From an uncultured Lachnospiraceae bacterium (GTDB lineage Bacteria; Bacillota; Clostridia; Lachnospirales; Lachnospiraceae): a stretch of 64,000 bases of DNA. The stretch lies in assembly GCA_944381575.1 (NCBI GenBank), contig CALWLS010000004.1, positions 62,001 through 126,000 of the forward strand. Reading direction: 5' to 3'. Every line of letters starts with the position of its first letter. Position 1 is the first letter of the stretch. The position numbers were made by a program, and so were the translations under genes. This document shows, piece by piece, positions 1-64,000 of the stretch. The notes below the pieces were generated by a model that was not told the DNA's origin, searched no databases, and saw nothing but the letters and a program-made list of their open reading frames with translations.

Positions 1-638
1 ATTATAATTATACGGTCAGCCATGGCAAGGGCTTCGCTCTGATCATGCGTAACGTAGAGTATCGTTGCTCCGGTAAGCTTATGTATGTTCTGGATCTCAC
101 GCCTCATCTCTATCTTAAGCTCCGCGTCAAGCGCGCTTAAGGGTTCGTCCATGAGCAGAATCGACGGTCTGCCGACTATGGCTCTTGCCAGCGCCACTCT
201 CTGGCGCTGTCCACCTGAAAGCTCTCCCGGAAGACGATCGGCGTATGGCTTAAGACCGGTGCAGTTTATGGCGTTTTCCACCGCTTCCTTTTTCTCTTTT
301 TCAGACATCCCCTTATGGCGCGGGCTCTTGAGCGGGAACTCCACATGCTGCCTTACGGTCATATGCGGCCACAGGGCAAAGGACTGGAATACCATCCCGA
401 GATCCCTTTCCTCCACCGGGACCATGTGTCCATCCCCGGAATAGATCTGGTCATTTAAGCTTACTATACCGCTCGTAGGCTCAATAAACCCTCCCACTAT
501 CCTTAACAGGGTCGTCTTGCCGCAGCCTGACGGTCCCAGAATCGCTATAAACTCGGAATCCGCTATATCAAGGTTGATTTCCTTCAGGGCTTGGGTCTTC
601 CCGAAGCTTTTTGTCACCTTTCTTATATGCAGGCTCAT
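1..638 (-). CDS. ABC transporter ATP-binding protein (FbpC/PotA type), 3' end outside window
   Basis: This is the ATPase subunit of an ABC importer acting on the cytoplasmic face of the membrane with the neighbouring permease and binding lipoprotein. The reverse strand reads MSLHIRKVTKSFGKTQALKE, then Walker A GPSGCGKTT, the Q-loop (MVFQSFALWP), signature LSGGQRQR, Walker B ILLMDEP, and the H-loop VTHDQSEAL. The window edge falls just after the H-loop, so the nucleotide-binding domain is nearly complete and any regulatory C-terminal domain lies outside. The ATG at 638 gives a canonical N-terminus, yet it lies 71 bases inside the end of the permease gene, an unusually long overlap that implies translational coupling. 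The family (CUT/Fe/polyamine type) is clear; the substrate is inferred from neighbours only. Confidence 0.93.
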   Translation of the reverse strand, partial: MSLHIRKVTKSFGKTQALKEINLDIADSEFIAILGPSGCGKTTLLRIVGGFIEPTSGIVSLNDQIYSGDGHMVPVEERDLGMVFQSFALWPHMTVRQHVEFPLKSPRHKGMSEKEKKEAVENAINCTGLKPYADRLPGELSGGQRQRVALARAIVGRPSILLMDEPLSALDAELKIEMRREIQNIHKLTGATILYVTHDQSEALAMADRIII

Positions 639-2322
639 AGCCTTTAACCTCCTTATTGACTGAGAACAAATGTTTACGGTTCACTATACAGTAGCCCCCT
701 ACTACAAGTATCGTGATAATAACTGACATTGCCGCCGCAAGATTATAATCCCCGCCCTGCTGATAATTAAATATCGTTAAGCCTATGGTCTTGGTCCCGG
801 CAGAGGCGAGTATTGAGGATAATGTAAGCTCCGTAAGCGACGGTACGAAGATCATGAAGGCTCCTGAAAGTATCGGACCCGTTATAAGAGGCAGCAGTAT
901 TTTTGTCCAGCGGGCCGCAAATCCCCTTCCGGAAGCGGCGCAGGCCTCCTCCATGGCTGGATCCACCGTAAGCAGGGCTGTGGTACTGCCCTTGATCTGC
1001 ATGACAAGGTACCTTGTTATGTAAGCTACTATAAGTATATTTATGGTTCCGTATATTCCGGGACGAAAACCCGGTAAAGGCTCCACCCAGTGAAATATCA
1101 TGGCAAGGGCCAGCACTATTCCAGGTATCGCATATGTGAGCGACGCGCACTTCTCCAGTATTACCGCCGCCCTGCTCTTAAGCCTCAGCTTGGCGTAGGC
1201 TATGGCCGTTCCTGCTATTATACATACCACAGTCGTCACCAGTGCAAGCGTAACGCTGGTCGTTATTGCTGATACTACTCCCCTGTTCTGGAAAACGAAT
1301 GCAAAATTTTTAAACGTAAGGTTCTCCGGCTTAAAATCAAGCCCATAGGCCTTAAGGAAGGATGAGGCCAGCATGGAAAGCATAGGTATGATATTAAGTA
1401 TCATCAGCAGTCCGAGGGTCCCCCATTCAAAGGCCTTCCTTTTAGACTCCTTAAATTCCACTCTTACATCATAGTCTTCCCTGATACTGTCCATGGAAGC
1501 TCCGCGGCTTACGAAAAATCCCTCCAGCAGAGTACCCGCAACGGCTATTACGGAAAGTATCATGGAGAGCGCTGCCGCCAGCGGGAAGGAATTAGGCCCG
1601 AAGCCTATGGCATTCTCATAGATGTATGTGCTGAGCACCGGTATACCGGAGGAAATACCTAAGAAAGCCGGAACGGAGAAATTATCTATTGCGGAAAGAA
1701 ATGCCAGCACGCTTCCTGCCGCTATCGCCGGGGCCGCCGATCTTAAATTGATCTTAAGCATTGCCTGACGCTGCGAATATCCGCAGGCCCTGGCTGCCCA
1801 TTCCATATCTCTCGGTATCTTCCTTAACATATGGACCACGTTTACATACACTATCGGGATATTGCAGAATCCCAGCACAAGTATTATGCCTCCCATGGTG
1901 TATATATCCACTGCCGGAAGTCCTATGGCAGTTATGATCCCGTTGAAGGCTCCCCTTGTGCTTAAAAAACTGCTCCATGAAAGCGTGATTATGTATGACG
2001 GTATGATAAACGGGAGCATCACCAAAAACTCGATGATCCCTTTACGTTTTATATTGCTGTAGGCTGTGAGGAAGGCAATGAAGCTTCCGATCACCGCAGC
2101 TATGGCAGTCGATGAGACGGCTATTATGATCGTGTTGATTATGGCCTCGTGAGTGCGCTCCTCAGATAAAAGCTGTATGAAATTACCAAGCCCGTAAGTC
2201 CCGTCCTCCAAGGTAAGGCTCATGATAAACAGCCTTAACAGAGGAAGGATAAAAAACAGGGCCGCTAACAGATAGACAGCCACCGGGATGGCGGCTGCTC
2301 CTATCTTGCGTGTCTTTTCCAT
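568..2322 (-). CDS. Two-domain ABC transporter permease (FbpB/AfuB type)
   Basis: Membrane channel of the importer. At 584 residues it is a tandem duplication of the binding-protein-dependent permease domain, each half with about six membrane segments; the EAA-type loops that contact the ATPase are near WAARACGYSQRQAM in the first half and EEACAASGRGFAARWTKI in the second. Duplicated permeases of this length are typical of the Fe(III)/hexose-phosphate (Fbp/Afu) family. The reading frame is open upstream to 2403, but ATG 2322 (MEKTRKIGAA) follows an AGGGGG ribosome site and is directly followed by a membrane segment, so it is preferred. It starts 16 bases after the binding-protein stop and overlaps the ATPase gene at its end. 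Confidence 0.92.
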   Translation of the reverse strand: MEKTRKIGAAAIPVAVYLLAALFFILPLLRLFIMSLTLEDGTYGLGNFIQLLSEERTHEAIINTIIIAVSSTAIAAVIGSFIAFLTAYSNIKRKGIIEFLVMLPFIIPSYIITLSWSSFLSTRGAFNGIITAIGLPAVDIYTMGGIILVLGFCNIPIVYVNVVHMLRKIPRDMEWAARACGYSQRQAMLKINLRSAAPAIAAGSVLAFLSAIDNFSVPAFLGISSGIPVLSTYIYENAIGFGPNSFPLAAALSMILSVIAVAGTLLEGFFVSRGASMDSIREDYDVRVEFKESKRKAFEWGTLGLLMILNIIPMLSMLASSFLKAYGLDFKPENLTFKNFAFVFQNRGVVSAITTSVTLALVTTVVCIIAGTAIAYAKLRLKSRAAVILEKCASLTYAIPGIVLALAMIFHWVEPLPGFRPGIYGTINILIVAYITRYLVMQIKGSTTALLTVDPAMEEACAASGRGFAARWTKILLPLITGPILSGAFMIFVPSLTELTLSSILASAGTKTIGLTIFNYQQGGDYNLAAAMSVIITILVVGGYCIVNRKHLFSVNKEVKGYEPAYKKGDKKLREDPSPEGNQP

Positions 2323-2338
2323 AAAAACCCCCTGAAGT

Positions 2339-3442
2339 TTACTGGAACATCTCGCTGAACTGCTCCTTATCAGCCTCACGGTTCTGGTACAGTTCCTCAA
2401 CATCCCAGGTCATAGGAGTGAACTCATCTATGCTCTTAAGTCCCTCAGGCACTGCCACTCCGCTCTTGACAGGAGTATATCCGATCTCTGAAGTAAGCTT
2501 CTGGCCATCCTCTGAAAGGACAAAATCAACAAAGGCCTCCGCAATTGCTTCCTCGTCAGTGCCGTTTACTATACCTATCGGCTCGGTTACTGCAGGAGAT
2601 CCCTCTGAAGGATATACAAACTCCACCGGAGCCCCGTCATTTTTGGAACGGATGGCCATGTAGTCAGCGAGCATTCCCACTGCCTGCTCACCTGCAACTA
2701 CTGCGTTCTGTACGGTTCCATTACCCTGTCCTACAGTCACTCCGTTATCCTTTAAGCTCTGATAGAACTCCCAGCCGAGTCCCTCAGTCCTTGTAAATAC
2801 TCCGAGGTTATATGCTGCAGCTCCGGAATAAAGAGGGCTTGGCATAACAACATCGTCCTTATAAGCTTCGGTTGTAAGATCAGCGAAGCTCTCCGGAGCC
2901 GTCTCCGTAAGCTCCGTATTATATACGATGCCCGTCGTGATGACCTTTGTGCCGGTATACATATGATCCTTATCGATGTATGTCTCAGGAATACCCTCAA
3001 GCTCAGGTGATTCATAGGCCATAAGCATATCCTGCTCCTTAAGGGTCTCGAAGGTAACGTCATCGGCAACTAAAAGCACGTCCGCAAGGATGGAGCCTGC
3101 CTGCTTTTCCGCAAGCACCTTGCTCACTATCTCCTCAGTTCCTGAACGGAATACATCCACCTGCACATCAGGGTATTTCTCGTTAAATCCCTCTATCATT
3201 GTCTGGATATCTTCCTCAGGCTGTGAGGTATAGAGGGTGATGGAGCCCTTAAGCTCCTCTGCTGCCTCAGTCTCAGTTTCTTCTTCAGCTTCTGTTTCCT
3301 CTTCGCTTGAAGCTGCTGCAGTCGTTGTCTCAGCTGCTGCCTCTGTTGCCGCTGCGGTCGTTTCCTTGGCAGCGCCCTGACATCCCGCCAGCACTGCGGC
3401 TGCAAGTCCTGCTGCGGCTATTACTGACATCTTTCTTCTCAT
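2339..3442 (-). CDS. ABC transporter substrate-binding lipoprotein (AfuA/FbpA-like)
   Basis: Extracellular binding protein anchored as a lipoprotein: the N-terminus has a short positive region, a hydrophobic stretch and the lipobox LAGC (Cys about residue 20), then a long low-complexity Ala/Thr/Glu linker to about residue 65. The folded part begins with SITLYTSQPEEDIQTMIEGF, the usual first strand of type II periplasmic binding proteins in the Fe/2-aminoethylphosphonate/hexose-phosphate class. Length (367) fits the family once the linker is discounted. The start overlaps the preceding isomerase stop in ATGA, and the permease follows 16 bases later. Many such proteins are labelled iron-binding by default; the isomerase and RpiR neighbours make a phosphorylated sugar or related anion a better guess here. 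Confidence 0.9.
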   Translation of the reverse strand: MRRKMSVIAAAGLAAAVLAGCQGAAKETTAAATEAAAETTTAAASSEEETEAEEETETEAAEELKGSITLYTSQPEEDIQTMIEGFNEKYPDVQVDVFRSGTEEIVSKVLAEKQAGSILADVLLVADDVTFETLKEQDMLMAYESPELEGIPETYIDKDHMYTGTKVITTGIVYNTELTETAPESFADLTTEAYKDDVVMPSPLYSGAAAYNLGVFTRTEGLGWEFYQSLKDNGVTVGQGNGTVQNAVVAGEQAVGMLADYMAIRSKNDGAPVEFVYPSEGSPAVTEPIGIVNGTDEEAIAEAFVDFVLSEDGQKLTSEIGYTPVKSGVAVPEGLKSIDEFTPMTWDVEELYQNREADKEQFSEMFQ

Positions 3443-4233
3443 TTTTCTTCTCCTCCGTTTTTTAAAATGTTTCTGATAAAGCCAATGTTGTCTTTTACAG
3501 TTGAAAAATCCTTACTTTCGTCAAAGCCTTCCATGACCATTGGCAGGCCGTATCCGGCAAGCTTCGGTATCAGATCTTTCATATCATGATCACCTTCTGA
3601 AAGAGGTGTATGAAACTTATTTCCCCTGCGGTTGCTTATATGTATTTTGGATATGTGCTCACCATCCTCCTCAAGTATCCTTAAGGCCTCCTTGCCACTG
3701 TCGCAGTGGGCTATATCCAATGTATAGACAAACTTATCGAACATGTTACCGCAGACTCTGCGCATTGCCTGCATGTCCGTAACGAACTCCTTTGGTATCT
3801 TTTCCATGATCTCAAGGGAGAGTCTTACTCCGGCATTTTCGGCAGCTTCAAGTATCTCTGAAAATGATCTCCTGAGATGATCCTCATAAGGCACGCATTC
3901 ACAGTTTACCGTACGGTGGCCCGGATGCACCGTGACCTCATTTATCCCAAGCCTTTTTGCAAGCTCTATCGACCTTATGATCTCCTTTACCGACTGGGAC
4001 CGGATGCCTTCGTTCATGGAAGCCGGATTGAGATCCCAGCTCTGGGAATGCATACACGCCTCTATCCCTGTGCTTTCCATGAGCTCCTTGAATTCATTTT
4101 CATCAAAACCTCTGTATATAAACTGCTGGGCCCACAGCTCAATGCCCTGAAGCCCGCTGTCCTCTGCCATAAGGAATATATCCCTTAATGACCCGCTCCA
4201 CATAAGGGTGGAGCCTATATAGACTGTCGTCAT
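3439..4233 (-). CDS. Sugar phosphate isomerase/epimerase-like TIM-barrel protein
   Basis: A 264-residue AP-endonuclease-2/xylose-isomerase-like TIM barrel. The sequence has the family's typical order of metal and substrate elements: a Glu in LQGIELWAQ on an early strand, His in EVTVHPGHR, Glu in VRLSLEIMEKIP, Asp/His in YTLDIAHCD, His in KIHISN, and a final Glu in MVMEGFDES. Such proteins use a divalent metal to isomerise or epimerise keto-sugars or inositol derivatives, but the exact reaction cannot be read from sequence. It is the first gene of the operon with the ABC transporter (ATGA overlap with the binding protein) and is divergent from the RpiR regulator, so it probably processes the imported compound. 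Confidence 0.85.
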   Translation of the reverse strand: MTTVYIGSTLMWSGSLRDIFLMAEDSGLQGIELWAQQFIYRGFDENEFKELMESTGIEACMHSQSWDLNPASMNEGIRSQSVKEIIRSIELAKRLGINEVTVHPGHRTVNCECVPYEDHLRRSFSEILEAAENAGVRLSLEIMEKIPKEFVTDMQAMRRVCGNMFDKFVYTLDIAHCDSGKEALRILEEDGEHISKIHISNRRGNKFHTPLSEGDHDMKDLIPKLAGYGLPMVMEGFDESKDFSTVKDNIGFIRNILKNGGEEK

Positions 4234-4351
4234 TACACTTCACTTCCCGTTGATTGATGAGTCAATTATATGAATGCTTTGTAAAGAAAAAATCATGGAT
4301 AATGTAAAATATGAGTAAGAAAATTGCATTTATATTTTATTGAAATTTTAA

Positions 4352-4380
4352 TTGCATTTTTGTAATAAAAACCATAGAAT
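4352..4380 (+). promoter_or_regulatory. Promoter of the RpiR-type regulator gene
   Basis: TTGCAT (4352-4357), 17-base spacer and TAGAAT (4375-4380) lie 40 bases before the regulator start, in the AT-rich gap between divergent operons. A consensus AAGGAGG ribosome site lies at 4408-4414. On the opposite strand a TATAAT-like -10 is seen at 4265-4270 for the transport operon, but no convincing -35 accompanies it. Confidence 0.55.
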
Positions 4381-4419
4381 CAATTAAGTGTACAATTACT
4401 TTAGCTTAAGGAGGCTGAA

Positions 4420-5256
4420 ATGCTCGAAGAAATATATGAAAAATGCAGGGAAAAGCTTTCCAAATCAGACCACCGTATCTTCGGCTATCTGCTGGAGCAT
4501 GAGCATGAAATACAGATGATGACCGCAGAGGATATGGCCAAAGGCTTAAATTTAAGCACCGCGACCATATCAAGATTCTGGACAAAGATAGGCTACAGAA
4601 ACTTAAAGGAGCTGAAGCTCGCCTTATACAAAAACACAGGGACCACTCCTTTCAGCCGTATGGACGCTGCGCTGACCCGCTGGCGTGAGAACGGGATATC
4701 TCCGGAAATGCTCATGGACAGGATCTCTTCAAATCTAAACAGGACTTTTCAGGTGCTTGATCCTGAAAACCTTGATAAAGCTGCCGAAGCCCTGCTGAAT
4801 TCTAATAATGTATACATATTTGCCCCTGACGCTTCCTACGGTCTCGGGCGTATATTTGCTTACAGGATGCTCCGCCTCGGTATATGCGTGACTGAGCTTC
4901 CCGGCGGTTCCCAGATATTCGATTCAATGATAAACATTCATAAGGGAGATGTGGTGCTGCTGTTTGCATATTCGAGGATATTAAAGGAGGTGGAGGCCCT
5001 TTTATCCCATGCGCACGAGGCTGGATATTCCACCATACTTTTTACCGACATAGCCGCCGATAATATCCTTTCCGATGCCGATATTATCATATACAGCTGC
5101 CGCGGCGAGCTGAACGACTATCACTCCATGGCGGTGCCCATGATGATGACCGACATTATCATAATGAAGGCAAGCCAGCGCTCGGACAAAGTATTAAAAA
5201 AAGCACGGGAGCTTGAAAAGCTCCGCGGACAATATATGAATATACTTCCAAGATAA
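4420..5256 (+). CDS. MurR/RpiR family transcriptional regulator (HTH plus SIS domain)
   Basis: A 278-residue regulator. Residues about 1-75 form the RpiR helix-turn-helix (TAEDMAKGLNLSTATISRFW, followed by KIGYRNLKELK), and about 120-250 form a SIS sugar-phosphate isomerase fold (NNVYIFAPDASYGLGRIF, then KGDVVLLFAYSR). SIS domains of this family bind phosphorylated sugars or similar metabolites as effector. The gene is divergent from the TIM-barrel/ABC operon and separated by about 190 bases of AT-rich DNA, so it very likely controls that operon; whether as activator or repressor cannot be decided. The start follows a consensus Shine-Dalgarno. A strong hairpin terminator lies directly after the stop. 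Confidence 0.92.
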   Translation: MLEEIYEKCREKLSKSDHRIFGYLLEHEHEIQMMTAEDMAKGLNLSTATISRFWTKIGYRNLKELKLALYKNTGTTPFSRMDAALTRWRENGISPEMLMDRISSNLNRTFQVLDPENLDKAAEALLNSNNVYIFAPDASYGLGRIFAYRMLRLGICVTELPGGSQIFDSMINIHKGDVVLLFAYSRILKEVEALLSHAHEAGYSTILFTDIAADNILSDADIIIYSCRGELNDYHSMAVPMMMTDIIIMKASQRSDKVLKKARELEKLRGQYMNILPR

Positions 5257-5308
5257 TAAAAAAGCATAAGCCCATGACCTTTCATAAGGTCCTAAGCTTA
5301 TGCTTTTA
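5257..5308. terminator. Bidirectional rho-independent terminator
   Basis: Inverted repeat with arms AAAAGCATAAGC and GCTTATGCTTTT around a second small stem (ACCT/AGGT). A and T tracts flank both sides, so it can end both the RpiR gene from the left and the minus-strand gene from the right. Confidence 0.88.
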
Positions 5309-5329
5309 TATATACGTATGATATAAGGC

Positions 5330-6004
5330 TTACGCCTCCCTGTATCTGCCCATCATCTCCTTAAAGAGCTCGGCAGTTGAAGGCGGCGTATAGGTGACGG
5401 CGTTTGCTCCTGCCTCAATGGTCTTAGCTATGCTTTCGTCAGTTTTTCCTCCCGATGCAATGATAGGCACATCCGGAAAATCCTTTCTGATATGACGGAC
5501 CACATCCGGCGTATCAAGGGCGCAGGCCACGTTAAGTATGGATGCCCCCGATAAAAGCCTTGCCGCTATGTCAGTATCTGCCTTTGTTACAGTAATTATC
5601 ACCGGTATATCCACTACCCTTGATATGGCCAGCAGGTTGGGATTGGATATGGGAGAATTAAGAACGACTCCCATTGCTCCCTGGCTCTCGGCGTCCTTTG
5701 CAAGCCCCACCGTCCTTAATCCATTGGTGGTCCCGCCTCCGACGCCGCAGAATACCGGTACATAGGAGGCCCTTATCAGGGCCTCGCTTATTGCCTGCTG
5801 CGGAGTGAAGGGATAGACTGCAAATACGGCGTCCGCATCGCAGTTCCTCACTATCGCTATATCCGTTGTAAAAACACAGCTCTTTATACGGCGTCCGTTG
5901 ATTATGATGCCGGAGGCACCGTAGACTGACTGCGGCATTTTGAGAATGTTATGCCTCCTGAGCTGGCCGTCTATACGCGGCGGGATCTTTTTATCATTCT
6001 CCAT
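5330..6004 (-). CDS. TIM-barrel phosphate-binding-type protein of unknown function
   Basis: A soluble 224-residue protein without signal peptide. It reads as a beta/alpha barrel of the FMN/phosphate-binding class: repeated short hydrophobic strands (DIAIVRNC, DAVFAVYPF, VPVFCGVGGG, GVVLNSPI, IPVIITVTKA, PIIASGG) separated by helices, with Gly-rich loops (CGVGGGTTNG and IIASGGKTDESIA) that resemble the phosphate-gripping loops of thiazole synthase, IGPS and similar enzymes. No catalytic signature could be assigned. Databases usually label close relatives in Clostridia just hydrolase, which is not supported by any motif seen here. Its stop is 22 bases from the bidirectional terminator and it follows the lipoprotein gene by 15 bases, so the two probably share a transcript. 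Confidence 0.7.
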   Translation of the reverse strand: MENDKKIPPRIDGQLRRHNILKMPQSVYGASGIIINGRRIKSCVFTTDIAIVRNCDADAVFAVYPFTPQQAISEALIRASYVPVFCGVGGGTTNGLRTVGLAKDAESQGAMGVVLNSPISNPNLLAISRVVDIPVIITVTKADTDIAARLLSGASILNVACALDTPDVVRHIRKDFPDVPIIASGGKTDESIAKTIEAGANAVTYTPPSTAELFKEMMGRYREA

Positions 6005-6019
6005 GCAGCTCCCTCCGTA

Positions 6020-6925
6020 TCAGTTATCTGTCTTCTCTATGCTTGCCGCATCAACGGTTATACCTGAAAGGGCTCCGTTATAGTAAACCTTTACGTTGTC
6101 GCCCTCTTCGATGCCTTCTAACATTGACGGATCAACATTTACCTCAAAGGTAACGGCGTTGGTCATAAGCGTTATGATGCCGTCCTCGTAGATCATGTCA
6201 ACCGAACCAGTGATGTAGTTTGCCTTTGCCTCATCGGACTCAAGGGCATCGACGGCAACTATCTTGAGGGCGTAAGGAGTGCTGAATATATCCTCTGAAG
6301 CCTGGACCTCTTCCTCGCCTTCATCCTCTCCGCCGAACAGTTCTCCTATATAAGTTACCGCAACCCTGTCTCCGGTCTTGATCTCATCAAAGGAAACCGT
6401 TCTTGACATCTGATTGTCGAAATCTCTTGCGGTGCCGGAATCATCAAGGATGGACAGCTCATTGGTGTCAGCTAACTGCAGTGTTCCGTAGATGACCGGA
6501 TCCCTGTTCTCAATGGCTGCCTGCTGCTCGATATCCATAAGGACTATTACTGATACCGCAGGATTGGCCTCTGCGCCGTCTACCGCAGCATACTCCACCT
6601 CAGCATCGCAGCCCGTAAGGATCGGATCCTCCGGAAGCTCAGCGTTCGATATGTCAAATCTCATAGTGGCACCTGCGTCATCCTGAAGTGTAAGCTGGGT
6701 GCCGTTGACCTCTGTTATTATCCCCTCAAAAAACTCCGACTCATAATCCTCAGGAAGCTCTACCGGCTCAGCGTCCGCCTCAGCCTCTGAAGCCTCCGTC
6801 TCCGTCTCTGCGGCAGCCTCTGTGGAGGCAGCCTCTGTCTCTACATTTTCAGCCTTGTTTCCTCCGCATGCAGTAAGCGCAAAGGACAGCGCTGCAAGTG
6901 ACATTAATACTGTGAATTTCTTCAT
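6020..6925 (-). CDS. Lipoprotein of unknown function with acidic linker
   Basis: Secreted lipoprotein: MKKFTVLMSL, a hydrophobic core and lipobox LTACGG (Cys about residue 20), then an Ala/Glu/Thr linker to about residue 60. The rest is beta-rich with a recurring theme: FEGIITEVNGTQLTLQDDAG, YGTLQLADTNELSILDDSG, YITGSVDMIYEDGIITLMTN; each reads as a strand-rich unit of the OB/DUF5666-like kind, suggesting three repeated beta domains. The alternative upstream ATG (6940) lacks a ribosome site; GGAG nine bases before 6925 supports this start. No enzymatic motif is visible; a cell-surface binding role is possible but unproven. Confidence 0.75.
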   Translation of the reverse strand: MKKFTVLMSLAALSFALTACGGNKAENVETEAASTEAAAETETEASEAEADAEPVELPEDYESEFFEGIITEVNGTQLTLQDDAGATMRFDISNAELPEDPILTGCDAEVEYAAVDGAEANPAVSVIVLMDIEQQAAIENRDPVIYGTLQLADTNELSILDDSGTARDFDNQMSRTVSFDEIKTGDRVAVTYIGELFGGEDEGEEEVQASEDIFSTPYALKIVAVDALESDEAKANYITGSVDMIYEDGIITLMTNAVTFEVNVDPSMLEGIEEGDNVKVYYNGALSGITVDAASIEKTDN

Positions 6926-7019
6926 ATATATCATCTCCATTTCATAATGATCTCAGGTCAGGTTACTTTTTTATTGTAACTCATATAAGGGGTTTATGCT
7001 TGAATATATTCTTAATTTT

Positions 7020-8357
7020 TTACTCTCTGCCTATTTTCCTTAAGTACTCATGCACTTTGACCTCATATCCGTTATTTCCGGGCTCAAAAAATCTCTCATC
7101 CCTTATGCCGTCCGGAAGATACTGCTGGTCCACATAATGTCCCGGATAATCGTGGGCATACTTGTATCCGGTGCCGTTGCCGGCGAACCTTCCCTTTCCT
7201 TCTTCCTTTCCCTCCTCATAATGTATATCCCTGAGATATACAGGGATGGGAAGATTACCTGTCTTCCTTACTGTCTCTATGGCCCTGTCCACCGCCATAT
7301 AGCTGGCATTGGACTTTGGCGCCGAAGCTACGTATATTGCTGCCTGAGACAGCGGTATCCTCGCTTCCGGCATTCCTACCCTTTCTACGGCAAGGGCTGC
7401 GCTCACCGCCACATTAAGCGCCATGGGATCGGCCATCCCCACATCCTCCGAGGCGCAGATCATGATGCGTCTTGCTATAAATTTGATGTCCTCCCCGGCC
7501 TCCAGCATCCTTGCGAGGTAATACGCCGCCGCATCCGGATCCGAGCCTCTCATGCTCTTTATGAATGCGGATATGGTGTCATAGTGGTTATTGCCGTCCT
7601 TATCATACCCTATGGCCCTTTTCTGTACGCATTCTTCCATAATCTCAAGGGAAAGATGTATCCTGCCGTCTGCCTCAGGATCCGTCGTGAGCACCGCAAG
7701 CTCCACGGCATTAAGGGCCGTTCGCGCATCGCCTTCCGCTATATCGCTCAGGAAATCCGCAGCGTCGTCGTCTATATAGGCGTGATACATGCCCATGCCT
7801 TTTTTATCATCGGTCACGGCCCTTATGACAAGCTTTTTTATATCCTCTCTGGATAATGGCTTAAGCTCAAAGAGCCTGGACCTTGATAACAGGGCCCTGT
7901 TGACCTCAAAATAAGGATTTTCCGTGGTAGCCCCTATAAGTATTACCGTTCCGTCCTCCACAAAGGGCAGCAGATAATCCTGCTGGGCCTTATTGAATCT
8001 GTGTATCTCATCTATAAACAGTATGGTCTTTTTAGCATAAGCCGCCATGCTGCTTTTGGCTGCAGCCACTGCTTCCTCCATATCCTTTTTGCCCGCGGTG
8101 GTAGCGTTAAGCTGTTTAAAGTCCGCATTGGTCGTGTTGGCTATCACCTTGGCTATTGTGGTCTTGCCGGTCCCCGGAGGCCCGAAGAGTATTACGGAGC
8201 CCAGCTTATCCGCCTTTATGGCCCTGTAAAGGAGCTTGCCCTTTCCAAGTATGTGCTCCTGCCCCACTATCTCTTCAAGTTTATCCGGCCTCATGCGGGA
8301 GGCCAGCGGGCTTTCGCCTTTGCTGTTTATCTGTCCCATATATTCAAATAGATCCAT
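7020..8357 (-). CDS. rarA: Replication-associated recombination protein A (AAA+ ATPase, RarA/MgsA)
   Basis: A 445-residue clamp-loader-like AAA+ ATPase acting at stalled replication forks. Motifs in order: MRPDKLEEIVGQEHILG, Walker A GPPGTGKTT (about residues 59-67), Walker B ILFIDEIHRFN, sensor 1 IGATTENPYFEVN, arginine finger region ALLSRSRLFEL, then the C-terminal tetramerisation domain with SMRGSDPDAAAYYLARMLEAG and IRDIHYEEGK... regions, all typical of RarA. Length matches the family. An SD GGAG lies nine bases before the ATG. It stands alone with no close co-directional partner. Confidence 0.96.
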   Translation of the reverse strand: MDLFEYMGQINSKGESPLASRMRPDKLEEIVGQEHILGKGKLLYRAIKADKLGSVILFGPPGTGKTTIAKVIANTTNADFKQLNATTAGKKDMEEAVAAAKSSMAAYAKKTILFIDEIHRFNKAQQDYLLPFVEDGTVILIGATTENPYFEVNRALLSRSRLFELKPLSREDIKKLVIRAVTDDKKGMGMYHAYIDDDAADFLSDIAEGDARTALNAVELAVLTTDPEADGRIHLSLEIMEECVQKRAIGYDKDGNNHYDTISAFIKSMRGSDPDAAAYYLARMLEAGEDIKFIARRIMICASEDVGMADPMALNVAVSAALAVERVGMPEARIPLSQAAIYVASAPKSNASYMAVDRAIETVRKTGNLPIPVYLRDIHYEEGKEEGKGRFAGNGTGYKYAHDYPGHYVDQQYLPDGIRDERFFEPGNNGYEVKVHEYLRKIGRE

Positions 8358-8607
8358 AATGTCTCCGTTTATTTAGATATATCCTAAATGACCGGGCTTC
8401 CTGCCTACCGATCGTATTTACATGTTTTCTGTTTCAGTCAAAACGCCTTATCCATAACAGTTTATCATGAATTTTTGTTATGTTATGCCGCCTGAAAGGT
8501 ATTTATATGTTTTTTATTTTATTATAATACACATTTATATTTTTTTTATGTATTGCGATATCATTTTCATGTATAATATGGGCTATTATGAATCTTTCAC
8601 AACTAAT

Positions 8608-8703
8608 TTATTTATGCCTGCAGACTTTTAAACATGCCTTGTCCACGCCCTTATGACTGGATGGCACGGCGAGGTTTACAGGCATTTTTTTATTCAGGAG
8701 GGG
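8608..8703 (+). promoter_or_regulatory. Structured leader with terminator-like end upstream of the hydratase gene
   Basis: The gap 8358-8707 is AT-rich and ends in a compact RNA-like element. ATGCCTG (8614-8620) pairs with CAGGCAT (8679-8685); TAAAC (8629-8633) pairs with GTTTA (8674-8678), contiguous on the 3' side; an inner GCC/GGC pair closes a loop of about 25 bases. Seven Ts follow directly (8685-8691), and the ribosome site AGGAGGGG (8696-8703) comes five bases later. A TATAAT at 8572-8577 could be the -10. The arrangement fits a transcription attenuator or riboswitch expression platform. It does not match any riboswitch consensus I can recall. Confidence 0.5.
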
Positions 8704-8707
8704 TTTT

Positions 8708-10975
8708 ATGATAAAGCTCTATGATAAGGGAGTCTTCCTTGTTGACGGTACAGACCTGTACGAAAGCAGCGAAGAACTCTTAAATAAAACCGGGATAAGC
8801 GCTTCCGCGTCCGACGCTAAAAAGGGCACTATGGCCTATTCCGTCATACAGGCCCATAACAAAAGCGGGGATGAAAAACAGCTCAAACTCAGGTTTGATT
8901 CCCTCACGAGCCACGACATCACATATGTCGGCGTGATACAGACGGCGAGAGCCTCCGGGCTTACTGAATTTCCCGTTCCATATGTACTCACCAACTGCCA
9001 TAACAGCCTCTGCGCCGTAGGCGGTACCATAAATGAGGACGACCATAAGTTCGCCCTTTCCGCAGCTCACAGGTTCGGCGGTATATATGTGCCGGCAAAC
9101 ATGGCAAATATCCACAGCTATAACCGCGAGGCCATGGCCGGCTGCGGCAGGATGATACTCGGCACGGACTCCCATACCCGTTACGGAGCCCTTGGATGCC
9201 TTGCGGTAGGCGAAGGCGGCGGCGAGCTTGCAAAGCAGCTTTTAAACCGCACTTATGACTTCGCTTATCCTGAGACCATAGCCATCTACCTTACCGGAAG
9301 CCCGAGGCCCGGCGTAGGCCCTCATGACGTGGCCCTGTCCATCGTCGGAGCAGTATATAAGAACGGCTATGTCAAAAATAAGGTAATGGAGTTCGTGGGT
9401 CCTGGCATAGCGGGACTTCCTATAGAATACAGGAACGCCATAGACGTCATGACCACGGAGACCGCCTGCTGGAGCTCCATCTGGATGACGGACGACGAAA
9501 CAAAGGGTTATTTTGAAAACCACGGAAGGCCTGAGGCATACAAAAAGATGGCTCCTCAGCATACGGCATACTATGACGGCTGCGTATACGTGGATCTTTC
9601 CACCATCGAATGCACCATCGCCATGCCGATGCATCCTTCAAATACATTTACCATAAGGGAGCTCCTTGAAAATGCCGAGGACATCCTTCATGAGACGGAG
9701 GAGACTGTAAACTCCCAGACCGTCGGAGCAAGGATAGACCTCATGAGCAAGCTGAGGAACGGCAGTATATACGTGGATCAGGGAGAGATCGCAGGTTGCG
9801 CCGGAGGCACCTTTGACGGCATTATGGCCGCTGCGGACATACTCAGGGGCAGAAGCTGCGGCAACGGCACCTTTACCTTAAGTGTCTATCCCGGAAGCAT
9901 GCCTGCATACGCCGAACTGGTAAGGAACGGAGCAGTATCGGATCTTATATCCGCAGGAGTCATAATGAGGGAATGCTTCTGCGGACCATGCTTCGGTGCC
10001 GGGGACTGCCCTGCCAACGGAGAGCTCTCCATACGCCACACCACCAGGAACTTCCCTAACCGCGAGGGCTCGAAGCCTGGAGACGGTCAGCTTTCCGCCG
10101 TAGCTCTTATGGACAGCCGTTCCATTGCGGCCACTGCGGCAAACGGGGGAAGGCTCACCCCTGCCACTGACCTCGACATAGAGTATACGAAGCCGGAATA
10201 TCATTTTGACGGAAGCATTTATGAAAAGCGTGTCTACAACGGCTGGGGACACCCTGAAAAGGATCATGAGCTCAAATTCGGCCCTAATATCAAGGACTGG
10301 CCTGAGATGCCTGAACTTACCGACGATCTTCTGGTAAAGCTCTGCAGCTACATTGACGACCCTGTCACCACAACGGACGAGCTGATACCTTCCGGAGAGA
10401 CCTCCAGCTACCGCTCAAATCCTGAAAAGCTGTCGGAGTTCGCCCTCTCCAAGAGGGATCCTGAATACGCTTCCCGCAGCAAGGCCGTACGCGCCTTTGA
10501 CAGGGCAAGGATCAATGATAAGGCCATAGCCCCTGAGGTTTCCGGTATATACGCAAGGCTTGAGGCGAAGGGTATAAAATGCGATCCTTTATCAACGGAC
10601 ATAGGCTCAGCCATATTCGCCATGTCCCCTGGCGACGGTTCCGCCAGAGAGCAGGCGGCTTCCTGCCAGAGGGTGCTCGGCGCTTCGGCAGATTTCGCCA
10701 TATCCTACGCTACGAAGCGTTACCGCTCAAACTGCATAAACTGGGGCATAATTCCGTTTTTGATCGAGGATCCTGAGCTTATCGCCCTTGGAGATTATGT
10801 CTTTGTCCCGGGCATCAGAAAGGCGGTCTTAAATAACGACAGCCGCATAAAGGCTTACGTGATAAAACCTGACGGCGCCGTAAATGATATAGAGCTTTCC
10901 ACCGGTCCTCTTACAGAGGATGAGAGGAAGATCATTGCTGACGGCTGCCTTATAAACTATTACAGGGAGACCTGA
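8708..10975 (+). CDS. Aconitase-superfamily hydratase (YbhJ-like)
   Basis: A 755-residue member of the aconitase superfamily, an Fe-S (de)hydratase of tricarboxylic or related acids. Visible family elements: ILGTDSHTRYGALGCLAVGEGG (substrate and domain 1 loop), GPGIAGLPIEYR, the Cys-bearing segments GCAGGTFDG (about residue 362) and CFCGPCFGAGD (about 422-432), and in the C-terminal swivel domain DIGSAIFAMSPGDGS and the RYRSNCINWGIIPF motif that corresponds to the substrate-binding Arg region of aconitases. It differs from AcnA/AcnB and from LeuC/D; the closest remembered relative is E. coli YbhJ, of unknown substrate. The start has a strong AGGAGGGG site. The transporter gene lies 49 bases downstream, so substrate import and hydration are likely coupled. 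Confidence 0.85.
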   Translation: MIKLYDKGVFLVDGTDLYESSEELLNKTGISASASDAKKGTMAYSVIQAHNKSGDEKQLKLRFDSLTSHDITYVGVIQTARASGLTEFPVPYVLTNCHNSLCAVGGTINEDDHKFALSAAHRFGGIYVPANMANIHSYNREAMAGCGRMILGTDSHTRYGALGCLAVGEGGGELAKQLLNRTYDFAYPETIAIYLTGSPRPGVGPHDVALSIVGAVYKNGYVKNKVMEFVGPGIAGLPIEYRNAIDVMTTETACWSSIWMTDDETKGYFENHGRPEAYKKMAPQHTAYYDGCVYVDLSTIECTIAMPMHPSNTFTIRELLENAEDILHETEETVNSQTVGARIDLMSKLRNGSIYVDQGEIAGCAGGTFDGIMAAADILRGRSCGNGTFTLSVYPGSMPAYAELVRNGAVSDLISAGVIMRECFCGPCFGAGDCPANGELSIRHTTRNFPNREGSKPGDGQLSAVALMDSRSIAATAANGGRLTPATDLDIEYTKPEYHFDGSIYEKRVYNGWGHPEKDHELKFGPNIKDWPEMPELTDDLLVKLCSYIDDPVTTTDELIPSGETSSYRSNPEKLSEFALSKRDPEYASRSKAVRAFDRARINDKAIAPEVSGIYARLEAKGIKCDPLSTDIGSAIFAMSPGDGSAREQAASCQRVLGASADFAISYATKRYRSNCINWGIIPFLIEDPELIALGDYVFVPGIRKAVLNNDSRIKAYVIKPDGAVNDIELSTGPLTEDERKIIADGCLINYYRET

Positions 10976-11024
10976 TCACATAGAGTAACCGTTAACAGCT
11001 TATTTTTTTACAGGTACACATTAA

Positions 11025-12293
11025 ATGACATTAGCAATCATACTATTTGCCATCACTTATGTATTAATGCTTATATTAAGCAAGTACAGACCGTTTATCG
11101 CGCTTGGTTCCGCACTCTTATTCATCATATCCGGGATGCTTCCCCTTGACCAGATCATCCCGTCCATAGACTTTAACGTCCTGCTGATGATAGCCGGAAC
11201 CATGGGTCTTGTACAGCTGTTCATAGACAGTAAGATGCCAGCGCTTATGGCTGACCTCATAATGGAAAGAGTCGGCACGGTACAGGCTGCCGCCATAGCC
11301 CTTTCACTTTTTGCCGGAATAATCTCGGCGTTTGTGGATAACGTTGCCACGGTGCTTATGATAGCTCCGATAGCCATGGAGATATGTAAGAAGCTCAAGA
11401 CCAATCCGGTACCGTTCATTATCGCCATCTCTGTTTCCTCAAACCTTCAGGGCGCGGCTACATTGGTTGGTGATACCACATCCATAATGCTCGGATCTTA
11501 CGCGAACATGAGCTTCCTTGATTTCTTCGTTTATCAGGGAAAACCGGGAATTTTCTTTGCGGTAGAGCTTGGCGCAGTAGTTTCCGCATTTATACTGGCA
11601 TGGCTGTTCAGGGATAAAAAGACTCCTATCCCTAACCAGCCGTTAAGAACAAAGGTTGAGGACAAATTCCCGAGCATGCTGCTTATCGCTATGATCATCC
11701 TCCTTATCGGAGCCTCCTTCATACCGGTCAAACCTGATATAACAAACGGCCTTATCTGCGTGACTCTGCTCATCATCGGTCTTATCAGGTCGGCTATGCG
11801 TTCAGGAAGCATCGAAAACGCAAAGGGTCCTCTTGCGGCCATTGACTTTGAGACCCTCGGCCTATTATTCGGACTCTTCCTCATAATAGGCGGAATAACC
11901 AATATGGGCGTCATTGATGCCGCAGCCAACGGGCTGGCACACCTTGGAGAGGGCAACATATTCCTGCTCTATACCATCATAGTATGGGCTTCGGTGCTCC
12001 TTTCCGCATTTATCGATAACATACCTTACGTGGCAACCATGCTGCCCGTCATAACAGGTCTGGCATCGACCATGGGCATCGATCCTACGCTGCTTTATTT
12101 CGGACTCCTTTCCGGAGCTACTCTCGGAGGTAACTGTACCCCTATCGGAGCCTCGGCAAATATTACCGGTATCGGAATCTTAAGGAAGGCCGGCCACGAG
12201 GTAAAGACCAGCGAATTCATAAAGATCGGCATACCTTTCACCCTTGGCGCAGTCATTCCTGCATATATCTACTTCTGGGTGCTTTACTCATAA
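11025..12293 (+). CDS. Ion-transporter-superfamily anion permease (ArsB/NhaD/CitM-like)
   Basis: A 422-residue integral membrane protein with about eleven or twelve membrane segments in two inverted halves. The halves carry the diagnostic IT-superfamily hairpin motifs: SAFVDNVATVLMIAPIAMEI with SSNLQGAATLVGDTTSIMLG in the first, and SAFIDNIPYVATMLPVITGL with GATLGGNCTPIGASANITG in the second. These bind anions and cations in CitM, NhaD and DASS carriers. Co-transcription with the hydratase argues for an organic di- or tricarboxylate rather than arsenite. Its ATG is preceded only by ACAGGT, a weak ribosome site. A strong terminator follows. Confidence 0.85.
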   Translation: MTLAIILFAITYVLMLILSKYRPFIALGSALLFIISGMLPLDQIIPSIDFNVLLMIAGTMGLVQLFIDSKMPALMADLIMERVGTVQAAAIALSLFAGIISAFVDNVATVLMIAPIAMEICKKLKTNPVPFIIAISVSSNLQGAATLVGDTTSIMLGSYANMSFLDFFVYQGKPGIFFAVELGAVVSAFILAWLFRDKKTPIPNQPLRTKVEDKFPSMLLIAMIILLIGASFIPVKPDITNGLICVTLLIIGLIRSAMRSGSIENAKGPLAAIDFETLGLLFGLFLIIGGITNMGVIDAAANGLAHLGEGNIFLLYTIIVWASVLLSAFIDNIPYVATMLPVITGLASTMGIDPTLLYFGLLSGATLGGNCTPIGASANITGIGILRKAGHEVKTSEFIKIGIPFTLGAVIPAYIYFWVLYS

Positions 12294-12327
12294 GGTGAGC
12301 TAAAGCCGACAGCCGAATAATTAAATC

Positions 12328-12382
12328 CAATGCCCCTGCCTTTCAACCTGCAGAAACGGCTGAAAGGCAGGGGCATTTATAT
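12328..12382 (+). terminator. Rho-independent terminator after the hydratase/transporter operon
   Basis: Perfect 16-base arms (ATGCCCCTGCCTTTCA and its complement) around a 15-base loop, followed by TTATATTTTTAT. Confidence 0.92.
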
Positions 12383-12615
12383 TTTTATATCAACAGCTCC
12401 ATGTCATAGCTCTGGTCCATAACACTGTAAATATTTATATAAATCGCATATTTACCGCCTTAAGGCATTGTAATTTCAAACGCAATCATTTATCATTCCA
12501 TTATCCGATGCTTCTATTTTTCTGATCCATTCTGCGATCGCAAAAGCATCCTTACATCCTCTATCTTTATATTCAGTATATTTCCCGTTTTCATTTCTAA
12601 ATTATGGAGGTATAT

Positions 12616-13716
12616 ATGCTTAATTCATTTGATCCTTTTTCAGGGATGATTTCTTTTGATGCAGAAATATCCGGAAACGATCCCGCCGCTTACAGCCCGG
12701 AGCCTGATATGACTAACGAAGAATATAAGACATTTAAAGAGCTTCTCACCCCGGCAATCCAGAGGAGAATATCCCCTCTCATACGCATTAGCATAAGGGA
12801 TTATCTTAAAAACAACGGAGTAAAGGCCCGCGGCGTGACCTTTGAGCCTGTAAAGGCTGCCTCTGGCCCTGTGCTCGACATCTCACCGGTAATTTACATT
12901 GACAGTCTCTATGAGGCGTACAGGACCGGCAGTCTCGGCCTTAACGATATCGCCTCCATCATTGCCTCCGAATATTTCAAATACCTTGAACCGCCCTTTA
13001 AAAATCTGCCGGACATTCTGGACTTTAAAATCGCCCGGAAGCGACTGGCCTTTCGTGTCGTGAATACCGAACTGAATGCCGAGCTTTTAAGCTCTGTCCC
13101 GCACATGGACATCCTCGATCTGTCACTTGTGTTTTATTATCTTGTAAATGACGACAGCGGAAGCCTTTCCTACTGCACCGTTACGGACCACCTGATAAAC
13201 AAATGGAACCTAAGCCTTGAAAAGCTGTATAACACGGCAGTAAAAAACGCCCCAAGACTGCTGCCCTTAAGCCTGTCTTCCATTGATGAAGCCGTCTGCC
13301 GTATCATAGATCCGAAAGCTGCCGATAAGCAGGATATTGACCAGAGCGGCTCAGCTTCAGGCTCTTCCTCAGGCTGTAACTATGACTTAGATCCTGGCTC
13401 TAAGACCGGCCAGACAAAAAAGCCATGGGGCGCGGCTGCATTCGTACTCACAAACACAGCCGGCACACATGGCTCCGCAGTAATTTTTTATAAAGGCGTA
13501 CCTGAAAAATGCTTTGAACTTATTGGTGAAAGCTATTTTATACTTCCAAGCTCGATACATGAGCTTATCCTTGTCCGTGAAAGCATGGTCCGAGACCCCT
13601 TTGAGCTTACAAAGATAGTTAGATCCGTCAACTCAAGCTCCATCAGCAGAAATGAATTCCTTTCCAATAGGGTATATCACTATTCACCCGCCGCAGGCTG
13701 CATAGAATACGCCTGA
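12616..13716 (+). CDS. DUF5688-family-like protein, function unknown
   Basis: A soluble 366-residue protein resembling the DUF5688 family known mainly from Lachnospiraceae. Family-like signatures are NNGVKARGVTFEPVKAASGP followed by the SPVIYIDSLYEAYRTG segment near the N-terminus and the C-terminal VLTNTAGTHGSAVIFYKGV and YFILPSSIHELILVR. A Ser/Gly/Asp-rich linker occurs around residues 245-265. There is no signal peptide, membrane segment or catalytic motif. The start at 12616 has GGAGG five bases upstream; an upstream in-frame ATG at 12604 lies in the ribosome site. The upstream 220 bases hold no other gene. Role unknown. Confidence 0.75.
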   Translation: MLNSFDPFSGMISFDAEISGNDPAAYSPEPDMTNEEYKTFKELLTPAIQRRISPLIRISIRDYLKNNGVKARGVTFEPVKAASGPVLDISPVIYIDSLYEAYRTGSLGLNDIASIIASEYFKYLEPPFKNLPDILDFKIARKRLAFRVVNTELNAELLSSVPHMDILDLSLVFYYLVNDDSGSLSYCTVTDHLINKWNLSLEKLYNTAVKNAPRLLPLSLSSIDEAVCRIIDPKAADKQDIDQSGSASGSSSGCNYDLDPGSKTGQTKKPWGAAAFVLTNTAGTHGSAVIFYKGVPEKCFELIGESYFILPSSIHELILVRESMVRDPFELTKIVRSVNSSSISRNEFLSNRVYHYSPAAGCIEYA

Positions 13717-13720
13717 AGCT

Positions 13721-14512
13721 TTAGTCGTCCCTTTCAACGCTCCAGGATACAAAGCTTCCGGTCGAAGCATTTATCTCAAAATCATACTCCGTCCAGCCCA
13801 CATTGAAGCTGCCCTCATAAACAAGGATGCCGTCGTCGTAATCAAGCTCAAGCTCAAAGCCCCTGACCTCTGACTCTTTGACTCCTGCTTTGGAAAGAGC
13901 CAGGGACCTTGCGGAATCCCATGTTATCCTCTCTCTGGTCTCCCCTCTTTCAGAACCGGAATATCTGTTGTTAAAATCAGTTTCAAAGCTGATCACCTCT
14001 CCGGTATAGGCGCTTATCTCATACTCAAATTTATTGCCGTCGTCCGTCGAATAAAACTCTATGTCATAGCTTACGAGTCCGTCGTCCCTGTCTGTTGACT
14101 CCTTTATGATCCTGACTTCGTCAGCCTCCTTGCCGGCGTGCCTTAATGCAATGCTTTTTGCCTGCTCCAAGGATACATTTTCCTTTCTGTCCCTCTCAGG
14201 AATAGCCCTGAAAAACTCATATTCCGCCTCACGGTCGCTCTTTATGATGGAGCCGCTCACTGCGTCTATGTCATAGTCATATTCATAATAATCCTTAGTG
14301 AGGAACTCTACGTCGTAGACGCTCCGGCCTTTCTCCATCTCGAGCTCCGTCCAGATGTATGCGATATCGCTCTCCTTTACTCCGGCGTCGTTAAGTGCTA
14401 TGGACTCTGCCTTGTCCTTCGTTATCTGTGCCGCAAACGCCGAAAAGCATGAAGCCGCCGCAATGGTTCCGGCCACAACTCCAACCGCTAAGGTCTTCTT
14501 ATTTATACTCAT
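13721..14512 (-). CDS. Secreted PepSY-domain protein (three repeats)
   Basis: Exported 263-residue protein: signal peptide (about residues 1-28, ending SAFAAQ) then three PepSY units, each starting with a helix bearing (A/S)xxIALxxAG and a Glu/Asp-rich beta part: residues about 30-95 (KAESIALNDAGVKESDI), 110-180 (QAKSIALRHAGKEADEV) and 200-263 (SARSLALSKAGVKESEV). Each ends with YDID/YEIS/FEIN followed by A-x-(S/T)-G, typical of the fold. PepSY domains are thought to inhibit peptidases or assist in cell-envelope sensing. Convergent with the DUF5688 gene with only four bases between stops. Its own promoter is seen upstream. Confidence 0.88.
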   Translation of the reverse strand: MSINKKTLAVGVVAGTIAAASCFSAFAAQITKDKAESIALNDAGVKESDIAYIWTELEMEKGRSVYDVEFLTKDYYEYDYDIDAVSGSIIKSDREAEYEFFRAIPERDRKENVSLEQAKSIALRHAGKEADEVRIIKESTDRDDGLVSYDIEFYSTDDGNKFEYEISAYTGEVISFETDFNNRYSGSERGETRERITWDSARSLALSKAGVKESEVRGFELELDYDDGILVYEGSFNVGWTEYDFEINASTGSFVSWSVERDD

Positions 14513-14583
14513 GTCATACCTCCCGCCCTACAGGCCTATGATAATTATACTTATGATGATTATTTATATCTGCTGATATATTT

Positions 14584-14612
14584 TATTTAACACTTAACCT
14601 CATCAAAGTCAA
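14584..14612 (-). promoter_or_regulatory. Promoter of the PepSY gene
   Basis: On the minus strand TTGACT (14607-14612), 17 bases, TAAATA (14584-14589). Just downstream of the -10 is a short dyad, TATATC-TGCT-GATATA, that may be an operator or a 5' hairpin. Confidence 0.6.
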
Positions 14613-14726
14613 TTTATGCCCGAAAGGATTTATATAATCCTAATATTTGCTCCGTTGCTGCAGGACGAATTTTTTGGATGAAGACTTTCACCCTTAATAA
14701 ATGTGCGCTGACAGGCGCACCACCAA

Positions 14727-14758
14727 CAAAAAGGAGCCGGATACCCGACTCCTTTTAT
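14727..14758 (-). terminator. Terminator after rplL
   Basis: Minus strand AAAAGGAGTCGGG, TATC loop, complementary arm, then TTTTTG; ends the rplJ-rplL transcript 27 bases after the rplL stop. Confidence 0.85.
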
Positions 14759-14784
14759 TATATAAATATGCTTTTGAATAATGA

Positions 14785-15159
14785 TTACTTAAGGGTAACC
14801 TTAGCTCCAACTTCCTCGAGCTTCTTCTGCATATCCTCAGCTGCAGCCTTGTCAACAGCCTCCTTAAGTACCTTAGGAGCTGCCTCAACAAGATCCTTAG
14901 CCTCCTTAAGTCCGAGACCTGTGATCTCACGAACTGCCTTGATGACCTTGATCTTCTCTGCGCCTACCTCTGTAAGCTCAACGTCGAACTCTGACTTCTC
15001 CTCTGCAGGAGCTGCTGCTCCGCCTGCTGCTGCTACTACAACGCCTGCTGCTGCAGATACGCCGAACTCTTCCTCAACTGCCTTTACAAGATCGTTAAGC
15101 TCTAATACTGAAAGTTCCTTAATAGCTTCGATGAACTCTGCTGTAGTTAACTTTGCCAT
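14785..15159 (-). CDS. rplL: 50S ribosomal protein L7/L12
   Basis: The 124-residue stalk protein of the large subunit, which recruits translational GTPases. The N-terminal dimerisation part ([20 protein letters not shown]) is followed by an Ala/Gly hinge ([15 protein letters not shown]) and the C-terminal domain with [20 protein letters not shown] and [10 protein letters not shown], all canonical. It follows rplJ by 107 bases in the usual order and ends at a terminator. GGAGG precedes the ATG. Confidence 0.98.
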
Positions 15160-15266
15160 TTGTTTTTCCTCCTGTTAATGATTGCCTTCCAAGGCTAACT
15201 GTAAAATGTCTTAATTATTAATGCCGGATCAGTTCCGGCCGTCCGTATCTCACGGACCAATGCCTA

Positions 15267-15773
15267 TCACTCTGCCTGAGGAGCTGCCTCGCCGCCCTTT
15301 TCAGCGACCTGGTTAAGCACTCTTGCGAAGTTTGCGATAGGTGACTGGAGAGATCCAAGGAGCCTTGAAAGAAGCTCTTCTCTTCCAGGTACTGCTGCGA
15401 TCTTCTTCATTCCCTCAGCATCGTAGTATGTACCCTCTACTACACCGCCCTTAAGGTTAAGGGACTCGATGTCCTTGGCATACTTTGAGATGATCCTTGC
15501 AGGAGCCGTAGCGTCTGTCTTTGATACTGCAAGCGCTGTCGATCCCTTAAGGTCAGGAACGATACCGTCGAACTCTGTTCCTTCTACTGCCCTTGTGATG
15601 AGGGTATTCTTAAATACCTTGTAGATCACGCCGTTCTCACGAAGCTCTTTTCGAAGCTTTGTATCCTGATCTACTGTGATACCAAGATAGCCTACCGTAA
15701 CGGCTGCCTGAGCCCCGTCAAGTATACCCTTGATCTCATCAACTATCGGCTGCTTAAGTTCAACCTTAGCCAT
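15267..15773 (-). CDS. rplJ: 50S ribosomal protein L10
   Basis: 168-residue base of the L7/L12 stalk; also the autogenous regulator of its operon through the upstream leader. Sequence begins MAKVELKQPIVDEIKG and contains YLGITVDQDTKLRKELRENG and KNTLITRAVEG, conserved in L10. The frame is open further upstream to 15839, but that stretch is the leader RNA; GGAGG lies ten bases before 15773. The C-terminal helix (VARVLNQVAEKGGEA region) binds L12 dimers. Confidence 0.97.
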   Translation of the reverse strand: MAKVELKQPIVDEIKGILDGAQAAVTVGYLGITVDQDTKLRKELRENGVIYKVFKNTLITRAVEGTEFDGIVPDLKGSTALAVSKTDATAPARIISKYAKDIESLNLKGGVVEGTYYDAEGMKKIAAVPGREELLSRLLGSLQSPIANFARVLNQVAEKGGEAAPQAE

Positions 15774-15810
15774 GTTCGTTTTACCTCCTGTAATTTTTCG
15801 CCCAACTGCG

Positions 15811-15936
15811 AAAAAGAAAAACTCCACGCCAAAGGACATGGAGTTAAAGTCATAATCATACTCTCATTCCTCGGCAGGCGTTTTATTACTTACGCCAGGA
15901 TCTATCCCGGCACCTGCTGTCTTCGGCAGTTAAAGC
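15811..15936 (-). ncRNA. Ribosomal protein L10 leader
   Basis: Cis-regulatory RNA between promoter and rplJ. The minus strand carries the conserved L10-binding element CUGCCGAAGACAGCAGGUG, further stems (GGCGUAAG...CGCCUGCC), and at its 3' end a terminator hairpin (ACTCCATG.../...GTGGAGT) followed by TTTTTC. Excess L10-(L12) complex binding the kink-turn region favours termination. Confidence 0.88.
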
Positions 15937-15942
15937 TATATT

Positions 15943-15971
15943 ATGATAGCATCTGCGTTTAAGTATGTCAA
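15943..15971 (-). promoter_or_regulatory. Promoter of rplJ-rplL
   Basis: Minus strand consensus TTGACA (15966-15971), 17-base spacer, TATCAT (15943-15948), directly ahead of the L10 leader. Confidence 0.8.
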
Positions 15972-16019
15972 TATCGATATTGATATTTCTATGTCATATT
16001 TTTTTGTTTCATTTTATTG

Positions 16020-16066
16020 TCCAAAACAAAAACGGGCAGTCCGGTAAAACCGGCACTGCCCGCTGA
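16020..16066 (-). terminator. Terminator after rplA
   Basis: Minus strand GC-rich hairpin with arms CGGGCAGTGCCGG and CCGGACTGCCCG around TTTTA, followed by TTTTTGTTTT. It separates the rpmG-secE-nusG-rplK-rplA transcript from rplJ-rplL. Confidence 0.93.
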
Positions 16067-16104
16067 TATATTGATTTTCGTAATGCTTAAGGCTTAATTC
16101 CTCA

Positions 16105-16803
16105 TCAGCCGTTTACAAGCCTTGATACGTTAAGACGTACGCCAGGGCCCATGGTAGATGTGATGACAGCACTCTTGATGAATGCTCCCTTGAGGGCCTG
16201 AGGCTTAGCCTTGTTGACTGCATCCATGATAGTCTGGAAGTTCTCAGCAAGCTGCTGCTCCGTGAAGGAAGCCTTGCCGAAAGGAACATGGATGATGTTT
16301 GCCTTGTCAAGTCTGTACTCGATCTGTCCGGCCTTGATGTCGTTGATGGCCTTGGTAAGATCCATTGTAACGGTTCCTGCCTTAGGGTTAGGCATGAGTC
16401 CCTTAGGTCCGAGCACCTTACCGAGACGTCCTACGACTCCCATCATGTCAGGTGTTGCAACGACTACGTCATAATCGAACCAGCCGTCGTTCTGGATCCT
16501 TGGGATAAGCTCCTCAGCTCCAACATAATCTGCTCCTGCAGCAAGAGCCTCATCAGCCTTAGGTCCCTTTGCGAATGCAAGGATGCGTACCTTCTTACCT
16601 GTTCCGTTAGGAAGTACGACTGATCCTCTGATCTGCTGGTCTGCCTTACGTCCGTCGCAGCCTGTCCTTATATGAAGCTCCATTGTCTCGTCGAACTTAG
16701 CTGAAGCATTGTCCTTTGCGATCCTGATAGCCTCGTCTCTGTCATACTGAAGAGCACGATCATACTTCTTCAGGTTCTCAAGATATTTTTTACCTCTTTT
16801 CAT
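16105..16803 (-). CDS. rplA: 50S ribosomal protein L1
   Basis: A 232-residue L1 stalk protein that contacts the exit-site tRNA. Conserved segments include [16 protein letters not shown] at the start, [37 protein letters not shown], and the C-terminal [12 protein letters not shown]. Length is normal. Starts 17 bases after rplK with a GGAGGG site. Confidence 0.98.
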
Positions 16804-16820
16804 CTAAAGCGCCCTCCTTA

Positions 16821-17246
16821 TTATTCCTCTACAGTAACGCCCATGCTCCTGCATGTTCCGGCGATCATTGACATTGCTGCCTCGATGCTTGCTGCGTTGA
16901 GATCAGGCATCTTGGTCTCTGCGATCTTCCTTAAGTCTTCCTTGGAGATCTTTGCGACCTTGTTCTTGTTAGGTGCGCCTGATCCGCTCTGGATCTTGCA
17001 TGCCTTCTTGATGAGCACCGGAGCCGGAGGTGTCTTTGTGATGAAACTGAAGCTCCTGTCCGCATAGACCGTGATCACAACAGGAATGATAAGATCTCCC
17101 TGATCAGCTGTCTTTGCGTTGAACTGCTTTGTGAACTCTACGATGTTTACGCCATGCTGGCCGAGTGCCGGTCCTACTGGCGGTGCCGGTGTTGCTTTGC
17201 CGGCAGGGATCTGTAACTTAATGTAACCTGTAACTTTCTTTGCCAT
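16821..17246 (-). CDS. rplK: 50S ribosomal protein L11
   Basis: 141-residue protein of the GTPase-associated centre. Starts [20 protein letters not shown], with the Pro-rich [16 protein letters not shown] linker and the C-terminal RNA-binding domain ending in [14 protein letters not shown]. Canonical in length and motifs. It is followed by rplA in the conserved order. Confidence 0.98.
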
Positions 17247-17248
17247 AA

Positions 17249-17290
17249 TAGCCTCCTTGTGGTAATAGCGGGGGTTTCACACCCTCCCAC
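17249..17290 (-). promoter_or_regulatory. Leader stem before rplK
   Basis: Minus strand GGTGGGAGGG...CCCCCGC...TACCACAAGGAGG: a GTGG/CCAC closing stem with an inner purine/pyrimidine pairing, of a kind often seen before rplK in Firmicutes. Its function is not established here; the 3' end abuts the rplK ribosome site. Confidence 0.35.
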
Positions 17291-17323
17291 CTGTATGTTA
17301 TAAAAGCATCCCGATCCTTAAGA

Positions 17324-17851
17324 TCAGAGCTTTTTAACTTCCGCGAATGATAATTCGACAGGTGTCTCACGTCCGAACATCTCAACATTTATGGTAACGA
17401 GACGCTTGGACTCATTGATCGCTTTGATAACTCCTACGGTGTCCTTCCATGCTCCTGAAACGACGACTACGGAATCCCCTTCCTTGAAATCAACGAGGAT
17501 CTCCTGCTCACGGCTTCCGAGCATAGCGATCTCCTCCTCGGAAAGCGGGACCGGTTTTGATCCCGGGCCTACGAACCCCGTAACGCCCCTGGTATTCCTT
17601 ACGACATACCAGGTCTCATCGTTCATGACCATATGAACCAGTACATAGCCCGGAAATATCTTCCTGTCTATCTTTTTCTCGACACCGTTCTTCAACTCTA
17701 CGGTAGACTGTACCGGTACTGCGACCTCGAGGATCTGATCCTGAAGATTGCGGTTTTCGATAGTTTTTTCGATATCGACCTTCACTTTATTCTCATAGCC
17801 TGAGTATGTGTGCGCCACATACCATTTAGCTTCGGAATTGGAATCTGCCAT
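17324..17851 (-). CDS. nusG: Transcription termination/antitermination factor NusG
   Basis: 175-residue elongation factor that binds RNA polymerase and couples it to ribosomes or Rho. NGN domain begins KWYVAHTYSGYENKV (family WYVxxTYSGyE), includes IFPGYVLVHMVMND and RNTRGVTGFVG; the KOW domain has EGDSVVVVSGAWKDTVGVIK. The frame extends to 17872, overlapping secE, but AGGAG six bases ahead of 17851 (MADSNSEAKWY) marks the likely start. Order rpmG-secE-nusG-rplK-rplA is conserved. Confidence 0.97.
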   Translation of the reverse strand: MADSNSEAKWYVAHTYSGYENKVKVDIEKTIENRNLQDQILEVAVPVQSTVELKNGVEKKIDRKIFPGYVLVHMVMNDETWYVVRNTRGVTGFVGPGSKPVPLSEEEIAMLGSREQEILVDFKEGDSVVVVSGAWKDTVGVIKAINESKRLVTINVEMFGRETPVELSFAEVKKL

Positions 17852-17868
17852 CTTGCTCTCCTCTAAGA

Positions 17869-18096
17869 TCAAAGAATTAATCCTAAAAGCTCCTTTAAAA
17901 CGGTATCAAGCCCGAATATCAGAGCACCAACGATCACGCTGACCACAATGGCAGCTATCGTTTCCTTCCTGACATCCGTCTGATTGGGGAAAATGATCTT
18001 GGAATATTCCGACTTCACTCCTGCGAAAAAGCCGCTTACCCTTGCAGGAAATGACCTGTTCACAGCCTCCCCGGAGTTTTTAGACTCACGAGCCAT
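17869..18096 (-). CDS. secE: Preprotein translocase subunit SecE
   Basis: Small 75-residue SecYEG component. The conserved cytoplasmic amphipathic segment (FFAGVKSEYSKIIFPNQTDV) precedes a single membrane helix (IAAIVVSVIVGALIFGLDTV), as in other Gram-positive SecE. It starts within the stop codon of rpmG (TAATG). Confidence 0.95.
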   Translation of the reverse strand: MARESKNSGEAVNRSFPARVSGFFAGVKSEYSKIIFPNQTDVRKETIAAIVVSVIVGALIFGLDTVLKELLGLIL

Positions 18097-18254
18097 TACT
18101 TCGTCTCCTTATGCGGTGTGTGCTTCTTGCAGAATCTGCAGTACTTGTTCACTTCCATTCTGTCAGGATGGTTCTTTTTCTCCTTTGTAAGGAAATAGTT
18201 ACGCTGTTTGCACTCGGTACAAGCCAGAGTGATTTTGGTACGCTTTGTAGCCAC
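18096..18254 (-). CDS. rpmG: 50S ribosomal protein L33 (zinc-binding form)
   Basis: A 52-residue GTG-started gene read from the minus strand: [20 protein letters not shown], then [16 protein letters not shown] and [16 protein letters not shown]. The two CxxC pairs (CTEC and CRFC) mark the zinc-binding paralogue. GGAGGTG lies eight bases before the GTG. The stop shares its first base with the secE ATG, so the two are translationally coupled. Confidence 0.96.
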
Positions 18255-18326
18255 GGTTATTCACCTCCCAAAAATGATTGTTTCGGCTTAACGCCTCTTA
18301 TATGCCGCATGAAAATTTCATGCAAG

Positions 18327-18385
18327 AAAAAAGGGGATGACCCCTTTAGCTATGTAAACATACCATAACAGTCCCTCCGTGTCAA
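18327..18385 (-). promoter_or_regulatory. Promoter of rpmG-secE-nusG with an immediate hairpin
   Basis: Minus strand TTGACA (18380-18385), 17 bases, TATGTT (18357-18362). Only about seven bases after the -10 begins AAAGGGG-TCAT-CCCCTTTTTTC, a hairpin with U-tract (about 18327-18347), which would lie at the very 5' end of the transcript. Confidence 0.6.
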
Positions 18386-18552
18386 CCTGTTAGAGCATTT
18401 ATATACCTTTTATATGCAAATATTATTTTAATAAAAAGAAATGAAATAAGACTATATTTCTATATTATAAATGATCATTTATTAATTGTTTCTTAAAGCT
18501 AAAAAAGCTCATATTTAATCTTCTTTTGTAATATAAACTGAACTCTGCAATT

Positions 18553-18574
18553 TTGTATACTAAACCTTATACAA
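18553..18574. repeat. Inverted repeat TTGTATA-N8-TATACAA
   Basis: Perfect 7-base arms in the otherwise featureless AT-rich 18386-18829 gap, upstream of the broken binding-protein gene. A second inverted repeat, CTTCTTAAAAT (18765-18775) with ATTTTAAGAAG (18803-18813), sits just before that gene's AGGAGG. Either could be an operator or a 5'-UTR stem; nothing else was seen in this gap. Confidence 0.4.
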
Positions 18575-18829
18575 TTATTCAACTGTCCTGTTTTTAAATA
18601 TGTCACAAATATATCGATTTGTTATACCTCTTCCATAACTATCTGTGTGTGGCACATGCATGGGCCATGGAATTATCATTATTAGCGGGCGCTAACTCAA
18701 TATGCCGTCCGTTTCATGGCGGACGTTGTACCGGGCATCTGAGCATGGCGTTCATAAAGCAGAGCTTCTTAAAATATCCGTATATATGATGTTTTCCGGA
18801 GCATTTTAAGAAGGAACAGGAGGTAAGTT

Positions 18830-20112
18830 GTGAAGAAAACATTAGCAATCCTGCTCGCTACGGCGACGGTGCTCGGTCTTTCCGCATGCGGATCATCGGA
18901 CACGGCTGAAAGCGGAGCAGCAACTGAGGCTGAAGGAACAGCAACGGAAACCGAGGCAGCCGCTGAAGGCGATGCGGCCGAGGGCGGGGAAGCCGGAGAC
19001 AGTGCAGCTGCCGGAGACACTGTATTAAAAGTAGTACAGCCGTATGATCCGGGTACCTTTGAGCCGGGCAACTCGGAAGCAAGGCAGCTTACGAGGAGTT
19101 CGGAGGGGACTACCTTAACGGAGCGGCAGTAGGAACTGGAGCATACAAGCTTGTAGAGTATACCCAGGGAGATATGATCAAGCTCACTGCAAACGAGTAT
19201 TACTGGCAGGAGGGTAAGCCTTATTTCAAGGATATAGAGATGAGAGTTATCCCTTCAACGGATGCAGCTTCAACAGAGGCTAAGACCGGAGCCTATGATA
19301 TCGTCATCGGCACCAACGGACGTGAGTACGAGAACATCGACTCCACTCCTGGCATGCATATGGAGATAGGTCCTACTGCAAAGACTGTATACCTCTTACT
19401 CAACACCAAAAAAGCACCTATGGATGACATAAAGGTAAGAGAGGCATTTGCAAGAGCTATCAACGTACAGGCAACTGTTCAGCTTGCTTACGGAAGCGTC
19501 GGCCATCCTGCAGAAGCATTCATCACACCTGGCATCCTCGGATCAAATGCTGAGACCTATAAGAAGTACTTTGGAGAGGGCGGAGACGCTGAGGCAGCAA
19601 AAGCCCTTCTTGCAGAAGCAGGATATCCTGACGGAGTAGAGCTTGAGATCACTGTTGCATCACAGGATACACAGCACTGTGATATGGCAGAGGCTATGCA
19701 GGCTCAGGTTGCAGAGGCCGGCATCAACCTTTCCATCAACAAGATGGAGTATGCCCCAATGCGTGAGTACATGTCATCAGGAAGCCACCAGATGTGCATC
19801 TACGGATTTACTGCTACCGATATGGAGGCAGACGGATTCCTTAACCAGCTTCAGCCTGGATCAGATGCTCTTAACCGCGTAGGTTATGACAATCAGGAGT
19901 TCTTTGATCTCTATCAGGAAGGATGCTCTACTGAGGACAGAGAGGCAAGAGGCCAGATCTGGGAGCAGTGCCTTGAGATGCTTATGAAGGACTATGTTGC
20001 GGTTCCTCTTAACCACCAGCAGATGTTCGTAGCAGTAAACGACAGGATCGAAGGATTCTGGATCCCTCAGGACTATGAGGAGCTCTTCTATGAGGAGCTC
20101 TCCGCGAAATGA
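18830..20112 (+). pseudogene. Oligopeptide/dipeptide ABC substrate-binding lipoprotein, internal deletion and frameshift
   Basis: A remnant of an SBP_bac_5 family extracellular binding protein. The 5' part (GTG 18830, AGGAGG upstream) encodes a lipoprotein signal (lipobox LSACGS), acidic linker and VLKVVQPYDPGTFEPGNSEA, then runs into a stop at about 19130. From about 19077 in the next frame the family sequence resumes with AAYEEFGGDYLNG and AVGTGAYKLVEYTQGDMIKL, which is the standard motif two-fifths into such proteins, and continues in frame to YEELFYEELSAK at 20112. Roughly 130-150 residues of the N-terminal lobe (between the first strand and the PVGTGPYK-type motif) are missing at the junction, and the join is out of frame. 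No permease or ATPase genes are adjacent, so it is an isolated decayed gene. Confidence 0.85.
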
Positions 20113-20264
20113 TCCGAATAAATTCCATATAAATTCAGATCATTCTCAGGGCCGATACACGGCATTATAACTGATACCTCAATTATATAATCTAAATTTA
20201 TCTGATCAGCAAAAGTTTTACGCCTGTCATATCATTTCAAACCTGTTAAGTCATTCCAAAACTG

Positions 20265-21584
20265 TTATATCATCTTCAGCTTCCTGTAGGCCCGCCTTAT
20301 GCCCCCGGCCATATACAGGGAACCGAAGGCCACCACTGGAAGCCCGAAGCCTTCCGCCTTTTCTATTGCCTCCTCCGCCGTTGCGGCAGCCACGACATTT
20401 CCGGCATTTTCCGCCGTCATGACACATACGCCTTCCTCAGCGGCATTCATCTTAAGTATTTCACTTTCGAGCTCTTTCGCAGGAAGGGCCCTTGGGCTGT
20501 CGGGGGTCAGGCATACATAATTTGCCCCAAAAGGTTTTATTATATCAATGGTATGGCGGTAATCCTTATCCGCAAGCATTCCGATGATAAACGTGACCCT
20601 GCCCTCAGGAATGTAGTCCCTGATGCCTTCGGCAAGGGCCCCGGCACACTGCGGGTTATGTCCTCCGTCGAGTATAAATACCGGATCCACGCCAAGGAGT
20701 TCAAATCTTGCCGGCCATCTTACATTTTTAAGCCCTTCGCATATGGCCTCCCCGCCTATGCAAAATCCCTTTTCATTAAGAACCTCTATGGTCTTAAGGG
20801 CGACGGCGGCGTTATTTAACTGATGGCCTCCGAGCAGTGAAAGCTCGTATGTGCTCTCCTCTCCCCGGCCATCCTTGTATATGAACCTCTGTCCTTTAAG
20901 CGAATGGCTTAATGGCTTAACAAGCCCTTTTGTCTCATGCAGACCGGCGTGATTCCTTACGCAGGCCTCCTTTATTACCTCCATTACGCTTTCCTGATTG
21001 TCATAGACTATCACATCGCAGCCCGGCTTGATTATTCCTGCCTTTTCCGCAGCTATTTTTTCCACCGTATCCCCGAGATATTCCATATGGTCAAGACCTA
21101 TGTTTGTTATTACAGCTGTGAGGGGAGGATCTATCACGTTTGTGGAGTCGAGCCTTCCTCCCATGCCGACCTCTAAAACCACGATATCGCATCGTTTTTT
21201 AAGGAAATACAGCATTCCAATGGCGGTTATTATCTCAAACTGGCTCGGATGATCCTCCATCTGATCCGCTTCTGCCGCCACTATCCCGGTAAGCTCCGCC
21301 AGATCCTCATCCGGTATCATCTCCCCGTTCACCTGTATCCGCTCGTTAAACTCCTCTATATAAGGCGACGGATAAAGTCCGACCCTGTATCCGGCCTCCT
21401 TAAGTATTGAGCCTATCATGGCACAGGTACTGCCCTTACCGTTAGTCCCGGCAACATGAACGAATTTAAGCTGTTTCTGAGGGTCATGAAGCCTGTTTAA
21501 CAGCGTCCTTGTCCTGTCGAGCCCCAGCCTTGTGGAGCTCCAGGTATGATCATTTATATATTTTACAGCCTGATCCGCAGTCAT
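20265..21584 (-). CDS. folC: Folylpolyglutamate synthase / dihydrofolate synthase
   Basis: A 439-residue Mur-ligase-like enzyme that adds glutamate to (dihydro)folates, retaining them in the cell. P-loop HVAGTNGKGSTCAMI at about residues 42-56, the SPYIEEFNERIQVNG loop, EVGMGGRLDSTNVI, NIGLDHMEYLG with the metal/ATP His, and the C-terminal FILDGGHNPQCAGAL motif are all present. Length matches FolC. Last gene of the fhs-fchA-folD-folT-folC series, 11 bases after folT. Confidence 0.95.
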   Translation of the reverse strand: MTADQAVKYINDHTWSSTRLGLDRTRTLLNRLHDPQKQLKFVHVAGTNGKGSTCAMIGSILKEAGYRVGLYPSPYIEEFNERIQVNGEMIPDEDLAELTGIVAAEADQMEDHPSQFEIITAIGMLYFLKKRCDIVVLEVGMGGRLDSTNVIDPPLTAVITNIGLDHMEYLGDTVEKIAAEKAGIIKPGCDVIVYDNQESVMEVIKEACVRNHAGLHETKGLVKPLSHSLKGQRFIYKDGRGEESTYELSLLGGHQLNNAAVALKTIEVLNEKGFCIGGEAICEGLKNVRWPARFELLGVDPVFILDGGHNPQCAGALAEGIRDYIPEGRVTFIIGMLADKDYRHTIDIIKPFGANYVCLTPDSPRALPAKELESEILKMNAAEEGVCVMTAENAGNVVAAATAEEAIEKAEGFGLPVVAFGSLYMAGGIRRAYRKLKMI

Positions 21585-21595
21585 TTTCCAAAGCC

Positions 21596-22135
21596 TTAAA
21601 TATCCCTTAAACCGTTATGCGTTATCCTTGCCATCTTTTTTAATATGCCCGGGAGCACCGCTCCGAAGGCCGCGCTTTTAACTATGCATATGATGAACCT
21701 TATGCCCAGTGAACCAAATACGTACGGCGCGGAATAGTAGCCATATATCAGACTGTCTGCCAGTATCACTCCGGTATTTATCACAAATACGAGCACCTCG
21801 CATATTACCGTGATCACAAGTATCTGTCTGTTGGTATTGCTGAAAAAAGACTTTTTGGCGTATACCCCCGCAGCTATGCCCATGAGTATATACGGCAGCA
21901 TCCAAAGGGGCGTGGTAGCCGTTATCCCGTATCTTAATACCTGATATATAAGCGTCCCTATACCGCCTACGGCAGCCCCGCCCGCCGGCCCGAACATGAG
22001 CCCGGCCATAAGCACCGGCAGGCTTTCAAAGGTGATCTTGAGATTTCCAAGATCCAGGGAAATGTACCCCAGGCAGGCGCAGAGTGCGGCAAGCATGGCG
22101 TTTACAGTAAGACGCACGGTCCTGTCATTATTCAT
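21596..22135 (-). CDS. folT: ECF transporter S component, folate-specific (FolT-like)
   Basis: A 179-residue membrane protein with about six helices, typical of energy-coupling-factor S components: MLAALCACLGYISL on the first helix, then the long loop and FESLPVLMAGLMFGPAGGAA, YQVLRYGITATTPLWMLPYI, ending in a helix near AAFGAVLPGILKKM. It relies on shared EcfA/A'/T subunits encoded elsewhere. Specificity for folates is inferred from its position between folD and folC in a folate operon; QueT-like S components have similar topology. It overlaps the folD stop by eight bases. Confidence 0.8.
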   Translation of the reverse strand: MNNDRTVRLTVNAMLAALCACLGYISLDLGNLKITFESLPVLMAGLMFGPAGGAAVGGIGTLIYQVLRYGITATTPLWMLPYILMGIAAGVYAKKSFFSNTNRQILVITVICEVLVFVINTGVILADSLIYGYYSAPYVFGSLGIRFIICIVKSAAFGAVLPGILKKMARITHNGLRDI

Positions 22136-22994
22136 TATAAATTCCCCTTCCTTTTTCAGCCGCTTCTATCACATGCTTCATCAGTATTGCCGTTGTGACT
22201 GAGCCGACGCCTCCCGGCACCGGAGTATAGGCGGAGGCAAGTTCCTGCTTTGCGCTTTCCTTTACATCGCCGCAGAGCCTTCCCTCAGCATTGGTATTGA
22301 CGCCCACATCTAAGACTATCTGACCCTCGCCAAGATAGCTTTCATCTATCATCTCCGCCCTTCCGACTGCCGCCACTAATATATCAGCGGATCTACATAT
22401 GTCCTTTAGACCGTTGCTTTTTGAGTGGCATATGGTCACAGTGGCGTCAGAATTTAACAAAAGCATGGCTGCAGGCCTTCCTATGACCTGACTTCTTCCT
22501 ATCACCACTGCTTTTTTACCTCTTACGTCAATATGATAATACCTTAAAAGCTCCATCACGGCCTCCGCGGTACATGGATAAAAGCCCTCGCTTCCGTCCG
22601 TATAGGCCCTCGCCTGGGATCTCAGGGTCATGCTGTCCACGTCCTTTTTTGGATCGAGCAGCTCTGAAACCTCCATTTCAGCGGTCCTGTCCTTTAACGG
22701 CCTGAACATAAGACATCCGTGTATTGTTTCATCCCGGTTTATATCCCTTACCGCTTCAAGTATCTCTTCCTTTCCTGCGGAAGCGTCAAACAGATATTTT
22801 TTTACCGTTACTCCGGCTTCCTCAGCACGTTTTAAAAGGCCCTTTTCATAGGAAATATCCGCAGCTTCCTCCCCAACCCTTATCAGCGCAAGGCAGGGTA
22901 CTGTCTCAAGAGCCTTCAGCTTCTCCGACCTTTTCTTAAGGCCTGCGGCAAGCTCAGCCGCGGCAGGCGCTCCCTTCATTATAATATTATCCAT
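22128..22994 (-). CDS. folD: Methylenetetrahydrofolate dehydrogenase (FolD family, cyclohydrolase residues altered)
   Basis: 288-residue FolD-family protein oxidising 5,10-methylene-THF with NAD(P)+. Recognisable parts: CLALIRVGEEAADISYEKG, KKDVDSMT, the dinucleotide site VVIGRSQVIGRPAAMLL, and VPGGVGSVTTAIL. Aligning with E. coli FolD, Tyr50 is kept but the catalytic Lys54 position is Leu (SYEKGLLK) and Gln98 of VQLPLP is lost (LMFRPLKD), while the Asp of KDVD is kept. These changes suggest loss of cyclohydrolase activity, which the adjacent fchA would supply. The frame opens at 23069, but ATG 22994 (MDNIIMKG) has GGAG six bases upstream at the end of fchA. Confidence 0.9.
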   Translation of the reverse strand: MDNIIMKGAPAAAELAAGLKKRSEKLKALETVPCLALIRVGEEAADISYEKGLLKRAEEAGVTVKKYLFDASAGKEEILEAVRDINRDETIHGCLMFRPLKDRTAEMEVSELLDPKKDVDSMTLRSQARAYTDGSEGFYPCTAEAVMELLRYYHIDVRGKKAVVIGRSQVIGRPAAMLLLNSDATVTICHSKSNGLKDICRSADILVAAVGRAEMIDESYLGEGQIVLDVGVNTNAEGRLCGDVKESAKQELASAYTPVPGGVGSVTTAILMKHVIEAAEKGRGIYNE

Positions 22995-22995
22995 C

Positions 22996-23616
22996 TTAAG
23001 CTCCAGTAAAATATCTGTCAAAAATCCCGTCAGCAAGCCTTCCGTAACGGTCCATAAGCTCTGCGGCATGTTTTTCCATCTCTTCGGCCCTATCCCTGTC
23101 CTTCATAAGAGAAGTATTAGCCCTGACATTTGCCGCAGCCCCGTAAATGGCGGCACGGCAGGCAGCGGCTCCCGTGGCGGCGTCCGACACTGCGATACGG
23201 CTTCCCTTTAATGAAAATATATCCATCAGCTCCAATGCCCGGCAGGACAATTCAAGTATCTCCATCGGAGCCTCAGCGGCCTGCCTTAAACATTTTTCCT
23301 TAAGCTCCTCATAGCCCGGCGTATCCTTAGGCATGGCGTATACTTCGGAAAGCGGTCCGAAGGCCTCTGCATCCTTATCAATACATTCCATAAGCTTATT
23401 TATGAGCTCCCTGGATTCTTCCATGGCGCGTTTAATCTCCGGTTCGTTTTCGGCGTACTTTTTCTTTCCGACCGTAAGCTCCCCCACCATGTCTCCAAGA
23501 GCAAGCCCCAGGGCTCCTATAAGCGCACTGACACCGCCTCCGCCCGGTACCGGGGCTTTTGAGGCGGTGTCATTTACAAATTGAAGGCAGCTGAGCTGCG
23601 CAAGTTTTTTTTCCAT
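22996..23616 (-). CDS. fchA: Methenyltetrahydrofolate cyclohydrolase (FchA, FTCD_C family)
   Basis: A 206-residue all-helical protein of the formiminotransferase-cyclodeaminase C-terminal family. Diagnostic N-terminal motif PVPGGGGVSALIGALG, then ELTVGKKKYAE and the central Asp-rich helix with CIDKDAEAFGPLSEVYAMPKD, and AVSDAATGAAACRAAIYGA. It hydrolyses 5,10-methenyl-THF to 10-formyl-THF, or deaminates 5-formimino-THF in purine/histidine fermenters; here the fhs/folD context favours the cyclohydrolase. Located one base upstream of folD and 138 bases after fhs. Confidence 0.9.
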   Translation of the reverse strand: MEKKLAQLSCLQFVNDTASKAPVPGGGGVSALIGALGLALGDMVGELTVGKKKYAENEPEIKRAMEESRELINKLMECIDKDAEAFGPLSEVYAMPKDTPGYEELKEKCLRQAAEAPMEILELSCRALELMDIFSLKGSRIAVSDAATGAAACRAAIYGAAANVRANTSLMKDRDRAEEMEKHAAELMDRYGRLADGIFDRYFTGA

Positions 23617-23754
23617 ATCTTCTTTCCCAAAATACTGTATTTATATCCAGGTCCCGGTGCTCTTATAAATCCTCTGCGGTATAACTTCGGACCGTGATCC
23701 TGAACCATTTTACAGCTTACATTCTATATGTAATAGCCGTAAGTGTACAGCAGT

Positions 23755-25431
23755 TTAGAAAAGTCCTGATATTTTTCCGTTTTCATCCACATCTATACGC
23801 TCTGCAGCAGGTGACTTAGGAAGTCCCGGCATCGTCATTATGTCTCCCGTAAGGGCTACTATAAATCCCGCTCCGGCGGAGACCTTTAAGTTCCTTACGG
23901 TCACGGTAAATCCCTTAGGTGCTCCCAAAAGCGCCGCATCGTCAGAGAAGGAATACTGGGTCTTGGCAACGCATATAGGCATTCCGGCAAATCCGTCCTC
24001 CGTAAGCTTTGCGGCCTGCTTTTTAGCGTTAGGGGTAAGCATCACGCCGTCCGCATGATATACCCTCTTACATATCGTTTCAAGCTTTTCCTCGATGCTT
24101 CCCGTAAGCTCATAGGAGAACCTGAAATCATTAGGCTCCTCGCAAAGCCTTACGACCTCCTCAGCAAGCTTTATGCCGCCCTCTCCGCCCTTCGCCCATA
24201 CCTCGGACAGGGCAACATTTACTCCGAGCTTCCTGCACTCATCCTCCACTAACTTAAGCTCTGCAGGCGTATCCGTAGGGAACTCATTGATAGCCACAAC
24301 GCAAGGAAGGCCGTAAACATTTTTAATATTATCCACATGCTGGAGCAGGTTAGGAAGCCCTGCCTTAAGTGCCTCAAGATCCTCTGTGTTAAGAGCATCC
24401 TTCGCAGCGCCGCCATGGTGCTTAAGAGCCCTTACTGTAGCAACTACGACAACTGCCGAAGGCTTGAGCCCCGTCATACGGCATTTGATGTCAAGGAATT
24501 TCTCCGCTCCAAGATCAGCTCCAAATCCTGCTTCCGTCACCGTATAATCCCCTAACTTTAACGCCATGCGGGTCGCAGTCACGGAATTGCAGCCATGGGC
24601 GATGTTTGCAAACGGTCCTCCGTGAACCAGTGCCGGAGTATGTTCAAGGGTCTGCACGAGGTTAGGCTTTAAGGCGTCCTTTAACAGAGCTGCCATTGCG
24701 CCTTCAGCCTTAAGGTCATGGGCCGTAACAGGCTTTCCGGCATAGGTATATCCCACGATGATACGTCCGAGCCTTGCCTTGAGATCCGTTATGTCCGAAG
24801 CAAGACAGAGTATGGCCATTACCTCAGAGGCCACCGTTATGTCAAAGCCGTCCTCTCTTGGAACTCCGTTGGCCTTTCCTCCAAGTCCGTCAACTATATT
24901 CCTCAGCTGCCTGTCATTCATATCGACAGCTCTCTTCCAGGTTATCTGCTTAGGGTCGATGCCGAGGGCATTTCCCTGCTGTATATGGTTATCGAGCATC
25001 GCCGCAAGAAGGTTATTGGCAGCTCCTATGGCGTGGAAATCACCTGTAAAATGCAGATTGATGTCTTCCATAGGCACTACCTGAGCGTATCCGCCGCCGG
25101 CTGCTCCTCCCTTTACTCCGAATACCGGTCCCAGAGACGGCTCCCTTAAGGCTACCATTACGTTTTTCCCTATCTTTCTGAGCCCATCCGCAAGTCCCAC
25201 CGTAGTGGTAGTCTTGCCCTCTCCCGCAGGAGTCGGGTTGATGGCGGTAACAAGGATAAGCTTGCCGTCAGGCTTATCAGCATTATCCTTTAAAAATGAA
25301 TAATCGATCTTTGCCTTATAATTACCGTAAAGCTCGATGTATTTTTCATCGATCCCTGCCATCCTGGCAATCTCCGTGATCTTTAACGGCGTGTTTTCCT
25401 GTGCGATCTCAATGTCAGTTTTGAATCCCAT
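23755..25431 (-). CDS. fhs: Formate-tetrahydrofolate ligase
   Basis: 558-residue enzyme forming 10-formyl-THF from formate, THF and ATP, the entry point of formate into one-carbon metabolism. Nucleotide loop [18 protein letters not shown], then [22 protein letters not shown] (two segments of the family signature), [18 protein letters not shown] and the C-terminal [20 protein letters not shown]. The frame is open to 25467, but [12 protein letters not shown] at 25431 with GGAGG upstream is the family's N-terminus. It is the first gene after the ZTP riboswitch. Confidence 0.97.
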
Positions 25432-25491
25432 GTCATTCCTCCTTAAAGATATCAACACCATGTACACTTTTCCGCCCTGTACGCTGCCTTA

Positions 25492-25620
25492 AAATAAAAA
25501 AGACAGCATTGCATTAAAATACAAGGCTGCCCAGACGGTCGGCAATATAAATGTCCGTTAATCTCCACGGTACACCGGCCCACACTGTGTATGCTCACAT
25601 CTCCGTCAGCAGGCCGTTAA
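25492..25620 (-). promoter_or_regulatory. ZTP (pfl) riboswitch with terminator, upstream of fhs
   Basis: Minus-strand leader. 5' stem CGGCC (near 25614) pairs with GGCCG; between them CTGACGGA, then a small stem UGUG-agca-UACACA. After a variable linker with its own hairpin comes the invariant GCCGACCGUCUGGGCAG (complement of about 25527-25543), whose CCGUC can form the pseudoknot with GACGG. The end of this motif also forms the 5' arm of a terminator (GGCAGC...GCTGTC) followed by TTTTTTATTTT (to about 25492). ZTP/ZMP accumulates when 10-formyl-THF is short; binding would prevent termination and raise fhs expression. Confidence 0.93.
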
Positions 25621-25650
25621 TTATTGTAAATATAACATCAGCCGACATAT

Positions 25651-26568
25651 TTAGTCAACCGTAAAAATATCTGTACCGGCTGCCATGCACAGTCCGTATA
25701 CCCTGCTTATCCCGGCTCTGATAAGACTTAAACTTACTAAGTCCAGCGTGGCTCCCGTGGTATATATGTCATCCGCCACCAGCACCGATACGGCGTCCCC
25801 GTAGTATGACTTTATTTTTTTTATTGTATCCGGAACAGTTTGAAATGCATTTTGAAGATTTTTAAGACGTGAATCCCTGTCAAGTTCCTTTTGCGGAAGA
25901 GTATGCTTTATCCTTATAACGGCTTTAGTTTCCACCGGGATATTAAGCAGCCTGCCTATCCCTAAAGCCATAAGCTCTGCCTGATTATATCCGCGTTTTT
26001 TAAGACGCTTTGCATGCACCGGCACCGGTATGATTAGATCTATTCCAAGCTCCTTTATCCAGCTTCCGTATCTGTCTGCAGCCATAAGCGACAGCAGGTC
26101 AATATACTCTCTTTTTGAATTGTATTTGACTGCGGATATTATATCCCGGGTCAGCTCGTCATAAATAAGCATGCAGCGGCAGCTTAAAAAACTCCTTACC
26201 ATCTCCCTGCAGTCATGGCAGAGCCTTCCTTCCTCACCGGCATAGAGCTGCTTCCCGCACTTTTCGCATACTGGATCCCTGATCAATGCAAGCTCTTTTC
26301 TGCAGTCCCTGCATATCAGCGCATCATAGGCTGCCATGAGCGATCCTCCCTCCGGCAGCCCTCTGCTTAAGTCCGGTTTATACAGCCTGTTTTCTATGGG
26401 TATAACGTCTCCGCATACCGGGCACTTCTGCGGGAATAAGAGCTCTACAGCGATACTGCCGGCGGTTTTCACAGCCTTCTTTATATTGTCAGTCCTGCAT
26501 AAATGACTCCGGTTCAAGCTCGAGTATCCTTTCCTTAAGTCCTGAATATCTCCTGTTTTCATTTTCAT
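25651..26568 (-). CDS. ComF-family phosphoribosyltransferase-like protein
   Basis: Homologue of ComFC, the amidophosphoribosyltransferase-like competence/DNA-processing protein. The N-terminal region has a four-Cys zinc module (CPVCGDVI and CRDC; second set CEKCGKQL and CHDC), then the PRT fold with LIYDELTRDIISAVKYN, LIIPVPVHAKRLKKRGYNQAE and the PRPP-loop VLVADDIYTTGATL. The start is uncertain: ATG 26568 would overlap recD2 by 80 bases, while a GTG at about 26472 (VKTAGSIAVELL) lies just after the recD2 stop. It is the last gene of mreB-recD2-comF. Confidence 0.88.
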   Translation of the reverse strand: MKMKTGDIQDLRKGYSSLNRSHLCRTDNIKKAVKTAGSIAVELLFPQKCPVCGDVIPIENRLYKPDLSRGLPEGGSLMAAYDALICRDCRKELALIRDPVCEKCGKQLYAGEEGRLCHDCREMVRSFLSCRCMLIYDELTRDIISAVKYNSKREYIDLLSLMAADRYGSWIKELGIDLIIPVPVHAKRLKKRGYNQAELMALGIGRLLNIPVETKAVIRIKHTLPQKELDRDSRLKNLQNAFQTVPDTIKKIKSYYGDAVSVLVADDIYTTGATLDLVSLSLIRAGISRVYGLCMAAGTDIFTVD

Positions 26569-28822
26569 TCAGCTCCATTTCCTCAAATACCTGAGGCAGC
26601 CCTACCATTACAACGCACTTTTTGGCCCTTGTAACGGCGGTATACAGAAGATTCCGGTTCATTAAAAGGTGAGGACCCTTAAACATCGGCATAATGACTG
26701 CGGGATACTCGCTTCCCTGGGATTTGTGCACCGTCACGGCGTAGGCAAGCTCAAGATTCACGATATGCTTTGAGTCATATGTCACATATTTCAGGTCATC
26801 AAATATCACCGTTACTGTCTCGGCATATTTATCAATGGAGGATACCCTTCCTATGTCTCCGTTGAACATTCCGGCTCCGTGCTCACACGGCACTCCGTTT
26901 TCATCATATGCCGTCCATTCAAGATCGTAGTCATTTTTCATCTGCATGACCTTATCTCCGACCCTTAGGGAATAGCCCGCAAGCTTTTTTTCCTCAGCAC
27001 CCTCTGCCGGAGGATTAAGATATCTCTGAAGCTCAAGATTCAGGTTCTCCACCCCCAGCATTCCCTTTCTTGTCGCCGTAAGCACCTGTATATCCAAAGG
27101 ATCGCAGCCCACATAGGCCGGAAGCTTTTCGGTGATAAGTGTTCTTATGGAATCCAGGGCCATGGAAGGCTCGCTGTTTTTTATAAATAAAAAGTCCTCG
27201 CTCCTTTTCCCCAGCTCTACTTTTTCTCCAGCGTTTATCCTGTGGGCGTTTGTCACGATATCCGACTTCGCGGCCTGTCTGAAAATGTGGTCGAGCCTGA
27301 CGGTCTTAAAGCATTCCGAGCCTATGATGTCCTTAAGTACATTTCCTGGACCCACGCTTGGAAGCTGGCTCGCATCACCCACAAGTATAAGCCTTGTGCC
27401 CGGCACTACCGCCTTTAAAAGCGCTTCCATAAGGAATATATCCACCATGGACATCTCGTCTATGATCAGTACGTCAGCCTCAAGGGGATCCTTTTCATCT
27501 CTGAGGAACCGTCCTTTTCCGTCAGTTGCTCCGGCTCCCATGGCGTTTCCGCCTCCCCCATAGGGCTTTGCCCCTATGCCTCCGTCGGTGCCCTCATAGC
27601 TTCCGGGCCTTCCCGGGGCGTTTCCCTCCGTAGGGATCCCGGTATACTCCAGCAGCCTGTGTATGGTTTTGGCCTCAACACCGGTGGCCTCAGTCATCCT
27701 TTTTGCCGCGCGTCCCGTTGGAGCCGCCAGCATCACCGTCCTGTGATCCTCTGAATAAAACCTGATCAGGGCGTTGATAGTCGTGGTCTTTCCGGTTCCG
27801 GGGCCTCCGGTTATGATCATGACTCCGTTTTCAACGGATTCTGTCACAGCCTCCTGCTGCAGCCTGTCCAGCTCGATGCCGGTCTCTTCCTCTATCCTCT
27901 TTAATCTTTTTAAGGTATCCGTCCTGTCCTGTTCGCCCTTTACCGCTATGCTCTTAAGCCCTGCGGCAATATTTTTTTCCGTATGGTAATAGGCCGAAAG
28001 ATAGACCTCCGTCACTCCTTCCCTTTCGAGCATGACTATCTTTCCTGCTATCTGCAGCTCAATGAGCGTCGGCTCTATATCCCCTACGTCTGTTGACAGC
28101 AGGCTGCAGGCAAGATTTTTAAGCATCTCCTCCGGAAGCCAGGTATGTCCGTTTAAGGCTCCCTGCATAAGAACATAGAGCAGTCCGCACCTTATCCTGA
28201 ACCTGTCGTCCGGAGCCATGCCCGCTTTCATGGCTATGCTGTCCGCAGTACGGAATCCGATCCCGTCTATGTCCTCGGCCAGCCTGTAGGGATTGCTTTT
28301 TAAAATAGCGTAAAGGGCCGGACCGTATTTTTCATAAATACGGTTGGCAAAGCTGGCACCGATGCCATACTGCTGCATGAACATCACTGCCTCTCTCATC
28401 CCCTTTTTGGCTTCCGCCTGTTCGGAGATCGACATGGCCATGGACTCGCTGATCCCCTTTATCTCAGCCAGTCTCTCCGGTTCCTCTTCTATTATCCTGA
28501 ATGTATCTCCCTTGAATTTCTTGACAATGCGCTTCGCCAGCGCCGGGCCGATGCCCTTGATGGCTCCTCCGGCCAGATACCTCTCCATGGCGTCTGCGCC
28601 CTCGGGCTCTATGATCTTAAAAGAAACTGCAGAAAACTGCTCCCCGTAGACCGGGTGCCTTGTAAAGCTGCCCTCGGCCTCAAGAGTTTCCCCTGCACTT
28701 ATGTACGGGAAATGCCCCACAAGAGTAAACTCAGCACTCCCGTCGGAGGCCTCGAGGACAGCATAATAATTGTCTTCGTTATAATATATGATATTTTCGA
28801 TATACGCTCTTATTGAAGCCAA
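26489..28822 (-). CDS. recD2: ATP-dependent RecD2-type DNA helicase
   Basis: About 777 residues; SF1B 5'-3' helicase of the RecD2/TraA family, found in bacteria without RecBCD. N-terminal OB-like part (YYNEDNYYAVLEA), helix-hairpin-helix repeats (GAIKGIGPALAKRIVKKF, EIKGISESMAMSI, DIDGIGFRTADSIAMK), Walker A GGPGTGKTTT, Walker B VLIIDEMSMVD, motif III LVGDASQLPSVGPG and the C-terminal AVTVHKSQGSEYP and NLLYTAVTRAK. An unusual Gly-rich insert (GNAPGRPGSYEGTDGG onward, about 35 residues) follows the Walker A domain. The ORF opens at a TTG (28858) inside mreB; a TTG at 28822 with GGGGAG ten bases upstream is preferred. Neither start is ATG. Confidence 0.92.
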   Translation of the reverse strand: MASIRAYIENIIYYNEDNYYAVLEASDGSAEFTLVGHFPYISAGETLEAEGSFTRHPVYGEQFSAVSFKIIEPEGADAMERYLAGGAIKGIGPALAKRIVKKFKGDTFRIIEEEPERLAEIKGISESMAMSISEQAEAKKGMREAVMFMQQYGIGASFANRIYEKYGPALYAILKSNPYRLAEDIDGIGFRTADSIAMKAGMAPDDRFRIRCGLLYVLMQGALNGHTWLPEEMLKNLACSLLSTDVGDIEPTLIELQIAGKIVMLEREGVTEVYLSAYYHTEKNIAAGLKSIAVKGEQDRTDTLKRLKRIEEETGIELDRLQQEAVTESVENGVMIITGGPGTGKTTTINALIRFYSEDHRTVMLAAPTGRAAKRMTEATGVEAKTIHRLLEYTGIPTEGNAPGRPGSYEGTDGGIGAKPYGGGGNAMGAGATDGKGRFLRDEKDPLEADVLIIDEMSMVDIFLMEALLKAVVPGTRLILVGDASQLPSVGPGNVLKDIIGSECFKTVRLDHIFRQAAKSDIVTNAHRINAGEKVELGKRSEDFLFIKNSEPSMALDSIRTLITEKLPAYVGCDPLDIQVLTATRKGMLGVENLNLELQRYLNPPAEGAEEKKLAGYSLRVGDKVMQMKNDYDLEWTAYDENGVPCEHGAGMFNGDIGRVSSIDKYAETVTVIFDDLKYVTYDSKHIVNLELAYAVTVHKSQGSEYPAVIMPMFKGPHLLMNRNLLYTAVTRAKKCVVMVGLPQVFEEMELNENENRRYSGLKERILELEPESFMQD

Positions 28823-28829
28823 AAGGCCA

Positions 28830-29840
28830 TTACTCCCCTTCTTCTGAGCCGTTGGCAAATTCTATGAACCTTCCGGTGCCGATGGCTACCGCTGAAAGCG
28901 GATCATCTGCGACCATCGTGGTTATGCCGGTCTTTTCTTCTATAAGCTTATCAAGCCCGTAAAGCAGGGCTCCGCCTCCCGTAAGGATTATGCCCCTCTC
29001 ATATATATCCGATGCAAGCTCAGGAGGGGTCCTCTCCAAAACATTATGTACGGCGTTCACTATCTGAGCAGCTGAGTCGGCAAAGGCCTCCATAGTTTCA
29101 TCCGAGGTGACCTGAACAGTCTTTGGAAGTCCGGTCACAAGGTTCCTTCCGCGGACCTCTATGACAAGGTTTTCCGGCCTCTTATAAACGCAGCCCACGC
29201 CCATCTTGATATCCTCCGCGGTCCTCTCTCCGATGAGCAGGTTATGTTTCTTCCTCATGTACCTTATTATGGCCTCGTCAAAATCATCCCCGGCAACCTT
29301 TACCGATTCCGAGACCACAGTGCCTCCAAGGGATATGACGGCAATGTCCGATGTTCCTCCGCCGATATCCACCACTATATTGCCGTAAGGCTTGGAAATA
29401 TCTATACCGGCTCCAATGGCTGCCGCAACCGGCTCCTCTATTATCGTTACCTCTCTCGCGCCTGCCTGATATGTAGCGTCCTCTACTGCCTTTTTCTCTA
29501 CCTCAGTGGCTCCCGAAGGGATGCAGACTGCCACTCTCGGCTTCCTTAAAGTCCTTACTCCGACTGCCTTATCTATGAAATGCTTAAGCATTTTCTCGGT
29601 AAGAGTATAATCGGAAATAACTCCCTGTCTTAACGGCCTTACCGCCTTTAAGTTGCCCGGGGTCCTGCCCAACATGAGCCTCGCGTCCTCTCCGTAAGCC
29701 ACTATGCTGCCGTTATCACGGTCCACGGCTATGACTGACGGCTCTCTTAAAACAACGCCCCTTCCCTTGATATATACAAGTATGCTGGCCGTGCCGAGAT
29801 CAACACCGATGTCGTTAGACATAAGTGAAAATAGTGCCAT
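28830..29840 (-). CDS. mreB: Rod-shape-determining protein MreB/Mbl
   Basis: A 336-residue actin-like filament protein that guides peptidoglycan synthesis at the membrane. Actin-fold phosphate loops: DIGVDLGTASILVY, GNIVVDIGGGTSDIAVISLGG, and the adenosine motif GIILTGGGALLYGLD; also CIPSGATEVEKKAVEDATYQAGA. Starts at ATG 29840 with GGAGG. Monocistronic upstream; recD2 and comF follow with overlaps. Confidence 0.95.
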   Translation of the reverse strand: MALFSLMSNDIGVDLGTASILVYIKGRGVVLREPSVIAVDRDNGSIVAYGEDARLMLGRTPGNLKAVRPLRQGVISDYTLTEKMLKHFIDKAVGVRTLRKPRVAVCIPSGATEVEKKAVEDATYQAGAREVTIIEEPVAAAIGAGIDISKPYGNIVVDIGGGTSDIAVISLGGTVVSESVKVAGDDFDEAIIRYMRKKHNLLIGERTAEDIKMGVGCVYKRPENLVIEVRGRNLVTGLPKTVQVTSDETMEAFADSAAQIVNAVHNVLERTPPELASDIYERGIILTGGGALLYGLDKLIEEKTGITTMVADDPLSAVAIGTGRFIEFANGSEEGE

Positions 29841-29953
29841 ATAAACCTCCGAATACGAATAACAAAATCAGAAAAAATCAGAAAAATCTATACTTAACTC
29901 CGGGGATCTCCCGGTACAAAAAATCAGATCATGATTATAGTTTTTTTAGCATA

Positions 29954-31039
29954 TCACAGCGCACCTACTTTTTCAAGCAGGGGGTCGAACACGCTCCTTA
30001 CGCGTTTAAAAAGACTGCTTATGACAGGATTTCCAAGGAATACCGTAAGCAGAAAACAGAATCCCAAAAACGCTATGACATTCAGCTTGCTGTGAGGGTT
30101 TACCAGTGCAAAAAAGCCTGCGTACTGCAGTATATCCCTTAATGGACGATGAATGAAATATATCGGAAGGGTATTTTTTCCAAGGTCCGTTATTATAAAC
30201 ATGCGTCTGTTGAGCATTATCCCTATAAACGCAACCGATATGATAAATGCCGCTGCATACCATACTATATTTATCAGCCACGCCCAGGGCAGGAAGGCTT
30301 CTCCGTACCTTGCGTAATCCGCGCCGTATATGACCAGGTTGAACCTCATAAGGAAGTCATAGGTAGTAAGGAAAACTATCAGAAGTATTGCCGCGGCTAT
30401 CAGCTCCACCATCCGCTTTCCCGGCCAGAGTATGTATCTGTCCACATTGCTCTGGTTTATGAAATATCCGGCATAAAAAAACGGCAGGAAGCTTAAAGCC
30501 CTGTCAAGGCAGAGTATGCTTCCGGTATGGATTACGTATTTAATAAAGCTTACGCCGACTGCAAGCATGAGCACCGTCATGACCTTCCCACTATTGGAGG
30601 TTATCCTGTGAAATACAGGAACGGTGGCATAGTAATAGGCCATTACAAGGACATACCAGGGAGCTCCGCTCTCCCTGAAATAATTCGGAAACAGCGGTAT
30701 ATTTCCTGCTAAAAGCCCCTCCGTGATGTTTACCACATTTTCATACAGGAAATATATCCACAGCATCTGCACGATCTTGCCCCATCTGAAGCGTCCGCCC
30801 TTATATATGGATTTAGAGTAATACCCGGACACCAGTACGAAGCAGGGCATGTGGAAAATATATATCGCATGAAATATGCCCGTAATGAACCTCGTCTGAT
30901 ATAAGGGCATCAGAAAATGTCCGATAACGACAAGGATTATCAGCATGCCCCTGACGTTATCGAACCTTTCCTCCCTCTGTGGGTTACCGCGCCTTGTATG
31001 CTGCGGTATATATCGTCTTTTCCTGACAGGACGGCTCAC
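29954..31039 (-). CDS. Membrane acyltransferase (acyltransferase family 3)
   Basis: A 361-residue protein with about ten membrane helices of the Acyltransferase_3 (OatA/YiaH) class. The first segment has the signature REERFDNVRGMLIILVVIGH with the conserved Arg and His, followed by IYIFHMPCFVLVSGYY. A late helix carries LPIYFIHRPLRDIL, the usual second His motif. Such enzymes move acyl (often acetyl) groups across the membrane onto cell-wall or surface glycans; the acceptor is unknown. It is coupled to the phosphomutase by an ATGA overlap, suggesting cell-envelope glycan metabolism. Confidence 0.85.
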   Translation of the reverse strand: MSRPVRKRRYIPQHTRRGNPQREERFDNVRGMLIILVVIGHFLMPLYQTRFITGIFHAIYIFHMPCFVLVSGYYSKSIYKGGRFRWGKIVQMLWIYFLYENVVNITEGLLAGNIPLFPNYFRESGAPWYVLVMAYYYATVPVFHRITSNSGKVMTVLMLAVGVSFIKYVIHTGSILCLDRALSFLPFFYAGYFINQSNVDRYILWPGKRMVELIAAAILLIVFLTTYDFLMRFNLVIYGADYARYGEAFLPWAWLINIVWYAAAFIISVAFIGIMLNRRMFIITDLGKNTLPIYFIHRPLRDILQYAGFFALVNPHSKLNVIAFLGFCFLLTVFLGNPVISSLFKRVRSVFDPLLEKVGAL

Positions 31040-32772
31040 GTCTTATCTATATACATTTCCCTTATATTCTTATGCAGCATTTCACTCAGCTTAAGGGCGT
31101 CCTCAAGGCTGCTGCCCTTTACTCCGGCATATATCTTAAGCTTAGGCTCCGTGCCCGAAGGCCTTATGCATACCCAGGCGTTGTCGTTTAGCTCATAATA
31201 CATGACATTGGAGGCCGGAAGTCCCGTGCCGCTGACCTCTCCGGTCTTAAGACAGGTAACGGTATTATTTTTATAATCCCTTACCTTTTCCACGGTATAT
31301 GAGCCAATCCTGTGAGGCAGTTCCTTCCTCAGGCTGTCCATGATGTCGGAAATGCGCTTTAAGCCTTCCATTCCCTCGAGGGTTATGGTATCTATGCTTT
31401 CATAATAATAGCCGTAACGCTCATACATGTCATTTAAGACGTCCAGAAGCGTCATGCCCTTAAGTCTGTAATATGCCGCAGCCTCGCAGAGAGTCGTCAC
31501 TGCAGAAACTGCATCCTTATCCCTCGCGTAGGTCCCTATAAGGCAGCCGTAGCTTTCCTCCATGCCGAAAACATAATGTCCCCGTCCCTCCTGTTCTGAC
31601 TTCAGTATCTCACGTCCTATCCATTTGAAGCCCGTGAGCACCTCCTTAAAGGAAACTCCGTAGTTATTCGAAACGGCCTTCATCATATCCGTGGAAACTA
31701 TGGATTCCACCGTAAATGCATCTTCCGGAAGCTCTCCCTTTGCCTTTTTCTGTGAAAGGACGTATTCACATATAAGTGAGCCTGACATATTTCCTGTAAG
31801 GGCCCTGTACTGCCCGTCCGCGCTGTCCTTTACATAGACCCCGAGCCTGTCCGCGTCAGGGTCCGTGGCAAGGACAAGATCCGCATCCTTTTCCTTAGCA
31901 AGCTTCAGGGCAAGCTCAAAGGCCTCTTTAGATTCCGGATTAGGATAGTCCACCGTAGGGAAATCCCCGTCCGGAAGCGCCTGCTCAGCTGCCTCAAAAA
32001 CATTTTCAAATCTTAGCTCCTTAAGGATCCTCATGACCGGTACATGGCCGGTGCCGTGAAGTGGCGTATATACTATCTTAAGCTCAGCGGCAGCCCTGCT
32101 TATGGCCTCTCTGTCAATGACGGTCTTCCTGATCTCCTCAATATAGGCGTCGTCTATATCGCTTCCTATCGTTATGTAAAGGCCTGCCTCCTCAGCAGAT
32201 TGTCTGTCCATGGTAAGGCATTTTGAAAAATCAGTTATACTGAGCACCTCTTCCATGACAGCCCCGTCGTGGGGAGGCGTAAACTGAGCACCGTCCTCCC
32301 AGTAAACCTTATATCCGTTATATTTAGCCGGGTTATGGCTTGCGGTTATGTTCACTCCCGCAATGCAGCCGAGCTTCCTTACTGCATAGGAAAGCTCCGG
32401 AGTAGGCCTTAAGGACTCGAACCTGTAGGCCTTTATCCCGTTTGCCGCAAGGCATCTTGCGGTCTCGTCGGCAAATTCCGGAGACATGTGCCTTGAGTCA
32501 TAGGCGATGGCCACGCCCTTATCTGCTCCGCCCTGCTTAAGAATATAGCTGGCAAGGCCCTGAGTGGCCCTGCGTACCACGTAAATATTCATCCTGTTGG
32601 TACCTGCCCCTATTATGCCCCTTAAGCCTGCAGTTCCAAACTCAAGATCCGTGTAAAAACGTTCTCTTATCTCCTCCTCGTCATCTCTGATAGAGATAAG
32701 CTCCCGCTTTGTATCCTCATCGAAATAATCACTGTTTAACCATTCATTATATATAGCCTTATAATCTCTCAT
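31036..32772 (-). CDS. Phosphoglucomutase/phosphomannomutase (alpha-D-phosphohexomutase)
   Basis: About 578 residues, PgcA-like mutase interconverting hexose 1- and 6-phosphates. Motifs: FGTAGLRGIIGAGTNRMN at the N-terminus, active-site phosphoserine loop GVNITASHNPAKYNGYK, metal loop LATDPDADRLGVYV, sugar loop FGMEESYGCL, and phosphate loop IRPSGTEPKLKIY. The frame opens at 32814, but CGGAG lies six bases before ATG 32772 (MRDYKAIYNEW). The product glucose-1-phosphate feeds cell-wall and UDP-sugar synthesis. Confidence 0.95.
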   Translation of the reverse strand: MRDYKAIYNEWLNSDYFDEDTKRELISIRDDEEEIRERFYTDLEFGTAGLRGIIGAGTNRMNIYVVRRATQGLASYILKQGGADKGVAIAYDSRHMSPEFADETARCLAANGIKAYRFESLRPTPELSYAVRKLGCIAGVNITASHNPAKYNGYKVYWEDGAQFTPPHDGAVMEEVLSITDFSKCLTMDRQSAEEAGLYITIGSDIDDAYIEEIRKTVIDREAISRAAAELKIVYTPLHGTGHVPVMRILKELRFENVFEAAEQALPDGDFPTVDYPNPESKEAFELALKLAKEKDADLVLATDPDADRLGVYVKDSADGQYRALTGNMSGSLICEYVLSQKKAKGELPEDAFTVESIVSTDMMKAVSNNYGVSFKEVLTGFKWIGREILKSEQEGRGHYVFGMEESYGCLIGTYARDKDAVSAVTTLCEAAAYYRLKGMTLLDVLNDMYERYGYYYESIDTITLEGMEGLKRISDIMDSLRKELPHRIGSYTVEKVRDYKNNTVTCLKTGEVSGTGLPASNVMYYELNDNAWVCIRPSGTEPKLKIYAGVKGSSLEDALKLSEMLHKNIREMYIDKT

Positions 32773-32917
32773 ACCGGACTCCGTATCTACATTATCCAAA
32801 CACATACTGAACATATTTTACCACATCGCTTAAGTCTCTTAAAGCTAATTAAAGCCGGTGATGCTTATGTAATGCTTATGGTAATACTTACTTTTACACT
32901 AAAATTGAGCAGCCGCT

Positions 32918-34186
32918 TTACCGCAGACTGCCCATAAGCTTTTCTTTTGTATTCATATAAGGATCCCTGTGGACCATGTCCAAAAAATCCTCAAGCAGCC
33001 TGCCGATCTCAGGCCCTTCGGCTATGCCTGCCGCTTTAAGGTCAGCTCCGGTCACGGACAGATCCTTAAGATAAACCGGTTCCTGCTTAATAAGGATATC
33101 CTCATGAAGCCTTACGGCCTCATCGAGGTCCTCTTCCTTTGAGCACGCAGCGTAAAATCCGGTATTCCTTGAGGCTTCCTTAAGCCATAAAAGATCCCTA
33201 AAAAGCTCCGGAGACATACCCGACATTTCCTTCTTTATCAGATACCTGCCCGAAGGTATCGGCTTAAATACCATGCGCTGCAGAGTAATGCATTTATTTA
33301 AGGTATCGTTGTCAGACTTTAATTCCTTAAGCATACGCCTTACGGCATCCGTTTTCATCCCCTCCGTAAGGAATGCGAATCTAACGTACCTCGCTGAAAG
33401 CCCTGCCGCCCCAACGAGCTTAAAGGCGTCAGGAACGGCTCCATCCTTAATTAATGCCGCACATGCCTTAAGTTCTTTGAGCTGTCTGATATCTATACTG
33501 CTGAAATCCCCGGCTATATAAGGTGCAAGGCCAAGCTTAAAAAGATCCTCGATCCTTTCGATATGCGCGGAGCATATGAGCTTTGTGATCTCCGTAAGGA
33601 TGCGCTCCCTTGAAACGGCTTTTAAATTTGCCGCATGGCCCCTTATGGCCTTAGCCGTGCCCGGTTCTATCTCAAATCCAAGCTGAGCCGCAAACCTCAC
33701 GGCCCTGAGTATTCTTAATGCGTCCTCACCAAATCTCTCGTCAGGAACCCCGACGCAGCGTATTATGCCGGCTTCAAGATCCTTCCTTCCGTCAAAAAGA
33801 TCCAAAAGTCCTGTGGCGGGGTTATAAGCCATGGCGTTGATGGTGAAATCCCTGCGCCTTAAGTCCTCCGCCACTCTATTTGTAAAGCTCACCTCCGCCG
33901 GGTGCCTCAGATCCCTGTATTCACCGTCTATACGATAGGTCGTCACTTCAAATGAGTCGTCTCCCAAAAGGACCGTCACTGTGCCGTGCTCGATCCCCGT
34001 ATCAACGGTGCGCTTAAAACAGGCCTTGATATCCTTTGGAAGGGCGGAAGTAGTGATATCCCAGTCCTCAGGCTCCCGCCCGAGTATGGAATCCCTTATG
34101 CAGCCTCCCACCGCATAGGCCTCAAATCCGGCCTCCTCCAGCTTTGATAATATGAATCCGACCTTATCGGGGATCTCGATATGCAT
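32918..34186 (-). CDS. cca: CCA tRNA nucleotidyltransferase
   Basis: A 422-residue class II nucleotidyltransferase that builds or repairs the tRNA CCA end. Head domain: AYAVGGCIRDSILGREPEDWDI with the catalytic DxD-type carboxylates; RRDFTINAMAY and LDLFDGRKDLE, neck RFGEDALRILRAVRFAAQLG with ERILTEI. No HD domain is visible. An upstream in-frame start (34243) would sit inside proS; the ATG at 34186 overlaps the proS TGA by one base, indicating coupling. Confidence 0.94.
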   Translation of the reverse strand: MHIEIPDKVGFILSKLEEAGFEAYAVGGCIRDSILGREPEDWDITTSALPKDIKACFKRTVDTGIEHGTVTVLLGDDSFEVTTYRIDGEYRDLRHPAEVSFTNRVAEDLRRRDFTINAMAYNPATGLLDLFDGRKDLEAGIIRCVGVPDERFGEDALRILRAVRFAAQLGFEIEPGTAKAIRGHAANLKAVSRERILTEITKLICSAHIERIEDLFKLGLAPYIAGDFSSIDIRQLKELKACAALIKDGAVPDAFKLVGAAGLSARYVRFAFLTEGMKTDAVRRMLKELKSDNDTLNKCITLQRMVFKPIPSGRYLIKKEMSGMSPELFRDLLWLKEASRNTGFYAACSKEEDLDEAVRLHEDILIKQEPVYLKDLSVTGADLKAAGIAEGPEIGRLLEDFLDMVHRDPYMNTKEKLMGSLR

Positions 34187-35631
34187 CAATACGCCCTGCC
34201 CCAATATACCATCTTGGCCGCAGGCTTTCCGCAGTAGATGCATTTGTCATCTATGTGCTCCTGCTCAAACGGTATGCAGCGTGAGGAAGCTCCGGTCTTG
34301 TCCTTGATACGCTCCTCGCACTTCTTGGAACCGCACCACATGGCCTTTACAAATCCTGTCTTATTGTTCAGGATATCCGTCATCTCCTCTATTGAGGTCG
34401 CCTTAAAGGTATGGCTCTCAAGGTGCTCCTTTGCCTTCTCATACATATCGTGCTGAATGGTCTCAAGAAGCTCACCGGTCTTATTTACAAGCTCTGAGAA
34501 CGGTACCGTTATCTTTTCGTGGGTATCGCGTCTTACCAGTATGGCCTGAGAATTTTCTATATCCCTTGGTCCTATCTCCACCCTTAAAGGAATGCCTCTC
34601 ATCTCGCTGTCCGCAAACTTATAGCCCGGATTCCTGTCCCTGGCGTCCGTCTTTACGCGGAAGCCAGCGGCCTTTAACTCCTTTTCAAGCTCATAGGCCT
34701 TATTTAACACGCCTTCCTTCTTCTGCATTACAGGGCATATCATTACCTGTACAGGAGCTATATGAGGCGGAAGCTTAAGGCCCTCGTTATCTCCATGCAC
34801 CATGATGATGGCGCCGATGATCCTGGTGCTTAAGCCCCAGGAGGTCTGGTGCACATACTGAAGCTTATTGTCCTTATCCGTATACTGTATATTAAAGGCC
34901 CTTGCAAATCCATCTCCAAAGTCATGGGAGGTTCCTGACTGCAGCGCCTGTCCGTCATGCATGAGCGCTTCTATGGTATAGGTAGCCTCAGCTCCTGCAA
35001 ATTTCTCCTTTTCGGTCTTCTCACCCTTGATTACAGGTATGGCCAGATCCTGCTCCACGAAATCCGCGTAGACATTCAGCATCTGTATGGTCCTCTCCCT
35101 GGCCTCTGCTGCCGTAGCGTGAGCGGTGTGTCCCTCCTGCCACCAGAACTCCCTTGAACGTAAGAAAGGCCTTGTGGTCTTCTCCCAGCGCACTACTGAG
35201 CACCACTGATTAAGAAGCTTTGGAAGATCCCTGTAGGAATGGATCTTTCTTGAATAATAATCACAGAAAAGCGTTTCCGAGGTAGGCCTTACGCAGATCC
35301 TCTCCTGGAGCTTTTCATATCCACCGTGCTCTACCCAGGCCACCTCAGGCGCAAAGCCCTCAACGTGATCCTGCTCCTTCTGCAGAAGGCTCTCAGGGAT
35401 AAAGATCGGCATTGCGCAGTTCTCGACTCCCGTCTCCTTAAATCTCCTGTCAAGATTTTCCTTGATGGCGTCCCAGAGCGCAAATCCCGCCGGCTCAAGT
35501 ATCATGCATCCCTTGACGGAGGAATAATCGCAAAGCTCGGCTTTTTTTACGACATCCGTGTACCACTGGGCAAAATCCACGTCCATGGACGTGATCTCTT
35601 CTACCAACTTCTTATCATTGTCAGCTGCCAT
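34186..35631 (-). CDS. proS: Proline-tRNA ligase (eukaryote/archaeal-like type)
   Basis: 481-residue class II synthetase of the short type lacking the editing insert. Class II motif 2 [27 protein letters not shown] region and motif 3 area [20 protein letters not shown]-terminal anticodon-binding domain [14 protein letters not shown] and a zinc domain with [10 protein letters not shown] and CIYCGKPA. The terminal YWGRAY resembles the conserved Tyr C-terminus of this type. No T-box element was seen upstream. Confidence 0.97.
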
Positions 35632-35696
35632 ATCTTCTCACTTTCCTTCTGATATTAATATCTGAATTTATAAATAGCTAAAATGTTTTATAAAAC

Positions 35697-35734
35697 GCAA
35701 TAAAAGCTATGCCGCAACATAGCTTTTATAAATA
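35697..35734. terminator. Terminator after the formate/nitrite-family transporter
   Basis: Perfect stem ATAAAAGCTATG / CATAGCTTTTAT with six-base loop, AT tracts on both sides; separates the transporter from proS. No other element was seen in 35632-35822. Confidence 0.8.
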
Positions 35735-35822
35735 TACCTAAATCCCGCCTTTATTGCAAGGAGGGCCTTTAACTTTCCGTACTGTTTCAAACTTTAATTG
35801 ATCCTGTGATCCTGATCAATAA

Positions 35823-36503
35823 TTACTGTCTGCAGGCCTCCGAGGCTTTGGTAAAAAGCGGTATGAGTATGCCTCCGACAACATTTCCAAGAGTCATCAC
35901 TATAAGCCATATGAAGCTGTGAACAGACCATGCGCCCGCCATACCGAAATAAAACATGTTGGCCACGCAGTGCTCGAATCCCGCAAGGATGAAGCCTGCC
36001 ACACAGAGGAAAAGCCCCACGTATTTTCCAAAATCATGAGGATTTTTCTTAAAGCCGTCCACCGCGATGTACATGAGTATGTTGCAGAAGATACCCAGTA
36101 CAAATACGCTTAAGAGACCGTCGTTAAGCTTGGTCTCACTGATCCCCGCGGCCTTTTCCGTAAATGCCGCCCCTATCCTGGTAAGGCTTATTAAAAACGA
36201 ATCTATGTTTGTCCCTATGAGATTTCCGACCCATATGATAACAAGGTCGATGATGTATGACGGAGGATTGTCGAAAACGTAGCCTACCTTGCCGGTAAAC
36301 AGATAAAATCCTCTTGTGCATATGGTAAAAAGACCTAAAGTAAAGAACAGGGAGCCGACGACCTTGTTTTCTATGGCAAGGAACAGACAGCCTCCTATCC
36401 CTATCGACATTCCCGCAAGGATGCTTAAGATAAGCGTTGAAAGATACGAAGTACCCGGCTGTGGGGCCTTATTTTTATCCGTTGCTGCTGCAGATGTTCC
36501 CAT
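35823..36503 (-). CDS. Formate/nitrite transporter (FNT) family channel
   Basis: A 226-residue membrane channel with six helices that moves formate or a related small anion. The conserved FNT elements are LAGMSIGIGGCLF, LFTICTRGFYLFTGKVGYV, VLGIFCNILMYIAV and the gating His motif GFEHCVANMFYFG. Frame is open to 36527, but GGGAGG eight bases ahead of ATG 36503 (MGTSAAATDK) fits. The gene is monocistronic (terminator after it) and preceded by a ZTP riboswitch, tying it to formate use by Fhs rather than nitrite. Confidence 0.9.
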   Translation of the reverse strand: MGTSAAATDKNKAPQPGTSYLSTLILSILAGMSIGIGGCLFLAIENKVVGSLFFTLGLFTICTRGFYLFTGKVGYVFDNPPSYIIDLVIIWVGNLIGTNIDSFLISLTRIGAAFTEKAAGISETKLNDGLLSVFVLGIFCNILMYIAVDGFKKNPHDFGKYVGLFLCVAGFILAGFEHCVANMFYFGMAGAWSVHSFIWLIVMTLGNVVGGILIPLFTKASEACRQ

Positions 36504-36616
36504 ATCATTTACCTCCCGTAAGCGCATCCCTTAAGATGCCCTGCTGCCCTTTCCCGCTGCCGCTTCGGATCCTGCTGCCGCATTATTCCGGGGCTCATCA
36601 GCATCCAAAACTAAAC

Positions 36617-36778
36617 AAAAAGAAAAGGCAGTATTGTAAAACTACAAAACTGCCCAGACGGTCGGCGTATATATAAGACCGGTCGATCTAATGTCATGGC
36701 TCTCCTGTCGTCGCCTAACCGGGCTTACAGTCGGTCCGCACTGTGTGCACTCACTATTCCGTCAGCGAACCAACACTC
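36617..36778 (-). promoter_or_regulatory. Second ZTP (pfl) riboswitch, upstream of the FNT channel
   Basis: Minus-strand leader with the same architecture as the fhs leader: GGTTCG pairs with CGGACC (P1), enclosing CTGACGGA and the small stem GUG-agug-CAC; a long linker with internal pairing; then GCCGACCGUCUGGGCAG (complement about 36649-36665), identical to the fhs copy across the core. Its 3' end pairs into a terminator (GGCAGT...ACTGCC) followed by TTTTCTTTTTG (about 36617-36627). Confidence 0.92.
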
Positions 36779-36861
36779 ATATTATATCCCTTTGCAGGCT
36801 TTACTACAAGTAAAGTTTTATTAAGGTTTTCTGACTTATTCTGTTAAATCCGTCAGACCTT

Positions 36862-38835
36862 TCAGTCAAGCTCCGCCTTTCCGGTATACAGCTCATAGTA
36901 GCGTCCTTTAAGCTCCAGGAGCTGTTCATGGGTGCCTCTTTCTATGATCTCCCCATGCTCCAGCACCATTATGGCGTTGGCGTCCCTTACGGTGGAAAGC
37001 CTGTGGGCTATGACGAAGGTGGTCCTGTCGTTCATAAGATGGTGCATGCCGTCGTCTATAAGACGTTCCGTCCTTGTATCTACCGAGGATGTGGCCTCGT
37101 CAAGGATCAGCACCGGAGCCTTTGATACCGCAGCCCTTGCTATATTTAACAGCTGCCTCTGTCCCTGGGACAGATTTGAGCCGTCGGCGTCTATATATGT
37201 ATTATAACCATCAGGAAGATGCCGGATAAAGGCATCCGCCGAAGCAGTCTTTGCCGCCTCTATCACCTCTTCATCCGTAGCGTCCAGCCTTCCGTAGCGT
37301 ATATTTTCCATGATGGTGCCGCTGAACAGATGAGATTCCTGAAGCACCATGGTCACATTTTTGCGCAGCTCGCTGCGGGAGTATTTCTTTATGTCTACCC
37401 CGTCTATTGTGATCGTTCCGCTTTGAATGTCATAAAATCTCGGTATCAGGTTCATCACCGTGGTCTTGCCGGCTCCAGTTGATCCTACAAAGGCGATCTT
37501 CTGGCCCGGATGAGCATAAAGGCTGATATTTTTAAGCACCGGCTTTCCTTCCGTATAGCCGAAATCCACATTTTCCATGACCACGTCGCCATGCATCGGA
37601 CGCGGGATATATGCGTCATCGGCATCCGGTTCCTCAGGAGACTCCTTAAGCACGCTCATGACTCTTTCTGCACCGGCGAGAGCTGAAAAGATGGCAGTGG
37701 TAGTCATGGCTATCTCATTTATGGGCCTTGCAAAATGCCTTGAATAGTTAAGGAAGACAGTGAGTCCTCCGATATCAAAGCCCCTCAATACCGCAAGCAG
37801 ACCTCCGAGGACCGCGGTAAGAGTATAATTGACCTGCGAGGAGCAGTTCATCACCGGCCCCATGATGCCGCCGTAAAACTGGGCTGCCACCTGATTCTTT
37901 TTAAGCCTTTCATTAAGGATATCAAATTCCTCTGAAGCTATTTCCTCATGATTAAATACCTTTATTACCTTCTGTCCGGTCACTGCTTCCTCAATATATC
38001 CGTTGAGCGCTCCCAGGGCCCTCTGCTGGCTTGCAAAAAATCCCGAGGATTTAATGGAAATATTTTTAACCAGCAAAAGTATCAGCGGCACTATCACCAC
38101 CGTAACAAGTGTCAGCACCCAGTTGGTATAAAGCATGAGTGAAAATGTGCCGGCAAGGGTAAGCATGGCCGTAAATACCGATATCAATGAGGATGAAAGC
38201 ATATTGCCCACGTTATCTATATCGTTCGTAAAACGGCTCATTATATCTCCGCGGGTATTGGTGTCGTAAAATTTTACCGGAAGCTTTTCCATGTGCTTAA
38301 ACAGATCCGTCCTCATGGATCTAAGACAGTTCTGTCCTATCCTTGTAAGCAGCCTGGACTGAAGGTATGTGGCAAGCACTCCGGCGAGATACACTCCCAG
38401 CATGCCGATAAGAGCCTTAAAAAGCCCCGCCGGATCTCCCCTTGATCCGTCCACCGGTACTATATAGGTATTGATTATTGGCCTAAGCATATACGAGGCG
38501 GCAAGGGTTGAGGCCGTTGAAATGATAACGCAGAAAAGTGCCGCCATAAGCCTCGGTTTTTCTTTAAAGACATAGCTTAAGATATATCCAAATGTCTTTT
38601 TTATATCCTTTGGCTTTGACCTGTCCCCGTGTCCGGCTCCGCCGTGGCGTCCTCCGGGGCCTCCAGGCCCGCGGCGCTTTGCATCCGCCACACGGCTGCC
38701 GTAACGACGCCCGAGAGACTCCTCCATGCGTTTTCTTCTTGCCATATCCCCTGCGGCTGCCGGAGCATGACCTGATTCCGATACCATGTTTTTACCAAGA
38801 GCCGTGTCTTTATTAAGAGTGGTATTTAAGCTCAT
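36862..38835 (-). CDS. ABC exporter subunit B (fused membrane and ATPase domains)
   Basis: A 657-residue half-transporter of the MsbA/LmrCD type. The first 80 residues are a polar, Gly/Arg-rich extension (RRGPGGPGGRHGGAGHG) of unknown role; six membrane helices follow with the coupling loop region DTNTRGDIMSRFTNDIDNV, then the ATPase: Walker A VGSTGAGKTT, Q-loop MVLQESHLFSGTI, signature NLSQGQRQLLNIARA, Walker B VLILDEATSSVDTRTE, H-loop IAHRLSTV. Signature LSQGQ and Walker B Glu are canonical. It overlaps the upstream partner by four bases; together they form a heterodimer. Substrate (drug, lipid or peptide) unknown. Confidence 0.92.
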   Translation of the reverse strand: MSLNTTLNKDTALGKNMVSESGHAPAAAGDMARRKRMEESLGRRYGSRVADAKRRGPGGPGGRHGGAGHGDRSKPKDIKKTFGYILSYVFKEKPRLMAALFCVIISTASTLAASYMLRPIINTYIVPVDGSRGDPAGLFKALIGMLGVYLAGVLATYLQSRLLTRIGQNCLRSMRTDLFKHMEKLPVKFYDTNTRGDIMSRFTNDIDNVGNMLSSSLISVFTAMLTLAGTFSLMLYTNWVLTLVTVVIVPLILLLVKNISIKSSGFFASQQRALGALNGYIEEAVTGQKVIKVFNHEEIASEEFDILNERLKKNQVAAQFYGGIMGPVMNCSSQVNYTLTAVLGGLLAVLRGFDIGGLTVFLNYSRHFARPINEIAMTTTAIFSALAGAERVMSVLKESPEEPDADDAYIPRPMHGDVVMENVDFGYTEGKPVLKNISLYAHPGQKIAFVGSTGAGKTTVMNLIPRFYDIQSGTITIDGVDIKKYSRSELRKNVTMVLQESHLFSGTIMENIRYGRLDATDEEVIEAAKTASADAFIRHLPDGYNTYIDADGSNLSQGQRQLLNIARAAVSKAPVLILDEATSSVDTRTERLIDDGMHHLMNDRTTFVIAHRLSTVRDANAIMVLEHGEIIERGTHEQLLELKGRYYELYTGKAELD

Positions 38836-40565
38836 GCCGACACCTCCTCTTTTTCCTTATCCACCTGGCTGTAATATATGGCCTTATATTCCTCGCATCT
38901 TGATATAAGCTCCTCATGAGTCCCTATATCCACGATGCTTCCGTCCTCCATGACAATTATCCTGTCAGCGTCCTTTACCGAGCTTACCCTCTGGGCTATT
39001 ATCAGCTTGGTCGTTCCTTTCAGCTCAGAGTTAAAGGCTTCGTTTATACGTCTCTCGGTAGCTGTGTCCACTGCCGAGGTAGAATCATCAAGTATAAGTA
39101 TCTTAGGCCTTTTAAGCAGCGCCCTCGCTATACACAGCCTCTGCTTCTGCCCTCCGGAAACATTGGAGCCGCCCTGCTCGATCATGTGTTCATAGCCTTC
39201 TTTGAACTCACTTACAAATCCGTCCGCCTGGGCGTAGGCCGCAAAGCGCCTTACCTCCTCATCATCGGCATCCTCATTTCCCCAGCGCAGGTTTTCATAG
39301 ACCGTACCCGCAAACAGGGTATTGTACTGCAGCACCATGCCGACACCTTCCCTTAGGTTTTTAAGAGAATAGTCCCTCACATCGGTCCCATCTACCAGTA
39401 CCTCGCCCTCAGTCACATCATAAAGCCTCGGAATAAGCTGCACCATGGAGGTCTTGCCGCAGCCGGTAGGTCCAAGTATGCCTATGGTTTCTCCCGGCTC
39501 AACCTTAAATGAGATATTTTTTAAAACATTGGTCTTTTTATATGCAAAGGCTACGTTTTTAAACTCTATGCTGCCCGACTCCACAAGCTTATCCCTGCTT
39601 GCGGCATTTTCATCATTTAACTCAGGCTCAAACTTAAGAAGCTCGGAAACACGGGCAAAGGAGGCCATGGAGCGCGAAGAGGTCAGTATGACCATGGCTA
39701 CCATCATAAGAGACATGAGTATCTGGGTGACATAGGTTATAAACGCCGTAAGATCCCCCACCGGCATATCTCCCGCTATTATCCTGTTTCCACCGAACCA
39801 GACCACCGCGCAGCTGGTAATGTTCATGAAGACCGTCATAATCGGCATGGTCATAATGACGATATTCATGGCCTTAAGAGTCTTATCCTTTAACTCATCG
39901 TTAAGCCCGGTGAATTTCTGAAGCTCATGGTCCTCCCTTACAAAGGACTTTACCACCCTGATATTTGTGAGGGTCTCCTTTATACCGTTATTAAGGTTAT
40001 CAAGAGCCGTCTGCATTTTCCCAAACAGCGGATATGCAGTGCTCATTATGAGAAATATGGAAATGCCCAAAAGCGGTATCACTATAAGCAGTATCATGGC
40101 AAGCTCACTGTTTAACCCGAGAGCCATGATAAAGCCTCCCACCAGCATGCCTGGCGCCCTTAAGGCCATACGCAGCGACATGGCTATCATGTTCTGGATC
40201 TGCTGCAGGTCGTTGGTAAGCCTTGTCACAAGGGAGCCCGTTGAAAATTCATCAAGATCCGCAAAGGAAAACCCCTGGATCTTTTTAAAAAGGTCGCTCC
40301 TTAAGTCCGCCGAAAAGCTCACGGAGGCCTTAGCCGCAAAATAAGCTCCGCCCATGCCGCCTATGACCATGACAAGACAGGCGCAGAGCATTACCCCTCC
40401 GATCTTGAATATATAGGCAACGTCCCTGTTTGCGACTCCGTTATTGATTATGAAGGACATCAGCCTCGGTATCCAGATCTCGCCGAAAACCTCGGTAAGC
40501 ATGAATATCGGCCCGAGGATGAAGTAAATAAGATATGGTTTGATGTATTTAATGTATTTTTTCAT
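38832..40565 (-). CDS. ABC exporter subunit A (fused membrane and ATPase domains)
   Basis: A 577-residue half-transporter, partner of the next gene. Six-helix domain with DLDEFSTGSLVTRLTNDLQQI, then Walker A LGPTGCGKTS, Q-loop MVLQYNTLFAGTV, signature NVSGGQKQRLCIARA. After the Walker B strand the sequence is ILILDDSTSAVDTATE: the catalytic Glu is Asp, as in the degenerate site of heterodimeric exporters such as TM287/288 and LmrCD. H-loop position reads IAQRVSSV, with Gln in place of His, again a degenerate-site feature. Start at ATG 40565 (MKKYIKYIKPY); no clear Shine-Dalgarno precedes it, and an in-frame TTG lies at 40592. Confidence 0.92.
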   Translation of the reverse strand: MKKYIKYIKPYLIYFILGPIFMLTEVFGEIWIPRLMSFIINNGVANRDVAYIFKIGGVMLCACLVMVIGGMGGAYFAAKASVSFSADLRSDLFKKIQGFSFADLDEFSTGSLVTRLTNDLQQIQNMIAMSLRMALRAPGMLVGGFIMALGLNSELAMILLIVIPLLGISIFLIMSTAYPLFGKMQTALDNLNNGIKETLTNIRVVKSFVREDHELQKFTGLNDELKDKTLKAMNIVIMTMPIMTVFMNITSCAVVWFGGNRIIAGDMPVGDLTAFITYVTQILMSLMMVAMVILTSSRSMASFARVSELLKFEPELNDENAASRDKLVESGSIEFKNVAFAYKKTNVLKNISFKVEPGETIGILGPTGCGKTSMVQLIPRLYDVTEGEVLVDGTDVRDYSLKNLREGVGMVLQYNTLFAGTVYENLRWGNEDADDEEVRRFAAYAQADGFVSEFKEGYEHMIEQGGSNVSGGQKQRLCIARALLKRPKILILDDSTSAVDTATERRINEAFNSELKGTTKLIIAQRVSSVKDADRIIVMEDGSIVDIGTHEELISRCEEYKAIYYSQVDKEKEEVSA

Positions 40566-40628
40566 TGAATCTGTAATATAGGCGTAAATCAAATATCGTG
40601 CCCATCAAATACTATGATTATGCGCTGC

Positions 40629-40994
40629 TCATATATCATTCAGGTCTATGCTAAGACCTTCAATGGCACCTGATCTTACAGACTCGCTAAACGAACATTT
40701 GCGAAGGTCATCTCCTGAAAAATCATAAATGATCACAGCTTTTTCAACTGGTTCTACTATCCAGTACTCCTTCACTCCGGATGAACGGTATTTGAACAGT
40801 TTGATCATATAGTCCATTTTCCGGCTGGCCGGTGACACAACCTCTATGATCCAATCGGGAGCTCCAACACAGCCTCTGTCATCAAGCTTTGATTCATCAC
40901 ACACGACAGTAATGTCTGGCTCGACGTAATTACTATCGTCTTTATTTAAAAATACGGCAAACGGAGCAATAAACGGCCTGCATTTACCTATTTT
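40629..40994 (-). pseudogene. Uma2-family (DUF820) protein, 5'-truncated
   Basis: C-terminal two-thirds of a Uma2 restriction-endonuclease-like protein. The open frame reads CRPFIAPFAVFLNKDD, VEPDITVVCDESKLDDRGC, GAPDWIIEVVSPASRKMD, then KYRSSGVKEYWIVEPVEKA; the conserved EPDI, the WIIEVVSP motif and Tyr/Trp pattern are intact. Upstream in frame is TAG TGA, and no suitable start or N-terminal part is present (about 60-80 residues missing compared with the usual 180-200). An ATG exists only inside (40904). Its broken 5' end lies at the transition to AT-rich DNA. Confidence 0.8.
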
Positions 40995-41274
40995 TCACTA
41001 AGGCATGTCAGCCGCACATAATTATCCTGCCTATGGCTGTAAGAATAAATTCAAAAGCTTTGTATCTCTATATGAACATACAAGTTTGATAGTTTTTGTT
41101 ATATTTCGAGATAAAACATGAAGATAATAATTCTATAATTCTTAAACTATCTGTAATTTAAATCTAAGATAATCCAATATTTTCTGACGTGTCAAATTTA
41201 TTTATAAGCCCGAATATCAGACAAACCCAAAAGTATCTACTCATAAATAACTATTCAATATGATATATACTTTT

Positions 41275-42282
41275 CTATGAATTGACATTCATTTCCAATA
41301 TAGTCATTATTTGGTCAATAACATTTGTCGCATATACACCAGCCGGCAAAATAAATTCTATATCAATCATATTTTTACCAGGATAAATATCATCTGGCTG
41401 AATTGAAGAAGATCGGTAAACCACTTCCAAATATGGTTGTCTAAAGCTTCTATTTTCAAAAACCTCGCCATTTTCATTATAACGATGCCAAATAATATAA
41501 CTCTCATTCAATGCCTCTCTGAGCATATCATTAATCCGCGATACATATATAAATTTTACGCCTTCCTTGTTAAATTGAATTTTCTCAACATCACTTTCTT
41601 CAATTAGCCTTATAATATTTCTATTCCAAATATACGCATCATATGCACTCAAAAAAAAGGTTTTTCTTCTTTCATCCATAAGACTTAAATATTTCTCTGG
41701 AGCATTTTCCCATTTTTTATAGATAAATTTATCTATATTTCCACTTCTGTACAAATATTTAAGCGCCATGACATAATTTTTAGTTAGTAAACACTCACCT
41801 ATTTTATGCGATATTTTTACAGAATTTGGCATGCCGAATCTTTGCGTGCCAAAATAATTAATTATAGGAAAACCATGTTTTTCTTTCTCACATATTAGTT
41901 CTGCTATACATAAATTTAAATTCCGTAAGCGAATTCTAAAAGAATTGCCTTGTAATTTTCCAATTTGCATAGGAACATTTGCGCTTCCAATATATTTTAA
42001 AGAAACATCCTGTATACCATTTGTTTTTTCAAAATTATCAATTTTTAATCCTTTAATTGCAATATATTGAGTTGTTATTGCATCTTCATCTTTTAACCCA
42101 GCATAAGATATATTACAAATATCTATAAACTTTTCTGCTGAAATCATATCAAGAACATCCATTGTTCTATAACCATTTTTTCTCAATAAATAATAATAAT
42201 ACTCTCCACCATCAAGGATTAAGTTAATAATTTCATTCACCCTAAAATCACTATTTAAAATTTTATAGTAATAATTCAACAT
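41275..42282 (-). CDS. TruD-family pseudouridine synthase homologue
   Basis: A 335-residue protein with all core motifs of TruD: SDFRVNEI near the N-terminus (family DFxVxE), AGLKDEDAITTQ with the presumed catalytic Asp at residue 65 (family GxKDxxAxTxQ), GKLQGNSFRIRLRN, and NYFGTQRFG (family NYFGxQRFG). The usual Arg after KD is Glu here. TruD isomerises a uridine in tRNA to pseudouridine; homologues PumJ (pseudouridimycin) and the malayamycin enzyme make free C-nucleosides. Being the last gene of a ten-gene biosynthetic operon, it is more likely a pathway enzyme than a tRNA modifier. In-frame starts exist at 42291 (GTG) and 42288; ATG 42282 is best spaced from GAAGAG. Confidence 0.85.
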   Translation of the reverse strand: MLNYYYKILNSDFRVNEIINLILDGGEYYYYLLRKNGYRTMDVLDMISAEKFIDICNISYAGLKDEDAITTQYIAIKGLKIDNFEKTNGIQDVSLKYIGSANVPMQIGKLQGNSFRIRLRNLNLCIAELICEKEKHGFPIINYFGTQRFGMPNSVKISHKIGECLLTKNYVMALKYLYRSGNIDKFIYKKWENAPEKYLSLMDERRKTFFLSAYDAYIWNRNIIRLIEESDVEKIQFNKEGVKFIYVSRINDMLREALNESYIIWHRYNENGEVFENRSFRQPYLEVVYRSSSIQPDDIYPGKNMIDIEFILPAGVYATNVIDQIMTILEMNVNS

Positions 42283-42287
42283 AGGCA

Positions 42288-43823
42288 TCACTCTTCTGAA
42301 TCTATTTGTTCTTTCAAATAAAATTCATATTTATTTATAATATTCGGCAAACTGATTTTGTTTAAACCATGACTTTCATAATTGCTCACCCAGACATCCT
42401 TTATCAAAACGTGATAAGTCGTTTCAATTCTTTTACATATAAATTTTATTATTGAATTTTGTATTGTGTTAGGATAATCAATATAGCAAACTACATAATT
42501 ATTCTGTTTAGGGTAATTAAATGTAAAGCATCTATTTACTACTATAGAATAATCTTTCAACATTCTAATAAAAGCTTCATTCAATGTATCTGCTGCAATT
42601 TTTAACCCATTATATGTAATAGTATTTACTATTCGACCCGTTATAAAAACTTTATTATCTTTAATAAATCCCATATCTCCATTGCAATAATATTTTTTTC
42701 CTTCTATAGTAATATATTCCAACTTAAAAAAAGCATTATATTTAAAATATCCTACAGCCATATACGGACTATCTATACCAATCAATCCTATTTCATTTCC
42801 TGTAACCCTACAAAGCTTATCATTAACAATAATTATCTCTGTATCCTCAAATACATTATTCCCTACAGAAACATATGTATTGCCATAGTTTTCACAAAAT
42901 GTGTTACCTATATATGGATCTTCCATACTAACTGATCCTTTTTCACTCATGCCATAAGAATTGACCAACGCCATTTTATTCATACCTAAACAGGTCATTC
43001 CATTTAACAATTTTTTAAATGTTTCTATGTTTATTTTTTCTCCTCCAAGACTCACACATATTAATGATGAAAGATCCCAATCTTTAGTTTTATTTTCAAT
43101 ACCTTGTATTATAGAACTAATAATTGCAGACGTATGTGTAACTTTTTCTATTGTTATAATCTTAAAGAGTATATCTGGATTTTCCTTTATATAACTTGTT
43201 TTGCAAAAAATTCCTTTTGCTCCAGAAATAATCGGCAATATAAAACCACTTACAAATCCATATATATGTGACAATGTTAAATATGACAAAAAAATAGAAT
43301 CTTTATTAACATGTTGAACTATTTTAATATGCTGAGCACTTCTTATTAGTCCTTCTATTGACAAACAATATGCTTTGGAATCTGCTGTTGTGCCTGATGA
43401 TAATTGAATAAAATCAAAATCACTCGTATTTATTTGCACAATCGACTCACAATCTTTGATAATTTGTATACCGTTCTTAGTATAAACCAAATCTATTGGT
43501 AGAGTTTTTTTCAATTTTAATAAGTCATCATTAATCTCATTACCAGAATCTATAGAAGTTCGCCTAATCAAAATCTTTAATTGACAACTAAATGCTGCAA
43601 TAATAAATCCTATCAACATTTCATCAAAATTGTGATAAATTATGCAAACTTTGCCAGCATATTTTGATAATTCATTAGTATATTTATCTATATATTTCAA
43701 TATTGCATAATTATTTAATGCAGATACTTTTCCTTCAGAATTGGCTGACAAAAAAATTGGAAATTTTCCATTCGTTTTTATTCGGTTTTTAATTGTACAT
43801 AATAGATATTTATTACAATCCAT
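42288..43823 (-). CDS. ANL-superfamily adenylate-forming enzyme (acyl/aminoacyl-CoA or ligase type)
   Basis: About 511 residues. Core motifs: the phosphate loop FIQLSSGTTADSKAYCLS, the A4-like ALVNSYGMSEKGSVS, GDMGFIKDNKVFITGR (A7/A8 hinge with Asp and Arg), and a C-terminal small domain. The A10 Lys is likely in HGLNKISLPN. These enzymes activate a carboxylate as acyl-AMP and pass it to CoA, a carrier or an amine. No carrier protein gene is nearby. The substrate-pocket residues were not interpreted. Frame opens at GTG 43847; ATG 43823 with AAGGTGA spaced eight bases is preferred. Part of the coupled island operon. Confidence 0.85.
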   Translation of the reverse strand: MDCNKYLLCTIKNRIKTNGKFPIFLSANSEGKVSALNNYAILKYIDKYTNELSKYAGKVCIIYHNFDEMLIGFIIAAFSCQLKILIRRTSIDSGNEINDDLLKLKKTLPIDLVYTKNGIQIIKDCESIVQINTSDFDFIQLSSGTTADSKAYCLSIEGLIRSAQHIKIVQHVNKDSIFLSYLTLSHIYGFVSGFILPIISGAKGIFCKTSYIKENPDILFKIITIEKVTHTSAIISSIIQGIENKTKDWDLSSLICVSLGGEKINIETFKKLLNGMTCLGMNKMALVNSYGMSEKGSVSMEDPYIGNTFCENYGNTYVSVGNNVFEDTEIIIVNDKLCRVTGNEIGLIGIDSPYMAVGYFKYNAFFKLEYITIEGKKYYCNGDMGFIKDNKVFITGRIVNTITYNGLKIAADTLNEAFIRMLKDYSIVVNRCFTFNYPKQNNYVVCYIDYPNTIQNSIIKFICKRIETTYHVLIKDVWVSNYESHGLNKISLPNIINKYEFYLKEQIDSEE

Positions 43824-43836
43824 TCGTTTTATCACC

Positions 43837-45750
43837 TTATTTAGCACAAATTAACTTGATATCGATTCCATTATTTCTATATATATCTGCTAACTCATCA
43901 CTTATTTTTTCATAAAAAAATCTTACATTAACATGATTTGGAATCAATACAGCTTCAAGCAGGTCTTTCTCAATAGTATAACTATCATAAAAGTTATTGC
44001 CATATAAACGGCCAGTACCATAATTATATATATTAAAATATGGAGATAATTGTTGAACTAATATTCTCTCATTTACTGCAAAACTTTCGACTACAGCAAT
44101 GCTATCAAACTGTTTAGAAAAATCTAAGTGATCAAATGTATAGTACAAAATCAATATGTCGCACATTGTCATTGCGTCCTTGATTAAAAAATCTATTTTA
44201 TCTTTACAGGAAAAATCTGTTAATACCACTACTCCAATAACACCTTTGAATAGCTCATATCTACCATTTATTAAATCTTTCAGTTTTTCTCTGGCTTTAA
44301 TAGCTACCGAATGCGTTGTTGAAAAAGATCGTAAAGCAAATATATTTTTATCATAAGTCCAATTCTCCTCTGACTCATTTAATAAATCTAATTCGTTATC
44401 TTCGAATATTTGTTTAAATAAATATTCAGCAATCAATCTATTTGCCAATGAATTGCAATGCACTGGATGATCAAAAAAGCGTACTTTTATCTCTTTATTC
44501 AAGTTGAGTGCATCATAAAGTTCATGTACATCTAAGTAATCCTCTTTAGGTAAATCATTAAAAAAATCTATTATAATAATAATGTCGTTTTTTTTCATAG
44601 GTGTTATGAGTGCTCCCATGATTGAATTAAGAACATTATTTCCATTCAATCCACCATGATTAATAACAGATACAGATTTATGCTTAGCTATACATATATT
44701 TTTAAAATATGCTGGGATTGTTTCATCATTGACAACTAACATGCCAAATACAATACATGGCCCAAAAAAATGTACTGTACATGATTCTCCCCTAAAAGAT
44801 AAAGTGCCTGGTATTTGTCTTTTCCCTTCTGAGACTTCTATCCCAAAGGTGTTGCAATCCCCTTGTATTATATCTATCCCGCTATCCCATCGAACAGACT
44901 CGCTTGCACCACGCATTGATACGAATTTTTTATCTTTATCTGATAAACAAAATTCTTCCAAGTATTCTTCATTATTTATCAAGTCGAGAAAAGAAAGTTT
45001 ATTATCAATTACTTTTTTTTCCTTCTCTGATAAATTACTAATATAATTGTAATTTGGTATTCTATACATTTTTAGTAAGAGACCGTAATTTTCCGTGTAG
45101 TCAACCAATCTATCAATAGCAATCTTTTCAATAATTGAATATATATCAATTTTATTATATTCCCCTATAATCTTACTGAGCAGTTTCTTTCCATATTTAT
45201 AATCCAACACATATTCTATTGACCCCGCTTTAACTTCTAATAAATCTTTAACAAATTCAAAATTCAATTCTTGAAAATGAGATTTTAGAAATTCATATAC
45301 ATGTTCATCTGCAAATACTGTGATAGTGCTATTGCTATACTGATTAAGTTGTTTTCTAACATCTTGAGCAAAAAGATTCATAAACCTTAATGCAAAAAGT
45401 TCACGTTCAATACAGTGTAGCAATTCTGGTTCTTTCATTAAGTTGATCTCATATTGAAATTCGTTATCATCTATAACAACTATCCTGCTTAATTCATTAT
45501 GAGCCGTAATATATTTATCTATTCCAATTTGCTCTATATATTTTTTTTCAACAACATAGCTTCTTGGTTTTTTATGCAAACCATGTTTTATAAAATCATG
45601 ATAACTAATAGCATCCGTGAATACATTATTATCTATAATGTATAAATATTCATATCCATATCTTGCAAAATGTTCTACAGCAAACAATATGTCAATACTT
45701 TTATTATTTATACTATGTATTTGTAATCTACTCCTAATTTGATATTGCAT
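43837..45750 (-). CDS. CBS-like / SGNH-like / nucleotidyltransferase-like protein, paralogue 2
   Basis: A 637-residue soluble protein, paralogous to the gene at 49770-51701 along its whole length. Residues about 1-120 resemble a CBS-like sensor (FARYGYEYLYIIDNNVFTD). The middle carries an SGNH-hydrolase-like fold with FFGPCIVFGMLV where GDSxT usually stands, INHGGLNGNNVLNSIM (block with Gly/Asn), and FFDHPVHCNSLANRLIAEYL, the D-x-x-H catalytic pair. The C-terminal 170 residues (GVVVLTDFSCKDKIDFLIKD) recall the cytidylyltransferase fold of citrate-lyase ligase, but its HxGH motif is absent. Frame opens at TTG 45765; ATG 45750 aligns with the paralogue. Function unknown; may activate or transfer an acyl or sugar group. 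Confidence 0.7.
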   Translation of the reverse strand: MQYQIRSRLQIHSINNKSIDILFAVEHFARYGYEYLYIIDNNVFTDAISYHDFIKHGLHKKPRSYVVEKKYIEQIGIDKYITAHNELSRIVVIDDNEFQYEINLMKEPELLHCIERELFALRFMNLFAQDVRKQLNQYSNSTITVFADEHVYEFLKSHFQELNFEFVKDLLEVKAGSIEYVLDYKYGKKLLSKIIGEYNKIDIYSIIEKIAIDRLVDYTENYGLLLKMYRIPNYNYISNLSEKEKKVIDNKLSFLDLINNEEYLEEFCLSDKDKKFVSMRGASESVRWDSGIDIIQGDCNTFGIEVSEGKRQIPGTLSFRGESCTVHFFGPCIVFGMLVVNDETIPAYFKNICIAKHKSVSVINHGGLNGNNVLNSIMGALITPMKKNDIIIIIDFFNDLPKEDYLDVHELYDALNLNKEIKVRFFDHPVHCNSLANRLIAEYLFKQIFEDNELDLLNESEENWTYDKNIFALRSFSTTHSVAIKAREKLKDLINGRYELFKGVIGVVVLTDFSCKDKIDFLIKDAMTMCDILILYYTFDHLDFSKQFDSIAVVESFAVNERILVQQLSPYFNIYNYGTGRLYGNNFYDSYTIEKDLLEAVLIPNHVNVRFFYEKISDELADIYRNNGIDIKLICAK

Positions 45751-45754
45751 AGTA

Positions 45755-47176
45755 TCATTCTCCAAGAGAAAAAATAGCTTGCATTAATAAATTCTGCTCA
45801 CTTTTATATGAAAACTTTTTAGAAATAATAGATAAAGCATCTGACATTTCTCGGTACTTGTCTGGATTACGTATAAGTCTAACTATCATTTCTGACATAT
45901 CTGATAAAGAATTTGCAAAATAAATTCCTTTATTTTTATCAGATAATTCCTTTACCGTTTTTAATACATCAAAAACAATAGTAGGCAAGCCAGCACTTGC
46001 TCCTTCAAATATCCCTCTACCAAAAGTTTCCCATGAAGACATAGATATATTTATATCCATTTCGTCTAATAATTTTGCCAAATTTTCTTGTGAAATAGAA
46101 ATATGAAACTTAATGTATTCAGAAAGACCTTTATCTTTCATAAGTTTACAGAATTCTGCATAGTATTCCCGTTCCTGAATTGTCGTCACTAAATGTAATT
46201 CGAATTCATATTCGCTCTGCATCAATTGTTGAAATAGCTCCAATATCATTTTTGTATTTTTCTGTTTTTTTATTGTGCCGATACAGATAAGTTTGATAGA
46301 TTTCTTTTTTGTAATTTTTCTTTTTTTATACTGAATTAATGGTGAAATGCCTCTATTTATCACCATAATCTTTGATTCATCGCATTGGTAATCATTTATC
46401 AAATCTAACTTTTCATCATTAGATGGCGTTATTATTTTTTTTACATTCTCGATTACAATTTGTTCTTGTATAGTATACTCTTTCGGAACTATCTCTCCTG
46501 CTTTCTCGTATGAAGAAGTACAAAACATCGGAAAAATAATGGTTTTTTTCCAGAAATCTTTGCCTGCACTCTGCATGCCAAATAACTTACTAATATGACC
46601 TGCTATAATTACATCATACTTATCAAAATTTTTAAGAGCTTCATAATTGGTATCTAAGTTTTTTAGTCTACGAGTGAACTTATTATCCCAAGGATCTTTG
46701 TATGTCACATATCTAACTTCACATACTTCACCATCGAAAAAAGTTTCTTTATTTTTCCTTATAAAACAAACACTAAGATTACATCTAATCTTTAAAGAAT
46801 TTATTAACTGTCTTGCTAAAATACTACCTCCATCAATATCAAATCCATAACCTGGAAATTTGCCTAAATACAGCAAAACATTCTTTTTTCTGTTAATATA
46901 ATCTAATGTTGCATATTCTATAGCTTCTTTTACAGAATTAGTACCGCTGAGTCTTCTAAGGTTATTTGATTCAATCACAGAAGTATCTTCGCTTAAAACA
47001 TATACTAAATTAAATCTCTGAATTTCTACAGGTACTGTTTCTGTAATTAACACAGAAAATTCTGGATTACTCCCATTTTCATAAACATCTTTTTTCCTGT
47101 ATAAAACTTCTAATAAATCTTTTTCATCATCAGACAGTCTCTCTATAATATGATTATCAATAACTAAGCTTTCCAT
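45755..47176 (-). CDS. Glycosyltransferase family 4-like enzyme
   Basis: A 473-residue GT-B glycosyltransferase. Residues about 1-95 are an extra N-terminal domain of unknown role. The catalytic part starts at NVLLYLGKFPGYGFDIDGGS (donor/acceptor Gly-rich loop), has KIITPSNDEKLDLINDY, ICIGTIKKQKNTKMILELF, and the nucleotide-sugar E-x7-E type motif FGRGIFEGASAGLPTIVFD. It would retain stereochemistry and transfer a hexose from a UDP/GDP-sugar, perhaps one oxidised by the dehydrogenase of the same operon. Three bases from the PP-loop gene. Confidence 0.85.
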   Translation of the reverse strand: MESLVIDNHIIERLSDDEKDLLEVLYRKKDVYENGSNPEFSVLITETVPVEIQRFNLVYVLSEDTSVIESNNLRRLSGTNSVKEAIEYATLDYINRKKNVLLYLGKFPGYGFDIDGGSILARQLINSLKIRCNLSVCFIRKNKETFFDGEVCEVRYVTYKDPWDNKFTRRLKNLDTNYEALKNFDKYDVIIAGHISKLFGMQSAGKDFWKKTIIFPMFCTSSYEKAGEIVPKEYTIQEQIVIENVKKIITPSNDEKLDLINDYQCDESKIMVINRGISPLIQYKKRKITKKKSIKLICIGTIKKQKNTKMILELFQQLMQSEYEFELHLVTTIQEREYYAEFCKLMKDKGLSEYIKFHISISQENLAKLLDEMDINISMSSWETFGRGIFEGASAGLPTIVFDVLKTVKELSDKNKGIYFANSLSDMSEMIVRLIRNPDKYREMSDALSIISKKFSYKSEQNLLMQAIFSLGE

Positions 47177-47179
47177 TTA

Positions 47180-48937
47180 TTATTTTCCAATTTTTTCAAT
47201 TAATTTATTTATATTTTTGTCGCTAACGCCAATATGACTAAGATAATTATATGCAGATTTATACTTTTCTAAAAATCTAATAATAAACTCCACTGGCACG
47301 TTAGACGAATATTCATATACTTGGCTTTCATTTTTTTCAATATTCAAAAACAGATCACTAACAACATAATCCAGCACTATTCCTGCTCTTGATTTATTAG
47401 CTAATAAGCTTAGAATAATTGAAATAATGCCAGTCCTATCTCGCCCATTCTTGCAAAATATCAGCACACCACCATCATTTTCTGCTATAGTATCAAATAT
47501 TCCCCTTACATTCGTACATTCACTACTTATCATTTTCATATAACTGTCAATTTTTTCATATAATGAATAGTTCCGTTTACAATCATGATAATTATTTATA
47601 GCAAACGGAACTCGTATGTATTTTATCCCTTTAGTAGTAAGCCTTTGAATAAGATCTTCACTGCATTTTTTCCTATTTCTTATGTCAATAGCTGTAAATA
47701 TTTCATTATTAGCTAAATACGTAATATCATCATCATTTATATTATCAATTGCACCACTTCGTAATATTCTTCCATACGATTTATTAGCAGATATATATCT
47801 ACAGTTAGTTACACTCTGCAAAATATTTGAATCTTCTATTTGAATCCAATCATCTACATAGAAAATATTAAAGTTATATGTATGGAATAGTTCCAAAAAT
47901 AAATTTTCCAATTTTGCTTGTTCTACATATTTAAGCGAACAATAATCCCCAACTATCTTTAATTCCTTTTTGAGAAGTCGAGCATTGATTTCAGCATAAT
48001 CAGAACTCATAAAAAGTTTATCATTATCCATATGGGTAATTTTTCTAATTTCTAAAAGCCTTTCCATGAATCTTGAAAACAAGTTTATAATATTATTTTC
48101 ATCTAATAAGTCTGGATATATCTCTACAGAAAAGAAATATCTTTTATAAATGCTTTTTATTCTATATTTTTTTTTCAACTCAATACATCTATCCATCAAA
48201 TAATGTTTGCACAATTCCTCATATCCCTTTGGTAAAGTAACTATCATCTCACTAGGCATATGTATTGATGCTTTTATTCCATTTTTCGTTGCAAACTCTG
48301 AACATAAAATATTTGTCTTTTTTAATTTTTCCATTAATTCTTTTGAATACATCACGCCAAAATCTTTAAACTGTAGTGGACAGCCTTCTCTTGAATATTC
48401 AAAATATTTATCCCCAGTATCATTATTTCTTTTAATTTTAATTGAATGTTTATCTAAATAGTCAATAACTTCATTATTATTAAAAGTTATTAATGGCCGT
48501 ATAATAAAGATATTATCTGGTAATTCCACTGCCTTATTGAAATATCTGTTTATGACCAAATTTCCGCTATCATAAGTTTTAAGTCTTTCAACTAAAGCAG
48601 TATCACTATATGTATCTCCAACACAAATATAATCAAAATTATTCTGAACAGCTAATTTAACAGTTTCGCTATCCATTACTCCTTTGCAGAATCTACATGG
48701 TCGTCCACTAAATCCTGATAAGAACAAAGCTTCTATCTGCTCGGTAATATCAATAATATATAATTTTACACCGTACTCATTACATATTCTTTTGGCCTCT
48801 ATCGTTGGCAAGGTGTAACCATATTTGTGAACAAAATGTACAGCTTCAATATATGCGCCTTCTTCAAGTAACTTGATAATGCAAGCAGTACTATCTTTTC
48901 CTCCAGAATATTGAACAAGTATCTTTCCTTTTAACAT
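47180..48937 (-). CDS. PP-loop ATP pyrophosphatase fused to a tyrosine-phosphatase-like domain
   Basis: A 585-residue two-enzyme fusion. Residues 1-200: adenine-nucleotide alpha-hydrolase with P-loop YSGGKDSTAC (11-16 SGGKDS), a CxxC pair RPCRFCKG (Cys81, Cys84) and a later REGCPLQ, like PAPS-reductase/thiouridylase-type PP-loop proteins that adenylate a carbonyl for sulfur or nitrogen insertion. Residues about 240-370: linker of unknown fold. Residues about 385-585: Y_phosphatase3-like domain with GRILRSGAIDNI, FTAIDIRNRKKC and the CX5R loop FCKNGRDRTGIISI. Phosphatases of this kind work on phosphorylated intermediates in peptidyl-nucleoside pathways (nikkomycin/polyoxin). This combination is not one I know. 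Its start overlaps the preceding stop. Confidence 0.85.
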   Translation of the reverse strand: MLKGKILVQYSGGKDSTACIIKLLEEGAYIEAVHFVHKYGYTLPTIEAKRICNEYGVKLYIIDITEQIEALFLSGFSGRPCRFCKGVMDSETVKLAVQNNFDYICVGDTYSDTALVERLKTYDSGNLVINRYFNKAVELPDNIFIIRPLITFNNNEVIDYLDKHSIKIKRNNDTGDKYFEYSREGCPLQFKDFGVMYSKELMEKLKKTNILCSEFATKNGIKASIHMPSEMIVTLPKGYEELCKHYLMDRCIELKKKYRIKSIYKRYFFSVEIYPDLLDENNIINLFSRFMERLLEIRKITHMDNDKLFMSSDYAEINARLLKKELKIVGDYCSLKYVEQAKLENLFLELFHTYNFNIFYVDDWIQIEDSNILQSVTNCRYISANKSYGRILRSGAIDNINDDDITYLANNEIFTAIDIRNRKKCSEDLIQRLTTKGIKYIRVPFAINNYHDCKRNYSLYEKIDSYMKMISSECTNVRGIFDTIAENDGGVLIFCKNGRDRTGIISIILSLLANKSRAGIVLDYVVSDLFLNIEKNESQVYEYSSNVPVEFIIRFLEKYKSAYNYLSHIGVSDKNINKLIEKIGK

Positions 48938-49755
48938 TACTTTATCACTTTCAAATTTATATTGTTCGTTAATGCTTTGTACATAGTATATGAATAATAG
49001 GGTTTTTTTACATAAACTCTAACGATTGGTACATTGATATTTCCATATAGATAATATAGACATACAAGTCTATGTGTCCCGTCTCTTACAACATTTTCAT
49101 TTCCATAGACAACAATAGGATATATTTCCTTAGACTCTTTTAATTCTTTCAAAATATTATTTATTCGCTCAGCATTACTCTCACAAATATGATTTGTGAT
49201 CATATGACCATTATCAACATAGCCTTGTTTTAATTTCTTATATAAAGAATGATCATAAACACGAACTTTTGTAGGCGCTTCTATTTTTTTATGTTCATAT
49301 AACGCTAGTGTCATTATTTTTTTTGTAGCATATTCTACCCTTTCGATTCTTGGAATATCTACGCCAAGCATATGTTCCAAATAAGTTGGCGAAAATATCT
49401 TATAATCTATGCTTTTATTACCATAATTCTGATTTAGAAATGAATAAATTATCTCACATTGCCACTGAAATGAATCAAAAGAATATGTAAGTGAAAGTTC
49501 ACCAAATAAATTCAATATAATTACATGGTTAACCAAACAAATCTTTAAACCATACGATTTTTTATTTATAATTTCTATAGTATTATTACATAATTTAGAT
49601 TTTTTATTTTTAATATAAGAAATTTCATAATTTGCCCTTAGTATAGTAACTATAATTTCTATCGCATTTATTTCATGTAATGTGCATTCATACAATTGTG
49701 ACTCTATACATAAATGTATATTGTTATTAATGCGTTTAAACCATAAATAATTCAT
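48937..49755 (-). CDS. ParB/sulfiredoxin-fold protein
   Basis: 272 residues. The first 110 residues are beta-rich and unrecognised. The C-terminal half carries IYPIVVYGNENVVRDGTHRL followed by YYLYGNINVPIVRVYV, the ParB/Srx nucleotide-binding motif (hydrophobic strand, xDGxHR, then VPVxx). DNA-binding parts of chromosomal ParB are absent. Stand-alone proteins with this fold include SbnI/SerK-type kinases and nucleases. In this operon a small-molecule kinase role is plausible; not proven. It ends on the start of the PP-loop fusion. Confidence 0.65.
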   Translation of the reverse strand: MNYLWFKRINNNIHLCIESQLYECTLHEINAIEIIVTILRANYEISYIKNKKSKLCNNTIEIINKKSYGLKICLVNHVIILNLFGELSLTYSFDSFQWQCEIIYSFLNQNYGNKSIDYKIFSPTYLEHMLGVDIPRIERVEYATKKIMTLALYEHKKIEAPTKVRVYDHSLYKKLKQGYVDNGHMITNHICESNAERINNILKELKESKEIYPIVVYGNENVVRDGTHRLVCLYYLYGNINVPIVRVYVKKPYYSYTMYKALTNNINLKVIK

Positions 49756-49769
49756 CGAATTATAATTCT

Positions 49770-51701
49770 TTACACCTTTCTTATCTTTATCCTGCTACCT
49801 TGCTCTTTAGAAACAGCTGTTAAAATATCATAAAAAAATAAATTTTTAGTGCTGTCATGATAAAAATACGTGTTTATTCCTAATTCGTCATTGATTAGTT
49901 TGAAAAAAGCTTTTTGTGTAAATATTATCTGTTCCTTACATTCATTTCTGATATCCTCTGTAATGCAATAGCGCTCCGCATAAAAGAAATATTCCAACGG
50001 AATTCCTATTACCTTTTCTGAATCCAGCGAATGTACATATTCGTATAAATATTTATTATCATTTAAATTTTCAATTTCTGCATTGATGAAAAAAATATAT
50101 AGAAAATCGCACAGTAACAAGCAATCATCTACAAGTTTTTCACCTATCTGAATTCCCTCTTTTCCTGTAATAACTAATGCTGCTACACTCCCCTTCTTGT
50201 TCTTATGGACAGAATATTTCTCAAATATTCTCCGTTGTTTAACAAATGATGCGTGCGAAATAGATATGTTTGCTAATGAATCAAATGGATCAATTAACAG
50301 AGGTTTCCTATAATCTTTTTCCACTTCATTACATTGATATCTATTTACTAAGTCATCAAATATGTTTTTTGCCATTATCTTATTCGCATCATAATTACAA
50401 TGACCCGGGAAATCAAAAAAATGCACTTCTTCTTTCGATTTTTCCGCATTAAACCAATCCTTTACAAATGTAATTTGCGGATATTTATCATATGTTAAAT
50501 CTTCTAAAACATCCAAGAATATATGCATATCGCCTTTTTTCACTGGAACCTTCAACGCTTCCATTATAGAATTTAATTCGTTGTCTCCATGAATACCTGC
50601 CCTATTATGAACCTGAATCTTTATGCCTTTTTCTATAGCATAATGTTGAATTATATTTGGCACAGTTTCCTCATCCCTTACTAAAAAACCATAAGCTGTA
50701 CATGGTCCATATATATTCACAATGCTGCCCTCACATTTACCATGCCCATTATTTCTTATTCCATTGTGAACATTAATACCCGGACTAATAGCTTCGTCCA
50801 TAATAAAACAATACCCGTTATCTAATCGTTGAGATGCATGAAACTCCTTATTACGAAGATATTCTTTTTCTTTTTCTTCTTTCGTAAACAAGTCCATATA
50901 TGGTTTATTATTAATCAATTGTCCAATAGTTTTCCTATTATATGAATTCTCTTCCTCAAATTTATGCAAACAGGATAAATCTTGAAATCTTGGTAACTTA
51001 TAAAACAATAATGAAACATCTCTTTTACTTGCTAAATCTACAAGTTTTTCAAATGCCATTGCAGTTAGAACTTTACATAAATCTAAAACATTATTTAATT
51101 CAGGGGCTAAAATCCTCCTTATTTTTTTTGTAAACATAAAATCAAAGCAAATATCTATTTGCCGATCTCTTACTATTGATACTGCTTGTTCAATGCATCC
51201 AGCATAAATCATATTTTTATCTGCAAAAAATGTCTGTAGATAGTTATATACTTCATATTCAGAAAGGATTAAAATGCTGCTAAACTGTTTAAAATATACT
51301 GAAAGTTCATGATGAAATATATTAACGTATCTCAATGACATTAAATTCTTTGCAATAGAATTTTGTAATGGTAATTCTATTAATGCATTAACCTCACATA
51401 TTACATTCTTATCCTTTATAAAAACAATTCTTTCTGCATCCAAATCTTCGAGAAAAGCTTTTTCTATGTCCGTTTTTTTTATATTATCCGAATATTTCTT
51501 TATAAATCGGCGATTTAGACTATCATTAATTTGTCCCAAAGAAAAATCCTGGAATGTAACAATATAACTTAAATTTCCATTTTTATTCACATATAGTGGA
51601 TCATAGCCATTTTTAGCAAAATGAATGGATAATTCCTCCCAGGAAGGATCTTTGTCATAAATCACTGCTAATGAATCTGCATACTTAATCTGATATCTCA
51701 C
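49770..51701 (-). CDS. CBS-like / SGNH-like / nucleotidyltransferase-like protein, paralogue 1
   Basis: 643 residues, GTG start coupled (ATGA-type overlap) to the upstream glycosyltransferase. Same architecture as the gene at 43837: CBS-like N-terminus (FAKNGYDPLYVNKNGNLSY), a helical middle, SGNH-like block with NIYGPCTAYGFLV (Gly322-Pro-Cys324), VHNRAGIHGDNELNSIME, LDVLEDL, and FFDFPGHCNYDANKIMAKNI for the D-x-x-H pair, then a degenerate nucleotidyltransferase-like C-terminus (VAALVITGKEGIQIGEKLVDD). In both paralogues Cys replaces the SGNH Ser, reminiscent of WcbI-type enzymes. They probably act on two related substrates or as a heteromer. Confidence 0.7.
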   Translation of the reverse strand: MRYQIKYADSLAVIYDKDPSWEELSIHFAKNGYDPLYVNKNGNLSYIVTFQDFSLGQINDSLNRRFIKKYSDNIKKTDIEKAFLEDLDAERIVFIKDKNVICEVNALIELPLQNSIAKNLMSLRYVNIFHHELSVYFKQFSSILILSEYEVYNYLQTFFADKNMIYAGCIEQAVSIVRDRQIDICFDFMFTKKIRRILAPELNNVLDLCKVLTAMAFEKLVDLASKRDVSLLFYKLPRFQDLSCLHKFEEENSYNRKTIGQLINNKPYMDLFTKEEKEKEYLRNKEFHASQRLDNGYCFIMDEAISPGINVHNGIRNNGHGKCEGSIVNIYGPCTAYGFLVRDEETVPNIIQHYAIEKGIKIQVHNRAGIHGDNELNSIMEALKVPVKKGDMHIFLDVLEDLTYDKYPQITFVKDWFNAEKSKEEVHFFDFPGHCNYDANKIMAKNIFDDLVNRYQCNEVEKDYRKPLLIDPFDSLANISISHASFVKQRRIFEKYSVHKNKKGSVAALVITGKEGIQIGEKLVDDCLLLCDFLYIFFINAEIENLNDNKYLYEYVHSLDSEKVIGIPLEYFFYAERYCITEDIRNECKEQIIFTQKAFFKLINDELGINTYFYHDSTKNLFFYDILTAVSKEQGSRIKIRKV

Positions 51702-52762
51702 TTTTGTCCCTCAAAGTCGTCTAATATAATTTTGGCACTCTTTTCCCATGAGTATTGCAGAATAGCAGTTCTTAAAAACATATTTGCAGATTTGTTTCCT
51801 ACAGAATTTAAAGCATTCATTACGCTATTCTCATCATTAAACATATAAGTATATGGAGTTATTTGTTCTGTTAAATTATTTCTATTTGTTACACAAACAG
51901 TCCCTGAACTAATTGTTTTAATAAACCGATCATGTATGCATGCATGATAATTTGGATCTACATTAACGGCAAAAGAATACTCATTTATAAATTTACTTAA
52001 TTTTTCGTAGGCAATAGTTGGTAAAAAACTGGCATTGGAATTTTTAATATCATTTCCGAAATCATCACTTAATATATCAATTGGCAAATCATAAATATGT
52101 TCTATTACCCATATTCGTTTTTCTATACGTATATATTCATTTGTCAATCGAAAAAAAGCTTCTTTATCACAAATATGTTCGTAATCAAAAAAGCTATATA
52201 AAAATTTAATATATGATGAATCTCTATCATACAGTTCGAGAAATCTCTTCATAAGTGAAGATTCCTTGGATTCATTAATCTTTCTATATATATAATTTAA
52301 ATTTCTAATCTTACAAGGAATAATAACCCTTTCATTCTTTTTTTGAGGTTCCATCACATTTCTTTCAAGAAATCCTATGGGGCGAAATAAGTATCCGTTT
52401 GGTGAATCATGTTTTAACATCATCGGATACTCGTTGTCGATAAATATATACTTTACCCACTTACTATCTACATCTAAATTCATCTTTAATGGATTATCGG
52501 AAACCCACTGATAATTTATTTTATGATATATTTCATATAATGGTATTTCATCAAGAAAATACTTATATTTACTAAAACCTATAGAAAAACTAATGTCTTC
52601 ATTTTCATATAAATGTATTGCTTCCTTTATAGTAGATGCTGTAAAAACTCGTACATCATAAGTAGTAAAAGCTTCCATCAGTTCATCAAAAAAAACTTGA
52701 TTGGAAGAATATGATCCATAAAAATTATTATTTAAACCCAAGACAGTAATTTGTTCTTGCAT
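51698..52762 (-). CDS. CgeB/GT-B-like glycosyltransferase
   Basis: A 354-residue protein. The C-terminal half resembles CgeB-like glycosyltransferases: SFAVNVDPNYHACIHDRFIK followed by TISSGTVCVTNRN, where the His/Arg helix and small-residue turn normally bind the nucleotide-sugar. The N-terminal half is Rossmann-like (NVFTAST, FSIGFSKYKYFLDEIPLYEI) and poorly conserved. It has AGGAG six bases ahead of its ATG and is 17 bases after the kinase gene. It may transfer the same sugar as, or a second sugar after, the GT4 enzyme of this operon. Confidence 0.7.
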   Translation of the reverse strand: MQEQITVLGLNNNFYGSYSSNQVFFDELMEAFTTYDVRVFTASTIKEAIHLYENEDISFSIGFSKYKYFLDEIPLYEIYHKINYQWVSDNPLKMNLDVDSKWVKYIFIDNEYPMMLKHDSPNGYLFRPIGFLERNVMEPQKKNERVIIPCKIRNLNYIYRKINESKESSLMKRFLELYDRDSSYIKFLYSFFDYEHICDKEAFFRLTNEYIRIEKRIWVIEHIYDLPIDILSDDFGNDIKNSNASFLPTIAYEKLSKFINEYSFAVNVDPNYHACIHDRFIKTISSGTVCVTNRNNLTEQITPYTYMFNDENSVMNALNSVGNKSANMFLRTAILQYSWEKSAKIILDDFEGQK

Positions 52763-52779
52763 ATTTCTCCTATTTACTT

Positions 52780-53313
52780 TTATATTATTGTATCTACATC
52801 AGAAATAAATGCATTAACCTGCCGCCTACTATTAAATCTAATGACATCTGCTTTACTATACATTGAAATCATTTTTTCAATTTGAGGCTTATTTACAATA
52901 TTGTACTCTTTTACGTAACTAATAAATCCTTCATAATCTTCGCAACCATGAACTATATTTGTACTTTGTCTACGTATTTCAATACCACAAATACATTCTT
53001 CAATAGGCAAATCCAAATACATAATTAATTCAGCCTTACTAATTCTATCTTTGAGAACTCTTAAATATGTACCATCAATAAACCACTTTTTTTCTTTTAT
53101 TATTGCTTTTATCTTTGCATCTAACTCTTCATCACTTAATGGAATTTTTTCATCTTTCCATAATATTTGGTCAACATGAAACACTGGACCATCAAAATAA
53201 TGTGATAGCCGTTCTGTTAGAAAAGTCTTTCCACTTCCAGGTGCTCCAATTATAATAATTTTATCAGCAATGAATTTTCTATTTGAAAACCACTTATCAA
53301 TCCTCATGCTCAT
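52780..53313 (-). CDS. Adenylate-kinase-like P-loop kinase (FlaR/topology-modulation type)
   Basis: 177 residues. Walker A IIGAPGSGKTFLTERL (Gly23-Thr30), VFHVDQILWKDEKIP, KWFIDGTYLRVLKDRI, and LIMYLDLPIEECICGIEIRR follow the order of the adenylate-kinase-related FlaR/topology-modulation family. Members phosphorylate small molecules or nucleosides, mostly uncharacterised. The pseudouridimycin cluster also holds an adenylate-kinase-like gene beside its TruD-type synthase, so this gene may phosphorylate a nucleoside intermediate. Only 13 bases from the dehydrogenase. Confidence 0.8.
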   Translation of the reverse strand: MSMRIDKWFSNRKFIADKIIIIGAPGSGKTFLTERLSHYFDGPVFHVDQILWKDEKIPLSDEELDAKIKAIIKEKKWFIDGTYLRVLKDRISKAELIMYLDLPIEECICGIEIRRQSTNIVHGCEDYEGFISYVKEYNIVNKPQIEKMISMYSKADVIRFNSRRQVNAFISDVDTII

Positions 53314-53326
53314 AATTAATCTTTGT

Positions 53327-54502
53327 TTATATACAGTCTATATCTCTTGAATAAATTTTATGTTTGTACTGCGCCAATTCATCTGTAATTCTATCGGCAA
53401 CAATAACATCACAATTACTATTTAATTCATCCAATGATTTGACGAAAATCACTTTCTCGTAATTTCCTTTCTCCACAATTGATGGTTCAAACAAATACAC
53501 GCTTCTTCCTCGTCTCACCAATTCTCTCATTATATCTACTGTCGCTGAATACCTAATACTCTTTGTTTCTTTTTTTTCTTCATTTAGCCTAAAAAATCCA
53601 ATGGTGCCTTCCAATGAATCAAGTTCATTTATAATACGCAGCTTTCGTATTTCGTTTGAAGTATGTATCGAATTAATAAGCACGGCATCCTTCCCCAATA
53701 GTTTGGCAGTTTGAATAACATCTTTTGGTAAACAGTACCCTCCATAACCGAACGATGGACTATTATAGATATTTCCTATTCGTGGATCCTCACAAACGGC
53801 ATCTATTATTCGTTTAGTACTCAGATCATTCATTTTTGCAAAATAATCAATCTCATTAAAAAACGCAACTCGCATTGCCAAATAAGAATTAGAAAATAAT
53901 TTAACCGCCTCTGCTTCATCTGGTTGCATTATCATTAATTTGTAATTTTCGTTTTTATTCGCCTTGGCAATTGCATCCCGATATAAATAATAAATATTTT
54001 TAGATAATTCTATTTCTCCACCTATAATTATTCTGTTTGGATTCACCATATCAATATAAGCATTTCCTTCTCTTATAAATTCTGGCATAACCAATATCCT
54101 TACATATTTATACTTGTCTATTAGGCTTCTTGTAAATCCAATTGGAACTGTCGATCTAATGATAATTGTTGTATTACGCTTTTGATTTAATATATCATCA
54201 ACAATAGTTTCTATAATATTTGTATCAAGATTTCCACTTTCCTTATTCAAATCAGTTGGCAATGCAAGAATAATTATATCGGATAAATCAATTAATGAAT
54301 CTTTACTACTACACATTTCATAATTAAGATCATATTTAAGCCATATTTCATATAAACTATTGTCATCAAGTGGAAGAATACGGTTAGCTATCAACTTTCT
54401 TTTTTCTACATCAATATCCCACAAAAAAACTTTGTAATTTTGAGCTAACAGTGTAGCATTCGCCAAACCCACAACACCGCATCCAATTATACCTATATTC
54501 AT
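53327..54502 (-). CDS. UDP-glucose/GDP-mannose-type sugar-nucleotide 6-dehydrogenase
   Basis: 391 residues. N-terminal NAD site GIIGCGVVGLANATLLA, then IILALPTD, IIIRSTVPIGFTRSL and PEFIREGNAYIDMVNPNRII; the central helix DEAEAVKLFSNSYLAMRVAFFNE; the catalytic Cys in SFGYGGYCLPKDV. The C-terminal UDP-binding part includes SATVDIMRELVRRG. Oxidises the C6 alcohol of a nucleotide sugar to a uronic acid in two NAD-dependent steps. Start MNIGIIGCG at 54502 rather than 54535. First gene of the ten-gene operon; it suggests that a uronic-acid-type sugar enters the product. Confidence 0.92.
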   Translation of the reverse strand: MNIGIIGCGVVGLANATLLAQNYKVFLWDIDVEKRKLIANRILPLDDNSLYEIWLKYDLNYEMCSSKDSLIDLSDIIILALPTDLNKESGNLDTNIIETIVDDILNQKRNTTIIIRSTVPIGFTRSLIDKYKYVRILVMPEFIREGNAYIDMVNPNRIIIGGEIELSKNIYYLYRDAIAKANKNENYKLMIMQPDEAEAVKLFSNSYLAMRVAFFNEIDYFAKMNDLSTKRIIDAVCEDPRIGNIYNSPSFGYGGYCLPKDVIQTAKLLGKDAVLINSIHTSNEIRKLRIINELDSLEGTIGFFRLNEEKKETKSIRYSATVDIMRELVRRGRSVYLFEPSIVEKGNYEKVIFVKSLDELNSNCDVIVADRITDELAQYKHKIYSRDIDCI

Positions 54503-54607
54503 AAAATAGCCTACCTCATTTTTAATACTAATCATGAGAACACATTAGTTCATTATAATTTAATTATCTATTTTTTATCACACAAACTATTTCGTGCTAT
54601 TTTTCAC

Positions 54608-54636
54608 TCAAATAAAAGAACGCAAAATTGTGTTCC
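54608..54636 (-). terminator. Likely terminator after the dynamin gene
   Basis: Minus strand GAACACAA-TT-TTGCGTTC dyad (54618-54635) followed by TTTTATTTG. It sits between the dynamin-type gene and the start of the biosynthetic operon; a TATAAT at 54552-54557 on the same strand is a candidate -10 for that operon. Confidence 0.5.
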
Positions 54637-54700
54637 TGCATAATTAACGATAAGAATTGTTATGTATGCCACTTTTTCACGCATTCATTGTAAGACGACT

Positions 54701-56905
54701 TTAAAATGGGATATTTGTAAAAAAATCAACTGTCTTTTTTGCATCTTTCAACCCATTATATAATTCTGCCAGACTATAACTATTTATTTCTTTATAAAGA
54801 TCATCAATATGATTTTTCCATTGTGTTTCTACTTCATGTACCGCCTTTACAAAAGCTACCTCAGTATCTTTCCAAAACTTTTCAATATTGGCTTTGTATT
54901 TCAAAATTGCATCCTGTTCGTTATAAGCTTTAATTATGTTTTTTGCTGCTTTCTTTTTCCAATTTCCCGTAAAAATCCCATATATACTTAATGCAGCAAT
55001 TACGGCTAACGCCACGCCTAAAACAACTGGTCCTCCTATAGATGCGACAAAAGAAACTGCAGCCGCAGTGCCCCCGACAGATATACCTAATGCAGACAAC
55101 AAACTAACTCCTTTAGCCACAAGTATATATCCACCTAAATTACCCAGAGTGGATGCCCAAAAAGCAAGGCCTCCAAATGCTGCCAACCCCGCAAGTCCCG
55201 AAGCGAACGCTCTCTTTGCATTAAACTTTAACATGTCAGTACTAATACTCTTAACGCCATCAATATTCCCCTTATTTTCAAAGGTTTTTAGATATTCATC
55301 TATTTTTTTACTTAATAATTCAGATTTATTTTTTAATATTTTATTAACTTCACTTTCTAACTCTGAATTTAAATATGAGCTTAAAAGCTGCATATCTTCT
55401 TTTTTACTTTTGAATTTTTTTTCATCAATTATCTGTATAATGTGTTCTATATTAAAGATATTTTGATACCCATCTTCAAATTCCTCTTTTGACTGCACAT
55501 TATACTTATTAATTGAATCTAAAATATCTACTTTTTTTTCATTAGCTTTTGCTTTTCTTACAGGTTCATTTCTTTTTATTTCATTTATTAAATCAACATA
55601 TTTTTCCCTTTCTTCTATTAATTTTTGATATTTATCGACGTCTCTACTTAAATTCAACTTTTGCTCTTCACAATAGTGCCCTATTAAATCAATAGTCTTC
55701 ATCTTTATTATATCTGGCAGCTTTTCAATTATAGAACTGAATTCATTTTCAAATCTAAATCTTACATTAGGAATATCAGTTGTATAACTAAAGAATCTTT
55801 TTCTAAAATCTTCTTTCGATATTTCAGCATTACTTAATGAACGACTTTCCCAGAATTTATCAGGCAATGTCCTGCAAAACCTATCTGCACCATCACACAT
55901 TATCTCATTCAATTTTTGTGGATTTCCACTATCAACTATATGTGCCTGTGTAGCGACTACAAAAAGATTTGATAGTGGATCAATTTCTATATAGTTATTA
56001 TCTTCAATAACAGCCAGCTTATTTATACCCTCTTTTAAATACACACAATCTTCTACACTCATAAAACCGCCGCCGGCTTGTGATAAATATACGAGCACAT
56101 CTGCCTGTGACTGAATATTTCGTGCAGTGATATTATCGCTTTCTATTCCTCCTGTAAAACCCGGCACATCAATTAAGTCACAGTTTTTTAAAATATCGCT
56201 GTCTGCAAATAAAATCGCTGCTCCGATTGAATTTTCATCAAATTTGTCACCACGCCTCACTCCATAAGATGAAAGCAATTCCGCATTACCTGATGCGAGT
56301 TTCCATTCATTGCAATATGCCTCCTCATTAATCTTCGTATCATCCCATTTAACAGTAGGCTCTCCCTTCTTAAATATGATTAAATCGTCTTTTATGAAAT
56401 CCGGCCTGTCCTCAATATGTTTAATATAAACCACTATAGAAGTTGTCGGTGTCCAATTTGTCGGCATTAAATTTCGCCCGATCAAAGCATTTATCATTGT
56501 GCTTTTACCAGAATCAGATCTTCCTATAAAGATCACTTTAGGTTTTCTTATATATTCATCTACTATTTCCTGCAGCTTTTCTATATCTCCATTGTATCTA
56601 CTACCTTTAAGCTCTTCTGAATAAGAAGCAAGATAATCTATTATTGTTGATTTAACATACTTAGCATTGCTCCATGTTCTTGAAACTTCCAAAGCTTTTA
56701 CTATTGGTTTTTTATATGATACAAGCTGATCCAAAGTTAAACCTGTTTTTTCAGCTATGTTTATTAATAATGTCAACGAAATTTGATCTGGGTTTTTCTC
56801 CATCCTTGACACTGTATCCTGCCTGACGCCAATAAGATTGGCTAACTCTGCTTGTGTCATCTTTAAACTGTTTTCACGGAAACTCTTCAAATCAAAATCA
56901 TGCAT
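54701..56905 (-). CDS. XRE helix-turn-helix fused to a bacterial dynamin-like GTPase
   Basis: A 734-residue fusion. Residues 13-62 are an XRE HTH (MTQAELANLIGVRQDTVSRM). A helical link leads to the dynamin GTPase: P-loop FIGRSDSGKSTMINALIG (about 127-140), switch 1 TPTTSI, G3 DVPGFTGG, and VVATQAH at the G4 position. Long helices (about 380-540; EKYVDLINEIKRNEP) form a stalk, then a hydrophobic, glycine-rich paddle (AGLAAFGGLAFWAS to VIAALSIYGIFTG, about 560-650) that would insert in membrane. Dynamins remodel membranes; several act in phage or stress protection. The HTH suggests self-regulation via the palindrome upstream of the adjacent small gene. Confidence 0.88.
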   Translation of the reverse strand: MHDFDLKSFRENSLKMTQAELANLIGVRQDTVSRMEKNPDQISLTLLINIAEKTGLTLDQLVSYKKPIVKALEVSRTWSNAKYVKSTIIDYLASYSEELKGSRYNGDIEKLQEIVDEYIRKPKVIFIGRSDSGKSTMINALIGRNLMPTNWTPTTSIVVYIKHIEDRPDFIKDDLIIFKKGEPTVKWDDTKINEEAYCNEWKLASGNAELLSSYGVRRGDKFDENSIGAAILFADSDILKNCDLIDVPGFTGGIESDNITARNIQSQADVLVYLSQAGGGFMSVEDCVYLKEGINKLAVIEDNNYIEIDPLSNLFVVATQAHIVDSGNPQKLNEIMCDGADRFCRTLPDKFWESRSLSNAEISKEDFRKRFFSYTTDIPNVRFRFENEFSSIIEKLPDIIKMKTIDLIGHYCEEQKLNLSRDVDKYQKLIEEREKYVDLINEIKRNEPVRKAKANEKKVDILDSINKYNVQSKEEFEDGYQNIFNIEHIIQIIDEKKFKSKKEDMQLLSSYLNSELESEVNKILKNKSELLSKKIDEYLKTFENKGNIDGVKSISTDMLKFNAKRAFASGLAGLAAFGGLAFWASTLGNLGGYILVAKGVSLLSALGISVGGTAAAVSFVASIGGPVVLGVALAVIAALSIYGIFTGNWKKKAAKNIIKAYNEQDAILKYKANIEKFWKDTEVAFVKAVHEVETQWKNHIDDLYKEINSYSLAELYNGLKDAKKTVDFFTNIPF

Positions 56906-56967
56906 CTGAATTATTACACTCCTTTCTTTTATTGGATTACAATCTATTTCATAGGACTATATTTCAG

Positions 56968-57307
56968 TCAAATTTTATCAAGAATCTCAAAAAGCTTCCT
57001 TTTCAGATCTTTTGAAATAGGATATTTGCCTATTTTTTCTTTAATGGTCAGCTTAGTTTCGCCTCTATCATAAAGTTCTTTTACCACTGCTTCAAAAACA
57101 ACATCTACTCCATACTTTGCAACTGTCTCGGAAATTAAGCCGATTACTCCTAATGTAATAATTCCACCAACTATACCCCCCAAGGCCTATCGCCACAAGT
57201 GCAGTAGTGATAGCTGCCGCACCGCTATAGCCCACCGCACCAACAGCTACAATAAAAACCAACCCAGGCACACCCAGTGCAGAAATTTTTGATATCGCCT
57301 TATCCAC
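56968..57307 (-). pseudogene. Small glycine-rich membrane protein, frameshifted at a G6 run
   Basis: GTG at 57307 (GGGAGG seven bases upstream) starts MDKAISKISALGVPGLVFIV, then VAVGAVGYSGAAAITTALVAIGLGG, a glycine-zipper-like hydrophobic pair of segments. At six consecutive Cs on the plus strand (57176-57181) the frame shifts: with five, translation would continue as GGIVGGIITLGVIGLISETV, then VKELYDRGETKLTIKEKIGKY, SKDLKRKLFEILDKI and stop at 56968, about 112 residues. The stretch has 340 bases, one more than a multiple of three. It may be a sequencing error, a mutation or a phase-variable switch. It lies 62 bases upstream of the XRE-dynamin gene, probably in one transcript. Confidence 0.75.
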
Positions 57308-57338
57308 GTAATTACCTCCCTGTGAAATCATTGATATA

Positions 57339-57389
57339 ACTATAATATTCGTATTACAATATGTCAACATATTTTAAATTTAAAATATG
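57339..57389 (-). promoter_or_regulatory. Promoter with adjacent perfect 22-bp palindrome
   Basis: Minus strand TTGACA (57362-57367), 17-base spacer, TATAGT (57339-57344). Directly upstream and abutting the -35 is CATATTTTAAA-TTTAAAATATG (57368-57389), a perfect palindrome. Its position suits an operator for the HTH of the dynamin fusion. Further up the sequence is AT-rich with partial copies (CATATTAAAATAT). The remaining gap 57390-57665 shows nothing else. Confidence 0.72.
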
Positions 57390-57665
57390 CAATATTACAT
57401 ATTAAAATATAAATATATGTAAATAACGCATTCCTATGCTGATATTTTTATTGTCAAAACCATATTAATCATTTCACTCACAATTGATGTGACTATCTCT
57501 ATCTAAATGAAATTTATAAATCCTTTTAGTCTACAACCATGATATCTAGCGATTTCCACGCTTCAAAATAGCAATTTATATGCTATCATTGCAATACCTC
57601 TATCGTGAAATCACCATATTAACAACCAGTATATGTATTTTTTCAGGGTAAATATTGTGCCAACT

Positions 57666-57703
57666 CAAAAAGCGCTACGACTCTATTCGTAACGCTTTTT
57701 AAG
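57666..57703 (-). terminator. Terminator after the radical SAM gene
   Basis: Arms AAAAAGCGTTACG and CGTAGCGCTTTTT on the minus strand with an eight-base loop; U-tract on both strands; about 30 bases after the radical SAM stop. Confidence 0.82.
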
Positions 57704-57731
57704 TAGGACTTTTCAAATTTGTCCGCATAAA

Positions 57732-59000
57732 TCAATTTTCCAAATTTAAATCATTCACTATTCTTTCCACTGCTTTATTTGGTTCCTCCCATGTGCCATT
57801 ATATGGATCATAGGTACAGTACCACGGTTTCTCTAATACATTTCCCGTCAACGCATTAGGACGACAGTCAAAACATGCATATCGAAATTCACACTTATTG
57901 CATACATCAATTTTGTCTTTATTCAGCATGAATATTTGGTTTTTTAATATATTTTTTAAATGATTACCTTTTAAATTCCCGTGGCAAAGTCTTCTCTCCA
58001 TGACACATGGATAAACATTCATATCGGCTGAAATATATAACCGTCTGCCAAAACAATTATGAAACGATACAACCCTTGAGCAAAAATCCTTTTTTAATCC
58101 TCTTAAAAAAGTTTTTTCAGTTATAAGCTTTGTTCGAATCAATTCTCTATTTAATAATTTCGCATTTGCTCTGCCAGCTATCCTAACTATGTCCCCTTTG
58201 TCCAACGAAAATAAATTTGTGTTTTTCACCCCTACATCAACACCATTCATTCTTACATTTGCAACTCTATATTTTATTCCGTAAGAACTCAATAATTTCA
58301 ATCCTTTAGTGGTTGCTATAAAACTTCCGTTTATTTTTGTAACATAATCATGATCCTTCTCATTATAGGAATAAACCGATACCGCTACTGAGGTATTTAA
58401 AGAAGCAAAAAGTTCACAAACATCTTCAGTTATTAAGCTCGCATTTGTAAACACACTTACTTGCCTCATTTTCTTTGAGGCATATGATAACATTCTTTTA
58501 AAATCTTTAACTATTAATGGCTCCCCACCTATCAACTGTATAGATTGTATTCCAAAATTATATAATTCATCTATTACATATTTAAAATCTTCTAAAGACA
58601 ATTCATTCCTGTTATATATGCATGCCTCATCATAACAATGTATACATTGCATATTGCATTGATTTGTCAACTCGATCCATGCGCAATTTATAACAGAATG
58701 TTTAGCTATTGATTTTATATCTCCCTTATTGCCTGTCTCTTTAGTAACTAATATCCCTGTTTTTATCAATATATTAATTTTATTTTTATTATAATTTTCT
58801 AATACTAAATTACACTTTTCATTAATAATACTATCAATAATATCAGCAAAGTCAGATGTGCATTGAATCACATGACATCTATTAAAATCATAAATACATA
58901 TGTGTTTTGCACCCCTAACTATATAAACGTTATCATTCAAATAATACATATAAAGAAAGTCATCAACTTTTTTCAAAATCCTTAACGTAATTTCAATCAA
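57732..59000 (-). CDS. Radical SAM/SPASM peptide maturase
   Basis: 422 residues. N-terminal 95 residues (NVYIVRGAKHICIYDFNRCH) look like the peptide-recognition/PqqD-like region of such enzymes. Radical SAM loop CNMQCIHCY (Cys115, 119, 122), then LIGGEPLIVKDF and SVFTNASLITE. The C-terminal SPASM domain has CFGRRLYISADMNVYPCVME, LCHGNLKGNHL, and CNKCEFRYACFDC, enough Cys for two auxiliary clusters. It probably forms thioethers or other crosslinks on the Cys-rich precursor encoded 56 bases upstream. No peptidase or transporter is adjacent. Confidence 0.9.
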   Translation of the reverse strand: MIEITLRILKKVDDFLYMYYLNDNVYIVRGAKHICIYDFNRCHVIQCTSDFADIIDSIINEKCNLVLENYNKNKINILIKTGILVTKETGNKGDIKSIAKHSVINCAWIELTNQCNMQCIHCYDEACIYNRNELSLEDFKYVIDELYNFGIQSIQLIGGEPLIVKDFKRMLSYASKKMRQVSVFTNASLITEDVCELFASLNTSVAVSVYSYNEKDHDYVTKINGSFIATTKGLKLLSSYGIKYRVANVRMNGVDVGVKNTNLFSLDKGDIVRIAGRANAKLLNRELIRTKLITEKTFLRGLKKDFCSRVVSFHNCFGRRLYISADMNVYPCVMERRLCHGNLKGNHLKNILKNQIFMLNKDKIDVCNKCEFRYACFDCRPNALTGNVLEKPWYCTYDPYNGTWEEPNKAVERIVNDLNLEN

Positions 59001-59056
59001 TATCTGGTAGGTAGAAGCATTAGCCTCATCTTTATCGTTTCAATTATTTTAAATCC

Positions 59057-59563
59057 TTATAACCAATCTGCTGGATTACAAAGCAGTCCTTCTGGCCTAC
59101 AGTCATAGCCATGATCTGGAAAACATTCTTCCCAATCCGGGTTACATCCAAAATCAGGTGCACATTCATCATCCTCGGGAGATGGCGGACATTCGGCTGG
59201 GTGGCATAAATCATCTTCATATACCGAACTAAAAATATCTCTTCTTATTGAAGCTTTAGATTGACCTAATTCCGCCTTTGGAAGTATGGCAATTTCATCA
59301 AAATCTAATTTTTCAAGATCTTTGCCTTTAGGAATTGATTCAAGTATATCTGCTCCTTCTCTAATCGAGCCAATTACATCAATATCTTTAGGTATAGATC
59401 CAATTATATCCGTTCCTTTTCCAAGTACGTCAATTATATCAACGTCTTTTGGTATAGAACTAATTACATTTTCGGCTAAATCAAGCTTATCTACCAATCC
59501 ATCCCCTTTAGACAAAATGTCTCCTCCAAGATTTAATAAATCAAATAATTTAAAAAATGACAT
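59057..59563 (-). CDS. Cys-rich ribosomal precursor peptide with repetitive leader
   Basis: 168 residues, AT-rich codons, no signal peptide. Residues about 25-95 hold three imperfect ~20-residue repeats built on I-x-SIPK(D/G)-x-D (ENVISSIPKDVD, TDIIGSIPKDID, ADILESIPKGKD). After LGQSKASIRRDIFSSVYEDD comes a 52-residue tail with seven Cys, each in C-x-P: CHP, CPP, CAP, CNP, CFP, CRP, CNP; four are followed directly by Asp or Glu (CAPD, CNPD, CFPD, CRPE). This is a likely substrate of the next gene's radical SAM enzyme. GAGGAG lies seven bases before ATG 59563; a GTG start at 59578 is possible. A TATAAT with a distant TTGAAA (59594-59624) may be the promoter. Confidence 0.78.
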   Translation of the reverse strand: MSFFKLFDLLNLGGDILSKGDGLVDKLDLAENVISSIPKDVDIIDVLGKGTDIIGSIPKDIDVIGSIREGADILESIPKGKDLEKLDFDEIAILPKAELGQSKASIRRDIFSSVYEDDLCHPAECPPSPEDDECAPDFGCNPDWEECFPDHGYDCRPEGLLCNPADWL

Positions 59564-59859
59564 ATGCAATCTCCTCACACTTAATAATCAAGATTATAAT
59601 TCAGTCTTCCTTAATAATTTCAAGATTTTAAATCATTTTCCAGATTAACACTTTTCCTATTTAATCACGCCATTAACTTATTTACTTATTAAATTATATT
59701 TTTAACACTACTTTATTTTTCTTTTAATGTCTTTTGTCGACTTTTTCGAATCAATTGATACACCACGTCGATATCATAAAAAATATTCCAATTCTCTTTT
59801 ATAATTATTATATTTATTTATTGGCTTTTATCAAATATAAATTTTTGTAATTCTTCCAA

Positions 59860-60039
59860 TCATTTTTCTCTGTAATGTGAACCACTTTGTACAATTTTTA
59901 TTACATCACCATCAATACGATAAACTATGCGATTTTTATCATCAATCCTTCTGCTCCTATATGCAGACAAATCGCCACTAAGACGTTCAGATTTGCCTAT
60001 GCCTTCATAACCATTCTTGTCAACATCTCACAACAATTG
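59860..60039 (-). pseudogene. YoeB/Txe-family toxin remnant
   Basis: C-terminal two-thirds of a type II toxin mRNA interferase: DVDKNGYEGIGKSERLSGDL followed by AYRSRRIDDKNRIVYRIDGD and IVQSGSHYREK. The GIGKxExL loop with the catalytic Glu, the SRRI Arg, and the terminal H-Y are kept. Upstream it is interrupted by TGA (60028-60030) within LL-x-DVD, where Arg (AGA) is expected, and the N-terminal 30 residues and antitoxin YefM are absent; the type I toxin promoter occupies that place. The 59579-59859 gap holds the RiPP promoter and otherwise only AT-rich sequence. Confidence 0.75.
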
Positions 60040-60078
60040 AAATATTACCATTTGCTGAGTTTGGATTTTATGGTACAT

Positions 60079-60108
60079 TGCTTGAATAAGCGGCTTTATG
60101 TTATACTT
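60079..60108 (+). promoter_or_regulatory. Promoter of the small hydrophobic toxin
   Basis: TTGCTT (60079-60084), 18-base spacer, TATACT (60103-60108). A GC-rich hairpin (ACCCTCTG...GGAGGGGCTGACCCTCC region, 60143-60175) follows in the leader before the ribosome site. Confidence 0.55.
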
Positions 60109-60193
60109 TGTACACGGGAAACCATAAAGCAAGGCGGCTTACCCTCTGTTTTCGGAGGGGCTGACCCTCCAAATGAAGAAAGGAGGGTTGCCA

Positions 60194-60286
60194 ATGTATG
60201 TTACATATGCTGATCTTATTCAGCTTTTAATATTCATTGTTACCCTTGTAGGATTGTGCTATACAATCTTCAAGGGAAGAAAATAG
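60194..60286 (+). CDS. Type I toxin, small holin-like peptide
   Basis: A 30-residue peptide MYVTYADLIQLLIFIVTLVG...CYTIFKGRK: one membrane helix with a short N-terminus and basic tail. It belongs to the Fst/TxpA/putative holin-like toxin group, not phage holins. AAAGGAGGG precedes ATG by six bases. Toxicity would come from membrane insertion; translation is expected to be blocked by the convergent RNA overlapping its 3' end. Complete and intact. Confidence 0.85.
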   Translation: MYVTYADLIQLLIFIVTLVGLCYTIFKGRK

Positions 60287-60367
60287 CCGCCACTACCGCA
60301 AATAGTGACGGCCTAAATAATTAGGTAAACATTATTGAGGGTAGCCGCTTGCGGTTTCCCTTTCTCT
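60282..60367 (-). ncRNA. Antisense RNA antitoxin (RNAII-like)
   Basis: On the minus strand TTGAAA (60397-60402), 17 bases, TATATT (60374-60379) drive an RNA starting near GAGAAAGGG. It has a CCGC-AAG-CGG stem and ends in GCCGTCACTA...TAGTGGCGGC followed by TATTTTCTT (about 60282-60310), a hairpin that is shared with the toxin mRNA 3' end. The overlap of both transcripts in this stem is the hallmark of convergent type I modules. 60403-60555 is AT-rich with no other gene. Confidence 0.72.
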
Positions 60368-60500
60368 ATGTTCAATATAACACAATATAAAACCTTTTTC
60401 AATTACAAACAAAAAACACTAATCGCCTTCTAAAATTATATTCAATTACTCAAACAGCTTGTTTAATCATTTAACAAGTGCTATTATAAATACATCTTAT

Positions 60501-60530
60501 CTAATGATATCAAATATGATATTATCTAAA
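60501..60530 (+). promoter_or_regulatory. Possible operator dyad upstream of hicA
   Basis: Imperfect inverted repeat AATGATATC...GATATTATC about 30 bases before the hicA ATG; a TATAAA (60485-60490) and CTTGTT/AACAAG repeat (around 60458-60478) precede it. HicB proteins repress their own operon, so a dyad here is expected, but no binding consensus was recognised. Confidence 0.35.
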
Positions 60531-60555
60531 ACACTTCTTTATAGTCCAAGTCGAA

Positions 60556-60820
60556 ATGAGTCAAATCGAAAAAAGATTGAAAAAATTTTTATAGGAAACC
60601 TATTCCAAATGATATCACCTTTGATGATGTCAGAGTTTTAGCCGAATATTTTGTATGTATTGTTGTAACTGTAGGAAACCACAGTCAAAAAATCGTACAT
60701 AAAGAATCCGGAACAGTAATCCCTATTCCTATACATGGCAAAACAGTAAAAGAAGCCTATATAAAAGAGCTCAAATTGTTATTTGACTCTATAAAGTCGG
60801 AGGGTAACTATGAAGTATGA
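60556..60820 (+). pseudogene. hicA: HicA toxin, frameshifted in an A-run
   Basis: Start ATG 60556 reads MSQIEKRLKKFL then TAG. With one A fewer in the six-A run after TTG (around 60580-60586) the frame continues as NFYRKPIPNDITFDDVRVLA, then YFVCIVVTVGNHSQ, KIVHKESGTVIPIPIHGK and EAYIKELKLLFDSI to TGA 60818-60820, a complete HicA-like dsRNA-binding-fold toxin of about 87 residues with the catalytic His in GNHSQ position. The length 265 is one over a multiple of three. The Shine-Dalgarno is weak. It overlaps hicB by 11 bases. Either inactivated or switchable. Confidence 0.8.
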
Positions 60821-61265
60821 ATTTAATGTTTTTCAGGCTGAAGCCAATGGTAATATTTATTGGGTCGCAAGAAGCAAAATTTTAAAAGGATGTATAGGGC
60901 AGGGTGAAACTGCAGAAGAAGCAATCCTCGAATTAAATCAAAATGAAAAAGAGTGGTTGCTTACAGCCAAACAGTTTAATATACCTATACCTATGCCTGA
61001 GATAAAAAAAGATATTGTATTCAGCGGAAAATTTTCTTTGAGAATGTCTCCTTTGGTTCATGAGGAGGCGTTCAATAATGCCAAAGAACTTGGTATAAGT
61101 CTGAACCAGTATATTAATGATTCAATAATTGAACATAATGCGAAGCACCATTCAAGGTTTTATTCAATACTTGATCAAAGCGATATTGAGATTTCTTTAC
61201 ATACTACAAAGATTATAGATATGGATAGTATCAAATATACATCTAACATTAAAGAGGAAATGTAA
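60810..61265 (+). CDS. hicB: HicB family antitoxin with C-terminal extension
   Basis: 151 residues. N-terminal degraded RNase-H-like HicB fold: YEFNVFQAEANGNIYWVARS, KGCIGQGETAEEAILELNQN, then a ribbon-helix-helix part with FSLRMSPLVHEEAFNNAKEL and LGISLNQYINDSI. The last ~35 residues (RFYSILDQSDIEISLHTTKI on) are an extra tail that may be the chaperone-addiction segment bound by the SecB-like protein. GGAGGG five bases before ATG. One base separates its stop from the next gene. Confidence 0.85.
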   Translation: MKYEFNVFQAEANGNIYWVARSKILKGCIGQGETAEEAILELNQNEKEWLLTAKQFNIPIPMPEIKKDIVFSGKFSLRMSPLVHEEAFNNAKELGISLNQYINDSIIEHNAKHHSRFYSILDQSDIEISLHTTKIIDMDSIKYTSNIKEEM

Positions 61266-61266
61266 T

Positions 61267-61650
61267 ATGGACGGTATTGAAATTTCTGGTATAAAAACAA
61301 ATCTAATTAAAGTTTTAAACGAAAGAGAGCAGAGCCCGGACAAATTACAAATATCCATTACCAGATCAGTAAAACCCAACGGCAACGATATACAACTTAT
61401 AAATATAGTTTTATCCACACGAATAACAGCTGATGGAGAAGATGAAACAAATCGTAAATTTTTAATCGAACATACAATAACGGCAAATGCATCACTAAAA
61501 AATAAAACTGTCCTTTTAAATGACATTAATTCATATGTTCTAAAAGAACTCTATCCTTATATAAGAGCCCAAATATCAGGTGTTGCTGCTATCGCAGGAA
61601 TAAACTTATACTCCTTTCCTCAAAGCATTGAAGAACTGGAGAAACTCTAA
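61267..61650 (+). CDS. SecB-like chaperone of a toxin-antitoxin-chaperone module
   Basis: 127 residues. The region LQISITRSVKPNGNDIQLIN gives the strand pattern of SecB, and the C-terminal helix ELYPYIRAQISGVAAIAGI followed by NLYSFPQSIEEL matches the SecB ending (LFPYARxxISxLxxxxGFP). Such solitary SecB-like chaperones accompany HicAB, HigBA and MqsRA pairs (for example Rv1957), stabilising the antitoxin. Co-transcribed with hicB. A general export role is unlikely in a Gram-positive. Confidence 0.72.
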   Translation: MDGIEISGIKTNLIKVLNEREQSPDKLQISITRSVKPNGNDIQLINIVLSTRITADGEDETNRKFLIEHTITANASLKNKTVLLNDINSYVLKELYPYIRAQISGVAAIAGINLYSFPQSIEELEKL

Positions 61651-61716
61651 TTCCAGTAATTTTGCTAATTTCTATATATAATGCAAAATCATGTCAGCGA
61701 AGACATTATAGGCAAG

Positions 61717-61770
61717 GAAAAGACCTGCCTTTAAGTCCATTTTATAGGCTTAAAGACAGGTCTTTTATCC
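61717..61770. terminator. Bidirectional terminator between the TAC module and putP
   Basis: Arms AAAAGACCTGCCTTTAAG and CTTAAAGACAGGTCTTTT (one mismatch) around CCATTTTATAGG-type loop, with A and T tracts on both sides. It coincides with the return to GC-richer DNA. Confidence 0.88.
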
Positions 61771-61812
61771 ATTTCACTTTATCACCAATAATCTTCTCTC
61801 AAAACTCCAAAA

Positions 61813-63366
61813 TCACCTTCCGGCTTTTACTTCCTCAAACTCTCGCTCGATCTCAGCTGAAGGCGGAGCGGTAACAAGCGATACCGCCACGATGCATATT
61901 AATGAAAATATGAACGCCGGCAGCAGCTCGTAGATATCCCAAAGTCCGCCGAGCGGGCGGATAAGGAGATTCCAGATAAACACCATGCAGCCTCCGCCGA
62001 TCATACCCGCGATCGCGCCGGCGCGGTTGATCCTCTTCCAGAAAAGGCTCAAGATCATCAGCGGCCCGAAGGTGGCGCCGAAGCCCGCCCAGGCAAAGCT
62101 TACAATGGTAAATATTACGCTGTTCTCATCAAGGGCGATGATTATCGCAACGGCGGTTACAGCCAGCAGCGTAAAGCGCGATACCCACATGATACGTCTG
62201 TCATCGGCATTTTTATGGAACAGTCCCTGGTATATATTTTTGGCAAATGCAGACGCCGCTATCAGCAGATATGAGTCTGAAGAACTGATGGTAGCTGCAA
62301 GTATTCCCGCCATCACAAGCCCGGCAAGCACCGGAGGCAGGAGCCTCGTGGCCAACAGAATGAAAATATTTTCCGCATCTGACTTGGTAGTAAGTACGTC
62401 CGGATAGAGCGAACGGCCCATAAGTCCGATAAATACCGCTATCGTCAGAGAGATAAGCACCCAGACGGTCGCGATGCGCCTTGAACGTGTAAGCTCGTCC
62501 TCGTGGCGTATGGCCATGAATCTTAAGAGCACCTGAGGCATTCCAAAATAGCCAAGTCCCCATGCGAGGGATGAAATTATGGTAAGCAGGCTGTAATCAG
62601 CGCGGTCCCCGAACTGAGGCACGCCGTTTACGATCTGCTGCACGCCGTCAGCCGTCACAGGCGTTGAAGTTCCGAAAAACTCCAAAAATCCCGGTATGGA
62701 GCCAACATTATCAAGCACTACTCCCGGACCTCCTGCGGCAACGGTTCCGGTAATAACGATCACGATAAGCGCAACTATCATGACCATTGCCTGCATGAAA
62801 TCCGAAGCACTTTCAGCTAAGAAACCGCCTATGATAGTATAGACAAGCACGAAAAGGGCTCCGACTATCATCATTGGAACATAATCGAATCCGAACAGTG
62901 TTGAGAACAGCTTACCGCAGGTAACGAGACAGCTTGCCGCATAAACCGTAAAGAATATCAGTATGAATACAGCGGAAATAGTCATTACCGCCTTGCCTTC
63001 CTCGTGAAACCTGTTGGAGAAAAACTCCGGAAGGGTGATGGCGTTGCCTGCCTTCTCACTGTAACGGCGGAGCCTTTTTGAGGTTATGAGCCAGTTGATA
63101 TAGGTACCGATGGCAAGGCCTATCGCTGTCCAGGAGGCATCTGCGACACCGCACCAGTATGCCACTCCCGGAAGTCCCATAAGCAGCCATCCGGACATGT
63201 CCGAAGCCTCCGCACTCATGGCGGTTACCCATGGTCCGAGCGAGCGCCCTCCAAGAAAATAATCCTCGGAGCTCTTGTTCGCTCTCTTTGCAAACATGAC
63301 TCCTATAAAGATCACGACCGCCATATATACGATCATGGTGATCATGATCTGCATTGAATCCTGCAT
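61813..63366 (-). CDS. putP: Sodium/proline symporter
   Basis: 517-residue member of the sodium:solute symporter family (LeuT fold, about 13 helices). Motifs: GGRSLGPWVTAMSAEASDMS at helix 2, the family signature around GGFLAESASDFMQAMVMIVA, GLGYFGMPQVLLRFMAI, and AGILAATISSSDSYLLIAAS, closely like PutP. The frame opens at 63390; AGGAGGG four bases ahead of ATG 63366 (MQDSMQIM) decides the start. Single gene, divergent from the rubredoxin protein. Confidence 0.93.
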   Translation of the reverse strand: MQDSMQIMITMIVYMAVVIFIGVMFAKRANKSSEDYFLGGRSLGPWVTAMSAEASDMSGWLLMGLPGVAYWCGVADASWTAIGLAIGTYINWLITSKRLRRYSEKAGNAITLPEFFSNRFHEEGKAVMTISAVFILIFFTVYAASCLVTCGKLFSTLFGFDYVPMMIVGALFVLVYTIIGGFLAESASDFMQAMVMIVALIVIVITGTVAAGGPGVVLDNVGSIPGFLEFFGTSTPVTADGVQQIVNGVPQFGDRADYSLLTIISSLAWGLGYFGMPQVLLRFMAIRHEDELTRSRRIATVWVLISLTIAVFIGLMGRSLYPDVLTTKSDAENIFILLATRLLPPVLAGLVMAGILAATISSSDSYLLIAASAFAKNIYQGLFHKNADDRRIMWVSRFTLLAVTAVAIIIALDENSVIFTIVSFAWAGFGATFGPLMILSLFWKRINRAGAIAGMIGGGCMVFIWNLLIRPLGGLWDIYELLPAFIFSLICIVAVSLVTAPPSAEIEREFEEVKAGR

Positions 63367-63474
63367 ATATCCCTCCTGTTCCTGAATCATTCAGGTTATT
63401 GTCATAGATGCTATTATGTGGCATCAACGGGCATTAAATCAAGCTTATATTACAAATATTTTTCAGGCAAAGTA

Positions 63475-63497
63475 AATGTCGACATTATTATAATGTC
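63475..63497. promoter_or_regulatory. Overlapping dyads in the putP/rubredoxin divergent region
   Basis: AATGTC-GACATT is a perfect palindrome (63475-63486), and GACATTAT-T-ATAATGTC a perfect 8-1-8 dyad (63481-63497), sharing the central half-site. The 7-1-7/8-1-8 spacing recalls Fur/PerR-type boxes, but the half-site sequence differs from the PerR consensus. The rest of 63367-63635 is AT-rich with no gene. Confidence 0.45.
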
Positions 63498-63635
63498 TCG
63501 CTTAGAGCATCCTATGCATAATTCACAAATTTACACAATTAAAATCAGTCTAAATAAAAATCCTATCTCTGATAAAATATAAATAAATATATTTGAAATA
63601 CCATTAAATGAATTCTGACGAAAGGAGAGCATGCC

Positions 63636-64000
63636 ATGAAATATATCTGTACGATCTGCGGATATATCTATGATGAGGCAAAAGAGGGCAGGACTTTTAA
63701 GGGCCTCCCTGATTCATGGGTATGTCCTGTATGCGGAGCGGCAAAGAACGCATTCAAGGCTGATGAAAACAGTAAACCGCTATCCGGAGCGGAAGCTTCA
63801 GGCGCCGCGGCTGAAGCAGGATCAGACCTTGAAGCAGATAAGAAAAACACGGATAATGCATTTTCAGAAACAATGGCGCATGCCGGTAACGGAGCTGAAG
63901 AGGAATTTGACGAGGATATGAAAAAGCTCTCTGCGGGAGAGCTTGCAGCACTTTGCTCCAATCTTGCCAGAGGCTGCGAAAAACAGTATATGGCAAGGGA
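63636..64000 (+). CDS. Rubredoxin-domain protein with rubrerythrin-like start, 3' end outside window
   Basis: At least 121 residues. The N-terminal 40 residues are a compact rubredoxin: [16 protein letters not shown], then [14 protein letters not shown], with both CxxCG iron knuckles and the shortened loop seen in rubrerythrin-associated rubredoxins. An acidic Ala/Glu linker of about 60 residues follows, then [20 protein letters not shown], the beginning of a helical domain that continues off the window. Such fusions shuttle electrons for peroxide or superoxide removal in anaerobes. AAAGGAG lies before ATG 63636. Confidence 0.85.

What the first reader, a model, noticed from the sequence alone, without database searches (positions are those of the whole stretch)
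41275..54502. Ten-gene operon that looks like an undescribed glycosylated C-nucleoside pathway
All ten genes run on one strand with gaps of about -4 to 17 bases. The set combines a TruD-type pseudouridine synthase, an adenylate-kinase-like kinase, a PP-loop/phosphatase fusion, an ANL adenylating enzyme, a ParB-fold protein, a sugar-nucleotide dehydrogenase, two glycosyltransferases and two odd paralogous SGNH-like proteins. TruD-type enzymes are the C-glycoside-forming step in pseudouridimycin and malayamycin (established), and the former cluster also has a kinase of this type. The inferred product is a pseudouridine core, activated/acylated and decorated with a uronic-type sugar. I know of no such cluster in gut anaerobes. 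No exporter or regulator is inside it.
Basis: partly seen in the sequence, partly recalled or inferred. Interest (0 to 1): 0.95.

Follow-up and report, generated by a model that had tools for sequence, protein, structure and literature searches.

The report
Foreign operon for a sugar-bearing C-nucleoside
An apparently foreign, AT-rich block of ten genes carries a pseudouridine-synthase relative from a branch that holds apparent C-nucleoside antibiotic clusters, apart from presumed tRNA-modifying enzymes, together with sugar-transfer-type genes and a gene predicted to add sulfur, so it likely makes a still unknown sugar-bearing pseudouridine compound.

Summary
The ten-gene operon is real, compact and on one strand, in a 26-35% GC island inside a 46-50% GC chromosome. 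The TruD-like protein is not the host's tRNA enzyme: TruD occurs in 1 of 196 sampled genomes of the class, this one, and in a 57-row tree the window's 12-row clade (100/100) lies with TruDs of C-nucleoside-type loci, opposite all 16 presumed tRNA TruDs used (100/99). Two loci with DNA context, L002 and L003, carry homologous operons with TruD but without the ANL, kinase and UGD genes. The likely core is TruD, a PP-loop enzyme, a phosphatase, glycosyltransferases and SGNH-like protein(s). The PP-loop part has the SGGKDS/CxxC/Cys signature of TtuA-type sulfur transferases, kept in 117-120 of 120 homologues. The phosphatase fold differs between relatives. Against a pure natural-product reading, distant SGNH relatives sit mostly in surface-glycan-like loci. 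Best reading: an acquired pathway to a glycosylated, probably thiolated pseudouridine derivative. TruD's clade and the gene anatomy are shown; substrate, order of steps and product are inferred.

The parts
53327..54502 (-). UGD: nucleotide-sugar (UDP-glucose type) dehydrogenase; first gene; not found in the L002/L003 loci
   Evidence: TIGR03026 250.6 bits, over its cut-off 189.8; GYGGYCLPKD present; no hit in L002/L003 loci or their upstream stretches
52780..53313 (-). adenylate-kinase-like P-loop kinase (FlaR / 'DNA topology modulation' type)
   Evidence: GAPGSGKT; not found in the L002 and L003 genomes
51698..52762 (-). GT-B type glycosyltransferase-like protein (weak Pfam match)
   Evidence: PF13524, E 0.022; conserved in L002 (72%) and L003 (37%); fused to the PP-loop domain in 5 proteins
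49770..51701 (-). SGNH1: CBS pair + SGNH-like domain + degenerate HIGH-type nucleotidyltransferase domain
48937..49755 (-). conserved protein with DGTHR motif (ParB/sulfiredoxin-like by eye; fold not confirmed)
   Evidence: 64% identical in L002; no Pfam; model failed
47180..48937 (-). PP-loop (residues 1-360, TtuA-like three-Cys) fused to Y_phosphatase3 (about 388-582)
45755..47176 (-). GT4 glycosyltransferase
   Evidence: PF00534 1.7e-18; L002 78%, L003 44%
43837..45765 (-). SGNH2: paralogue of SGNH1
   Evidence: 24% identity to SGNH1 in A3; L002 orthologue 66%
42288..43847 (-). ANL-type adenylating enzyme, no carrier protein seen among the ten genes
   Evidence: PF00501 3.7e-27; SSGTT; no match in the L002 and L003 genomes
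41275..42291 (-). TruD-like pseudouridine synthase of the side of the tree that holds C-nucleoside-type TruDs; last gene

Best explanation
The operon is an apparently acquired block whose TruD-like protein groups with those of C-nucleoside-type loci and not with presumed tRNA TruDs, and it is predicted to make a glycosylated pseudouridine compound that likely also carries sulfur. Predicted course: (1) TruD converts a uridine nucleotide (or free uridine) into its C-glycoside; (2) a kinase puts on and a phosphatase takes off a temporary phosphate, as proposed for pseudouridimycin, malayamycin and polyoxin; (3) the TtuA-like PP-loop domain adenylates a base carbonyl and replaces its oxygen by sulfur; (4) the GT4 and GT-B enzymes add sugars, in this strain probably including a glucuronate made by the UGD; (5) the ANL enzyme and the two SGNH-like proteins (Cys at the nucleophile position) attach or trim an acyl group. 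TruD's place in the tree, the three-Cys signature, the intact phosphatase, kinase and UGD motifs and the conservation of the core operon are shown. Substrates, order of steps and product are inferred.
For: TruD: 12-row clade with 100/100 support, on the opposite side of a 100/99 branch from all 16 presumed tRNA TruDs used (same split with 86 rows). Of these L014 holds radical SAM, EPSP-synthase-like, two 2OG oxygenases, an aminotransferase, Y_phosphatase3 and a kinase, the malayamycin gene kinds (PMC8724604, passages), and L016 a GMC oxidase and HAD phosphatase beside TruD. GxKD motif invariant in 27 of 27 aligned rows. TruD in 1 of 196 class genomes. Kinase within the locus in 11 of 21 of those loci against 0 of 56 (dereplicated 8 of 17 v 0 of 31 long loci, Fisher p 6e-5); phosphatase by a 4-sequence HMM in 9 of 21 (3 of them built it) v 0 of 56. 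PP-loop: TtuA is matched including CxxC; SGGKDS letters kept in 117-118, CxxC in 119 and Cys186 in 120 of the 120 homologues listed (of 229 found). Phosphatase swapped between relatives: PTP fusion (window, L002), HAD fusion in P0174, whose contig has the same length as TruD P0032's, predicted PHP gene in L003. Operon conserved with TruD in L002 and L003.
Against: Only three loci give DNA context. ANL and kinase were not found in the L002/L003 genomes. FlaR-like kinases are common in the class (42 of 148), and the nearest there is as similar to the window's by identity (30%) as those of the C-nucleoside-type loci (24-31%), so the kinase may be an independent recruit. The phosphatase domain by itself finds only 2 of 21 such loci. 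No signature tailoring enzyme of pum or mal is present, and the published pum and mal sequences were not compared. A metagenomic TruD clade of unknown role (6 rows, 25), two of its members named tRNA TruD by NCBI-type annotation and some by JGI, lies on the same side of the tree. Distant SGNH relatives in 8 other genomes of the family sit mostly in loci that look like surface-glycan loci. Most listed PP-loop homologues are free-standing (83 of 120 are 350-430 aa) and their substrate is unknown. No exporter or self-resistance gene was recognised.
Confidence: 0.55

Rival explanations
1. A surface-glycan decoration operon: the glycosyltransferases, UGD and SGNH/HIGH proteins build or modify a cell-surface saccharide, and TruD and the PP-loop enzyme supply an unusual nucleoside-like decoration or are passengers.
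For: 8 other genomes of the 397 searched in the family hold distant SGNH relatives, and by eye (no family search) most of their neighbourhoods show glycosyltransferase, sugar-nucleotide, NeuB/CMP-sugar-like or LicD-like genes, one with a UGD hit; two GTs and UGD are in the operon.
Against: In the window family the HIGH motif of the third domain is lost in 19 of 19 rows, while it is intact in 8 of 9 distant relatives and in L003, so the proteins have changed role; no polymerase, flippase or initiating phosphoglycosyltransferase match among the ten; none of the nine regions has a TruD or PP-loop hit; both close operon relatives keep TruD.
Confidence: 0.22
2. An RNA-directed system: TruD and the TtuA-like enzyme act on tRNA or another RNA, making a hypermodified (pseudouridylated, thiolated, glycosylated) nucleotide in RNA.
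For: Both enzyme families act on tRNA in their best-known members (TruD; TtuA, matched); glycosylated tRNA nucleosides such as mannosyl-queuosine exist (general knowledge).
Against: TruD groups away from presumed tRNA TruDs and misses the cut-offs of all 7 NCBIfam tRNA TruD models that it matches (best 132 v 172 bits; whether C-nucleoside TruDs miss them too was not tested); ANL, UGD and phosphatase fit a small molecule better (inference).
Confidence: 0.13
3. A chemical anti-phage system: the operon makes a nucleoside or nucleotide analogue that blocks phage nucleic-acid synthesis, as viperins do.
For: The operon stands beside a dynamin-like HTH protein with a LeoBC match (2.5e-16); in L002 it lies 45 bp after a helicase (MkoA model, E 4e-113)/PIN/AAA/radical-SAM gene group.
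Against: None of the ten proteins matches a PADLOC model beyond generic QueC and P-loop hits; neighbours differ between loci.
Confidence: 0.1

Closest known systems
Malayamycin cluster (mal) and the malayamycin-like loci L014, L009, L022
   Same: TruD of the same side of the tree, a Y_phosphatase3 phosphatase, an adenylate-kinase-like kinase
   Different: no radical SAM, EPSP-like enolpyruvyl transferase, 2OG oxygenase, aminotransferase or MFS gene in the operon; instead PP-loop, GTs, UGD, ANL, SGNH proteins
Pseudouridimycin cluster (pum/sap) and the pum-like locus L016
   Same: TruD-like enzyme (PumJ) and kinase (PumH, called a PolQ2 homologue in PMC8724604, passages)
   Different: no GMC oxidase, PLP aminotransferase, ATP-grasp ligase or amidinotransferase; no sequence of the published pum cluster was compared here
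TtuA/TtcA/NcsA tRNA 2-thiolases
   Same: SGGKDS PP-loop and CxxC aligned with TtuA, and a conserved third Cys (its equivalence to the third Cys of TtuA is recalled)
   Different: E only 7e-5 to TtuA; fused to a phosphatase or a glycosyltransferase; predicted substrate a small nucleoside
CgnD, hydrolase that frees the crocagin core (PDB 8a2n)
   Different: 15% identity, Cys at the nucleophile position, flanked by CBS and PanC-like domains
SGNH/citrate-lyase-ligase-like proteins of mostly surface-glycan-type loci in the same family
   Same: SGNH and HIGH domains in the same order
   Different: HIGH motif intact there in 8 of 9, lost in 19 of 19 window-type rows

Membership tests
TruD-type C-nucleoside biosynthetic clusters (pum/mal) | TruD-like synthase phylogenetically apart from tRNA TruDs | tested here: met
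   (tRNA label presumed from taxon)
TruD-type C-nucleoside biosynthetic clusters (pum/mal) | catalytic Asp motif of TruD retained | tested here: met
   GLKDED; K67, D68 invariant in 27 of 27 rows, aligned with the GTKD of PDB 1z2z
TruD-type C-nucleoside biosynthetic clusters (pum/mal) | PumH/PolQ2-type kinase in the cluster | tested here: inconclusive
   present in the window; gene kind enriched near such TruDs, but generic in the class and not found in L002/L003
TruD-type C-nucleoside biosynthetic clusters (pum/mal) | pum (GMC oxidase, aminotransferase) or mal (enolpyruvyl transferase, radical SAM) tailoring genes | tested here: not met
   none among the ten proteins
TruD-type C-nucleoside biosynthetic clusters (pum/mal) | pseudouridine-containing product | not testable with these tools
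   needs chemistry
tRNA pseudouridine-13 synthase TruD | groups with tRNA TruDs / passes the curated equivalog cut-off | tested here: not met
   (TIGR00094 132.3 < 172.2 bits); it does pass Pfam's broad TruD cut-off (149 v 27 bits)
TtuA/TtcA-type sulfur transferase | SGGKDS, CxxC and third Cys | tested here: met
   at least 117 of 120, 119 of 120 and 120 of 120
TtuA/TtcA-type sulfur transferase | Fe-S cluster and thiolation activity | not testable with these tools
   needs purified protein
Surface-glycan biosynthesis operon | flippase, polymerase or initiating phosphoglycosyltransferase | tested here: not met
   none among the ten proteins
Surface-glycan biosynthesis operon | SGNH proteins with an intact HIGH motif, as in the distant relatives | tested here: not met
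   0 of 19 rows
Anti-phage defence system | specific PADLOC model for an operon protein | tested here: not met

The most novel reading that the evidence does not exclude
A new branch of C-nucleoside natural products: a sulfur-bearing, glycosylated pseudouridine made by a mobile operon of Lachnospiraceae-type bacteria, the first TruD-type C-nucleoside pathway of Clostridia, in which a tRNA-type thiolase has been recruited to a free nucleoside and the phosphatase of a temporary-phosphate step has been replaced at least twice.
Probability: 0.33. Interest if true: 0.88.

Novelty: new variant of a known kind. Interest (0 to 1): 0.72.

Why it matters
TruD-type C-nucleosides include pseudouridimycin, a bacterial RNA-polymerase inhibitor (PMC10127198, abstract), and are reviewed from actinobacteria (PMC8724604, passages). 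A TruD of that side of the tree in a Lachnospiraceae-type operon, with a thiolase signature, glycosyltransferases and CgnD-like proteins but none of the known tailoring enzymes, would point to an unexplored chemical class and to a small-molecule role for TtuA-like enzymes. It also gives a new system in which to ask what TruD acts on in such pathways, a question called open in PMC10127198 (passages).

Tried and rejected
ParB-fold/SerK-like kinase idea for 48937-49755: two-row model failed (pLDDT 35.3), so no claim. Empty site in the same-genus genome G117: no match for one flank gene and only 47% at best for the other, dropped. Kinase as direct proof of a C-nucleoside cluster: weakened. PP-loop family elsewhere, at E <= 1e-30: 1 of 397 genomes of the family and 1 of 391 of the class, both the window's own. 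TruD profile in the family: 1 of 397, the window's own. Promoter scan was at chance level (128 found v 131 expected) and terminators near it (7 v 4.7). Rfam and tRNA scans found nothing in the island. Rows dropped before counts: alignment A1 took 26 of the 32 close TruD hits (near-copy P0001 and P0018, P0019, P0020, P0024, P0029 left out) plus the window; the trees used chosen rows: 13 and 12 window-type, 21 and 18 of the 21 C-nucleoside-type loci, 19 and 16 presumed tRNA TruD loci out of 56; L052 (partial TruD, 71 aa) was left out of trees and; seven metagenome TruD rows under 300 aa were left out from then on; I used 64 of the 120 listed PP-loop rows and 14 of the 40 remaining TruD rows, because their contig lengths were typed by hand. 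The labels 'C-nucleoside-type' (L004-L024) and 'tRNA TruD' (L025-L081) rest on score band and taxon and, for 6 of the 21 former loci, on Pfam content (ten genes in L014, two each in L006, L009, L012, L016, L022); L006 and L012 did not show a clear pum or mal gene set in the genes scanned.
Full report
Observation. The ten genes are there, all on the minus strand, with overlaps or gaps of -11 to +17 bases. The whole block from about 41 to 61 kb is 26-35% GC in a chromosome of 46-50%, with host-like sequence on both sides of the same contig, so it looks like an acquired island and not a binning error (inference).

TruD is not the host's usual tRNA enzyme. PF01142 rings in 1 of 196 genomes of the class, the window's own (7 of 14 control genomes ring), and the clade profile in 1 of 397 genomes of the family, again the window's own. 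The protein misses the curated equivalog tRNA TruD cut-offs but keeps the GxKD motif, invariant in 27 of 27 aligned rows. A 57-row tree puts all 16 presumed tRNA TruDs used (archaea, Pseudomonadota and others) on one side of a 100/99 branch; the 12 window-type rows (100/100) lie on the other side with 18 rows from L004-L024, 5 further metagenomic rows and 6 rows of a metagenomic clade of unknown role. The 86-row tree shows the same split, except that two further metagenomic rows fall on the tRNA side. The nearest neighbour inside that side is not resolved (92/73 for Legionella L009 plus P0033).

What those loci are. L014 has, beside TruD, radical SAM, two 2OG-Fe(II) oxygenases, an EPSP-synthase-like protein, an aminotransferase, a Y_phosphatase3, an adenylate-kinase-like kinase and an MFS transporter: the kinds of genes given for malayamycin in PMC8724604 (passages). 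L016 has a GMC oxidase and HAD phosphatase next to TruD, reminiscent of pseudouridimycin. The same review says that PumH is a PolQ2 homologue thought to phosphorylate the nucleoside at 2', with later dephosphorylation; PMC10127198 (abstract and passages) reports that SapB takes unphosphorylated pseudouridine, saw no activity on 2'- or 3'-phosphorylated uridine, and calls the kinase's function unknown. Around TruD, a kinase like the window's occurs in 11 of 21 of these loci and 0 of 56 presumed tRNA TruD loci; dereplicated and restricted to long loci, 8 of 17 against 0 of 31 (Fisher p 6e-5). A phosphatase HMM made from the window and three loci finds 9 of 21 against 0 of 56, the window's domain alone 2 of 21. 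The kinase family is however common in the host class (42 of 148 genomes), so its presence in the window alone proves little. The PP-loop domain and the GT, UGD, ANL, SGNH and ParB-like proteins have no match in any of the 21 loci.

The PP-loop domain. Residues 5-166 match TtuA-type chains in the PDB, including the CxxC. Across the 120 listed homologues (of 229) the SGGKDS letters are kept in 117-118, C81 and C84 in 119 and C186 in 120. That three-Cys pattern is the [4Fe-4S]-binding signature of TtuA/TtcA/NcsA thiolases (recalled). The domain is fused to a tyrosine-type phosphatase (window, L002), to a HAD phosphatase (P0163, P0174; P0174's contig has the same length, 12,411, as that of TruD P0032) and to a relative of this operon's GT-B protein in 5 proteins. 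In L003 the PP-loop is separate and a PHP-type gene stands between it and TruD. The recurrent link between PP-loop, a phosphatase of changing fold and a glycosyltransferase supports a pathway that works on a phosphorylated small molecule (inference).

What is core. L002 holds GT-B, SGNH1, the ParB-like protein, PP-loop-phosphatase, GT4, SGNH2 and TruD in the window's order; L003 holds GT-B, an SGNH-HIGH-GT4-APH fusion, another GT, PP-loop, PHP and TruD, without a ParB-like hit. In neither genome was the kinase or the ANL found (one search had no positive control, and these are MAGs), nor a UGD in the two loci with their upstream stretches. Contig lengths link TruD and PP-loop hits in 5 cases, PP-loop and SGNH hits in 8, and TruD and SGNH hits in none (32 TruD rows, 64 PP-loop rows, 32 SGNH rows compared; only the longest contig of each row is known). 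The likely core is thus TruD, PP-loop, phosphatase, GTs and SGNH protein(s), with UGD, kinase and ANL as local additions.

Verdict. The most economical reading is a laterally acquired pathway to a glycosylated pseudouridine derivative, probably thiolated, with a temporary phosphate. Its first step is expected to work like that of the known TruD-type C-nucleoside pathways, but it is not a member of pum or mal, because their tailoring genes are absent. Paper searches for TruD-type C-nucleosides outside actinobacteria or in gut bacteria showed none among the papers listed (open-access papers only, lists capped, read as listings except the three papers cited).

Noticed in passing
L014, L015, L017, L018 (Xenorhabdus), also L009 (Legionella MAG) and L022 (Pantoea dispersa): Malayamycin-like C-nucleoside gene sets in Gammaproteobacteria: TruD with (L014) radical SAM, EPSP-like, 2OG oxygenases, aminotransferase, Y_phosphatase3, kinase, MFS; the others share most of these families. 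Of 12 papers holding three of the terms pseudouridine synthase, biosynthetic gene cluster, Xenorhabdus and C-nucleoside, the 9 listed showed none on this (listing only).
   Followed up: partly
window 57732-59000 and 59057-59578 (-): Radical SAM protein directly after a 173-aa ORF with a Cys-rich acidic C-terminus: a possible radical-SAM-modified peptide pair in the same island.
   Followed up: no
window 54701-56905 (-): HTH domain fused to a dynamin-like GTPase, upstream of the operon on the same strand; LeoBC/LeoA matches.
   Followed up: partly
L091:1803-11951: Upstream of the L002 operon: MkoA-like helicase, PIN-domain protein, unknown protein, AAA ATPase and a small radical SAM gene, ending 45 bp before the operon.
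   Followed up: partly
window 40629-40904 (-): 91-aa ORF matching the end of a Uma2-type putative endonuclease at the island's left edge.
   Followed up: no
25 metagenome rows between P0038 and P0067 in the tree: A tight metagenomic TruD clade on a long branch on the C-nucleoside side of the tree; role unknown.
   Followed up: no
L003:1905-6212: One 1435-aa ORF joining SGNH, intact citrate-lyase-ligase-like, GT4 and APH-kinase-like domains.
   Followed up: partly
window 15806-15944 (-): Ribosomal protein L10 leader, ordinary.
   Followed up: yes
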